A DNA stretch of 38,562 bases from positions 1 to 38,562 of the IMG/VR virus record IMGVR_UViG_3300029309_000107, one strand, 5' to 3'. The position numbers and the translations under genes are program-made. The first letter of the stretch is position 1; the number at the start of each line of letters is the position of its first letter. This DNA comes from a virus. Positions 1-38,562 of the stretch are shown here, piece by piece. The notes under the pieces are model-generated. The model did not search any database, was not told the origin of the DNA, and was given only the letters and a program-made list of their open reading frames with translations.

Positions 1-6
1 AAGCTA

Positions 7-1038
7 ATGGCATTAACTAAAGTAGATCAAACAATGGTAAGCGACCAATTATTTGGTCGTAGGAATTTGTTTATAAATGGCGATATGCAAATTAGCCAAA
101 GAGCTACCACGGCAAATAATGTAAGTTCTACTGGATATAATACGGTAGATAGATGGGAGTTATCACTTAATAGTGCGGGTTCATGGAATGTTTCAAGGGA
201 AGAATCAGTATTACCCGCAGGACAAGGTTTTGCTTACGCACAAAAGTTAGAAGTTGCTAGTGCAGATTCTTCATTATCTGCTGGAGACTATGCGCTTTGG
301 AGACAAAAAATAGAAGGAATAAATTTACAACATTTAAAATACGGTACATCATCAGCACAAAAGCTAACTTTATCTTTTTGGGTGAGAAGCAATGCAACAT
401 CAACATTCATAGTTGAGTTTTTTAATGACAATTCAAGCGAAAATAAAACTCAATCTCAAAGCTACACGATAAGTTCGGCTAATACATGGGAAAAGAAAAC
501 AATCACTATTGATGGCGATACAGCTCATAGTATACAAAATACAGTAAATGCAGAATTATTAGTTTATTTTTGGTTAGCAGCAGGTTCAAATTATACAGGC
601 GGGGGATCATTAAATACATCTTGGTCGGCTGTAGATACTGTAGGAAATAATGTAAGAGCTGTCGGACAATTTAATTTAGCAAATAGCTCTAGTAATACTT
701 TTTACATAACAGGCGTGCAACTAGAAGTTGGCGATAACGCCACACCTTTTGAGCATTTAACTTTTCAAGATCAACTACGCTTATGTCAAAGATACTATTA
801 TCAAACAGAAGGACAAATTTTTTACTGCGGATATGGAACAAGTGCTGATGCTAATGCTCTTATGATTTTAGGTTTACCAACAGCTATGAGAGCGACTCCT
901 TCTGTTACAGAGTCAGATACGCAAAATGGCAATAATTTTTATGAAGGCGGCGTTAGTCCTCATGTTATATACGGAGCAGCAGCAAGTACGGTGGCATCTG
1001 CTGCCAGAGCAAAACTTTTCGCAAATTCGGAGTTATAA
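7..1038 (+). CDS. Tail-fibre / host-recognition protein
   Basis: Probable distal tail or fibre protein. The N-terminal part (FINGDMQISQR near residue 22) followed by a long Ser/Thr/Asn-rich stretch with alternating hydrophobic residues looks like the beta-sandwich, carbohydrate-binding-like modules common at the ends of phage fibres; ITGVQLEVG near residue 235 and a following QLRLCQRYY block are typical of that class. There is no signal peptide and no membrane segment. It opens the visible structural operon; the first bases of the window hold a TAA overlapping its ATG, so another gene probably lies immediately upstream. The small downstream gene follows with no gap. The binding target cannot be told from sequence. 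Confidence 0.75.
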   Translation: MALTKVDQTMVSDQLFGRRNLFINGDMQISQRATTANNVSSTGYNTVDRWELSLNSAGSWNVSREESVLPAGQGFAYAQKLEVASADSSLSAGDYALWRQKIEGINLQHLKYGTSSAQKLTLSFWVRSNATSTFIVEFFNDNSSENKTQSQSYTISSANTWEKKTITIDGDTAHSIQNTVNAELLVYFWLAAGSNYTGGGSLNTSWSAVDTVGNNVRAVGQFNLANSSSNTFYITGVQLEVGDNATPFEHLTFQDQLRLCQRYYYQTEGQIFYCGYGTSADANALMILGLPTAMRATPSVTESDTQNGNNFYEGGVSPHVIYGAAASTVASAARAKLFANSEL

Positions 1039-1230
1039 ATGTACGAAGGTCAAGAATTAAATATAACATCTGCAAAATATTTTAATGGCATTATTGGAGA
1101 AAAAGAAAGCATAAAAGCAACGATAGACGGACAGGTAATGTATGTTCCTTTAGATGAAAATAACACACATTATAGAGAAATCATGCGACAAGTTGACGCA
1201 GGAACACTGACCATAGAGGCAGCAGACTAA
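1039..1230 (+). CDS. Small tail-fibre-associated protein
   Basis: A 63-residue acidic protein starting on the base after the preceding stop and overlapping the next ATG by one base, so it is translated within the fibre operon. The C-terminal half (VPLDENNTHYREIMRQVDAG) resembles short phage proteins that follow fibre genes and often read PLDExNxxYxxIxxWVxxG. They are widely annotated as hypothetical; a chaperone or fibre-tip role is only a guess. Confidence 0.6.
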   Translation: MYEGQELNITSAKYFNGIIGEKESIKATIDGQVMYVPLDENNTHYREIMRQVDAGTLTIEAAD

Positions 1231-2429
1231 TGACAACGAAAATACCTGTAGAATTATCTAGTACTCCTGGAATAGCAGATAGTAGTAACGCTACTGCTAT
1301 AACTATTGATAGTTCGGAAATTGTATCTTTTAGCAATAAAGTTGGGATCGGAACTACAAGTCCTGATGTAACATTTGAAATAGAAGATACAAATGCTTAT
1401 ATGCACATTGATGCAACCAATCATGCAGCAGTATTTATTGATAGAGCCTCAACTTCTTATCATAATAATATATTTTATCAAACAGCCGGCACGACCAATT
1501 GGAGGCTTGGACAGATGGGTGCTGATGACATTCTACAGGTCCGTGATGAAATAAATGACAATAGCAATGTCATGGTTTGGAAGCATGGCGGTAATGTGGG
1601 AATAGGAACTAGTAGTCCTGACGCAATCTTAGAAACATCTGCGTCTGCAACAGGAAATACTGTAGGAGCATTACTAACAAACACCAATCAATCTGGAACT
1701 GCTGATAGTGTATCTCTTAACTTTGGATTAGGTAGAACAGCAGATTCTCATATTTTTTCTGTACCAGCAATAAAACTTCTTAAAGAACAACAATTCACTG
1801 GCACAGGTTCTACTGTAGATGCTGCATTAGTTTTTAACACAATTTCCAATGAATCTGTAAGCGAAAGAATGCGTATTAATTCTTCAGGTAGTGTCTTACT
1901 TGGTGATGGTGCTAATGAAGACATAACTTATACTGCAGCTAATAAATTAATAATGCATCATGGTCACGCTTTTGGAAATATTGGAATATCTTTGAGTTGT
2001 GGTGCTTACACAACATCTTATGAGTTAATGAGATTTTATAATGGTAACGGACAAGTAGGTGATATTGCAGTAAGTGGAAGTGCAACTGATTTTGATACAA
2101 ATTCAGACTATCGATTAAAAGAAAACGTAACCTATGATTGGGATGCAACAACTAGATTAAAACAATTAAAACCTGCAAGATTTAATTGGATTGCAGACGA
2201 AACAAATACTTTATTAGATGGTTTCCTAGCACATGAAGTTTCTGATATTGTTCCTAATGCAATAAATGGTGAAAAAGATGCTGTTTATACTGCACAAGAT
2301 GAAGCTAATGGTTTAGGTAAAGAAGGCGAACCAAATATGCAAGGTATTGACCATAGTAAATTAGTGCCATTGTTAGTTAAAACAATACAAGAACTAGAAT
2401 CTCGAATAACAACTTTAGAAGGAGAATAA
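1230..2429 (+). CDS. Tail fibre with C-terminal S74 self-cleaving chaperone
   Basis: A 399-residue fibre protein. The N-terminal two thirds hold repeated VGIGTTSPD / VGIGTSSPD units, the usual beta-helical stalk repeat of phage fibres. From about residue 290 there is a peptidase S74 (intramolecular chaperone) domain: SDYRLKENV contains the Ser and Lys that act as the autocleavage dyad in this family, followed by LKPARFNW, GFLAHEVSDIVPNA and the trimerizing coiled coil at the C-terminus (SKLVPLLVKTIQELE). In this family the domain helps the fibre trimerize and then releases itself by cleavage before the Ser. It shares this end with the proteins ending near 5134 and 18080, implying reuse of one chaperone module. 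Confidence 0.85.
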   Translation: MTTKIPVELSSTPGIADSSNATAITIDSSEIVSFSNKVGIGTTSPDVTFEIEDTNAYMHIDATNHAAVFIDRASTSYHNNIFYQTAGTTNWRLGQMGADDILQVRDEINDNSNVMVWKHGGNVGIGTSSPDAILETSASATGNTVGALLTNTNQSGTADSVSLNFGLGRTADSHIFSVPAIKLLKEQQFTGTGSTVDAALVFNTISNESVSERMRINSSGSVLLGDGANEDITYTAANKLIMHHGHAFGNIGISLSCGAYTTSYELMRFYNGNGQVGDIAVSGSATDFDTNSDYRLKENVTYDWDATTRLKQLKPARFNWIADETNTLLDGFLAHEVSDIVPNAINGEKDAVYTAQDEANGLGKEGEPNMQGIDHSKLVPLLVKTIQELESRITTLEGE

Positions 2430-2430
2430 A

Positions 2431-2787
2431 ATGGCAATATCATATACATGGAATGTAAGTACAGTTGACACTTACCCTACAAAGGATTCTAAGTCCGATG
2501 TAGTACACAATGTTCACTGGAGACTAACAGCTACTGATGACACTAATAAAGAAACTATTGATGGAGTAGAAGTCAATATCACATCGGAAGTTTACGGTAG
2601 TCAATCAGTAGACACTTCAGACTTATCAAGCTTCACAGCCTTTGCAGACTTAAAAGCAAGCGATGTGCAAGGCTGGGTTGAAGCAGCTTTAGGAGCTGAT
2701 GAAGTTACTACAATGAAAGCTAGTCTTGATGCTCAGATAGCAGAAAAGATTACACCAACATCTGTCACTAAAACTATAGGTAGCTAA
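2431..2787 (+). CDS. Phage tail-module protein (DUF7936-like)
   Basis: A 118-residue protein starting MAISYTWNVSTVDTYP, with VHNVHWRLTATD near residue 28 and a C-terminal AxLKAxDVxGWVEAALG helix. This start and the HWRLTATD block match a family I know from marine and other phages (I recall it as DUF7936), where it sits beside tail-fibre genes. No enzymatic motif is visible. Its ATG follows the preceding stop after one base and a GAAGGAG ribosome-binding site inside the upstream gene's end. Confidence 0.65.
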   Translation: MAISYTWNVSTVDTYPTKDSKSDVVHNVHWRLTATDDTNKETIDGVEVNITSEVYGSQSVDTSDLSSFTAFADLKASDVQGWVEAALGADEVTTMKASLDAQIAEKITPTSVTKTIGS

Positions 2788-3002
2788 TGTCAGATAAGAT
2801 TAGCATAAACGATCAAGACTACGAAGTGGCTGATTTGAACGATCAACAAAAATACTTGTTGAGTCAGATACAAGAACTACGCATGAAAAAAGAAGATCTC
2901 ATGCGACAAACAGATGTGTTGTCCGCAGCGCTCTCTGTCTTTGAACAACAACTTACTGCGTCCGTACAAACTAAAGAAACCAAAGCCGTAGCGGAGATCT
3001 AA
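2787..3002 (+). CDS. Short coiled-coil phage protein (DUF6447-like)
   Basis: A 71-residue protein with an N-terminal ISINDQDYEVADLNDQQKYL block followed by a continuous amphipathic helix to residue ~60. The pattern (short beta start, then one coiled coil with Leu/Gln heptads) matches a small phage family I recall as DUF6447, found next to tail and fibre genes. It overlaps the preceding stop by one base. Function unknown; oligomeric packing with tail proteins is plausible but unproven. Confidence 0.6.
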   Translation: MSDKISINDQDYEVADLNDQQKYLLSQIQELRMKKEDLMRQTDVLSAALSVFEQQLTASVQTKETKAVAEI

Positions 3003-3003
3003 C

Positions 3004-3915
3004 ATGTTTGGTATATCCGCCTTTTCTCAGTCGCCTTTTGCGTCATTAGGTGGAACCCCCGTACAAGTAGATCTATCAGGTGTAGCTGCACAAGCTCTTT
3101 TATCTGATCCTACACAAGTACCTATAAGTGTAGATGCCGAAGCAAACGTAACGCCAAGCGGTCAAGCGGGTACATCAGCGGTATCGGGTGTTGGCGTTAA
3201 CGCACAGGCTGTAGCGACTCTACCAAGTCTTTCAGGTTCAGTAGGTTCGGTAAGCGTAACCACCGACGCTGAAGCTAATGTCACGCCTTCTGGTCAGTCA
3301 GCAACTTCTGCGTTAGGCGGAGTAGGTATTGTAGCCGGTGGAGATATCGGGGTTGCAGGGCTCGCGGCCACAGGATCTGTTGGCACACCTACTATAGATG
3401 CTGAAGCTAATGTAACGGTTACAGGCCAAGCGGGCACTTCTGCTGTTGGATCTCCTTCTGTTGATGCAGAAGCTAATGTTGCAGTTACAGGACAATCTGC
3501 AACAGGTGGTTTCTCGGCTCCAGGCGTAAACGCTCAAGCTGTTGTAGCTCTGCCAGTTGTAACTGCATCGGTTGGTTCAGTAACAGTGGTTGGAGTAGAT
3601 GCAGAAGCTAACGTTACCCCAGCATCTCAAGTTGGCACAACAGCTGTTGGAACACCTACTATAACTGGTAAAGCTAATTTAACTCTTGCTGGACAAGCTG
3701 GAACTAGCGGATTAGGAACAGTTGTTCCAAACGCTGACGCTAATGTTTCGGTCTCTGGCGTATCAGCCACTGGTGAAGTTAGTTCGGAACTTGTTATTTG
3801 GTTTGAGTTTGATACCACACAAACACCAAATTATAGTAATATTACAGACACACAAACACCTGGATGGTCAGAGATAGATGACAATCAAACACCGTCTTGG
3901 GAAGAGGTAGCATAA
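3004..3915 (+). CDS. Repeat-rich tail or structural protein
   Basis: A 303-residue Ala/Val/Gly/Thr-rich protein built from repeats. About seven variants of xDAEANVTPSGQ occur between residues 40 and 260, alternating with GTSAVG / GSVGSV spacers, which suggests a regular beta structure. The last ~35 residues hold three tandem copies of a ten-residue unit, TQTPNYSNI, TQTPGWSEI and NQTPSWEEV. Proteins with such alternating repeats are common between tail genes of marine phages and are presumed virion components. It starts one base after the preceding stop and the next gene begins one base after it ends. No catalytic motif is seen. Confidence 0.6.
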   Translation: MFGISAFSQSPFASLGGTPVQVDLSGVAAQALLSDPTQVPISVDAEANVTPSGQAGTSAVSGVGVNAQAVATLPSLSGSVGSVSVTTDAEANVTPSGQSATSALGGVGIVAGGDIGVAGLAATGSVGTPTIDAEANVTVTGQAGTSAVGSPSVDAEANVAVTGQSATGGFSAPGVNAQAVVALPVVTASVGSVTVVGVDAEANVTPASQVGTTAVGTPTITGKANLTLAGQAGTSGLGTVVPNADANVSVSGVSATGEVSSELVIWFEFDTTQTPNYSNITDTQTPGWSEIDDNQTPSWEEVA

Positions 3916-3916
3916 C

Positions 3917-5134
3917 ATGGCAACGTATGTAAATAATTTAAGACTAAAAGAAATAGCCACTGGTGATGAAAGTGGTACTTGGGGTACATCAACAAATACA
4001 AATCTATCGTTGATTGGAGAGGCTTTAGGTTACAACACACAAGATTGTTTTAGCTCTGATGCAGATGCTACGACAACTGTAGCTGATGGATCCAGTGATC
4101 CAGCAAGAGCTTTTTATTTTAAAATAACTTCATCAGCCACTTTAAGTGCTACGAGAACATTAACTCTTCTTCCTAATACTGTATCCAGAGTGATGATTAT
4201 TGAGAATGCAACAACTGGTTCTCAATCTATAAATATTTCACAAGGATCGGGAGCTAACGTCACCATCGCATCTGGAGCCACTAAAGTTATTTATTCAGAT
4301 GGCGCTGGTTCTGGGGCTTCTGTATATGATGCTTTAGAGGACATAAATTTAGGTGGCACACCAACGATGACTAACTTAACAGTCACTTCTTCTGTAACAG
4401 CCGATGCGGTAACTGCACCCACTTTAACAGGATCAACAAGTGTAAAAACACCTTTGATAGAATACACCGATGGCGATGACGCTATAACTATAGCTGACGG
4501 CGGAGGTATTACTGCCGCTGCTGGTATAACTTCTACTGCTGCTGCTAATACTTTTGGTACTACTTCATTTAATGATGCAGACATAACAAATGTCGGCGAT
4601 ATAAAAGTAGACACTATTACCGCAGAATCGGATTCGACATCTCGAGTTGTACTTGGAGGATCAAACATTATGTCTTTCGCAGTACAACCAGTTGGAGGAT
4701 CTTTAACTAATCAAATTAGTATTATTAGTGGTTTGGTGTATCCACCTACAAGTAATTTTGTTAGTTTAGGTAATGCTACTTACCAATTTAAAGACGGTTA
4801 CTTTGATGGAACTTTATATACAGATGCCATAACTAACTCTGGTGCTATTTACTCAGGTTCTTTTGTATACAGTTCAGATGTTTCTTTGAAAGAAGATATA
4901 CAAACGATAGAAAATCCATTAGAAAAAGTACAACAATTAAGAGGTGTAAGTTATAAATGGAAAGACACAGGCAGAAAAGATATTGGCTTGGTCGCTGACG
5001 AAGTACAAGAAGTTTTACCTGAGTTAGTAGTAGAAAAAGGTCACAAACACATAGATTACGGTCACATGATAGGACTTTTAGTTGAAGCTATGAAAGAACA
5101 ACAAAAAGAAATAGAGGAGTTAAAAAATGCCTGA
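3917..5134 (+). CDS. Tail fibre with C-terminal S74 chaperone
   Basis: A 405-residue fibre-like protein. The N-terminus (NNLRLKEIATGDESGTWGTS) is a recurrent start of marine phage tail proteins; the middle is Thr/Ala-rich with short beta strands (TNLTVTSSVTADAV). From about residue 315 there is an S74 domain: SSDVSLKEDIQTI with the Ser/Lys pair, VQQLRGVSYKWKDT, DIGLVADEVQEVLPE and HIDYGHMIGLLVEAMKEQQ, then a coiled coil. It overlaps the following gene by 8 bases. It is a second copy of the architecture at 1230-2429 but with a divergent stalk, suggesting a different fibre or a tail-spike part. Confidence 0.8.
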   Translation: MATYVNNLRLKEIATGDESGTWGTSTNTNLSLIGEALGYNTQDCFSSDADATTTVADGSSDPARAFYFKITSSATLSATRTLTLLPNTVSRVMIIENATTGSQSINISQGSGANVTIASGATKVIYSDGAGSGASVYDALEDINLGGTPTMTNLTVTSSVTADAVTAPTLTGSTSVKTPLIEYTDGDDAITIADGGGITAAAGITSTAAANTFGTTSFNDADITNVGDIKVDTITAESDSTSRVVLGGSNIMSFAVQPVGGSLTNQISIISGLVYPPTSNFVSLGNATYQFKDGYFDGTLYTDAITNSGAIYSGSFVYSSDVSLKEDIQTIENPLEKVQQLRGVSYKWKDTGRKDIGLVADEVQEVLPELVVEKGHKHIDYGHMIGLLVEAMKEQQKEIEELKNA

Positions 5135-5654
5135 TTTTTTTCAGCTCGGTTTAAATGACGAATATGTTTTTAGATACGGTCCAGGAGGAGATAACTCTAG
5201 ACCAGAACTTAGCAGATGGATGGGTGTGAGAAACACAGGTGCTGTTTTATTTATTCCGCAAAAAACAGAGTTGGAATATACCGCTGTTTATAACAACATT
5301 GCTAGTGTTTCAGGTATAACTCGAACTTTAGGACAGTACGGTGTTCAAACTGTTAGTAGCGACTCAGCCGTAGGTAAGCTATATAGCAACACAGCAGCCA
5401 TGGGATTACCTAGCGGTTCTGCATGTTGGTCGCCAAGCACTCCCTCCGCTACTTATGCCACTCCTCCTGATTGTCCAGCTAATTTTACGGATGAGGGCGT
5501 AACTAACACGAAAGACGTACAAACCAGCGATGAGGTCTACAAAACAGGCGTTCACCATGGAGACGCAGGATGGATGGCGTACCAATATTTGGGATATTAT
5601 TGTCCTGGATCGTTTGTCTCAAATATTTCAGTGCGAGTTTGTTCTAGAGATTAA
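5127..5654 (+). CDS. Hypothetical tail-module protein
   Basis: A 175-residue protein starting inside the end of the preceding fibre gene (8-base overlap) behind a GAGGAG ribosome-binding site. It is rich in Gly, Ser, Tyr and Asn, has no membrane segment, and carries four Cys in the C-terminal half (GSACWSPS, PDCPANF, YYCPGSF and RVCSRD), which could form disulfides or a metal site. The sequence is not one I recognise. Placement between a fibre gene and a thioredoxin-like gene suggests a tail-tip protein, by position only. Confidence 0.5.
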   Translation: MPDFFQLGLNDEYVFRYGPGGDNSRPELSRWMGVRNTGAVLFIPQKTELEYTAVYNNIASVSGITRTLGQYGVQTVSSDSAVGKLYSNTAAMGLPSGSACWSPSTPSATYATPPDCPANFTDEGVTNTKDVQTSDEVYKTGVHHGDAGWMAYQYLGYYCPGSFVSNISVRVCSRD

Positions 5655-5655
5655 A

Positions 5656-6012
5656 ATGACTTTAATAGAATTAAAAGATTTAGAAACTACTTTAGCTGCA
5701 AGCCCCAATCAAAAACATGCAGTATATATAACTATGCCAGACTGTTCTGATTGTAGTACAAATGAAAATACTTTAAAAAATGCATTTTCTACAATATCTG
5801 ATATTAAGTGGTACAAAATTCATGCAACAGAAGAAACACCTTTTTTTGCTCCTACTACCGTACCTTCTGTTGTATTTTTTGAAGGTAGAAATAGAGTCGT
5901 TGAAGGCATCGGCATTATGGATTCTTCGAACATAGATGCTTTTGTGCAATTTGTAAGAGGCTTTCTTGGGTTAACCGAGGGAGAAAAATGGTTAAGCTCT
6001 TTAGTTGAGTAG
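5656..6012 (+). CDS. Thioredoxin/glutaredoxin-like protein
   Basis: A 118-residue thioredoxin-fold protein. ITMPDCSDCS near residue 27 is the redox CxxC at the start of a helix, and TTVPSVVFFEGR near residue 70 is the cis-Pro loop plus following strand of the fold. The start is the ATG just after the preceding stop; a longer reading frame begins upstream but lies inside the neighbouring gene. Such proteins reduce disulfides or serve as partners of other enzymes; here the neighbouring Cys-bearing protein ending at 5654 is a conceivable partner. Unlike classical WCGPC thioredoxin the motif is CSDC, so the redox potential and substrate are unknown. Confidence 0.7.
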   Translation: MTLIELKDLETTLAASPNQKHAVYITMPDCSDCSTNENTLKNAFSTISDIKWYKIHATEETPFFAPTTVPSVVFFEGRNRVVEGIGIMDSSNIDAFVQFVRGFLGLTEGEKWLSSLVE

Positions 6013-6179
6013 TGGAACTTAAAACGGTTAGAGATAAAAAATTAACTATCTGTAGTTCTTGCGAAAACTACAAAAAATCCATAAAACAATGTAGTATTTG
6101 TAAATGTATTATGCCTTTAAAAGTATTTATAAAAGGCAATACATGTCCGATAGGAAGACACGAGGTACAAGATGGCTAA
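6012..6179 (+). CDS. Small zinc-ribbon-like protein, GTG start
   Basis: A 55-residue protein read from a GTG that shares a base with the preceding TAG. It has ICSSCENY, QCSICKCIMPLK and NTCPIG: seven Cys in the order CxxC, CxxCxC, C. This spacing (CxxC, then CxxCxCxM with a Lys two residues on, then CP) is a recurrent small phage protein type, probably binding zinc. Its stop overlaps the ATG of the next gene. No DNA-binding or catalytic residue beyond the Cys set is visible, and the non-ATG start makes the exact N-terminus less certain. Confidence 0.65.
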   Translation: MELKTVRDKKLTICSSCENYKKSIKQCSICKCIMPLKVFIKGNTCPIGRHEVQDG

Positions 6180-6393
6180 AGCAAAACCTTTTACATACGC
6201 GAAACGAGGCAGACCAAGCAAGGCTGATAAAGAAGCTAGAAAGAAAGCAGAGCGACAAGAGTTTTATAAAATGGCTTTTGCTGTTACTGGCATTTTATTT
6301 ATTCTAGGTGTCATAATTTTTTCAGCATACTCTTCAAAAATAAACACTGAGAGCACTGCTTTTTATAATCAATCTTATGAGCAAATCTGGTAG
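6172..6393 (+). CDS. Small single-pass membrane protein
   Basis: A 73-residue protein with a strongly basic N-terminus (KRGRPSKADKEARKKAERQ), one hydrophobic span at about residues 34-52 (MAFAVTGILFILGVIIFSA) and a short polar tail. The charge pattern predicts the N-terminus in the cytoplasm. It is the first of a run of membrane proteins (6172-7466) between fibre and curli-like genes; a holin or accessory lysis role is possible but the family is not recognised. Confidence 0.6.
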   Translation: MAKAKPFTYAKRGRPSKADKEARKKAERQEFYKMAFAVTGILFILGVIIFSAYSSKINTESTAFYNQSYEQIW

Positions 6394-6580
6394 AAACGCC
6401 GTATCAACTAAAAATGCGTTGAATCAAATAAACACGCACGAGAAAGAGTGTGCGATTCGCTATCAAAACATAGAAAAAAGACTAGAAGAAGGGTCTAAAA
6501 GATTTGATCGCTTGGAAGCAATGCTTTGGGCAGTGTATCCGTTTATCGTAGGTACTGTAATACTATCGAGGTTTATATGA
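6377..6580 (+). CDS. Coiled-coil plus membrane anchor protein (holin/XhlA-like)
   Basis: A 67-residue protein: polar coiled coil (HEKECAIRYQNIEKRLEEG, SKRFDRLEAMLWAVY) followed by one membrane span at the C-terminus (YPFIVGTVILSRFI). This layout resembles small phage proteins related to XhlA or holin partners. It overlaps both neighbours (17 bases before, ATGA overlap after), so translation is coupled. Function inferred from layout only. Confidence 0.6.
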   Translation: MSKSGRNAVSTKNALNQINTHEKECAIRYQNIEKRLEEGSKRFDRLEAMLWAVYPFIVGTVILSRFI

Positions 6581-6888
6581 ACCAAGAGCCGATAAAGAAA
6601 AAATTAGAACTAGATATTGATGTAACACCACACAATCAGAGCGCTAACCCGTATCAGAAGTGGATACATCTAGCTAGAGCAATAGATTCTTGGCGGATCT
6701 TTCCTAGGTTATTTTTGAGTGTCTACATATTTCTCCTATATTATTCAACTATGTGGTTCATGGGCCTAGAAGATCCGTCTCTAGAACAAAGCGGACTTAT
6801 ATCTATCATTGTGGGGGCAGGGGCAGCTTGGTTTGGTTTGTACGCAGGTACATCAAACTCAAGTAAAAACTTCAAAGGCGAGGATTAG
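6577..6888 (+). CDS. Two-span membrane protein, holin candidate
   Basis: A 103-residue protein. The chosen ATG overlaps the preceding TGA (ATGA); an upstream ATG in the same frame lies inside the preceding gene. A polar amphipathic N-terminus leads to two hydrophobic segments, about residues 45-63 (FLSVYIFLLYYSTMWFMG) and 73-92 (LISIIVGAGAAWFGLYAG), ending in a charged tail. Two-span proteins of this size next to lysis and structural genes are often annotated as holins in marine phages; the endolysin and spanins are 7 kb downstream in the same direction. The holin call is an inference. Confidence 0.6.
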   Translation: MNQEPIKKKLELDIDVTPHNQSANPYQKWIHLARAIDSWRIFPRLFLSVYIFLLYYSTMWFMGLEDPSLEQSGLISIIVGAGAAWFGLYAGTSNSSKNFKGED

Positions 6889-7182
6889 ATGGAGTGGTTC
6901 AACCTAATTGCAGAATTAGGTGTACCTATCGCTGGAGCCCTAGTCATGGCTTACTTTATCTTTCTTGTTATGAAACAGCTCATGGACGGTCTGGTGGCTG
7001 AAATAAAGGTAGTACAAGGAATAACGCAAATGCTTATCACGAGAGCTTCTATTATGAACAACGATATGATTCGTATAGATACCAGCGTGTCTAGCGCTCT
7101 TGATCTTAGCCCAGATTTAAATCGTATAGCCAGAGCAGAGAACTTTGTTGAAGACGGCAAGATAGACGCCAGGAGAGACTGA
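6889..7182 (+). CDS. Single-pass membrane protein (YvrJ-like)
   Basis: A 97-residue protein starting right after the preceding stop. ELGVPIAGALVMAYFIFLVMK is an N-terminal membrane helix preceded by few residues, followed by a helical soluble tail that contains NNDMIRIDTSVSSALDL. The start resembles YvrJ-type small membrane proteins (xxGFPIxVxxYLLxR). It is a diverged paralogue of the next protein: same length, same membrane start and a matching DMIRxxxxVxxxLxL block. Confidence 0.6.
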   Translation: MEWFNLIAELGVPIAGALVMAYFIFLVMKQLMDGLVAEIKVVQGITQMLITRASIMNNDMIRIDTSVSSALDLSPDLNRIARAENFVEDGKIDARRD

Positions 7183-7466
7183 TGGATATAGTTCAGATAG
7201 TTTCAGATTTTGGATTTCCTGTCGTCATGGTTGTTGGTCTGGGTTACTTTGTATATTTTGTTTGGCAAACGGTTACAAATGTTATTGATCCAGCAGTACA
7301 AGAGATGAAAGCCACAATCATACGACTCACTGATCAGCTTCGTCTTTTAGATCAAGACATGATCAGACTTCAACAAAAAGTGAATACGGTGTTAGAATTA
7401 AAAGAAGAACATAAATTAAAAGATCCTGATGAAAACTTGGAAAGCGTACAAAAGAAGACAGATTAA
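7182..7466 (+). CDS. Single-pass membrane protein, paralogue of its upstream neighbour
   Basis: A 94-residue protein with SDFGFPVVMVVGLGYFVYFVW as an N-terminal membrane helix and a long soluble helix (EMKATIIRLTDQLRLLDQDMIRLQQK). It matches the preceding protein in layout and in the DMIRLxxxVxxxLEL block, so the pair probably arose by tandem duplication and may form hetero-oligomers. Overlap of one base before and 38 bases with the CsgF-like gene after it places it in the same translational unit as the curli-like genes. Confidence 0.6.
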   Translation: MDIVQIVSDFGFPVVMVVGLGYFVYFVWQTVTNVIDPAVQEMKATIIRLTDQLRLLDQDMIRLQQKVNTVLELKEEHKLKDPDENLESVQKKTD

Positions 7467-7917
7467 AACAATATTGATATTCATTATTGTTGTTAGTGTT
7501 TTATTTTTCTTCCCAGCTTTCTTGCTTGGTGATGAGATGGTGTTTAAATTTAAGTCACCAAGTTTTTCTGGTCTAAACACTTCGCAACATTATCTTACAA
7601 TCGAGAACCAACAGTTCTCTAGAAAGCAAGCTATAGAAGATGACAAGCAAGCTTTGTTAGATGAAGCTGAAAGAGAGGCCAATAACAGTACCCTAGCTAG
7701 ATTTATTAGGAACCTAGAGTCAAGGGTGTACGCTAAATTATCTTCTCAGTTGGTAGAAAGTTTGTTTGGTGAAAACCCACAAACGTCTGGTTCTATAGAA
7801 CTAGAGGGCAACACCATAGAATACGAAGTTGACGATGAGTACATTACACTAACGGTGACAGATGAAAAAGGTGAAACAACTACTATCACTTTCCCTCTTA
7901 ACAGCTTTACTTTCTAG
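7429..7917 (+). CDS. csgF: Curli assembly factor CsgF homologue
   Basis: A 162-residue secreted protein. Residues 1-35 form a signal peptide (basic start, long Ile/Val/Leu/Phe core, AFLLGDE around the cleavage point). The mature start MVFKFKSPSFSGLNTSQHYL matches the N-terminal region of CsgF (FxFxNPxFGGNxxxxxxLL), the stretch that in E. coli inserts into the CsgG pore and forms a second constriction. The middle is charged and helical, and the C-terminal strand pair (EYITLTVTDEKGETTTITFPL) matches CsgF's ...LxVTDxKTGxTSTIxV end. CsgF normally sits at the cell surface on CsgG and couples it to curlin nucleation. It overlaps csgG by 56 bases. The N-terminal half fits CsgF less closely than CsgG fits its family, so this is slightly less certain. 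Confidence 0.8.
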   Translation: MKTWKAYKRRQIKTILIFIIVVSVLFFFPAFLLGDEMVFKFKSPSFSGLNTSQHYLTIENQQFSRKQAIEDDKQALLDEAEREANNSTLARFIRNLESRVYAKLSSQLVESLFGENPQTSGSIELEGNTIEYEVDDEYITLTVTDEKGETTTITFPLNSFTF

Positions 7918-8671
7918 CTGCGTTCTACTTGACTCCGAATACTCGCTAGAAAACTTTAAGATCACCCGATTAGCAGAGATAGCTTCTGTTATACACACGG
8001 AACTCTGGGAGTTACCGCAACCGAAAACTAAACCTGTTGTTGCAGTCTATCCCACCTCTTTTTTAGATCAAACAGGTCAACGTCGCAGCAACAGTTCTTT
8101 TGCTACGTTTAGCACGGCTGTTACCCAAGCGCCATACACACTTCTGATACAAGCGCTCAAGCACACTGCGCAAGGTGATTTCTTTGAAGTTGTCGAACGG
8201 ATCGGTCTCGATAACCTAAGTAAAGAACGCCAACTCATTCGTTCTACTAGAGAAAGTTTCGATGAACCGCAAAAGCTAAAACCGTTAATGTTTGCAGGGA
8301 TTATTTTTGAGGGAGCAGTGGTAAGTTACGAAAGCAACATAAGAACAGGCGGTACCGGGGGCAGAGTATTAGGCATCGGCATGAGCAGAAGCTATCGACA
8401 AGATACCGTTACCGTAAGTCTTCGAACCGTATCTGTTTTGACAGGACGCATACTAACAGAGGTTACGACGACCAAAAGTATACTAAGTGTTGGTATCAAC
8501 GAAGATGTGTTTAGGTTTGTGTTTAATCAAACTGAACTTGTCGAGGTAGAAAACGGTAACGTCGAGAACGAATCAATCACCATAGCGCTACAGTCTGCTA
8601 TTGAAATGGCAGTTTTAAAGACAGTCGAAAAAGGTATAATAAAAAATTACTGGAGTTACAAGGATGTTTAA
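7862..8671 (+). CDS. csgG: CsgG-type outer-membrane secretion pore lipoprotein
   Basis: A 269-residue lipoprotein, close to E. coli CsgG in length. The signal peptide ends in lipobox LSSC with Cys20. Recognisable CsgG blocks follow in order: VAVYPTSFLDQTGQ, FSTAVTQAPYTLLIQALKH, FEVVERIGLDNLSKERQLIR, FAGIIFEGAVVSYESNIRTGG, RVLGIGMSRSYRQDTVTVSLRTVSVLTG, LTEVTTTKSILSVGINEDVFRF and IALQSAIEMAVLKTVEKGI. CsgG forms a nonameric beta-barrel in the outer membrane that exports unfolded curlin. In the constriction loop the FSTAV block is kept but the residue before Phe is Thr where E. coli has Asn, and the E. coli Tyr position is not conserved by my alignment. It overlaps csgF by 56 bases and the curlin-like gene by 8. 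This is the firmest call in the locus. Confidence 0.93.
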   Translation: MKKVKQLLSLSLLTALLSSCVLLDSEYSLENFKITRLAEIASVIHTELWELPQPKTKPVVAVYPTSFLDQTGQRRSNSSFATFSTAVTQAPYTLLIQALKHTAQGDFFEVVERIGLDNLSKERQLIRSTRESFDEPQKLKPLMFAGIIFEGAVVSYESNIRTGGTGGRVLGIGMSRSYRQDTVTVSLRTVSVLTGRILTEVTTTKSILSVGINEDVFRFVFNQTELVEVENGNVENESITIALQSAIEMAVLKTVEKGIIKNYWSYKDV

Positions 8672-9365
8672 ATATTTTTTATTGTTCTTTGCTGGCTTTA
8701 TTTTTTCAGCAGACAATGAAACGTCAATCGATCAAGTTGGAAACACTATAAATATTGATGTAGAACAATTAGGTTCTGGCAACTTAATAGGTGGTGCTAC
8801 AGCGGCAGCGGGCAGTATGACGCCTTTAGATTTAGACGGTGTGACAATGACATTAGATATCAATCAAATAGGTTCGAGCAACTTATTTAGAGGAGATATC
8901 TATGCAGACTCGTACACGGGTTTCTTTGAGTTTAGCGGTTCTTCAAATATTTTTGATATTCAGACTGACCCAAGCAACACCTACGGAGCTGATTCAAGCA
9001 ACGTCAACATACAAGTCACAGGATCTAGTAACGACATGTCATTAGACCAAGCAACAAACGCTATGGCGTCTACGCTTGACTTAGATTGGATAATCAACGG
9101 TTCAAACAACACCATAGATTCTGACATAGATGTAGACTTAGCTACTAACTACATGGATATAGACGGGTCTGATAATACGATAAACTATAACGGAGATGGT
9201 TTTCAAGGCGGCTACTTTTATTTAGATCACACAGGTGGTTCAAGAACGTTAAATGTTACACAAGCTTCTACTTTGGATAACGATTGGTTACGGGTCATTA
9301 GTAACGGCTCAAATGGAACTTTCTGCATTATCCAAAACGACCAAGGCACCTCAACAAGCTGTTGA
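8664..9365 (+). CDS. Curlin-like secreted repeat protein (CsgA/CsgB-like)
   Basis: A 233-residue protein with a 15-residue signal peptide (MFKYFLLFFAGFIFSA) and a body of repeats rich in Asn, Gln, Ser, Gly and Asp. Units such as NIDVEQLGSGN and LDINQIGSSN fit the curlin repeat S-x5-QxGxGN; later units are looser (VNIQVTGSSND, WIINGSNNTID, MDIDGSDNTIN), which fits a beta-solenoid. It ends in a lone Cys. It lies directly after csgG with an 8-base overlap, as expected for an exported substrate. It is longer and more acidic than CsgA, and the repeats are irregular, so amyloid formation is a prediction. Confidence 0.75.
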   Translation: MFKYFLLFFAGFIFSADNETSIDQVGNTINIDVEQLGSGNLIGGATAAAGSMTPLDLDGVTMTLDINQIGSSNLFRGDIYADSYTGFFEFSGSSNIFDIQTDPSNTYGADSSNVNIQVTGSSNDMSLDQATNAMASTLDLDWIINGSNNTIDSDIDVDLATNYMDIDGSDNTINYNGDGFQGGYFYLDHTGGSRTLNVTQASTLDNDWLRVISNGSNGTFCIIQNDQGTSTSC

Positions 9366-10404
9366 CGTTGGAGCAGTAGAAGAAGTATCGGGCTTTGCTC
9401 AAATAGAAAGAGACGAATCTTTTAATGTGATTCAAGATTTTGTTGTGCAATCGTACGACAAAGCACAAACCGAAGCGGGTCGCATGGGTATACGCTTCGT
9501 CGACGATACAACTATTAAGATCACCGAAAACTCCATGGTCATCATAGACGAGTTTGTCTTTGATCCAGATCCTTCTAAATCAAAATTAGCAGTTAACTTC
9601 TTAAAAGGTACAGCTCGTTTTACCACTGGGCTTACTGGCAAAGTGGCTAAAGAGAACATGGTGTTACGCACTAATTCAGCTACCGTTGGTATAAGAGGCA
9701 CAGACTTCAGCGTTACTGTAAATCCAGATACTTCAGAGTCTTTGTTTATATTACTGCCAGATCAAGACGGTGCACCATCGGGTGAGATATCGGTAACAAC
9801 CGACATGGGCACGGTTGTTCTAAACCAAGCCTTTCAAGCCACTACCACCACTACATTAGAAAGCGCACCCAGCGAACCAGTGATACTAGACCTGTCGTTA
9901 GATTTTATTGACAACATGCTTATTGTAACGCCACCCAAACGCTCCAGATCCTTTGACGAAGAACAAGGGACTACGGAAACCGTAGATCCAATACTGGACT
10001 TCAACGAGCTAGACATAGATTATTTAGCAGAAGAAAACTTAGGTGAAGAAGGACTAGAGTTTACCGAGCTAGACTACGATGCACTAAACGTAAACTTCTT
10101 AGAAGATCTGTTAGATATCATCAGCGAACTAGATAAAATAGACGATGAAGACCGATTAGCACAAGAAGCAACCACAACGAGTATAAAAGGCACGGCGGTA
10201 GGACAAGATACAAAAACACAAATAACTACAATAGTTACTGGAGAAAAGATAAAATTAAGTAGAGCTGTAGGATCAACTGCTTCAATTAACATAGATAGTA
10301 GCAACAGCTACACCGTTGTATTAGAACAAGACGGTGTGATGAACGAAGTTAAAGTCAACGGCGGTAGCGATTCAACCATCGTCATTAGACAGGGGAATGG
10401 TTAA
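9253..10404 (+). CDS. Secreted FecR-domain protein with curlin-like C-terminus
   Basis: A 383-residue protein. The ATG chosen gives a classical signal peptide (MLHKLLLWITIGYGSLVTAQ); this places 113 bases over the 3' end of the curlin-like gene in another frame. An alternative ATG at 9313 would remove the signal peptide. Residues ~40-185 read as a FecR-type domain: GMGIRFVDDTTIKITENS (with one substitution), KLAVNFLKGTARFTTGL and VLRTNSATVGIRGTDFSV, the last being the hallmark of FecR-like beta modules. A very acidic linker (residues ~230-300) leads to a final ~40 residues with curlin-like units: VVLEQDGVMNEVKVN and STIVIRQGNG. It may be a surface partner or nucleator exported through CsgG; that role is inferred. 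No sigma/anti-sigma membrane segment is present. Confidence 0.75.
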   Translation: MLHKLLLWITIGYGSLVTAQMELSALSKTTKAPQQAVDVGAVEEVSGFAQIERDESFNVIQDFVVQSYDKAQTEAGRMGIRFVDDTTIKITENSMVIIDEFVFDPDPSKSKLAVNFLKGTARFTTGLTGKVAKENMVLRTNSATVGIRGTDFSVTVNPDTSESLFILLPDQDGAPSGEISVTTDMGTVVLNQAFQATTTTTLESAPSEPVILDLSLDFIDNMLIVTPPKRSRSFDEEQGTTETVDPILDFNELDIDYLAEENLGEEGLEFTELDYDALNVNFLEDLLDIISELDKIDDEDRLAQEATTTSIKGTAVGQDTKTQITTIVTGEKIKLSRAVGSTASINIDSSNSYTVVLEQDGVMNEVKVNGGSDSTIVIRQGNG

Positions 10405-10439
10405 TCGGTATTATTTGCTGATAATTAAAAAGATATTTT

Positions 10440-12326
10440 ATGCCTTTACAAAAAAATACATTTGTCCCTGGTATAAACAGAGAAGGCACCGCTTACGATA
10501 ACGAGGGCGGCTGGTTTGACTGTAATTTAATTAGATTTCGTGCGGGCAGGCCAGAGAAGTTTGGTGGTTGGGGAAAGCTTTTAAGTGCCACATATCAAGG
10601 AACAGCTAGAGCACTGCATAATTTTATATCTCTAGCAGGCACTAAATACTTAGGTATAGGGACTCATTTTAAATATTATATTGTAGAAAATAACGATGCT
10701 TTTAATGACATAACGCCTATAAGAAAAACAGTTGGTGCTGGACAAACCGATACTACAGCGACTACTTTTGCAAAAGTTGGTAATGATGACGCTACCATAA
10801 CGGTCACTAACAACTCTCATGGTGCAGTACAAAATGATTTTGTTACTTTTTCTGGGGCAGCGTCATTAGGCGGCAACATCACCGCCGCTGTTCTCAATCA
10901 AGAATATCAAATAGCTACCGTAACGGACGGTAATACATACACAATAGAAGCTAAAGATACATCTGGTAATACAGTATTAGCTAACTCATCTGACTCAGGA
11001 ACTGGAGGGGGTAGCGTTGTTTCCGCTTATCAAATTAACACTGGATTAGATGTTTTTGTATCTTCTACTGGTTGGGGAGCAAACAGTTGGGGATCTAGCG
11101 GTTGGGGATCAACAACTCCTTTATCAGATACTAATCAACTTAGAATTTGGACACATGATAATTATGGAGAAGATTTAATATTAAATGTTAGAGGTGGCGG
11201 TGTTTATAGGTGGGTAGAGAATAATGGCACATCTACTAGAGCCAGTTTACTATCATCAGCCACTGGAGCTAATCAAGTTCCAACAGCGGCTCTTCAAGTA
11301 TTAACATCTGAGGTTGATAGGCATTTAATAGTTTTAGGTGCGGATCCACTTAACACCAGTAACGTTAGAACAGGAACGCTGGATCCAATGTTGGTAGCAT
11401 TTAGCGATCAAGAAAATCCATTAGACTTTGAAACAAAAGCAACTAACTCTGCTGGAGAGTTAAGACTATCATCTGGTTCCCTAATCGTAGGAGCTGTTAA
11501 GTCTAGGCAAGAAACAGTTATCTTTACTGATACATCTGTTTACAGTATGCAGTTTATAGGGCCGCCGTTTACTTTTGGCCTTAACTTAATAAACGAATCA
11601 ACTGGTTTGATAGGTCCCAAAGCAGCCGTGACAGCACCTAACGGTGTGTATTACATGAGTTACGATTCTTTTTATGTATACAGTGGTAGTGTGCAACAAA
11701 TACCGTGCACGGTTAGAAACTATGTGTTTAGTGACATAAATCAATCTCAAGCATACAAAATAAATGCATTTACTAACAACAAACACTCTGAGGTTGGTTG
11801 GTTCTATCCGTCAGCTAGTTCTACTGAAATAGATAGGTATGTAATTTATAACTACGCAGAAAGCGTTTGGTATTATGGACAACTATCAAGAACTGCTTGG
11901 TTAGACTCAAACATAGAAAGTTATCCACAAGCTGTCTCTGGAGGATACTTATACGAACACGAAAAAGGTTTTGATAACGATGGCTCTGAGATGACTAATG
12001 TATTTATAGAATCCTCCGACTTTGATATAGGCGATGGCGATAGTTTTTCTTTTTTACGAAGACTTATACCCGATATAAAATTTTTAGACGATGATGCTAG
12101 TTCTAACGTAAACATAGTTACTAAAACAAGAAACTTCCCTGGAGACTCTTTGAGTACAGACAGCACTTCTCTTATTACGCCATCAACTCAACAAAGTCAC
12201 ATCAGAGCTAGAGGTAGACAAGCTGTTGTACGCATTTCATCTAACGATGGAAATAGTGGAAACGTTGGTGTTGGTTGGCGTCTTGGAGCTATTAGATACG
12301 ATATAAGGCCAGACGGTAGAAGATAA
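10440..12326 (+). CDS. P22 gp10-like DNA stabilization / tail hub protein
   Basis: A 628-residue protein starting MPLQKNTFVPGINREGTAYD, followed by GGWFDCNLIRFRAGRPEKFGGW. This start is characteristic of a large phage protein annotated as a packaged-DNA stabilization protein related to P22 gp10, which plugs the portal and carries the tail needle. The rest is rich in beta strands with blocks such as SLIVGAVKSRQETVIFTDTS and GPKAAVTAPNGVYYMS, as in beta-propeller-like tail hub proteins. It would argue for short-tailed (podovirus) morphology. The 35 bases before it hold no gene. The next gene's ATG overlaps its stop (TAATG). Confidence 0.7.
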   Translation: MPLQKNTFVPGINREGTAYDNEGGWFDCNLIRFRAGRPEKFGGWGKLLSATYQGTARALHNFISLAGTKYLGIGTHFKYYIVENNDAFNDITPIRKTVGAGQTDTTATTFAKVGNDDATITVTNNSHGAVQNDFVTFSGAASLGGNITAAVLNQEYQIATVTDGNTYTIEAKDTSGNTVLANSSDSGTGGGSVVSAYQINTGLDVFVSSTGWGANSWGSSGWGSTTPLSDTNQLRIWTHDNYGEDLILNVRGGGVYRWVENNGTSTRASLLSSATGANQVPTAALQVLTSEVDRHLIVLGADPLNTSNVRTGTLDPMLVAFSDQENPLDFETKATNSAGELRLSSGSLIVGAVKSRQETVIFTDTSVYSMQFIGPPFTFGLNLINESTGLIGPKAAVTAPNGVYYMSYDSFYVYSGSVQQIPCTVRNYVFSDINQSQAYKINAFTNNKHSEVGWFYPSASSTEIDRYVIYNYAESVWYYGQLSRTAWLDSNIESYPQAVSGGYLYEHEKGFDNDGSEMTNVFIESSDFDIGDGDSFSFLRRLIPDIKFLDDDASSNVNIVTKTRNFPGDSLSTDSTSLITPSTQQSHIRARGRQAVVRISSNDGNSGNVGVGWRLGAIRYDIRPDGRR

Positions 12327-12655
12327 TGTCTAAACTGCTACCAACCAGACTGCCAGTAGCAACCACTGAAATTAGCGTTGATTTATACAATCGATTAATA
12401 AGAATATTAGAGCTTAACTTAGGTGAGTTTGATCCTAGCAATACAGATCAGTTCACTACAACTCAACGTGACTCCTCTTTGTTTAATCCAGGTAGTATTA
12501 TATGGAATACAACGGTTGATAAATTACAAGTATGGACTGGATTTGGTTGGTATAATATTGATGCACAACCAGAAGAAGAACAAGGTCTAAAAGGCACTGC
12601 TTTTGTTGGCGAGGTTTTTGTACAAACTGGTAAAGGTGCGCAAGTTTATTTGTAA
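12326..12655 (+). CDS. Hypothetical virion-module protein
   Basis: A 109-residue protein overlapping the preceding stop by one base. The N-terminal half has a helix (SVDLYNRLIRILELNLGEFD), the middle has FNPGSIIWNTTVDKLQVWTGFGWYNI, a pattern seen in short phage beta proteins where a W-rich strand pair follows IIWNTT. I do not recognise a named family. Position after the gp10-like gene suggests a head-tail or tail accessory protein. Confidence 0.5.
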   Translation: MSKLLPTRLPVATTEISVDLYNRLIRILELNLGEFDPSNTDQFTTTQRDSSLFNPGSIIWNTTVDKLQVWTGFGWYNIDAQPEEEQGLKGTAFVGEVFVQTGKGAQVYL

Positions 12656-12656
12656 T

Positions 12657-12971
12657 ATGGCAATAACAAGATCACAAATGGCTAAAACTACTAGAAAGAA
12701 AGGCAAGATGCCTGCTAGAAACAAAAAGAACTTCCGACCAACTAAGTCGGGAGCTGGAATGACTAAGGCTGGTGTTAAAGCTTATCGTAAGTTAAATCCT
12801 GGTAGTAAGTTAAAAACTGCTGTTACGGGGAAAGTCAAGAAAGGTAGTAAGGCAGCGAAGAGACGTAAATCTTTTTGCGCTAGATCTGCTGGACAAATGA
12901 AGAAGTTTCCTAAAGCAGCAAAAAATCCTAATTCTAGGTTGAGACAAGCAAGAAAAAGATGGAAGTGTTAA
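12657..12971 (+). CDS. Lysine-rich basic protein with Cys pair (DUF6321-like)
   Basis: A 104-residue protein, over a third Lys/Arg. The ATG at 12657 follows the preceding stop at once; a longer frame lies inside the previous gene, and a second ATG eight codons on is also possible. Recognisable blocks are SGAGMTKAGVKAYRKLNPGS, KLKTAVTGKVKKGSKAAKRR and KSFCARSAGQMKKFP, with a final RKRWKC. This is a family I remember from marine phages and eukaryotic giant-virus-like sequences (I recall DUF6321), of unknown function. The charge suggests nucleic-acid binding. It begins a group of four basic proteins interrupted by a SET methyltransferase. Confidence 0.7.
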   Translation: MAITRSQMAKTTRKKGKMPARNKKNFRPTKSGAGMTKAGVKAYRKLNPGSKLKTAVTGKVKKGSKAAKRRKSFCARSAGQMKKFPKAAKNPNSRLRQARKRWKC

Positions 12972-13253
12972 ATGGCAGTTAAAAAAAATGCAAAAAAAAC
13001 TGTAAGAAAAGTAGTTAAAGGTTTGAGAAAAGCAAGTAAGTTACATGCAAAACAAGCCAAAAGTTTAACTGCTTTAAAACTAAAAAAAGGTGGCAGCGCA
13101 ACTAAAAAGAAAAAAGGTGCAACGCCGACTAACCCGTCCTTGTACGCAAGAGTAAAAGCAGAAGCTAAGAAAAAATTTAAGGTTTATCCTAGCGCGTATG
13201 CTAATGCTTGGTTAGTTAGAACTTATAAAAAACGCGGCGGCGGATACAGATAA
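12972..13253 (+). CDS. Lysine-rich basic protein (DUF5872-like)
   Basis: A 93-residue protein starting on the base after the preceding stop. The first 60 residues are almost a Lys/Ala polymer (AVKKNAKKTVRKVVKGLRKA), histone-tail-like. The C-terminus (PSLYARVKAEAKKKFKVYPS, then YANAWLVRTYKKRGGGYR) is a conserved phage motif I recall as DUF5872. Nothing enzymatic is visible; DNA or RNA binding is likely from charge alone. It directly precedes the SET-domain gene, so it is a candidate methylation substrate. Confidence 0.7.
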   Translation: MAVKKNAKKTVRKVVKGLRKASKLHAKQAKSLTALKLKKGGSATKKKKGATPTNPSLYARVKAEAKKKFKVYPSAYANAWLVRTYKKRGGGYR

Positions 13254-13274
13254 AACTTTACATAACTCAATAAC

Positions 13275-13595
13275 ATGAGTCAGTTTAATAAGTTTTATTA
13301 CAAACCTTTGCCTAATTTTTTAGAAGTTGGCAAAAGCGATATCGAAGGATTTGGTGTGTTTGCTAAAGAGTATATAGAAGAAGACTACGACTTAGGTATG
13401 ACGCACATAAAAGTTCCCATATTAAACGGTTACATAAGAACCCCTCTTGGTGGTTTTGTAAATCATTCTGAAGATCCTAATTGCGAACTAGAGGAAAGAT
13501 TAGATTGGGATGATTACAGAATATATAATTTAGTAACCTTGAGAGATATATTAGAAGGCGAAGAACTAACATTAAATTATCACATTGACGAATAG
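13275..13595 (+). CDS. SET-domain protein methyltransferase
   Basis: A 106-residue minimal SET domain. GFGVFAKEYIEEDYDL at residues 25-40 is the SET-N GxG turn that contacts S-adenosylmethionine; GGFVNHSEDPNCEL (residues 59-72) carries the N63-H64-S65 and P-N-C core; VTLRDILEGEELTLNYH ends with the ELTxxY motif whose Tyr102 matches the catalytic Tyr. These enzymes transfer methyl groups to protein lysines. Pre-SET and post-SET zinc parts are absent, as in many viral and bacterial members. It sits between lysine-rich proteins (12657-13253 and 13585-14221), which makes those likely substrates; host proteins are the alternative. The call as SET is firm, the substrate is not. Confidence 0.88.
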   Translation: MSQFNKFYYKPLPNFLEVGKSDIEGFGVFAKEYIEEDYDLGMTHIKVPILNGYIRTPLGGFVNHSEDPNCELEERLDWDDYRIYNLVTLRDILEGEELTLNYHIDE

Positions 13596-13881
13596 AAAAA
13601 GAAAAGATCCTAAAAAAGGAACTGGCAAGAAGCCAAAGGGTAGCGGTAGACGTCTTTATACAGACGAGAATCCCAAAGATACCGTACGCATAAAGTACGC
13701 CACGCCAGCTGACGCTAGAGCAACCGTAGCCAAAGTTAAGAAAATTAGAAAACCTTTTGCTAGAAAGATACAAATACTCACTGTCATGGAACAGCGAGCA
13801 AAAGTTGCAGGAAAGAAAGAACAAGCTAAAATAGCAAAAGCTGGTAAACAAGCAATTAGGAAAAAACATGGCAAAGCCTAA
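13585..13881 (+). CDS. Lysine-rich basic phage protein, TTG start
   Basis: A 98-residue protein read from a TTG that overlaps the SET gene by 11 bases; no ATG is available before the conserved start RKRKDPKKGTGKKPKGSGRR. The block LYTDENPKDTVRIKYATPAD follows, then a helical Lys/Ala-rich half. I remember the same KGSGRRLYTDENPKDTV block from other marine phages as a hypothetical protein. Probably nucleic-acid binding. It overlaps the next gene by 14 bases. The TTG start is inferred from family start and lack of alternatives. Confidence 0.65.
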   Translation: MTNRKRKDPKKGTGKKPKGSGRRLYTDENPKDTVRIKYATPADARATVAKVKKIRKPFARKIQILTVMEQRAKVAGKKEQAKIAKAGKQAIRKKHGKA

Positions 13882-14221
13882 AGGCGGATTAACAGAATGG
13901 TTTGGCAAAGGTCCCAAAGGAGATTGGGTTGATATCGGTGCGCCAAAAAAGAAAGGTAAGTTTCAAGCTTGTGGACGCAAATCTGCATCTAAAAGCAAAA
14001 GAAAATATCCTAAGTGCGTACCGAGATCAAAAGCAAAATCTATGACTAAAAGCCAAATAAGATCTGCGGTATCTAGAAAAAGAGCAGCTGGCAATCCAGG
14101 GGGCAAACCCACTAACGTCAAGACTATTGTTAAGAAAAAAGAAGGCGGCATAGTAACTAAATTAAACAGAGGTTGCGGAGCTGTTATGCCTAACAGAAGA
14201 AAACGAACAAGCTATTCTTAA
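13868..14221 (+). CDS. Lysine/arginine-rich basic protein with Cys
   Basis: A 117-residue basic protein. It opens with GGLTEWFGKGPKGDWVDIGA, then FQACGRKSASKSKRKYPKC, KAKSMTKSQIRSAVSRKRAA and GNPGGKPTNVKT, ending near GGIVTKLNRGCGAVMPNRRK. This layout (EWF...WVDI...CGR...YPKCVP...AVxRKRAAGNPGGKP) is a conserved small phage family of unknown function. Three to four Cys may bind zinc or form disulfides. It closes the basic-protein cluster and abuts the i-spanin gene (TAATG overlap). Confidence 0.7.
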   Translation: MAKPKGGLTEWFGKGPKGDWVDIGAPKKKGKFQACGRKSASKSKRKYPKCVPRSKAKSMTKSQIRSAVSRKRAAGNPGGKPTNVKTIVKKKEGGIVTKLNRGCGAVMPNRRKRTSYS

Positions 14222-14613
14222 TGAGTAAGATATTGTTAGGAGTTATAGGAGCACTGCTATTAGCTTTATCTTTTTTATGGATACAAAACTCAAGACTATC
14301 TTCTCTTAACCAAGCTTTTGAGTTAAGAGATCAAGAACAAAAAGCTGCGATAGAATCTTTGCAATCTGATTTTAAAGTGCAGACCGAAGGGCTACTAGCC
14401 ATACAATCGCGTAACCAAGAAATAGAAGCAGAGATGTCTAGATACTTAGATATCTTTAAACGACATAATCTAAGTAAACTAGCCGCAGCTAAACCCGGAC
14501 TTATAGAAACCAGAGTAAACAATGGCACTAAAGATGTATTCGACAGTATTGAAGCAGACAGCCGTAGCATTGATCGTCTTGATGACGGTCTACAGTTGCA
14601 GTCTGATTCCTAA
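14221..14613 (+). CDS. i-spanin (Rz-like)
   Basis: A 130-residue inner-membrane spanin. An N-terminal signal-anchor (ILLGVIGALLLALSFLWIQ, residues 4-22) is followed by a periplasmic coiled coil (LNQAFELRDQEQKAAIESLQ onward) and a C-terminal part with KPGLIETRVNNGTKDVFDSI, a block common in Rz-type proteins of marine phages. It works with the outer-membrane spanin encoded in the overlapping frame downstream to fuse inner and outer membranes at the end of lysis. The 92-base overlap with the lipoprotein gene is the classic Rz/Rz1 arrangement. Confidence 0.8.
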   Translation: MSKILLGVIGALLLALSFLWIQNSRLSSLNQAFELRDQEQKAAIESLQSDFKVQTEGLLAIQSRNQEIEAEMSRYLDIFKRHNLSKLAAAKPGLIETRVNNGTKDVFDSIEADSRSIDRLDDGLQLQSDS

Positions 14614-14899
14614 AAAAGTAGACGTTATATCTAAACCGTTAGATAAGCAGATAGCGCAGCCTATGTTGCCTAGAGGTATAGATTTAAAAGAGCCGTATTG
14701 GTATGTGGTGTCCGAAAAGAACATTGATGAGTTCTTAGATAGACTAAAAAAAGAAGAAGGCAGAATTGTTTTTGTCGCTATGTCTATACCAGACTACGAA
14801 CTCATGTCCTACAATATGCAAGAACTCAAACGTTATATTAATGAGCTTAAAGAAGTTGTTGTGTATTACAGAAAAGTAACGACTAAGGAGACAGAATGA
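14522..14899 (+). CDS. o-spanin lipoprotein (Rz1-like)
   Basis: A 125-residue lipoprotein whose start lies inside the i-spanin gene in a different frame. Hydrophobic segment residues 13-24 ends in a lipobox-like VYSC with Cys26, so it should be lipidated and sent to the outer membrane. After it come a Pro-containing stretch and EPYWYVVSEKNIDEFLDRLK, FVAMSIPDYELMSYNMQELK and RYINELKEVVVYY. It is longer than lambda Rz1; the extra C-terminal domain is typical of the marine phage version. Another in-frame ATG four codons later would give the same mature protein. It overlaps the lysozyme gene by 4 bases (ATGA). Confidence 0.75.
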   Translation: MALKMYSTVLKQTAVALIVLMTVYSCSLIPKKVDVISKPLDKQIAQPMLPRGIDLKEPYWYVVSEKNIDEFLDRLKKEEGRIVFVAMSIPDYELMSYNMQELKRYINELKEVVVYYRKVTTKETE

Positions 14900-15339
14900 A
14901 GACATCGCAAGAAGGTATAGATCTAATAAAACACTTCGAAGGCTGTGAGTTAGAAAGTTATCGTTGTTCTGCTAACGTTCTCACCATAGGTTATGGCACC
15001 ACTAAAAATGTGGTTGAAGGCATGAAAATAACGCAAAACCAAGCAGAAGAAATGTTAATGAAAGACCTAGAAGAGTTTGAAGAATACGTTGAGGATCTGA
15101 TAGATGTTAAGTTAGATCAACATCAGTTTGATGCTTTAGTGGCTTGGACATATAACTTAGGACCCACTAATTTAAAGACATCTACGTTAAGAAAGGTTTT
15201 AAACAAGGGGGCATACGATGATGTGCCAGAACAAATAAAACGTTGGAACAAAGCAGGCGGTCAAGTTTTGAAAGGATTAGTGCGCAGAAGAGATGCTGAA
15301 GCACTACTATTCGAAGGTAAAAAATGGCATACTGTTTAG
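14896..15339 (+). CDS. T4-type lysozyme endolysin (GH24)
   Basis: A 147-residue muramidase of glycoside hydrolase family 24. The active site reads EGCELESYRCSANVLTIGYG: Glu15 is the catalytic acid, Thr30 is the conserved Thr, and the usual Asp position is Cys24, with the T4 spacing E-9-x-6-T kept. FDALVAWTYNLGPTNLKTST and LKGLVRRRDAEALLFEG are conserved GH24 C-lobe blocks. It cleaves peptidoglycan. There is no signal peptide or signal-arrest anchor, so it needs a holin to leave the cytoplasm. It completes a spanin-spanin-lysozyme cassette. Asp-to-Cys at this place is known in other phage lysozymes, so activity is expected. Confidence 0.9.
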   Translation: MKTSQEGIDLIKHFEGCELESYRCSANVLTIGYGTTKNVVEGMKITQNQAEEMLMKDLEEFEEYVEDLIDVKLDQHQFDALVAWTYNLGPTNLKTSTLRKVLNKGAYDDVPEQIKRWNKAGGQVLKGLVRRRDAEALLFEGKKWHTV

Positions 15340-15354
15340 TTATAACTCTAATGG

Positions 15355-15360
15355 TATAAT
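15355..15360 (+). promoter_or_regulatory. Extended -10 promoter before virion genes
   Basis: TGGTATAAT contains a perfect TATAAT preceded by the TG extension; no good -35 is seen at 16-18 bases. Transcription would start around 15366-15368, that is on or next to the GTG at 15367. It follows the lysozyme stop and would drive the 15.4-23.4 kb genes. Confidence 0.55.
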
Positions 15361-15366
15361 TTTGCT

Positions 15367-16698
15367 GTGAAAGATATACAAGATAATCAAAAGGGACTCA
15401 TGGCTTTAGCAAAAGAAAAGCCTAGTGTCGTTCAAAAAATGGGATACGACCCAGAGAGTTTTGCCGCTGGTGGCATAGCCATGCTACAAGCTGGAAGCGG
15501 TATGTTCATGAACCCAATAGGGGACATGGGTTTAGATCCTGACGAAGCCATGGAACTATTTCGTAGAAATCAAGAAACAAAAGATGGCATAAAAAGCATG
15601 GCTGACCAGATTAAAGAAAGCATAGAAACTCCTATGGAAGAAGGAGACATTGACTATTTCATAGAAAAGTTAAGAAAAGGAGAACCGTTTGATGATCCAG
15701 ACGATCCATTCGGAGTAAAAGAAAGCATGGACAGAATGGGATCTTTAAGCACGCCTGAAGATGTCATGGACATAGTGCCAACAAGACAAGAAGGTCCTTC
15801 TGAACTTAAAAGCCCTTTAATGGAGAATAATCCGACAGCAAGAACAATGGTAGCAAGAGGAGGTATAGGACCCTTAGTTCAGCCAAACTTACCAGAAATA
15901 AGAAGAATGTCTGAAGGAGGAGATGCTTTTGCTACAGAATTAGATAAGTTAAGAACTTTACTTGAAAGTGCAGGTTTATCAGAAGAAGAAATAAAACAAC
16001 AATTAGCAGCTGCAAGTTTATTTGCTGAGCAAGAAACAACGCCTGGTTCTGCTGTTTACATACCAACAGACTCTCCTTTAAAAGCTGTATACAGACCGTA
16101 CTATTCTGAGGTCACAAAACAATATAATTTAGACAGACCGATAGATCCACAAACTGGAAAGCCCATTCCGTTTAATCCTTTATTAGGCCCATCGGCTAGT
16201 GCTGTTGATTTTAATTTAACACCGCAAAGATTAGCTGGAGTTGAGTACGCTAACGCACCCATGCCCGCAAAGACTCAAGGCATAGGTCCGTTAGCAAAAG
16301 ATATAGGTCCTGTTAGTCCACCTGCTCAAGCGAAACCTATTGGAGCTCCTCAAGCTCCTCAACAACCAATAAACAACATACCATTAGATGTCATTGAGGA
16401 AATTAGAAACAGACCTAAAATGAATCTTGCGATGATGGCTGAAGGTGGCATGACAATGGACGGACAATACTTCCCAGATTTAGACGATTTAATTACAGGC
16501 CCTGGCGGTGAGCGTGACGATAAAATTCCAGCTATGTTAAGCGACGGTGAATTTGTAACCAATGCAAGAGCCGTTCGAGGTATAGGAGCATTGGCTGGAG
16601 CACCAATGAATGATCCATTTGCACAAAGAATGGAAGGGGCAAAACAAATGTACGCTATGCAAAAAGCTGCTGAAGACTACATGAAGAGGATGAGATGA
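15367..16698 (+). CDS. Virion-module protein with GGERDDKIPAMLSDGEF motif
   Basis: A 443-residue protein with two possible starts: the GTG at 15367, which coincides with the predicted transcription start (leaderless), or the ATG at 15400 behind an AAGGGA only three bases away. Early on is ESFAAGGIAMLQAG; near residue 370 is FPDLDDLITGPGGERDDKIP followed by AMLSDGEFVTNARAVRGIGA. The latter motif recurs in large structural or virion-associated proteins of marine phages (I know it only as a hypothetical family). The middle is Pro-rich and low-complexity. It overlaps the next gene by 4 bases (ATGA). Function unknown; position suggests a tail or internal protein. Confidence 0.6.
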   Translation: MKDIQDNQKGLMALAKEKPSVVQKMGYDPESFAAGGIAMLQAGSGMFMNPIGDMGLDPDEAMELFRRNQETKDGIKSMADQIKESIETPMEEGDIDYFIEKLRKGEPFDDPDDPFGVKESMDRMGSLSTPEDVMDIVPTRQEGPSELKSPLMENNPTARTMVARGGIGPLVQPNLPEIRRMSEGGDAFATELDKLRTLLESAGLSEEEIKQQLAAASLFAEQETTPGSAVYIPTDSPLKAVYRPYYSEVTKQYNLDRPIDPQTGKPIPFNPLLGPSASAVDFNLTPQRLAGVEYANAPMPAKTQGIGPLAKDIGPVSPPAQAKPIGAPQAPQQPINNIPLDVIEEIRNRPKMNLAMMAEGGMTMDGQYFPDLDDLITGPGGERDDKIPAMLSDGEFVTNARAVRGIGALAGAPMNDPFAQRMEGAKQMYAMQKAAEDYMKRMR

Positions 16699-18080
16699 GC
16701 TTTCAATTAGGAGACGTTTTAAGGGGAATATTTAAATCTCCTACAAAAGAAATAGAAGCAAAAACAACAGAGCTTCCACAAACAGGTTATTCTTTCGTAT
16801 CTCCTTACGCAGAAGACTACAGCAGACGTCTTCTATCTGCTTACTTTGGCGATCCTCTTAGAGGTATTCAAGGCTTAATATCTCAGCCTAGAGATATACC
16901 CATCGAAGGCACAGCTGGTTTAGATCCATTAGAAACAAGAGCAAGAGAGCTTGCTGGTCAACTAGGCGAGTTTAGAGGTTTTGTGCCAGAGGCAGCAGAT
17001 TTAATTAGAGAAGAAGCGCAAACAGGCAGAGAAGGAATAGATATAACTAGATCTGGTATTGGCCTGTTAGGCGAACAAGCTGGAGCCACAAGAGCTGGAC
17101 TGGATCAACTAAGAGAAGCTAGTCAGCTCGCTAGAGATCCTAGTGCTGGCATATCGCAATTTATGAATCCGTTTGAACAACAAGTCGTTCAACAAACTAT
17201 AGAGGACATAACCAAGCAATCCGACATGCAAGGCGTAGCAGACAGAGCCAGAGCTGTTGGAGCTGGAGCATTTGGTGGCAGCAGAGGAAGATTACAAGAA
17301 TCGGAAAGAGAAGAAGCTCTAGGCAGAGGTTTATTAAAAGCAGTTGGCGATTTAAGATCGAGAGGTTTTGAAGGAGCCAGAGAATCAGCTGCTAGACAAG
17401 TTTCTCAGATCGGCGATTTAGGTCAAGCCATGGGCGGACTAGGAGCAAACCTTGGTTCTGCTGGATTAGCTTTTGGAACAGTTGGTCAAGGCATAGGATC
17501 GTTAGGACAACAAATAGGTGGTGCTGGTCAATCGTTAGCTGGTATAGGTCAGTTAGGACAAACCATGTTAGGCACTCAAGTGGGCACTCTAGAAAGACTA
17601 GGTGCTACTGGTAGAGGTATAGATCAAGCTGGATTAACTAGAAGATTCAGAGCAGCAGATGTCTTAGCTGATGAGCCGTTTGCTAGATTACAACGAGGTC
17701 AACAACTATTAGCTGGTATGCCAATCGGAGGTATATCTGGTGGCACAGGATCTCAACTCTATCAACCGCAAACCTTCCAAATGCCAAGTCCTATATCGCA
17801 AGCAGCTGGTTTAGCTGCTCAAGGTATAGGTATGGCTGGTGCAGCGGGAGCTTTTTCTGGATCAGATATAGAACTAAAAGAAAACATAAGAAGAGTCGGC
17901 GATTACGACGACGAACTAGGTTGGTATGAGTGGGACTGGAACGAGGAAGCTAAAAACTTAGGTATAGACGCAGAGCCTACAGCTGGTTTCTTAGCACAAG
18001 AAGTATTAGAAGTTGATCCGCATTCCGTAACAGTTAAAGATGGTTACTACGCAGTTGACTACGGAAGGTTGATGTCATGA
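16695..18080 (+). CDS. Virion protein with C-terminal short S74-like chaperone domain
   Basis: A 461-residue protein. Residues ~30-240 are helical (NPFEQQVVQQTIEDITKQSD, GAGAFGGSRGRLQESEREEA), residues 240-320 are a Gly/Leu-rich repeat (GQAMGGLGANLGSAGLAFGT), and the last ~75 residues read as an S74 domain: SDIELKENIRRVGDYDDELG, YEWDWNEEA, TAGFLAQEVLEVDP and DGYYAVDYGRLMS. The Ser and Lys of SDIELKENI match the cleavage dyad. Unlike the two fibres, the trailing coiled coil is missing, so cleavage or trimerization might differ. It overlaps neighbours by four bases on both sides. Confidence 0.7.
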   Translation: MSFQLGDVLRGIFKSPTKEIEAKTTELPQTGYSFVSPYAEDYSRRLLSAYFGDPLRGIQGLISQPRDIPIEGTAGLDPLETRARELAGQLGEFRGFVPEAADLIREEAQTGREGIDITRSGIGLLGEQAGATRAGLDQLREASQLARDPSAGISQFMNPFEQQVVQQTIEDITKQSDMQGVADRARAVGAGAFGGSRGRLQESEREEALGRGLLKAVGDLRSRGFEGARESAARQVSQIGDLGQAMGGLGANLGSAGLAFGTVGQGIGSLGQQIGGAGQSLAGIGQLGQTMLGTQVGTLERLGATGRGIDQAGLTRRFRAADVLADEPFARLQRGQQLLAGMPIGGISGGTGSQLYQPQTFQMPSPISQAAGLAAQGIGMAGAAGAFSGSDIELKENIRRVGDYDDELGWYEWDWNEEAKNLGIDAEPTAGFLAQEVLEVDPHSVTVKDGYYAVDYGRLMS

Positions 18081-19192
18081 ACGAAGGCATAGTATCAGCT
18101 ATAAAAAATTTACCTGAAAATAAAAACAAAGGTATAGCTGAATTAGTTAAAAGACAAGAAGGCAGTCCAGAAGAAGGAGAGGGAATAGAACTAGTAGGAA
18201 AAGAAGGTATTTTATTTGATACAGATAATCCTTTATCTTACTTAGCATTAATACCTGGAATTGGTTTAGGTGGTATGTTAGCTCTAAAAGGATTATCAAG
18301 AGTATCGCCAAGCATAATTAAAGCATCAAAAGAAATTTTGAAAAAAACAGGTCAAGCATCAAAAGCGGCTATTAAAAAAACAGGTAAAGCTTCAAAAAGA
18401 GCAGGCTTTCAAGTAAGAGATCCAAAGACTGGCAGAATACTTAGCGACGAACAAGCAGGTAAGTTTGCTTTATTAGGCAGAACTACAACTGGTACACTCG
18501 CAAGAGGTACGGGAGCACTAGCTCTTACTGGTACAGCTGCTTCTTTATCTAATTTAGCTGGTCAAGGCGATCAACAAGTAGTAGAAGAAACAGGTGAAGG
18601 TGTGACTGGAGAAGGAGGAGGAGAAGAAAATCAAACATTTGATGAAGTAGAAAATGAAACTAATCAAAGGTTAGCAATACTAAACGATCCAGCTTTTCAA
18701 AGAGCATTGATAGCTGGTGGTGCTGCCATGATGCAACCAACTGAAGGCTTAGGTAGAAGCTTCTTAGGACTAGGTGAATTTGGTGAAGCTTTTGCAGAAT
18801 CTTTAGGCGAATCAGACGCAAGAAAAACTGATATAGAAAGACTCCATGATGTCAGAGTAAAACAAGCTGTGGCTCAAAATCAAGAGATACCAAGCTTTCA
18901 ATCTACGATAGAGTTAGCTCAAGGTGATTCGTCTGGAATGGATATACAGGAGTTTGAACAAGCAAGAATTTCTTTAGCAGCTTTAATAAAAGAAAAAAAT
19001 CCACAATTTACAGAAATTCAATTAGAAAAATTTGGTATTAAACAACCTGACGGAAGTATTAAAACTGCTAATGAGCTTTTAGCTGATTCAGATGGAGGCC
19101 CAGAGGCTCTTGTTCAAATAGCAAAAGGTGTTGATCCTATAGCAGATAAAAAAGAATCCAAAGGTATATTTGGTTTCTTCGGCGGAGATTAA
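18077..19192 (+). CDS. Hypothetical virion-module protein
   Basis: A 371-residue protein with two hydrophobic segments (residues ~50-70, LALIPGIGLGGMLALKGL; and ~152-170, GTGALALTGTAASLSNLAG), a Lys-rich stretch between them, and a long helical C-terminal half with NDPAFQRALIAGGAAMMQPT. Proteins with a similar mid region occur before ejection proteins in marine phages, but I have no name for the family. It shares an ATGA start with the upstream stop, and its TAA is followed immediately by the GTG of the large gene. Confidence 0.55.
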   Translation: MNEGIVSAIKNLPENKNKGIAELVKRQEGSPEEGEGIELVGKEGILFDTDNPLSYLALIPGIGLGGMLALKGLSRVSPSIIKASKEILKKTGQASKAAIKKTGKASKRAGFQVRDPKTGRILSDEQAGKFALLGRTTTGTLARGTGALALTGTAASLSNLAGQGDQQVVEETGEGVTGEGGGEENQTFDEVENETNQRLAILNDPAFQRALIAGGAAMMQPTEGLGRSFLGLGEFGEAFAESLGESDARKTDIERLHDVRVKQAVAQNQEIPSFQSTIELAQGDSSGMDIQEFEQARISLAALIKEKNPQFTEIQLEKFGIKQPDGSIKTANELLADSDGGPEALVQIAKGVDPIADKKESKGIFGFFGGD

Positions 19193-19193
19193 T

Positions 19194-22100
19194 GTGCCCA
19201 CTGTTGAAATTGACGGAAGAAAAGTTCTTGTTCCTGAAGGAGTAGACAATCCAGAGAAAGTCGCTAGAGACACTTTAAGAAAAAGAACCACTAGACCAAG
19301 CACGCTAGGAGATGTTGGTAGAGGTATTGCTGCTGGATTAGTTGGTATACCTCAAGGTCTAGGAACGTTAGGAACAACTTTAGTAGATTCTATTTTTGAT
19401 AGTGATTTAACTAGAGATTTAAATAATTACTTCGAAAGATTCAAGCCAGAAACAAACAGCACTGCTGGCCATGTAGCACAATACTTAACTCAGTTTGGCG
19501 TGCCTGGACTGGGCGTAGCTGGTCTTTTATCTAAGACCGGTAGGGCTTCACAAATATTAGGGTTTGGAGCCATAGATGCAGCTGTCGCTACAGATGATGT
19601 AGAAACGTTAACAGATCTAATGTTTGATGACGTTAACGACGAAGAAAAATTAGAAAAGCTCAGAGGTTCTGAGGCCGCCGCAGTTAGACTATTAGATAGG
19701 CTAGGAGTATTTGCAGAAACAGCTGCAATCGTTGGTACTGTGCCGATAGCTTTGCAAGGAGTTGCTAAAGGCGCCGCAGCTACAACGGGTGCTTTAGGAA
19801 CTGCTGTAGCTCCGATAGCTAAAGCAGTTGCTGCATCTAGAAAAGGTGGTTACGTCGATCCAGAAACTTTACTCAAAGAAAAAGACACTGGCTTGTTTAG
19901 AAAGTTTCAAGACTACGTTAGTTTTAAAGGTGGTTTAAGATCTGACGAAGTTGCACAGATAAAAGAAGCAAACTTACAAGCAGAAGTTGCTTTAGTTAAT
20001 GAAGTTGAAAGAGGTTTTTCAGAAATAAAAAAAACGGCTAACAGAATAGGTTCAACAGGATCTCTTAACAAAACACAGAAACAAGACTTAGCACAAGCAA
20101 TTGGAGATTACTACGCACCAAAAGTTCGTATAAGTTATCAAGATCAAGGACAAGAACTTTATAAAAACATTGCAAAAAATCAAGTTAAAGTTAGTCAAGC
20201 AAAAAATTCAACCGAACTTGCTCAAGCTAAAAAAGATTTAAACAAATCTTTTGAAGATTTAGAAAAAGTAGAAACAAAATTACAACAAGATTCTTTAGAA
20301 AAAATAAAAAGCTTTGAAGACGATGCTATCTATAAATCAGCTGGCATACCAAAAGAAAGACAATTATCTAATCTATTAACTCAACAAAGATCGTTGATAG
20401 ATTTGCAAACAAAGCAAGTTGGCAGAACTGGCTTTGGCGATTCTTTAATACCAAAAGAATTAAAAGATGTCATTAATTTTAATCAGACCAGATATGCTAA
20501 TAGAGCTTATAAAGCACTTGATGATCCAAGTTTTAAAATAGATCCAGCCCAAAGAAAAGCCGCTGTAAGTGAAATAGCAAAAGTAGTTCAAGTATCTGAA
20601 AAAGATGCTGATTTTATTTTTGCTAATTTAGCAAAGTCTGACATGCACAACTTAGCTTTTGAAAATCCAAAAGCAACAGTTGATTTTTTAACTGGCAATG
20701 TAAAAACGGATATATTGAAAGGTAGAAAATTAGACAATCTTCCCGAAACAAGAAGAGCTCTTGGTGAAGTAGCAGGATTTTTAGGCAAAACTCCAGATGA
20801 GATACTGAACAACACACAATTACAAGCTTACAATACTGCCAGAAAACTAGCTTCTTTAACAGGTAAAGTAAAAACATTTGAAGATATAAAAAGACTAAAC
20901 GACAACGCTCAACTTTATGGCACAAAACCTTTCTTATTTAAACCAGAAATGTTTGGCGAGTTTGGTAGAACCATAACACCTGGCAATCCTTTTACAGATC
21001 CAAGAACAAACAAACAGTATCAAATGTTTGACGAGAAAGCTGGAGATCTAGCAGGCTTGGTGGTTAGTAAAAGGTTTCACGATGCTCTATTAGATTCTCA
21101 AAATACTTTTGCTTCTAATTTAGTTAATACATTAGGAGATCCATACAAAGGTTTCTTGGGTATTAAGTCTATGGCGCAATACAACAAAACCGTGTTTAGT
21201 GCGACTGCTCAAATAAGAAATCCAGTGGGTGGCGGTATCATGACATTTTCTGCTGGTAACATGGGCGGTGCTAATGGATCTTTTGTTAAGTCGGTCGCTT
21301 CTGTTTTTAATAGATTGGGAGATAAAAACAGTAAAAGGTTTCAAAAAGAAATAGAAACATTAAGAAGAGAAGGTCTTATAGAACAAAAAAGTTCTGCGTT
21401 TATTGGTGAAATAGAAAACTTAGCTAAGTTTGCTAACGAATCAAATGCTGTTGGTAGAGTAACAAACAGTGGAGTTTTTAAAGCAGCTAGAAATAATTCA
21501 TTTACTAAAGGCGCACAAAAAATATATACAGGATCTGATGATGCTATTCGTGCTTTTAATTTTTTTAAAGAAAAAGATGATTTATTTAGAGCGTTAGTAA
21601 AATACGGTGGTTCATCTGTGCCAGTTATGGCATCTAGAAACTTATTAAAGTACGGCTCTAAAGACGAAGTTATAAATAAACTAGCCGTTATAGATCCACC
21701 GTTAAAACAAAGTTATGACAAGCTAGTGGCTCAAGGCAAACAAACTGAAGCTGACGAAATGATTGGCTCTAGTTTAAACGGTATATTTAGAACGACCACT
21801 GGTAATCAAGTTGCTGGAGCTGATCTATCCAGATTAGCAGAAAGATTTAAAGCGAACCCTATAAAGAAGGGAGATATTGATGGATTTATACAGAAAGCAG
21901 CTGATGATGGATTGTTATCTGAAGACGGAGCTAAAAATCTTATAGATTTTATTAATGCAGAAGCTGCTCAGTTAGCTAAGAATCAATATCAAAATTACGG
22001 TAGGACAGGTAGAGTTATAAAAGACTTAGCTAAATTACCGATAGGTAACTTTGCTGCTTTTCCATCAGAAATATTTAGAACCATAACCAATATAGGTTAT

Positions 22101-23372
22101 AGAGCTGCAAGAGAACTTGCTAGTAACAATCTTGAACTGCAAAGAAAAGGAATGAAAAGAGCTGTTAGCGCTTTCACAGCCACGACTGCTTTCCCCGCTG
22201 GAATAACTTCTTTAGGATTAGCTTTGACTGGTTCTGATAGAGAGCAGTTAGATGCTTACCGAAGATCTTTCGCAGCGCCGTGGGATAAAACTGCGACTTT
22301 AGTTCCTCTAGCAACAGATGAAAACGGAAGAATTACTCAAATGGTTAACTTTAGTTACACCAATCCTTACGATTATTTATCAAGACCTTTTGCAAGACTA
22401 ATAGCCGAAGCAGAAGAAGGTATTCAAAAAGAAGAAGGTCTTGTTAAAACTTTTGTTGATGCTTCTATATTACCTATATCAGAAATCGTTAGTCCTTTTA
22501 CCACGCCTTCGATAGCAACTAAACTGGCCATAGAAGCTTACACTGGTAAGACAGAAACAGGCAGACCCTTATACAGAGCAAGCGATAGTTTTGGTGACAA
22601 GATAGCTAAAGGTTTTGTTCACAATCTAGAGGGTATAGCTCCGCCAGTCTTGCCTTTTAGAATCACTACAGATCCTGCAAGCGATCGTCTGTTTGGTATC
22701 AGCACACCTGTTAAAGATTTTCCAAAAGCAGTATTTGGTAGCACTGGCATGTTAGGCGACGATAAAGTAAGAGGATATAGAGGTAACACCATAGACACAG
22801 CAGAAACTTTAATACAAGGTTTCAGTGGTTTAAAAGTTATCAGGCCAACGGTTGCAAGAAATTTAAGATACAAAGGTTTCGAAGCAAACAATATTATTAG
22901 AGCAGCTTCTAACGAATTTAATAGAGTAGCAAGATCTGCTGGAGAAAGAGACGCAGAAGATTTTACTAAGGCTTTTATTGAGTCAAGCGAAGCTAGATAC
23001 AAAGGAGTAAGAGATCTTTATCTAGCAATTGAAGATGCAAGACAATTAGGTATAGATGATATTAGTATTTTGAGGGAACTTAAAAAAGCTAAAGTTGCTA
23101 ATGCAGAGTTAGTTATGAGAGGTATTTTTAAACCAGCTGATCTACAAAAAGACATAATCGCGGAAGCCTATAGACAAGACTACGACAAAGCTAGAAACTT
23201 ATTACCAGTGGTTGATATAGGAGTTGCGGGTCAACAATTAATACAGCCTCTTGAAGGTGCGTTCAGAAGAGAAACAGTAGCACCGCCAATAACTAGAGTA
23301 GCCCAGCCAGGAAGCGCTGGATCTCAAATATTACGACAGCAAGAATTAGACAAATTAGTGGGAGGAACTTAA
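19194..23372 (+). CDS. Large internal virion / DNA-ejection protein candidate
   Basis: A 1392-residue protein. The GTG at 19194 is preferred: GGAG lies six bases upstream and the reading starts two bases after the previous stop; a longer version from ATG 19170 would overlap the upstream gene. The protein opens PTVEIDGRKVLVPEGVDNPE, has hydrophobic Gly/Ala stretches near residues 40-60, 105-130 and 165-200, and is helical for the rest (EVERGFSEIKKTANRIGSTG). Size, position at the end of the structural operon and membrane-active patches fit the large ejection proteins of podoviruses (T7 gp16-like role). I see no lysozyme or transglycosylase motif, so the function is an inference. Confidence 0.6.
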   Translation: MPTVEIDGRKVLVPEGVDNPEKVARDTLRKRTTRPSTLGDVGRGIAAGLVGIPQGLGTLGTTLVDSIFDSDLTRDLNNYFERFKPETNSTAGHVAQYLTQFGVPGLGVAGLLSKTGRASQILGFGAIDAAVATDDVETLTDLMFDDVNDEEKLEKLRGSEAAAVRLLDRLGVFAETAAIVGTVPIALQGVAKGAAATTGALGTAVAPIAKAVAASRKGGYVDPETLLKEKDTGLFRKFQDYVSFKGGLRSDEVAQIKEANLQAEVALVNEVERGFSEIKKTANRIGSTGSLNKTQKQDLAQAIGDYYAPKVRISYQDQGQELYKNIAKNQVKVSQAKNSTELAQAKKDLNKSFEDLEKVETKLQQDSLEKIKSFEDDAIYKSAGIPKERQLSNLLTQQRSLIDLQTKQVGRTGFGDSLIPKELKDVINFNQTRYANRAYKALDDPSFKIDPAQRKAAVSEIAKVVQVSEKDADFIFANLAKSDMHNLAFENPKATVDFLTGNVKTDILKGRKLDNLPETRRALGEVAGFLGKTPDEILNNTQLQAYNTARKLASLTGKVKTFEDIKRLNDNAQLYGTKPFLFKPEMFGEFGRTITPGNPFTDPRTNKQYQMFDEKAGDLAGLVVSKRFHDALLDSQNTFASNLVNTLGDPYKGFLGIKSMAQYNKTVFSATAQIRNPVGGGIMTFSAGNMGGANGSFVKSVASVFNRLGDKNSKRFQKEIETLRREGLIEQKSSAFIGEIENLAKFANESNAVGRVTNSGVFKAARNNSFTKGAQKIYTGSDDAIRAFNFFKEKDDLFRALVKYGGSSVPVMASRNLLKYGSKDEVINKLAVIDPPLKQSYDKLVAQGKQTEADEMIGSSLNGIFRTTTGNQVAGADLSRLAERFKANPIKKGDIDGFIQKAADDGLLSEDGAKNLIDFINAEAAQLAKNQYQNYGRTGRVIKDLAKLPIGNFAAFPSEIFRTITNIGYRAARELASNNLELQRKGMKRAVSAFTATTAFPAGITSLGLALTGSDREQLDAYRRSFAAPWDKTATLVPLATDENGRITQMVNFSYTNPYDYLSRPFARLIAEAEEGIQKEEGLVKTFVDASILPISEIVSPFTTPSIATKLAIEAYTGKTETGRPLYRASDSFGDKIAKGFVHNLEGIAPPVLPFRITTDPASDRLFGISTPVKDFPKAVFGSTGMLGDDKVRGYRGNTIDTAETLIQGFSGLKVIRPTVARNLRYKGFEANNIIRAASNEFNRVARSAGERDAEDFTKAFIESSEARYKGVRDLYLAIEDARQLGIDDISILRELKKAKVANAELVMRGIFKPADLQKDIIAEAYRQDYDKARNLLPVVDIGVAGQQLIQPLEGAFRRETVAPPITRVAQPGSAGSQILRQQELDKLVGGT

Positions 23373-23385
23373 AGAAGTTCATACC

Positions 23386-23718
23386 TCACGCCCTCGGTGA
23401 TGAGATCACCTGAATCTCTAGACCTGGATACAAAGCCTCAACAAGTTTCTTTTTCAATTTAAATACATCCGTCTGAATACCTTTGGTATCTTCGACGACT
23501 TCTTCGCCTTGTGCGTTTTTGTATCTGAAGTCTGCCTTATACAAACAGATCTTTTTACCTTCGACGAAACAAGGAAAAGGCGGATGCACCTCTATATTAG
23601 AGACAGCTCCAGCAGTTTCTAGTTCGCGTAAGAATTTGTATCTGGCTGCTTCTAGTTTGCTATCGAACACATAGCCGTCGAGTTTTACTTTGATTGCTCC
23701 GTATTTATTGTATGCCAT
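23386..23718 (-). CDS. DUF1064 phage endonuclease-like protein
   Basis: A 110-residue protein read from ATG 23718 (MAYNKYGAIKVKLDGYVFDS); a longer frame would extend into the next gene. Motifs KLEAARYKFLRELE, YKADFRYKNAQG and EVVEDTKG fit a restriction-endonuclease-like fold: an early Glu, then D in ADF and E-x-K in EDTKG. Proteins of this family (DUF1064) are found in phage replication modules and are thought to be nucleases or junction-processing enzymes. It ends 14 bases from the convergent large virion gene; no strong terminator separates them. Confidence 0.75.
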   Translation of the reverse strand: MAYNKYGAIKVKLDGYVFDSKLEAARYKFLRELETAGAVSNIEVHPPFPCFVEGKKICLYKADFRYKNAQGEEVVEDTKGIQTDVFKLKKKLVEALYPGLEIQVISSPRA

Positions 23719-23720
23719 AA

Positions 23721-24572
23721 CTAAAAAGGTAGAGGGGTTAAGCCAGTGATCCATTCGTGGTCTTCGCATTCCTCTGCCTGCATTTTAACATTTAACATCC
23801 TTTGATCTTTGTTGCATCTCCAGGTGGCTCCGCTTGCCTCTATAATCGGTTGACTGTACTTGCAATTACGGCAGTTCTTTTCTGTTGGATATTCTCTTTG
23901 CATGTAAACATCACGCGAACCTTTGGGCATGTTCTTAATGCGCCAATCGGTTTCTGGTATCAAACTTTCTGGCGGTTGCTCTGCGGTAATGATTCGTCTT
24001 GCTTTCTCTACCATAGACTTATACATCTCCTCGTTTTTATCTATCACTTCTGTATAGATGTCAGAGTTGTTCTTGTTGTAGACCAAAGCTAAAGACTTAT
24101 CTAAATTAAAAGCACCCATGTAACAATGTATCTGAGCTTCGTATTCCATAGACCAGCGCTCGTAACTTTTCTCAGATACTAAGTTGTTGAAACGCTTTTC
24201 ATTTGCGGTTTTTATCTCAAGTATCATAGGTTGTTCTTCTTCAGGCAGTCCCTTTACTACGCCGTCTATGTGGCCAGAGAAGTGATCGCCAAGCAAAGAC
24301 GCGGTGTATTGATTCCCCCTTTTATCTTTCTCAAACACCTCAATGTCTTCTATTTTTTTTAAGTAATCAACTATCTGATCTTCTAGCAGATTACCTAGAT
24401 CCAATATTCTAGAAATCCTGGGCTCAAAGTTTGTTGGTTCTAAACACCAACGAAAGTTTAGCCACAACATCCTTTCATCTGGATTGCCGATCTGACTCAT
24501 ACCAAGGTATGGTCTGCGCTTCTCTGGCTCTGACAGCATGACATGATCTATCATGTTATTGACTTCGCTCAT
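23721..24572 (-). CDS. PD-(D/E)XK exonuclease (RecB/Cas4-like)
   Basis: A 283-residue nuclease. The core motifs are FSGHIDGVVKGLP (Asp of the metal site) and MILEIKTAN (E-x-K), with YEAQIHCYMGAF as the following conserved Gln/Tyr helix, which is the RecB-type PD-(D/E)XK pattern. The C-terminus carries Cys residues (KNCRNCKYSQP, ATWRCNKD, EECEDH) that may hold zinc or an iron-sulfur cluster; no fourth upstream Cys of a classical Cas4 cluster is evident. It likely resects DNA ends for recombination together with the Sak4-like ATPase and helicase. It overlaps the helicase gene by 4 bases. Confidence 0.8.
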   Translation of the reverse strand: MSEVNNMIDHVMLSEPEKRRPYLGMSQIGNPDERMLWLNFRWCLEPTNFEPRISRILDLGNLLEDQIVDYLKKIEDIEVFEKDKRGNQYTASLLGDHFSGHIDGVVKGLPEEEQPMILEIKTANEKRFNNLVSEKSYERWSMEYEAQIHCYMGAFNLDKSLALVYNKNNSDIYTEVIDKNEEMYKSMVEKARRIITAEQPPESLIPETDWRIKNMPKGSRDVYMQREYPTEKNCRNCKYSQPIIEASGATWRCNKDQRMLNVKMQAEECEDHEWITGLTPLPF

Positions 24573-26239
24573 AAGTAAACCTCTTTGTTAGCAGTAACTA
24601 ATTTTTTTACATTAAAATACTTGCCTTCTTTCTTGACGCTAAGTGACCTCACATGATCCATAGCACCGTCGTTTATCTTAGCAACAGCGTCTTGAGATCT
24701 TCTGGGCACACCCCATTGCTTGGTGTTCACAATCCGACACCAATAGTTCTTAGCTAGTCCGTTCATCCTTGGGTGCTCAAACATCAATGGCATTGACCTG
24801 GGCAAGAAACTATCTTCTATCTGAAAGAACACACGACAATAATCGTTACCGTTCTTAGACGTCGCTAAACTAGCGTTAACGCCAACTACGTTTTCTTCCT
24901 TGGCTTTCTGTCCAGGCTTCTCGTCTGAGATCACAGCGCCTTTTGCTGCCTTGGTTTGCTTGGCAACCTTTCTCTCTTCTATCGGAGCTAGATACTGAGC
25001 AAACATAGATACTGGGAACTCAGTCAAACACTCAACACACTTCTTAGCATGCGGTGGACTAATCGCTAAACACTCACCGCATATCTTTGGTCGTCTAACT
25101 TTTACTTCTTGATCTGGCTGAGCTGTATCAATACAGCCGTGACGCGCTATGTTCTCGCCGTAGTCTAATAATAAACAGTTGTCCTTGCCTGGATATAAAC
25201 GCATGCCACGACCGCACATTTGGACGTATAAGCCCAAACTTTTAGTAGGCCTTAGCATCGCTATACAATCTGTTCTCGGAGCGTCCCAGCCCTCTGTAAG
25301 GACGCCTACGTTGCATATAGCGTTGATATCACCAGACTCAAACTGTTCTAATATAATCTTTCGTTCTTCTCCAGGCGTATCGCCTGTCAATAGTTTGGCT
25401 TTGATGCCGTGATCCAGTAGGTGGTTTGTTAGTTTGGTTGCGTGCATAACCGATACACAAAAGAACACGCTTGCAGTTCTGCCTTTGGTAAAAGCTTTGT
25501 CTAGCCAATCGTTGATGATAGCTATCATGGTTCTATCATCCATGGCTAGTTTCTCTAAGTCAGATTCTTTGTAATCACCACCTTTGAATTTAAGTTTAGC
25601 TTTGCTTGCATCTATGATGGTGTCGTCAGCAACTTGATACGAAGTTATTCTAGCCAAGTAACCTTGCTCTATTAGATCTGGTATCTTTGCCTGGTAAGCA
25701 ACGTCGTAAAAGAAGTGATCTTTACGCTTGCCGTAGATGTAGCCTTGCCCCATGCGATACGGTGTTGCTGTGCATCCCATAACGCGCATGGCGTAATCGT
25801 CTGACAGCTCTGATATTATCTTTTGATAACGAGTCTGATCGTCTGGCGCTAGGTTGTGTGCTTCATCTATGATGGCGTAATCAAACTTGCCTACTTTCTT
25901 CAGCCTAGATCCTGACGCTATCGTGTCCCTGGATGCAACCAATATCTGAGAATCCGTCTCTTGTCTGCCAAGTCCAGCAGACAACACGCCAACTGGAGCA
26001 TCAGGCCAAACATTCTTTATCTTGTTCTCAGCTTGCTCTATCAGTTCTTGTCTGTGTGCTAGAACTAAAAACCTAGCGTCTGGGTACGTTTCTATCTGTC
26101 GTTTGATGACATTAGAAAAGATAACTGTTTTGCCAGATGCTGTTGGTAAATTTAGTAACGGTCTTCTATCAATAGACTCTGAATCAAACCAATTTATTAA
26201 AGAGGTTACGGCGTCTTCTTGATACGGTCTTAGCTTCAT
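24569..26239 (-). CDS. SF2 DEAH-box DNA helicase
   Basis: A 556-residue superfamily 2 helicase. In order: RPYQ (residues 4-7), Walker A TASGKT (33-38), DEAH in YAIIDEAHNLAP, CTATPYR (motif III), then the second RecA lobe with FCVSVMHATKLTNHLL, NVGVLTEGWDAP and QMCGRGMRLYPGKD (motif VI). A Cys pair set (KICGECLA, KKCVECLTEFP) follows and resembles a zinc ribbon. The C-terminal ~120 residues have no motif I can name. It likely unwinds DNA in replication or recombination. It shares a leftward operon with nucleases and Sak4. Confidence 0.9.
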   Translation of the reverse strand: MKLRPYQEDAVTSLINWFDSESIDRRPLLNLPTASGKTVIFSNVIKRQIETYPDARFLVLAHRQELIEQAENKIKNVWPDAPVGVLSAGLGRQETDSQILVASRDTIASGSRLKKVGKFDYAIIDEAHNLAPDDQTRYQKIISELSDDYAMRVMGCTATPYRMGQGYIYGKRKDHFFYDVAYQAKIPDLIEQGYLARITSYQVADDTIIDASKAKLKFKGGDYKESDLEKLAMDDRTMIAIINDWLDKAFTKGRTASVFFCVSVMHATKLTNHLLDHGIKAKLLTGDTPGEERKIILEQFESGDINAICNVGVLTEGWDAPRTDCIAMLRPTKSLGLYVQMCGRGMRLYPGKDNCLLLDYGENIARHGCIDTAQPDQEVKVRRPKICGECLAISPPHAKKCVECLTEFPVSMFAQYLAPIEERKVAKQTKAAKGAVISDEKPGQKAKEENVVGVNASLATSKNGNDYCRVFFQIEDSFLPRSMPLMFEHPRMNGLAKNYWCRIVNTKQWGVPRRSQDAVAKINDGAMDHVRSLSVKKEGKYFNVKKLVTANKEVYL

Positions 26240-26493
26240 TAGTGTTTAAGTTCCATCTCCTCAGATTTTTCTTGTTCGTTCATCTCTACTTTTATGTTTC
26301 TCATCTCTTGTTCCCAACACATGGCTATCATGCCCGCTGCGGTCACAGGACAATCTGAGAAGTCATAGTTCAAAGATATAGCAAACCTGGTGATCGTGCT
26401 ACAAAACTCTCCAGGATCGAAGTCCTCGCGTTTAGCAAACTCCTGAAGATCTTCGCTAAGTCTTCGTGCTAAATCTTTTTTAAATTCACTCAT
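26239..26493 (-). CDS. Small hypothetical protein, replication operon
   Basis: An 84-residue mainly helical acidic protein with one Cys near residue 30 and another at ~45. It overlaps the helicase start by one base and its upstream gene by 8 bases, so it belongs to the replication/recombination operon. I recognise no family. Confidence 0.5.
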   Translation of the reverse strand: MSEFKKDLARRLSEDLQEFAKREDFDPGEFCSTITRFAISLNYDFSDCPVTAAGMIAMCWEQEMRNIKVEMNEQEKSEEMELKH

Positions 26494-26668
26494 CTGTTAG
26501 CATCCTCGCGTTTACTATGGCCAGTTCAGCATCTTTAACCGCTTTAGTTAGCGTTGGGTTAAATAAAGAATCTTTGTTCTGCCATACTCTGTGCAGTTCA
26601 CATATTACTTTTTCAGCGTTTGTGATTACGCTCTTGTCCTCCAAGGACAAAGTTTCCTTGTTTTGCAT
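26486..26668 (-). CDS. Small hypothetical helical protein
   Basis: A 60-residue helical protein (NAEKVICELHRVWQNKDSLF in the middle, ending NARMLTDE). A GAGAGGCG sequence before the ATG can serve as ribosome-binding site. It precedes the 84-residue protein in the same operon. No family recognised. The 67 bases upstream of it hold no gene I can support. Confidence 0.5.
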   Translation of the reverse strand: MQNKETLSLEDKSVITNAEKVICELHRVWQNKDSLFNPTLTKAVKDAELAIVNARMLTDE

Positions 26669-26735
26669 GTCGCCTCTCTGTTATTTCTCTCTGGTAGGCA
26701 GTTTGACGACATGCCTAGGTCGCCTTAGATGAGGG

Positions 26736-27233
26736 TTACTTCATCCAATCGTAATCTTTATCAGAAGTTTTAGATTCAGTTTTCTCCACTGCCTCTACTT
26801 CTTTAGGATCTTGTTCTACGTCTGGCAGTTTGTTGCCTTTGGTAACGAAGTCAGCAATCTTGTTGCTGTCAGCATAACCGTCTGTTCCAGGTTCTATTTT
26901 GATCTTTGCCAAGAATGGCTCGTTCATCATTTCATCTAAGGACTCACGATTAAAAGTTGCATCAGGATTTAAGCCAAGCGCTTTACGCCAAGACTTAACT
27001 CGCCTAGCAGTTACCGTTACCGCATTCCCTTCAACGGTAAAGTATTCCCATACCTTTCTACCAGCATGCGATGGGCCTACAACATCGAACTCAACCTTAA
27101 TAGATTGGTTCCCAGCTTTCGAAGTGTGTTGATTCCATTGATTAGCCACCATTTCATATTGCCCAGCAGGCATGGCAGAAAAATCATTGTCCTCTTCAAC
27201 ATTCGTCAGATCTATACTAAAGTCATCTGTCAT
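26736..27233 (-). CDS. DUF669 ssDNA-binding-like protein
   Basis: A 165-residue protein: DFSAMPAGQYEMVANQWNQH, then IKVEFDVVGPSHAGRKVWEY, and RVKSWRKALGLNPDATFN. This is the DUF669 layout: an OB-like fold with PxGxYxxxVxxxE-type start, GRKxxxxF strand and a helical lobe, followed by an acidic tail ending SDKDYDWMK. DUF669 proteins act as phage ssDNA-binding proteins and are usually beside a Sak4-like ATPase, as here. The acidic tip matches SSB-like tails that recruit partners. The final residues are DYDWMK. Confidence 0.8.
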   Translation of the reverse strand: MTDDFSIDLTNVEEDNDFSAMPAGQYEMVANQWNQHTSKAGNQSIKVEFDVVGPSHAGRKVWEYFTVEGNAVTVTARRVKSWRKALGLNPDATFNRESLDEMMNEPFLAKIKIEPGTDGYADSNKIADFVTKGNKLPDVEQDPKEVEAVEKTESKTSDKDYDWMK

Positions 27234-27339
27234 TTTTTATATCCTCCAGGGCACAATCAGTGCACATAAGAAGTCCGTCGTGTTTTACTTCAGCGTCTTT
27301 TTCACCGCACTCGTCACACACAAAGATCTCCTCATGCAC
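27223..27339 (-). CDS. Tiny zinc-ribbon protein, GTG start
   Basis: A 38-residue protein between the Sak4-like and DUF669 genes. It reads VHEEIFVCDECGEKDAEVKH then DGLLMCTDCALEDIKNDR, with two CxxC pairs 18 residues apart as in a zinc ribbon. The GTG overlaps the ATPase stop by 8 bases, and its stop lies 11 bases inside the DUF669 gene, so translation would be coupled on both sides. No clear ribosome-binding site. The Cys pairs make a chance frame unlikely. Confidence 0.6.
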   Translation of the reverse strand: MHEEIFVCDECGEKDAEVKHDGLLMCTDCALEDIKNDR

Positions 27340-28099
27340 TTTTGGCACCCATTAAGTTATTGATTGATTTTTTATATTCGTCGATAAACGAATCCCATTT
27401 GAGTTCTATCTTGTCAGGAAGAGGAACTCGACTCTTCGCATCGAAAGCCGGGGAGAACTTGGTAAACAGCATGCGATCGCCCATGGCAAGCGCTCGCGTT
27501 TGTTCGTTAAAGCCTGACCCCGACTTAGTGACACGAATCTGATGATTTGCAAACAGATTGAAGTCAACCCATTCTCTTATCTTGGATGCTACCTTCTTGT
27601 GAAGGTTTAGTTCCCATCGATCGTAAGGTTCTCTCTCTGGATCTGCAAATGTTCTGATAGCAACGTGAGACAGCAGTATCACGTTCATGTTCTTTTGGTC
27701 GTTTAAAACATCCAGGGCACGCAGAATCTTCTGAAAGCCCTCGGCTGTCATGGTGTACCCTTTACCATAGCCTATGTCTTCGATAGAACTTACGTTCTTC
27801 TGTCTGGCTACCTCTTCTTGGATCAGTTTCTCAGCCCAATCCGTGGTATCCAGGACAACAGTTTTAAAGTCGTGCTCTTCTTGCACGAGCTGTTTCAGCC
27901 TGTGCATGATGTCTTCAAACGATTCACACAAAGGAAACGAGGACGTGTTAACGTACCTCGTACCTTCCTCCGTCTTAATAAATATTGGCTTTGGAGCTCC
28001 CGCTGCAAAGGTAGTCTTACCTATGCCGTCTGTTCCGCCTACGTTCATCTTAACTGGCCCAGGATTCATGCCAGTTTGCACCTCATCTAATATACTCAT
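27332..28099 (-). CDS. RecA-like AAA ATPase (Sak4-like recombinase)
   Basis: A 255-residue P-loop ATPase. Walker A is NVGGTDGIGKTTFAAGAP (around residues 20-36), the Walker B region is FKTVVLDTTDW, and MNVILLSHVAIRTF is the sensor strand. This matches the AAA_24 / Sak4 group of phage proteins that anneal or exchange single strands in recombination. Its neighbours are a DUF669 ssDNA-binding protein, a tiny zinc ribbon, and an unknown protein upstream, as in other phages with this ATPase. It overlaps the upstream gene by 4 bases. Confidence 0.85.
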   Translation of the reverse strand: MSILDEVQTGMNPGPVKMNVGGTDGIGKTTFAAGAPKPIFIKTEEGTRYVNTSSFPLCESFEDIMHRLKQLVQEEHDFKTVVLDTTDWAEKLIQEEVARQKNVSSIEDIGYGKGYTMTAEGFQKILRALDVLNDQKNMNVILLSHVAIRTFADPEREPYDRWELNLHKKVASKIREWVDFNLFANHQIRVTKSGSGFNEQTRALAMGDRMLFTKFSPAFDAKSRVPLPDKIELKWDSFIDEYKKSINNLMGAKSA

Positions 28100-28542
28100 T
28101 TCTTCCTCTTCTCTAAAAAGTTAACGTAAGGACGATCAGATATCTCTGTCGTCAACGCTTGTGATAATTTTTGATAGTGACTAGGAAAGTTCTCAGCTAA
28201 AAGCGTCGTGTCTTTTTTGCTTTCCTTGTACTCTATATTGAAGGGAAATAAATTCTGAGGAATGGATCCCTCTGAATGTATCTTACCCACCAAGTCTTGA
28301 TCCCAGGATCTTTTGACGCGGTAATCTACTTTAATATCGAAATCGTATTCATCTAAGGACACGCGAGCAGCACCGCCTGTGTTGCTCATTTGGATTACTT
28401 TATCTTTAATCTTAGGATGTCTTGCAATAGCTATGTCTAGCTCTTTGCTTTCCTCACGCAATCTAGCCTGCAAAGCAAGATTGTTTTGTTTTCTGGTCAA
28501 GAGTTCCGCGAGGTCGTCAAACTCTCTGTCTGTTTCAGCCAT
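28096..28542 (-). CDS. Hypothetical protein, first gene of leftward replication operon
   Basis: A 148-residue protein with an N-terminal coiled coil (DLAELLTRKQNNLALQARLR) and a C-terminal part with VDYRVKRSWDQDLV and FPFNIEYKESKKD. A good AAAGGAGAAA ribosome-binding site precedes its ATG. It starts the leftward operon, divergent from the Cro-like gene. I have seen similar proteins upstream of Sak4-like ATPases, without known function. Confidence 0.55.
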   Translation of the reverse strand: MAETDREFDDLAELLTRKQNNLALQARLREESKELDIAIARHPKIKDKVIQMSNTGGAARVSLDEYDFDIKVDYRVKRSWDQDLVGKIHSEGSIPQNLFPFNIEYKESKKDTTLLAENFPSHYQKLSQALTTEISDRPYVNFLEKRKK

Positions 28543-28561
28543 ACTATTTTCTCCTTTATGG

Positions 28562-28625
28562 TGTTGAGGGTTGTAGGATTTTCTATGAAAAAATTATGAA
28601 ATAAAACGAGATACAACCCTCAACA
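28562..28625. promoter_or_regulatory. 14-bp inverted repeat in divergent control region (operator candidate)
   Basis: TGTTGAGGGTTGTA at 28562-28575 is matched exactly by its reverse complement TACAACCCTCAACA at 28612-28625, with 36 AT-rich bases between. It lies between the leftward replication operon (start 28542) and the rightward Cro-like regulator (start 28704). Two distant identical half-sites suit looping or cooperative repressor binding, most simply by the adjacent regulator. As RNA it could also be a hairpin; no T-tract follows, so it is not a terminator. Confidence 0.6.
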
Positions 28626-28703
28626 GAATCTAATTTATAGTTTTTAAAACTTTCTGTCAATAACTATTTTACTTTTTGTAATATTTATTTTAAAGTACCT
28701 ATT

Positions 28704-28910
28704 ATGAATTTATCCGAATATATTACCAAACGTGGAGAAGAACCTCTAGCAAAAGAACTAGATGTATCGGTAGCGACTGTTCAGTCCTGGCGATACGGAA
28801 GAAGGCAACCAACAGTGAGAATAGCAAAACAACTCATGATTATGACGAAAGGAGTCTTGAGTTGGGAAGATATCTATGGACCTGTGGAAGAAAATGCCTC
28901 TGCTTCTTAA
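28704..28910 (+). CDS. Cro/CI-type helix-turn-helix regulator
   Basis: A 68-residue protein consisting of one helix-turn-helix: EYITKRGEEPLAKELDVSVATVQSWRYGRRQP. LAKELDVSVATVQSWRYGRR is the HTH with the recognition helix at VATVQSWRYG, and the size fits Cro. No oligomerization or protease domain follows. It is divergent from the replication operon and overlaps the PrimPol gene by 35 bases. It probably switches the two divergent units, binding the nearby inverted repeat. No integrase is seen, so a lysogeny switch is not implied. Confidence 0.8.
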   Translation: MNLSEYITKRGEEPLAKELDVSVATVQSWRYGRRQPTVRIAKQLMIMTKGVLSWEDIYGPVEENASAS

Positions 28911-30900
28911 CGAAAATAAAACCCAAGAGAACGTTTCCGATGAGTCAAAGCAGGAAATGCTTTGGTCTTTTTGGGAAGAAGGATTCCACTTGATACCTTG
29001 TGGATCTCGCAACGAAATCATTCCAGAATACTTTCGCAAACGCCATCCGTTTGAAAGCGATGAGGTTCTGGCTGCTAAGTGGGCGAAGACACCAAGGGTC
29101 AAGTGGGAGACTTATCAAAGACGACAACCAACACAAGACGAATTGAGAGAGTGGTTGACTCGCTATCCAGGCGCAAACTGGGCAGCCATAACAGGCATAA
29201 CGTTTGTAGTTCTGGACTGCGATAGCCAAGAGGCGGTCGAGTTCGTAGAATCTGGGCAATTGACTCGATCGCCTTTAAAACAAAGGACTCCAAGGGGTGG
29301 CTATCATTATTTTTATCAAGTCAACGAAGGTCTCAACGTCAGAAACACGACGGGCAAACTGGACGTAAGAGGCGAAGGTGGCTACGTCATGGTGTCGCCG
29401 TCAAGAAACTACGGCTTCGAAACACCTGAAGGCGCACACATAAGAGATGTCGATGATTTGCCCATGCTCAACATGAACGACTTGAACACGATCCATGAGT
29501 TCAATCAGTCTGGAAAAGTACAACCGATCGGGGATGCCAAGAAGATTACACTGGATCCAGTCGGTGTTGGTCAACGTAACGACACGCTCGCTCGCCTGGT
29601 AGGCAAATGGATCCGTGAAGGCTGGGGTTATCGTGAGGTGTTGATCAAAGCGTTTGACTGGAATCAAACATTGCAACCGCCGTTGCCTCTGCCAGAAGTA
29701 TTGCAGACGGTCATGTCGATTACTCAAGGACACGTCAAGCGTAACCCAGAAGATACTGAAGCGGGCATCATGTCTTGGAAGACTAGCGAATGGCAAATAG
29801 ATCTCGGCGAAGAACTGAAAGAGATACTGGATCAAGAGGATCCAATCGTCGTACAAAAAGAACAAGACAATAAAGAAGACCCACTAGGCCTGAAAGCTTA
29901 CAACGATGAGTTTTGGACAGGCATTGAGTCTGGAACTATCGAACAATATTGGGGTGACTGTTTTATCTTTGAGCAATCCAGGTGTTTGTTGATCGGTAAA
30001 CCAAAGATTGGTAAGTCGCACTGGCTCGGTGCTTTTGCAGCAGCAGCAACCACTGGGCAGAAGTTCATGGGCATGCCGTTTACGAAACCGTGTAAGGTCA
30101 TGTGGCTCCAAGCAGAGATCATCCAGGAGTTTTTGAAAAACAGAATCGACACTTACTATCAGCCCTACGCACACGATCCAGACTTGATGGCGTTGGGGCA
30201 CGCCAACTTGATACCCACGGGCAGACTCAGAAAGAACATCATGCGTGACAAAGACATCAACGCGATTGCTGAAAGCATAGACTATCATCAGCCTGACATT
30301 GTGATGATTGACCCTATTATTAACTTCTTCGACGGAGAAGAAAACAGCAACCAAGAGATCCATAGCTTGTTGTCCAGAATAGATCGATTGATCGAATTGT
30401 TTGGTGTTGCGGTTATCATCGCGCATCACACAGGCAAAGAGCGAGCTGACGATGCATCGTTCATGTCGGCGCGTGGTGGTTCAGCGTTTGCTGGGTGGAT
30501 GGACTCTGGCATCAAGCTCATGGGACAAAGACCGAACGTGACTATGTTCTACGAGGCAAGAAATGCACGAGAACCTGAAACGCATTTGGCTCGGTTCGAT
30601 TTTGAAAAAGGGTTCTGGGATACGGTTGACTTTGATCAAGGCCCAGATGAAGTAGAGATTGCACAGAAAGTCGCAGATGCTATGGACAGAACGAAGTTCT
30701 ACACACGACAGGATCTAGAGATGTTAGCTCGGGAGGCACTCAAGGCAAACAATTTGCCGAGCGGAGAGAGGGCAGCTCGTTACGCGGTCAGTCATGTGCA
30801 GAAATATTTGGGCGATGTGGTCAAGACGAAAGCTATTCCAGGCAAGCAGACTTGGCACTATCGATTTGATAATCAAGGGCGTAAGCCTTGGGAGGATTAA
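28876..30900 (+). CDS. Primase-polymerase / RepA-like helicase fusion
   Basis: A 674-residue replication protein. The N-terminal half is a PrimPol-type primase: TPRVKWETYQ, ANWAAITGITFVVLDCDS with the D114-x-D116 metal site, TPRGGYHYFYQ with His144, and KLDVRGEGGYVMVSPSR. The C-terminal half is a RepA-like (SF4, AAA_25) helicase: Walker A IGKPKIGKS (373-381), Walker B PDIVMIDPI and VIIAHHTGKE. It should both prime and unwind. GGGAAG six bases before ATG 28876 supports this start despite the 35-base overlap with the regulator. Base composition is visibly richer in GC than the tail genes. Confidence 0.88.
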   Translation: MDLWKKMPLLLNENKTQENVSDESKQEMLWSFWEEGFHLIPCGSRNEIIPEYFRKRHPFESDEVLAAKWAKTPRVKWETYQRRQPTQDELREWLTRYPGANWAAITGITFVVLDCDSQEAVEFVESGQLTRSPLKQRTPRGGYHYFYQVNEGLNVRNTTGKLDVRGEGGYVMVSPSRNYGFETPEGAHIRDVDDLPMLNMNDLNTIHEFNQSGKVQPIGDAKKITLDPVGVGQRNDTLARLVGKWIREGWGYREVLIKAFDWNQTLQPPLPLPEVLQTVMSITQGHVKRNPEDTEAGIMSWKTSEWQIDLGEELKEILDQEDPIVVQKEQDNKEDPLGLKAYNDEFWTGIESGTIEQYWGDCFIFEQSRCLLIGKPKIGKSHWLGAFAAAATTGQKFMGMPFTKPCKVMWLQAEIIQEFLKNRIDTYYQPYAHDPDLMALGHANLIPTGRLRKNIMRDKDINAIAESIDYHQPDIVMIDPIINFFDGEENSNQEIHSLLSRIDRLIELFGVAVIIAHHTGKERADDASFMSARGGSAFAGWMDSGIKLMGQRPNVTMFYEARNAREPETHLARFDFEKGFWDTVDFDQGPDEVEIAQKVADAMDRTKFYTRQDLEMLAREALKANNLPSGERAARYAVSHVQKYLGDVVKTKAIPGKQTWHYRFDNQGRKPWED

Positions 30901-31130
30901 TGAAGCTTGACTACATATCGTTGAAAGAAGCCTGTATCGATACGTTCTTGGGACTGCCGATCAATTGGTTCTTATCGTATGCGGTGTTAGCAACGATGCT
31001 GTTATTGGCGTTTGACAATGCGTTTATTATCTCGGCTACGCAAGTGGCTGTGCTCACGGTTTTTGCTATCGTTCGCAAGTATCTCATCAGAACTCACTAC
31101 AAGAGGTTGCATGAATCCGTACAAGATTGA
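30900..31130 (+). CDS. Small membrane protein (DUF7220-like)
   Basis: A 76-residue protein with two hydrophobic segments (NWFLSYAVLATMLLLAF and TQVAVLTVFAIVRKYLI) between short polar ends, ending in Arg/His-rich KYLIRTHYKRLHE. The layout matches a small phage family I recall as DUF7220. ATG 30900 is chosen because GGAGG is six bases upstream and it overlaps the PrimPol stop by one base (TAATG). Membrane role unknown. Confidence 0.65.
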   Translation: MKLDYISLKEACIDTFLGLPINWFLSYAVLATMLLLAFDNAFIISATQVAVLTVFAIVRKYLIRTHYKRLHESVQD

Positions 31131-31947
31131 AGGTCCAGCATTGATTAGCTTCAGCGGTGGCAGAACGTCTGGCTTCATGCTCAAGCAGATCATCGATGCT
31201 CACGACGGTGTGTTGCCTGGAGATGTCTATGTGACGTTTGCAAACACAGGCAAGGAGATGCCCGAAACGTTGGACTTTGTGCACAAATGCAGTGAGGAAT
31301 GGCAAACGAAAGTGCACTGGTTGGAGCTCGAGATGCACGACGAAAGGCCTGTGTATCGCACGAAAGAGGTCACCTACGAAACAGCAAGCAGACAAGGCGA
31401 ACCCTTCGAAGCTCTGTTGGAGAGGAGAAAGTATCTGCCGAACCCGATTGCTAGATTTTGCACGACTGAAATGAAAGTTAAACGCATGAAAGACTTCATG
31501 CACAAGATCAAAGGTTACGATCACTGGGACAATATCCTTGGTTTGCGTTACGACGAGCCGAGAAGGGTGGCGTCTTCTAGAAACCCGAAGGAGCGTTGGG
31601 ACAACAAGATGCCTATGTACGATGCGAAACATACGGTAGAAGATGTCTTAGAGTTCTGGCGGAACGCTAACTTTGACTTGACTTTGCCGAGCATAAACAA
31701 TCAGACGCTCGCTGGTAACTGTGACTTGTGTTACCTCAAAGGTAAGAATACTTTGGTGCAGTTGATGAAGGAACGCCCAGATCTTGCTGACTGGTGGATA
31801 GCACAAGAGAATCGTTTCGGCGATCAATCTGGGGCAACGTTTAGGGCGGATCGTCCGCCGTACATCGAGCTTGTAGAGGAAGCAAAGAACCCAGTTATGG
31901 ATGATTTATTTGAGGACGATAGCATGTCGTGTTTCTGTCATGATTAG
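31111..31947 (+). CDS. PAPS-reductase-like PP-loop protein
   Basis: A 278-residue protein. ALISFSGGRTSGFMLKQI holds the PP-loop SGGRTSG (residues 15-21), followed by VTFANTGKEMPETLDFVHKC, IARFCTTEMKVKRM, ILGLRYDEPRR, GNCDLCYLKGKNT and the terminal SCFCHD. This is the phosphoadenosine phosphosulfate reductase-like family common in phages. The PP-loop binds ATP or a sulfonucleotide; true sulfate reduction, thiolation of nucleic acid or host metabolism are all possible. Several Cys (CTTE, CDLC, CFC) may hold an iron-sulfur cluster. Start at 31111 lies 20 bases inside the preceding gene. Confidence 0.82.
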   Translation: MNPYKIEGPALISFSGGRTSGFMLKQIIDAHDGVLPGDVYVTFANTGKEMPETLDFVHKCSEEWQTKVHWLELEMHDERPVYRTKEVTYETASRQGEPFEALLERRKYLPNPIARFCTTEMKVKRMKDFMHKIKGYDHWDNILGLRYDEPRRVASSRNPKERWDNKMPMYDAKHTVEDVLEFWRNANFDLTLPSINNQTLAGNCDLCYLKGKNTLVQLMKERPDLADWWIAQENRFGDQSGATFRADRPPYIELVEEAKNPVMDDLFEDDSMSCFCHD

Positions 31948-31958
31948 GCTGAAAAACG

Positions 31959-32122
31959 GTTGTGCAACGATGATTAGCGATTTTGCACAGCGTCTGAAAA
32001 AAGTCAATAAAATCAATAGGTTTTTGATTGTGCAGTTGTGCAGTTGCACATGCGTGCACATGCGCACAGCGTGCTCTGAAAGCCTTATGTTTATTGGGGT
32101 GTGCAGTTGTGCAGTTGTGCAC
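31959..32122. repeat. TTGTGC / GTGCAGTTG iteron-like repeats (origin candidate)
   Basis: The 265-base gap 31948-32212 contains an 18-base direct repeat TGTGCAGTTGTGCAGTTG at 32029-32046 and again at 32100-32117, itself a two-unit tandem. Between and around are GGTTGTGCAACG at 31959 and the palindrome-rich TGCACATGCGTGCACATGCG after 32046. No gene with support lies here. Short tandem repeats next to a PrimPol-helicase suggest a replication origin or a terminase-binding site ahead of terS; neither can be shown from sequence. Confidence 0.55.
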
Positions 32123-32141
32123 TTCTATAAGAAGGGGAATA

Positions 32142-32160
32142 GTGGGTATGTAAAACCCAC
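32142..32160. other. Small hairpin upstream of terS operon
   Basis: GTGGGT at 32142-32147 pairs with ACCCAC at 32155-32160 around a 7-base AT loop. No T-tract follows on the plus strand, so it is not a convincing terminator of the PAPS-reductase-like gene. A C-rich run (CCCACCCCACC) follows at about 32164-32172. Confidence 0.35.
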
Positions 32161-32212
32161 ATCCCACCCCACCTTTTACCCACTTAGAATAGAATAAAAA
32201 ACGGAGAAAAAT

Positions 32213-32416
32213 ATGCCAGTTAAATTTAAACAATCGATAAAAGAAACTATCAAGGATGCCAACGGTAGACCTACGAATATGTGGAAGTGGAAACATTTTT
32301 ATTTGAAAGAAGCAAAGACTGAAGACATAATCAAGGAGATCAAAGACGGCAAGAAGAAACATAGAAACAAGTTGATGAATGAATTGAATCGCAGAGGCGT
32401 GAAACTAGATGGCTGA
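32213..32416 (+). CDS. Small conserved basic phage protein
   Basis: A 67-residue basic protein starting MPVKFKQSIKETIKD, with YLKEAKTEDIIKEIKDGKKK and RNKLMNELNRRGVKLDG. The pattern KFKxSxKE..., a central helix and KxxNELxRRG is one I recall from cyanophages and other marine T4-like phages as a short hypothetical protein. CGGAGAAAA gives a strong ribosome-binding site. It overlaps terS by 8 bases. Confidence 0.65.
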   Translation: MPVKFKQSIKETIKDANGRPTNMWKWKHFYLKEAKTEDIIKEIKDGKKKHRNKLMNELNRRGVKLDG

Positions 32417-32909
32417 CAAGAGAAAGAAGTTGACCAAGATGCAAGAGGTGTTTGTGAATCTGATGGTGTACCAGGATCTCACGCAAACGGATTGTGCGCA
32501 TAGAGCTGGGTTCAAGAATCCAGAAGTCATTGCTAGCCGGATGATGAACAGTCCTGAGTACGAACATGTGCAAGAAAGAATTAGGCATATGAAAGCGTTG
32601 CAACGGAAGAAGTACGATATTACGTTTGAGAACGTGGCAAGTAAGTTAGCAACAATTAGAGATGCTGCTGCGAGCGATGGATCTTATGGGCCTGCGGTAA
32701 ATGCAGAGATTGCAAGAGCGAAACTCGGTGGACTCATGGTGGATAGGAAAGAGGTGCGATTTGGGAAGATTGATAGCATGAGTCGTGAACAGCTCGAACA
32801 AAGATTGAATGAACTCCTGGAACAAAATCAAGTGAAAGTTATTAACGGCGAAGCGGTTAGGATTGATCAGCCAGAAGAAGATGATGATTCAGAAGAATCA
32901 GGCCAGTAA
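32409..32909 (+). CDS. terS: Terminase small subunit
   Basis: A 166-residue protein. KLTKMQEVFVNLMVYQDLTQ, then CAHRAGFKNPEVIASRMMNS is the helix-turn-helix N-terminus of a Terminase_2-like small subunit (the usual KQxxFVxxYxxDxNxxxAxxRAGY pattern). A middle helical region for oligomerization follows (ENVASKLATIRDAAASDGSY), and a Glu/Asp-rich C-terminus ends it. It recognises the packaging site and hands DNA to the large subunit. The large-subunit gene does not follow here but begins about 5.5 kb downstream (38416). Confidence 0.8.
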   Translation: MADKRKKLTKMQEVFVNLMVYQDLTQTDCAHRAGFKNPEVIASRMMNSPEYEHVQERIRHMKALQRKKYDITFENVASKLATIRDAAASDGSYGPAVNAEIARAKLGGLMVDRKEVRFGKIDSMSREQLEQRLNELLEQNQVKVINGEAVRIDQPEEDDDSEESGQ

Positions 32910-33068
32910 GCCTTTGAATCTGCCTTCTTTTGTCCATTGCAATACTGTCTTAGCTTTCAGCACAGGATCTGCGATTGAATAACGCATGACGATTTCGTCT
33001 TCGTTGTTGAAGCCGACAAAGGAATTGCCTTGTTGGTAAATGCTAATTATGTTTGTGTTGTTTTTCAT
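32898..33068 (-). CDS. Small hypothetical protein
   Basis: A 56-residue protein from ATG 33068, which has GGAGGACTT directly upstream; it starts KNNTNIISIYQQGNSFVGFN and overlaps the end of terS by 12 bases in convergent direction. It overlaps its upstream neighbour by 4 bases. Beta-rich and neutral. Family not recognised. Confidence 0.5.
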   Translation of the reverse strand: MKNNTNIISIYQQGNSFVGFNNEDEIVMRYSIADPVLKAKTVLQWTKEGRFKGLLA

Positions 33069-33322
33069 AAGTCCTCCCATTTTTTTGGATCCTTTTCTCT
33101 TAGTTTAAAAAATCTGTTTAGATTGCTTTTCTTTTTGTTGACGATAACTCTCAAGTCTTTTTCAAAATCATAGAAAGTTTCAAAGAATTCGTCCTCTGGA
33201 TTGTACTGAAACACTTGAACGTAATCTTCTGCGCATCCAGGCGAATGCTCAACGTAGACTGTAAGATTGCCTACGGTTATGTAAGCGGAGTCTTTTGATC
33301 TTCTGTCTATTTTTATGGTCAT
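33065..33322 (-). CDS. Small hypothetical protein
   Basis: An 85-residue protein with beta-strand N-terminal half (YITVGNLTVYVEHSPGCAED) and a basic C-terminus (VNKKKSNLNRFFKLREKDP). It overlaps the methyltransferase stop by 4 bases and the next gene by 4, thus a member of the leftward methyltransferase operon. Not recognised. Confidence 0.5.
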   Translation of the reverse strand: MTIKIDRRSKDSAYITVGNLTVYVEHSPGCAEDYVQVFQYNPEDEFFETFYDFEKDLRVIVNKKKSNLNRFFKLREKDPKKWEDL

Positions 33323-34443
33323 AGATTCTCCATGTTGTTAAGTATGTGGGCGATTACATCGACTGTCCAACCGTTGCCCAACATCTTGTATCTTTGGGTG
33401 TTGGATACATGATTGGTGTAGTTGTCTGGCACAGTTTGTAATCTCTCGCATTCAAGCGGTGTGAGTTTACGCCAATGTAATTCGTCAACGCTGTCCCATT
33501 CGTGTCGATCATAGGAATCTCTGCCACCCGATCGAACGGTTTTGGATTTTTCTCTGATTTCTGAAACCATAACTTTAGGTTCTCGATTGCCACCACCCAT
33601 GGTGTTAAGCGTAGGTGATTTACCATCTGGAGAATAGACTCGTTTAAGTATATCGTGACCATTGATATCAGAGGCTATACCGACTTGTTTTGGTTTGGTT
33701 TCTTTGAAATAGTTGTAAGGAACTCCCTTGTGCCAGTTAGCGGTAATAGCAAATGATTTTTCTTTGTCAGCAGATTGTTCGTATCTATCAGCTCTGCGAT
33801 TGCCCGCTTGTTGCCATTTCTCGTTACCTCTGTTCATGTAATCCACAGATTTTTGACCATGAATAAACTCATCTGATATTGCGTCTGTTTCTAAAATATC
33901 TCGCAAGATTATGCCCTTGTCCTCTGGTTGTTGAATGTTCGGTATGTTTGTCCAATAGTAGCGTTGTCTGGATTGTGCGGATACAAGACTAGAGTTGATG
34001 AGTATGGGTTCAATGCGACCACCAAAGAGATCGTGTCCCTGGAACTCTGGATAACAAGCAGACACTTGGTCGGTAATGACTTCAAGAAACTCTTTCTTCA
34101 TCTTGACGTTCTCAAGCAAGAAGTATTTTGGTTTGATTGCCTTGAGCAAACGAATGAATTCAAAGAACAAAGCAGAACGAGGATCATCAAAGGCGAGCTG
34201 TTTGCCCGCAAAACTAAAACCTTGGCACGGCGAACCCGCCAATATTAGATCTACATCTTGAAAGTCGTCTGCGTTTAGTTGAGTAACATCGCCAACATGA
34301 ATTGTATCTGGGTAATTCTTTTGTGCGACTTCGATTGCGTATTTGTCTATCTCACTTGCGTAGTAGGTATCAACTGCGATTCCTAATCGATCAAGTGCGA
34401 TTCTGCCACAGCTCATGCCATCAAATAGACTTAATACTTTCAT
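33319..34443 (-). CDS. DNA cytosine-5 methyltransferase
   Basis: A 374-residue C5 methyltransferase. Motif I is LSLFDGMSCG (residues 4-13), the catalytic motif IV is GSPCQGFSFAG with Cys73, ENV (111-113) is motif VI, SAQSRQRYYW (155-164) is motif VIII, and LGNGWTVDVIAHIL is motif X. A target-recognition region of about 150 residues lies between VIII and IX, holding KSPTLNTMGGG. It transfers methyl from S-adenosylmethionine to cytosine in a sequence that cannot be read from the protein. No restriction endonuclease is adjacent, so an orphan enzyme protecting phage DNA is likely. It shares a leftward operon with small genes that begins at 35028. Confidence 0.9.
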   Translation of the reverse strand: MKVLSLFDGMSCGRIALDRLGIAVDTYYASEIDKYAIEVAQKNYPDTIHVGDVTQLNADDFQDVDLILAGSPCQGFSFAGKQLAFDDPRSALFFEFIRLLKAIKPKYFLLENVKMKKEFLEVITDQVSACYPEFQGHDLFGGRIEPILINSSLVSAQSRQRYYWTNIPNIQQPEDKGIILRDILETDAISDEFIHGQKSVDYMNRGNEKWQQAGNRRADRYEQSADKEKSFAITANWHKGVPYNYFKETKPKQVGIASDINGHDILKRVYSPDGKSPTLNTMGGGNREPKVMVSEIREKSKTVRSGGRDSYDRHEWDSVDELHWRKLTPLECERLQTVPDNYTNHVSNTQRYKMLGNGWTVDVIAHILNNMENL

Positions 34444-34646
34444 GCTATGTTGTCTGTTAAATCACCGATCCTAAGTTCCATGAAAGCGATCAGCGTTTCG
34501 TTGACGAGTGCAAGCTCCTCATGGCTTGCTTGGATAAGTTCTGCGTTTGGCTCTTTGAGCTTTTTCTCGTCATCAATTCTTTCTTCTAAGTTTCTGCGAA
34601 GCCCAACCAAAAGTTGAACGATTAATGCGGTTTGATCTTTGGTCAT
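34440..34646 (-). CDS. Small helical protein
   Basis: A 68-residue helical coiled-coil protein (LLVGLRRNLEERIDDEKKLK, LIQASHEELALVNETLIAFM). GAGGAGGACGC precedes its ATG. It lies just upstream of the methyltransferase gene and overlaps it by 4 bases. No family recognised; a partner of the methyltransferase is conceivable only by position. Confidence 0.5.
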   Translation of the reverse strand: MTKDQTALIVQLLVGLRRNLEERIDDEKKLKEPNAELIQASHEELALVNETLIAFMELRIGDLTDNIA

Positions 34647-34861
34647 GCGTCCTCCTCGTATTTGTGAGGATTTTCTTTCATATCCTCTTCAATCCATCTT
34701 GCAGAAATATCCCAAGCATCTTCCTCTATTTTGTAACTAAATCCATCTGGTAAAAAAGGCATATAAAAACTATCAATGTAATTAACAAAATCTTGAAAAT
34801 TATTGAAAGTTTGTTCTTTGCCTTTATCATCTACAATTACTATCTTGTCTTGAATACTCAT
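34643..34861 (-). CDS. Small acidic hypothetical protein
   Basis: A 72-residue acidic protein (QDKIVIVDDKGKEQTFNNFQ, ISARWIEEDMKENPHKYEED). It overlaps both neighbours by four bases. Part of the leftward small-gene operon. Not recognised. Confidence 0.5.
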   Translation of the reverse strand: MSIQDKIVIVDDKGKEQTFNNFQDFVNYIDSFYMPFLPDGFSYKIEEDAWDISARWIEEDMKENPHKYEEDA

Positions 34862-35028
34862 GCTTCCTCCTCTGCTTGATAATCAGTCCAATCATCTAAA
34901 TAGGTGTGAAAGTTCCAACCTTCATCAGTTCCTTCGGCTATTTTTTCAGCCTCTTTTTTTGAGGTTGCTTCAATTGAGATTTCATATACCCCTTGTTGTA
35001 TTGCTGTCACTCTATATGTTTTTTTCAT
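34858..35028 (-). CDS. Small acidic hypothetical protein, operon leader
   Basis: A 56-residue protein of the type KKTYRVTAIQQGVYEISIEA / TSKKEAEKIAEGTDEGW, ending in an acidic helix (DYQAEEEA). The motif YxVxxxxxGxYExxIEAxSKEEAExIA suggests a small two-strand-plus-helix fold known from many phage proteins. AGGAGG is 5 bases before the ATG. It is the first gene behind the promoter at 35061-35088. Stop overlaps next ATG (ATGA). Confidence 0.65.
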   Translation of the reverse strand: MKKTYRVTAIQQGVYEISIEATSKKEAEKIAEGTDEGWNFHTYLDDWTDYQAEEEA

Positions 35029-35049
35029 GCGTCCTCCTAAAGTTTGTTA

Positions 35050-35090
35050 AATAAAATACTATTATACATTATGTATAGTGTATATCAATG
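35050..35090 (-). promoter_or_regulatory. Leftward sigma70-type promoter with overlapping palindrome
   Basis: On the minus strand TTGATA (35083-35088) and TATAAT (35061-35066) are 16 bases apart, giving a start near 35054 and a ~26-base leader with AGGAGG. The perfect palindrome TATACAT-T-ATGTATA (35063-35077) covers the -10 and spacer, a natural operator. The 25-base block 35050-35074 recurs at 35744-35768 with two mismatches. Confidence 0.65.
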
Positions 35091-35123
35091 TGCGTATGTG
35101 CGAATTTTTTAGCCAGATAAATG

Positions 35124-35145
35124 CCCGAGGTTTTTACACCTCGGG
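35124..35145. other. Strong hairpin without T-tract
   Basis: CCCGAGGT (35124-35131) pairs with ACCTCGGG (35138-35145) around loop TTTTAC. Neither strand continues into a T-run, so it is not a typical intrinsic terminator. A TTTAGGAG leader follows at 35155-35162 with no start codon in reach, possibly a decayed gene start. Rest of the 278-base gap 35029-35306 holds TTGTGCG motifs near 35211 and 35244 but no gene. Confidence 0.45.
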
Positions 35146-35269
35146 ACTTCCCACTTTAGGAGAAATAAAGTTTGGGGTCGAGAGAGTCGACAGAAAGAGT
35201 ATAAGTCAGTTGTGCGTCTTTTACCAAGTGCGATTGTGCGAACTGGCGTAAAAATTTTTTGCATAGAAC

Positions 35270-35300
35270 AAAAAACTCCAGGATTTTTTAGATCCTGGAG
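35270..35300 (-). terminator. Intrinsic terminator of leftward small operon
   Basis: On the minus strand CTCCAGGAT (35300-35292) pairs with ATCCTGGAG (35284-35276) around a 7-base loop, followed by six T (35275-35270). It is 7 bases past the stop of the gene ending at 35307. Confidence 0.8.
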
Positions 35301-35306
35301 CTTACG

Positions 35307-35540
35307 TTATTCTAATTCCTCTATTGCCTTTTCGACTATTAATTTATATTCTTGATCTAACCTCATCATATCTACATCTTCCCAATCATCGCTTAGATTT
35401 CCTCCCTCATTTCTATCTCTTGAAAAATAAAACTGATTGAATTCTCCTACTTCTTGATAAAGAAGATTATTTGTTTCATCTCTAGTAAATGCAAATTTTC
35501 CCACTTCACTATTTATTATAATTATTTTATTTACTTCCAT
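35307..35540 (-). CDS. Small hypothetical protein
   Basis: A 77-residue protein read from ATG 35540 (MEVNKIIIINSEVGKFAFTR), which overlaps the upstream stop by one base; a longer frame would run into the upstream gene. Beta start, acidic helical end (DQEYKLIVEKAIEELE). It is followed by an intrinsic terminator. Not recognised. Confidence 0.55.
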   Translation of the reverse strand: MEVNKIIIINSEVGKFAFTRDETNNLLYQEVGEFNQFYFSRDRNEGGNLSDDWEDVDMMRLDQEYKLIVEKAIEELE

Positions 35541-35725
35541 TATCCTAATTCCTCCTCGTCCCAATCAAACTTCCAACCAAAAACAAGACATAATTTTTGA
35601 TAAGTTTCTCTTCCGCTTGTGGTCATTGATTGATAATCCCAACCTAAATTGTCAATTAAATCTGCAATTTGTTGATATTTCTTGACTCCTATTTTTGAGA
35701 TAAGTTCTTTTTTATTTTTGTTCAT
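35540..35725 (-). CDS. Small hypothetical protein
   Basis: A 61-residue protein: basic helical start (KNKKELISKIGVKKYQQIAD) and a Trp-containing acidic end (GWKFDWDEEELG). CTGGAG precedes the ATG. It is the first gene of a two-gene leftward unit that shares its control region with the rightward gene at 35824. Not recognised. Confidence 0.55.
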   Translation of the reverse strand: MNKNKKELISKIGVKKYQQIADLIDNLGWDYQSMTTSGRETYQKLCLVFGWKFDWDEEELG

Positions 35726-35743
35726 TGTTTTCTCCAGGTGGTT

Positions 35744-35787
35744 AATAAAATATTATTATACATTTTGTCATTTAATAATGCTATAAT
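35744..35787. promoter_or_regulatory. Divergent promoter region (leftward TATAAT and rightward TGCTATAAT)
   Basis: The block 35744-35768 is a near copy (23 of 25) of 35050-35074 and carries a minus-strand TATAAT (35755-35760), likely driving 35725 leftward, though without a good -35. On the plus strand TGCTATAAT (TATAAT at 35782-35787) is an extended -10 for the gene at 35824, giving a ~30-base leader with TTTAGGAG. The palindrome of the first copy is broken here. Confidence 0.55.
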
Positions 35788-35823
35788 TATATTTCGATTA
35801 ACCCAAAACTTTAGGAGTAAACA

Positions 35824-36189
35824 ATGGGCGACAGAGCAAATATAACTATGACACTTGATAAGCGTCTTGACGAAATGACAGAAGAGGAAAAAGACAATTG
35901 CCCTTCTATCTATGTGCATTGGCATGGCAATCCCGATACTGTGCAAATGTTTCTCGACGAAACCAAGGAAGTCATGAAAGGCAGAGAGGGCGACAGAGAT
36001 TATTCTTTCGCTAGACTTTGCCAAGTAATAGGAAACCATATAGATGGTAATTTATCTTTTGGCGTAGGCACTCGCAGAAGTGTTTCTTGTGCTGATTGGG
36101 ATAATGGTACTTTTTGGATTGATAACCATCTCAACATAGTTGGCAGAGAAAATTCTACCCTTGAAGAATACAAAGCCAATACAAATTAA
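35824..36189 (+). CDS. Conserved hypothetical phage protein (GDRANI start)
   Basis: A 121-residue protein beginning MGDRANITMTLDKR, with YVHWHGNPDTVQMFLDETKE and a later FWIDNHLNIVG. The MGDRANx start plus YxHWxG block is one I know from many phage and bacterial accessory proteins of unknown function. TTTAGGAG sits seven bases before the ATG. It begins a rightward two-gene unit. His and Asp residues are frequent but no site is clear. Confidence 0.6.
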   Translation: MGDRANITMTLDKRLDEMTEEEKDNCPSIYVHWHGNPDTVQMFLDETKEVMKGREGDRDYSFARLCQVIGNHIDGNLSFGVGTRRSVSCADWDNGTFWIDNHLNIVGRENSTLEEYKANTN

Positions 36190-36199
36190 GGAGAACTTC

Positions 36200-36595
36200 A
36201 TGGAACTATTAACAATAGATAACGCTAAGTCTTTGCTCGAAGAGGGCAAGACTTATCGAATTGGTACGAATGCTTTAAATGTTCTTGAGTTTACTTACGA
36301 GCATAAAGGATTTAAAACTAAAAACCCTAACTTCAAAATTGACCCACCATTTTGGAAAGGTGCAAAATCTTTATTTTTAGATGGAGTGATTAATTGGTTA
36401 GATGTTGAAATGGAAGAGCAAGAAACAAACTTTCGTTTTCACGCTTTGAAAAAAGCAAACACTGATGACAAGCGTTTTACAGTTGGAGCTTTTACCGCAT
36501 GGAATGGAGAACCTCTTTGGTTGCTTGATGAGTTTGAAACAGTAGACGAAATAATGCTCGAAGATTTGAACGAAGAAATGCTACCGAACATCTAA
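36200..36595 (+). CDS. Hypothetical protein
   Basis: A 131-residue protein starting at ATG 36200 behind AAGGAGAACTTC; a longer frame would overlap the preceding gene. It opens MELLTIDNAKSLLEEGKTYR, has FKIDPPFWKGAKSLFLDGVI in the middle and an acidic end (DEIMLEDLNEEMLPNI). Not recognised. It is followed by a candidate structured RNA and a strong terminator. Confidence 0.55.
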   Translation: MELLTIDNAKSLLEEGKTYRIGTNALNVLEFTYEHKGFKTKNPNFKIDPPFWKGAKSLFLDGVINWLDVEMEEQETNFRFHALKKANTDDKRFTVGAFTAWNGEPLWLLDEFETVDEIMLEDLNEEMLPNI

Positions 36596-36613
36596 TAATT
36601 TTCCTCGTAGATG

Positions 36614-36717
36614 ATTTGATAGATAATTTCAGAGTGGCAGTAGTTAATGGGTTCTTGAAATAACCCCACCGATTTAGGCTCTACCATCAGGAAGTGGTCA
36701 TAAATTATCTATCAAAT
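36614..36717 (+). ncRNA. Candidate structured RNA closed by a 16-bp perfect stem
   Basis: ATTTGATAGATAATTT (36614-36629) is the exact reverse complement of AAATTATCTATCAAAT (36702-36717), enclosing 72 bases with no credible gene. Inside, GGGTT (36649-36653) can pair with AACCC (36662-36666), and ACCA (36683-36686) with TGGT (36695-36698), giving a closed multi-branch shape. It lies just after the stop at 36595 and ends right before a UUCG terminator, so it would form the 3' end of the rightward transcript or a processed RNA. I could not match it to a named riboswitch or ribozyme. Direction is inferred from the terminator. Confidence 0.5.
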
Positions 36718-36722
36718 TCTAT

Positions 36723-36750
36723 AAAGGGAGTCTTCGGACTCCCTTTTTTT
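36723..36750 (+). terminator. Intrinsic terminator with UUCG tetraloop
   Basis: AGGGAGTC (36725-36732) pairs with GACTCCCT (36737-36744) around TTCG, an extra-stable C(UUCG)G loop, followed by seven T to 36750. It ends the rightward unit 35824-36717; the reverse strand has a weaker T-run and may stop leftward transcripts too. Confidence 0.9.
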
Positions 36751-36846
36751 GTATAAGCCAAGTTAAGTTATTTTTTCGATAGCTTGTTATTTGTAGCTTG
36801 TAATATGCTTCCGACCCTCTTGCAGAACCTTTTGAAATGTTTTCAT

Positions 36847-36932
36847 GTGCGATTTGCTTGTCAATTTGCGAGTTGTTGTGCGATTTATTGTGCGATTTGC
36901 GATTTGATTGCGTGATTTGCGAGTTGTTGGCG
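36847..36932. repeat. TGTGCGATTTG / TTTGCGAGTTGTTG short-repeat array
   Basis: The gap 36751-36952 holds about six short units: TGTGCGATTTG twice or more (from 36847, ~36878 and ~36890), TTTGCGATTTGATTGCG, and TTTGCGAGTTGTTG twice (~36872 and ~36917). Units are imperfect and spaced 10-15 bases. They share the TTGTGC core with the 31.96-32.12 kb repeats. No gene is supported across 36596-36998; a leftward frame here is made only of these repeats. Confidence 0.5.
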
Positions 36933-36952
36933 TTCACCAGAATTGCCAGACC

Positions 36953-36985
36953 AAAAAAAATCCTGGCATAAGCCAGGATCTTTTT
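36953..36985. terminator. Bidirectional intrinsic terminator
   Basis: ATCCTGGC (36960-36967) pairs with GCCAGGAT (36972-36979) around ATAA. On the minus strand it is followed by eight T, terminating the gene ending at 36999; on the plus strand by CTTTTT. Confidence 0.8.
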
Positions 36986-36998
36986 CCCAGATCTGGAA

Positions 36999-37343
36999 CT
37001 AGCAATCTTCAAAGATCACATCAAAGCCATAATATGTTTCAAGATACCAATCTTGCTTAACATCAGGCCAGGAATAACTATCTGGCTGAGAGCCGAGAGA
37101 ATATCCCACGCCCCATTCGTATGGGCCCGATTCCCAACAAACCCAAATTTGCCCCTCGCTGATCTCTTCATGTTTTTCATGATCATCAGTCATAAAGACT
37201 TCCCATTTTGGATCCATTCCAGAATCTTCGCACTTTTTGCAAAGTGCATCATAGAGCATTTTTGCCCCTTTCTCTTTTGATATCTCGCCATTGTTAAAAT
37301 TTGGCAAGCGTTTTTTAGTAAATATGTCGTTGTGATAACTCAT
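36999..37343 (-). CDS. Hypothetical acidic protein
   Basis: A 114-residue protein with CKKCEDSGMDPKWEVF, DDHEKHEEISEGQIWVCWES and GVGYSLGSQPDSYSWPD; aromatic-rich and acidic, ending in Cys. One CxxC is present. GAGGT precedes the ATG, and a good leftward promoter lies upstream (37377-37405). It ends at a terminator and is a single-gene unit. Not recognised. Confidence 0.6.
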   Translation of the reverse strand: MSYHNDIFTKKRLPNFNNGEISKEKGAKMLYDALCKKCEDSGMDPKWEVFMTDDHEKHEEISEGQIWVCWESGPYEWGVGYSLGSQPDSYSWPDVKQDWYLETYYGFDVIFEDC

Positions 37344-37376
37344 AATTTATACCTCATAGATTAAGTTAAAGAATAA

Positions 37377-37430
37377 ATTATAAATCATACTAGACAAATT
37401 GTCTAGACAATGTTAAAATTATTGCATAAT
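37377..37430. promoter_or_regulatory. Divergent promoters with overlapping palindromic operator
   Basis: Leftward: TAGACA (37405-37400) and TATAAT (37382-37377) on the minus strand, 17 bases apart. Rightward: a weaker CATAAT (37425-37430) with TAGACA 15 bases upstream. Between and across the -35 boxes lie two overlapping perfect palindromes: CTAGACAA-A-TTGTCTAG (37390-37406) and TTGTCTAGACAA (37399-37410), a three-half-site operator shared by both directions. The regulator that binds it is not known. Confidence 0.65.
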
Positions 37431-37458
37431 TTCAACCAAATAAAACGAGGTAAATATT

Positions 37459-37827
37459 ATGAAAACAGATGAAATTAAAAAGGCGTTGAGTACCCTCCAG
37501 GATCTTAAAAATGATGTTGAGTACTCAATAAATAAGGCGAGAGAAAATCAAGCCAGAAAAACCATATCTACATGGAATAAACCTAAAAAGGATAAATTAA
37601 AATATAAGTTATCAAGGCATGGGATATTAATCCCTAAGAAAGCCATTGAAAACTTTTGGCTTAAAGAAAATATCCAGATAGAAGAAACCATCAAGAATGG
37701 CAAGCAAGCTCACACCGCCACCGCATGGCTAGGGCATGGCGAGTATATCGAATTTGATATCACAAAAAGGAAAGCAGTTCCCGCCACTTTGGTTTTTTCT
37801 AATCACAAGTTGGGGAATGCAAGATGA
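37459..37827 (+). CDS. Hypothetical basic protein
   Basis: A 122-residue protein with a helical basic start (KKALSTLQDLKNDVEYSINK), a Lys-rich middle (WNKPKKDKLKYKLSRHGILI) and a beta-strand end (TATAWLGHGEYIEFDITKRK). CGAGG lies 8 bases before the ATG. It heads a rightward unit of four small genes ending at a terminator near 38291. Not recognised; nucleic-acid binding is possible from charge. Confidence 0.55.
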   Translation: MKTDEIKKALSTLQDLKNDVEYSINKARENQARKTISTWNKPKKDKLKYKLSRHGILIPKKAIENFWLKENIQIEETIKNGKQAHTATAWLGHGEYIEFDITKRKAVPATLVFSNHKLGNAR

Positions 37828-37964
37828 GTCATTGTCAATTATGTAATAAAGAAGTTGATGAAAGATCAACTCAAAATCAAATCGGTTATGAATTATGCTT
37901 GAGCTGTGTTGATTATTATTCAGACGAGGAACTAATAGAAATCATGGGGGAATTAAATGGGTAA
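37824..37964 (+). CDS. Tiny zinc-ribbon protein
   Basis: A 46-residue protein: SHCQLCNKEVDERS and ELCLSCVDYYSDEELIEIMG, with two CxxC pairs in the spacing of a zinc ribbon. The ATG overlaps the preceding TGA (ATGA). The family is similar in type to the zinc ribbon at 27223-27339 but not the same sequence. Confidence 0.65.
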   Translation: MSHCQLCNKEVDERSTQNQIGYELCLSCVDYYSDEELIEIMGELNG

Positions 37965-38103
37965 AGAAAAATTAAGAACTCCAGATAAAATTTTTATTGA
38001 GGACACTATTTCTATTTTAGAAAGGAATATGTCTGACTCTATGAAAATAACTTGCTTAAAAATTTGTTATACAAATTACTTAACTAGAAAGGAGAAAAAA
38101 TGA
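37957..38103 (+). CDS. Small hypothetical protein
   Basis: A 48-residue basic, helical protein (EKLRTPDKIFIEDTISILER) ending in LTRKEKK. It overlaps both neighbours (8 bases before, 4 after) and has GGGGG upstream inside the preceding gene. The overlaps and clean reading support a real gene; no family recognised. Confidence 0.5.
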   Translation: MGKEKLRTPDKIFIEDTISILERNMSDSMKITCLKICYTNYLTRKEKK

Positions 38104-38240
38104 AATACGAAGAACTTATTTTAAAAATGGCTATTGAGAATAAATCTATTGAAAAAATATTAGTTGACTTTGACCCAACAAATAAAAAAGTAATAGAGGA
38201 TAAAAGAAAACAAATTAAAAAAGAGGAGGACAATAAATAA
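38100..38240 (+). CDS. Small hypothetical protein
   Basis: A 46-residue charged protein (KYEELILKMAIENKSIEKIL, then DPTNKKVIEDKRKQIKKEED). AAAGGAGAAAA is an excellent ribosome-binding site before ATG 38100. It overlaps the previous stop by four bases and is followed by an intrinsic terminator. Not recognised. Confidence 0.5.
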   Translation: MKYEELILKMAIENKSIEKILVDFDPTNKKVIEDKRKQIKKEEDNK

Positions 38241-38243
38241 ATC

Positions 38244-38397
38244 AAGGAACCCTATCAAAGAGCCGAGCATTTTTTGCTCGGCTTTTTTTTTGCACCCCAC
38301 CCCCCCTAGAAACGCACGCACAAATATATGTATATATAAATAACATTTCACATATATAATTACCAAAATTTAAAAAGGAACCCTAAAGGAACCCTAT
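38244..38397 (+). repeat. AAGGAACCCTAT repeats flanking the gap before terL
   Basis: AAGGAACCCTAT occurs at 38244-38255 and at 38386-38397, with an 11-base copy at 38375-38385 immediately before the latter. Between are a terminator, a C-rich run and AT-rich sequence. The spacing places the last two copies 19-41 bases upstream of the terL start. A packaging or regulatory site is possible. Confidence 0.5.
38261..38291 (+). terminator. Intrinsic terminator of the rightward small-gene unit
   Basis: AGCCGAGCA (38261-38269) pairs with TGCTCGGCT (38275-38283) around five T, followed by T to 38291. It separates the small genes (37459-38240) from terL, which therefore needs its own promoter between 38291 and 38415. 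That gap also contains a C-rich run and AT-rich bases. Confidence 0.85.
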
Positions 38398-38415
38398 TGG
38401 ATTCACTTTTGAACC

Positions 38416-38562
38416 ATGACAAAAAAATTTGAACATCTGCCAGACGAAACCATAAAAGAAATTTTAATGATTCAAGATCGTCTGAAGGTTATGGAAACCA
38501 AAGACAAAGCCAAAGAATCCTTTCTCGAGTACATCAAGCATGTATGGCCAGAGTTTGTCGAA
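38416..38562 (+). CDS. terL: Terminase large subunit, N-terminus (runs off the window)
   Basis: The first 49 residues read MTKKFEHLPDETIKEILMIQ then DRLKVMETKDKAKESFLEYI and KHVWPEFVE, open to the right edge. The LPDE...KEI...L...KAKxSFLEFxKxVWPEF pattern is the start of large terminase subunits of many marine phages, just ahead of the ATPase domain, which is outside the window. No Walker motif is visible yet. The gene lies 5.5 kb from terS, with methyltransferase and small genes between. Confidence 0.75.
   Translation, partial: MTKKFEHLPDETIKEILMIQDRLKVMETKDKAKESFLEYIKHVWPEFVE

Follow-up and report, generated by a model that had tools for sequence, protein, structure and literature searches.

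A curli-type (type VIII) export gene set in a phage genome, with a curlin-like protein and an exported FecR-domain protein as candidate substrates

The window analysed here, a whole virus record of 38,562 bases, carries csgF, csgG, a curlin-like gene and fecR at positions 7429-10404 as four consecutive genes with overlapping reading frames, all on the + strand. The open reading frames and the Pfam profiles that they match agree with the initial annotation on these genes and their coordinates, but the bounds it gave to the module were too short, since two small genes at 6889-7466 also belong to it. The six genes are as follows:

6889..7182, + strand: small membrane protein 1, 97 aa (phrog_18771, 9e-23)
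7182..7466, + strand: small membrane protein 2, related to the first, 94 aa (phrog_18771, 6.8e-26)
7429..7917, + strand: csgF homologue, 162 aa (PF10614, 8.8e-20)
7862..8671, + strand: csgG homologue, 269 aa (PF03783, 3.1e-47); lipoprotein-type outer-membrane pore, Cys20
8664..9365, + strand: curlin-like exported protein, 233 aa; signal peptide, beta-solenoid model, Curlin_rpt matches in homologues
9253..10404, + strand: exported FecR-domain protein, 383 aa (PF04773, 3.2e-10)

The overlaps are 56 nt between csgF and csgG, 8 nt between csgG and the curlin-like gene and 113 nt between the curlin-like gene and fecR. A PHROGs search placed three of the operon genes in families of unknown function (phrog_35372, phrog_20175 and phrog_37870). 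Within the late structural part of the genome, the operon is flanked by tail-fibre genes on one side and a head-tail "stabilization" structural gene on the other; of the small membrane proteins nearby, one has a weak holin match (phrog_4898, 9.3e-4). Promoter-like sites showed no excess over shuffles.

Profile searches, which the initial annotation had proposed as a check, matched both the CsgG family (161 bits against a cut-off of 20.8) and the CsgF family (71.6 bits against a cut-off of 25.8). The CsgG profile finds solved CsgG structures at 8.8e-61, and the lipobox Cys20 already noticed in the window protein is invariant. CsgF has an N-terminal membrane segment followed by the plug-like segment DEMVFKFKSPSFSG, a helix and a C-terminal beta part; its profile matches CsgF in the solved complex with CsgG (6l7a) at 0.0015, mainly through the N-terminal stretch. 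Within that stretch FKSPSFSG aligns with the E. coli CsgF segment that sits in CsgG, in keeping with the earlier observation that the plugging segment is retained, and CsgF is the predicted pore-plugging partner of CsgG. The reported lack of CsgE also stands: its profile (PF10627) finds nothing in the window, a sister contig (G015, below), the Pelagibacter myophage HTVC008M or the methylophage Melnitz, while the E. coli positive control worked. CsgC and CsgD homologues were not seen among the proteins scanned. A genome scan for bacterial relatives of CsgG gave three loci only, one of which is probably a phage contig in a MAG.

The 8664-9365 product has a signal peptide and GxxN turns, and a Cys pair near its C-terminus is invariant in 40 sequences. 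The curlin-type units that had been read in it are partly upheld: its Q.G..N motifs (2, against 0.12 expected) are reached by 0.5% of shuffles, 20 of 40 homologues match Curlin_rpt (PF07012) at E<=1 (best 3.6e-5), and the homologue in Melnitz, at 26.0 bits, lies above the curated cut-off, but the window protein itself stays below it (E 0.38, 11.2 bits against 20.7). AlphaFold2 with 40 aligned sequences yields a confident beta-solenoid (pLDDT 86.9, pTM 0.84); a structure search with this model returned many generic beta-helices and no specific relative, and the match to CsgA fibrils (8enq, Z 12.0 but rmsd 8.8) ranks below the SufB/SufD beta-helices (Z 17) and is therefore not specific. When the curlin-like profile was searched against PDB sequences, most matches were antibody chains, which we take as chance. 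By eye, the cargo lacks a CsgA-type N22 secretion segment, the first repeat strand lying only a few residues beyond the signal peptide; bacterial curlins in one locus (L167) are similarly arranged between signal peptide and first repeat, so the N22 segment may not be universal.

The last gene had been labelled FecR/curlin, and the first half of this label is firm: the FecR domain is present in 42 of 42 homologues, and its model is folded like the signalling domain of PupR (Z 15.7) and like putative anti-sigma factors, with matches in the range Z 14-16. The protein consists of a signal-like N-terminus, the FecR domain (~38-204), an acidic linker (~205-310; 106 residues with 31 D/E and 5 K/R, modelled at low confidence) and a C-terminal beta tail (~311-383). 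Hydropathy indicates no transmembrane segment beyond residue 30, and Pfam adds no second domain, for instance an anti-sigma N-terminus; the protein is therefore unlikely to act as a classical transmembrane FecR. Because the FecR domain directly follows the signal-like N-terminus, with no cytoplasmic sigma-binding part or single transmembrane span ahead of it and no later span, the "iron regulator" label is likewise doubtful; the protein looks like a secreted anchor or nucleator. Residues 36-129 match the "cell surface anchoring domain" 5ix9, which we regard as a retention domain from a large adhesin, over 72 of 76 residues with rmsd 2.6 and Z 7.2, a value under 8 that may mean no more than a common arrangement. 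PMC13090378 describes such adhesin retention domains.

The second half of the label fared less well. The tail invariants Q359, G361 and Q380 are curlin-like in look, and a home-made curlin unit profile has its best match in the last ~35 residues of most FecR members; however, 1.6-3.7% of shuffles reach the median score and Curlin_rpt matches no FecR member, so the apparent curlin likeness of the tail is weak. An hhalign comparison of the tail with the curlin-like family was not significant (probability 1.4%). The first 113 nt of fecR, including the signal-like segment, overlap the 3' end of the curlin gene and are read in a different frame. When the curlin gene is recoded synonymously, the fecR frame closes or its hydrophobic peak drops in most trials, and for each measure a median of 3% of trials reach the real value (82 distinct sequences, mutually related). 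In this segment an open frame and hydrophobic character are retained despite the overlap with the curlin frame.

Upstream, the 97-aa protein (6889..7182) has one N-terminal transmembrane span (hydropathy 2.3), a coiled coil and a ...DARRD tail. Pairs of ~95-aa membrane/coiled-coil genes are also found in HTVC008M and Melnitz, and within the phage collection the small genes are confined to T8SS phages, their alignment being too variable for a scan of the collection. PMC9599517 labels the upstream gene or genes as histidine kinase and FecR as an iron-dependent regulator; from its position the published kinase is presumably the small gene, yet HisKA/HATPase domains, or any kinase domain, are not among the 25 Pfam families listed for 26 small-gene homologues of 80-110 aa.

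The order csgF-csgG-curlin-fecR holds in 46/46 viral contigs with enough flanking sequence, and one or two of the ~95-aa genes lie upstream in 44 of these. The contigs were selected by CsgG or FecR, and therefore only the remaining genes are an unbiased test of order. The dN/dS values are 0.036 and 0.051 for the small genes at 6889..7182 and 7182..7466, 0.083 for csgF, 0.052 for csgG, 0.045 for the curlin-like gene and 0.078 for fecR; all six genes are under purifying selection. Chance reading frames are ruled out by the profile matches and synteny, and this range of dN/dS (0.036-0.083) rules out decayed or non-functional genes; in related phages, where the initial annotation had said that absence with decayed frames would count against it, the genes are present and in order.

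The initial annotation took csgF and csgG genes to be known from some marine phages, and this is correct: both were reported in pelagimyophages in 2020 (PMC7029224) and are described in methylophage Melnitz (PMC9004378, 2022). The suggestion that the full set might be new does not hold, because PMC9599517 (2022) already reports CsgF, CsgG, CsgA/B and FecR together in podovirus-type pelagiphages, along with the ocean-wide distribution of the set and its expression in metatranscriptomes. The window locus is a further member of this published phage curli-type gene set. The HTVC023P-type pelagiphages of PMC9599517 have the same genes in the same order (small upstream gene or genes, CsgF, CsgG, curlin-like, FecR); relative to them the window lacks a second curlin gene, the adenylate cyclase and, in its 38.5-kb record, PolA, and has Prim-Pol. 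HTVC008M gp011-gp019 also follow this order, with CsgG and FecR 46.5% and 33.5% identical to those of the window, and have in addition a PA14-curlin protein (a second curlin gene, PA14 fused to curlin repeats) and a CHASE2-adenylate cyclase. Melnitz, whose CsgG is 41.5% identical, shares the order too. It was said to lack amyloid subunit genes (PMC9004378), but two of its proteins exceed the Curlin_rpt cut-off. Compared with E. coli csgBAC/csgDEFG, the window has CsgG and CsgF homologues in common, with a candidate cargo predicted as a curlin-type solenoid; no CsgE was found, an N22-like secretion signal is lacking, and a FecR protein would stand in the place of CsgB. What differs from print is the reading of FecR and the upstream genes, the Melnitz curlin genes and the Prim-Pol phage background.

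The structural genes are distantly related to those of HTVC023P/HTVC027P (31-33% for 10440-12326), and the replication half encodes Prim-Pol, a helicase, a Cas4-type exonuclease and a Sak4-like protein. DNA polymerase A (PF00476), of which at least 45% similarity is the criterion for HTVC023P-type pelagiphages, was not found in the 38.5-kb record, which may be incomplete. The sister contig G015 shares 6169-12706 at 87% DNA identity, yet has PolA, and the operon recurs in a second Prim-Pol contig (G026). Chimerism where the structural and replication halves meet, near 23.4 kb, was rejected, as independent contigs span it at 95-98% identity; a close contig spanning 15.3-17.9 kb was not found, and G026 has the same operon with Prim-Pol. 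The curli-type module thus adjoins different replication modules, as expected from phage exchange. The host is probably a SAR11-type marine bacterium.

What could such a module do? The CsgF, CsgG and FecR profiles, the beta-solenoid model of the cargo and the conserved order support the initial reading of a curli-type export locus with two candidate substrates, and on balance we lean towards a phage type VIII locus that displays a curlin-like fibre on the infected cell surface. Late in infection CsgG would insert in the host outer membrane and be lined and capped by CsgF, and the curlin-like protein would pass through this pore and stack into a short fibre on the infected cell. Because the chain CsgG-CsgF-CsgB-CsgA is established by pulldown in E. 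coli (PMC6957492), we place the FecR protein at the CsgB position, as a putative nucleator linking CsgF to the fibre; its FecR domain would stay at the cell envelope and its beta tail would seed or hold the fibre. The two small membrane proteins may help at the inner membrane. The benefit would most likely be a changed cell surface, through sibling aggregation or the blocking of competing phages. The PA14-curlin fusion of HTVC008M is in line with surface display. Several points stand against this model: CsgE is absent (it is dispensable in E. coli when CsgG is abundant; PMC6957492), the cargo has no N22-like segment and falls below the Curlin_rpt cut-off, the FecR tail resembles curlin only weakly, and Melnitz-infected OM43 cultures did not clump (PMC9004378). 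The cited literature on phage curli-type genes shows no fibre or amyloid for any phage. In a more specific version, which we consider quite unlikely, the FecR domain would fold in the periplasm, too large for CsgG, its ~100-residue acidic linker would thread the CsgG-CsgF pore, and the beta tail would emerge to nucleate and hold the curlin-like fibre.

Published proposals include superinfection defence, sibling capture and import (all in PMC9599517; import also in PMC7029224) and lysis (PMC9004378). In the last of these, put forward for Melnitz and also among the roles considered in the initial annotation, CsgG would be an outer-membrane hole, on its own or with CsgF, that speeds depolarisation or lysis; in its favour is the late structural setting of the operon, with small membrane proteins close by that include the one weak holin match. 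This role is weakened because the phage encodes its own two Rz-like spanins and endolysin (14221-15339), which are kept in the sister contig, and the conserved curlin-like and FecR genes would be superfluous to a lysis pore; we think it improbable. Another proposal is an ungated CsgG channel that admits nutrients, cofactors or siderophores to the host during infection (PMC7029224 and PMC9599517): the absence of the CsgE gate is consistent with it, but it leaves unexplained the invariant linkage to CsgF, the curlin-like solenoid and FecR, all under purifying selection, and we give it only a slim chance.

The two remaining alternatives concern the substrates. FecR might be neither cargo nor anchor but a sensor or regulator, of iron or as a partner of the CHASE2-adenylate cyclase. 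Its domain does fold like PupR, such a cyclase lies downstream in HTVC008M and in many contigs (38/80 with room for it), and FecR adjoins CHASE2 kinases in bacterial biofilm operons (PMC5192318); the signal-like N-terminus with no later span, anti-sigma N-terminus or other Pfam domain argues otherwise, and the cyclase is missing in the window lineage while FecR stays under selection, which leaves this role unlikely. A location between tail-fibre and head-tail structural genes could also mean that the curlin-like protein and the FecR protein belong to the virion, as decoration or as an aid to adsorption, and do not coat the cell. The presence of signal peptides and of an export pore instead points to passage through the envelope, not cytoplasmic virion assembly, and the neighbours of the module in HTVC008M and Melnitz are genes of replication type, so a virion part is very unlikely.

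The present analysis casts doubt on the published roles of FecR and the histidine kinase, gives evidence of the module in phages that use another replication system, and offers a testable model in which an exported FecR protein acts as nucleator or anchor of a surface fibre. The threaded form of that anchor, if true, would combine LapA-type retention with curli export. More generally, phages that give a streamlined host a surface-export system would alter the view of cell-cell contact in the open ocean.

The block of about 6.5 kb that carries the type VIII (curli-type) module (window 6169-12706) is 87% identical to that of the sister contig G015, a phage contig bearing PolA, whereas the replication genes of the window (compared region 23386-32000) are of the Prim-Pol type. 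Within the module, window 9253-9365 codes in two frames: in one it forms the 3' end of the gene for the curlin-like protein, and in the other it encodes the FecR protein's signal-like N-terminus. This dual-coding stretch at the junction of the two genes is conserved in most relatives.

A complete phage-type module together with the CHASE2-adenylate cyclase gene is present in NZAX01000026.1, which is probably a phage contig despite having been filed as part of a Flavobacteriaceae MAG. In two other contigs, L106 and L134, csgG appears split into two ORFs, which could be due either to sequencing error or to genuine breakage of the gene.

Protein gp018 of the Pelagibacter myophage HTVC008M (L016:8462-9787) fuses a PA14 domain and curlin repeats in one protein, and could possibly be an adhesin carried on a curlin stalk. 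Two proteins of methylophage Melnitz (L017:6746-7465 and L017:8524-9540) exceed the Curlin_rpt cut-off (the Pfam curated score threshold), contrary to the statement that this phage is without amyloid subunit genes (PMC9004378).

Features outside the module are the following:

14221-15339, lysis cassette: two mutually overlapping Rz-like spanin genes and an endolysin gene
31012-31947, PAPS-reductase-like gene
35248-35320, minus strand, tRNA-Phe with anticodon AAA (ARAGORN prediction)

The AAA anticodon of the predicted tRNA-Phe is unusual. A stretch at window ~31104-31952, containing most of the PAPS-reductase-like gene, is missing from contigs L174 and L175, which are 98-99% identical elsewhere, and is retained in contig L177; the difference is a recent gain or loss.
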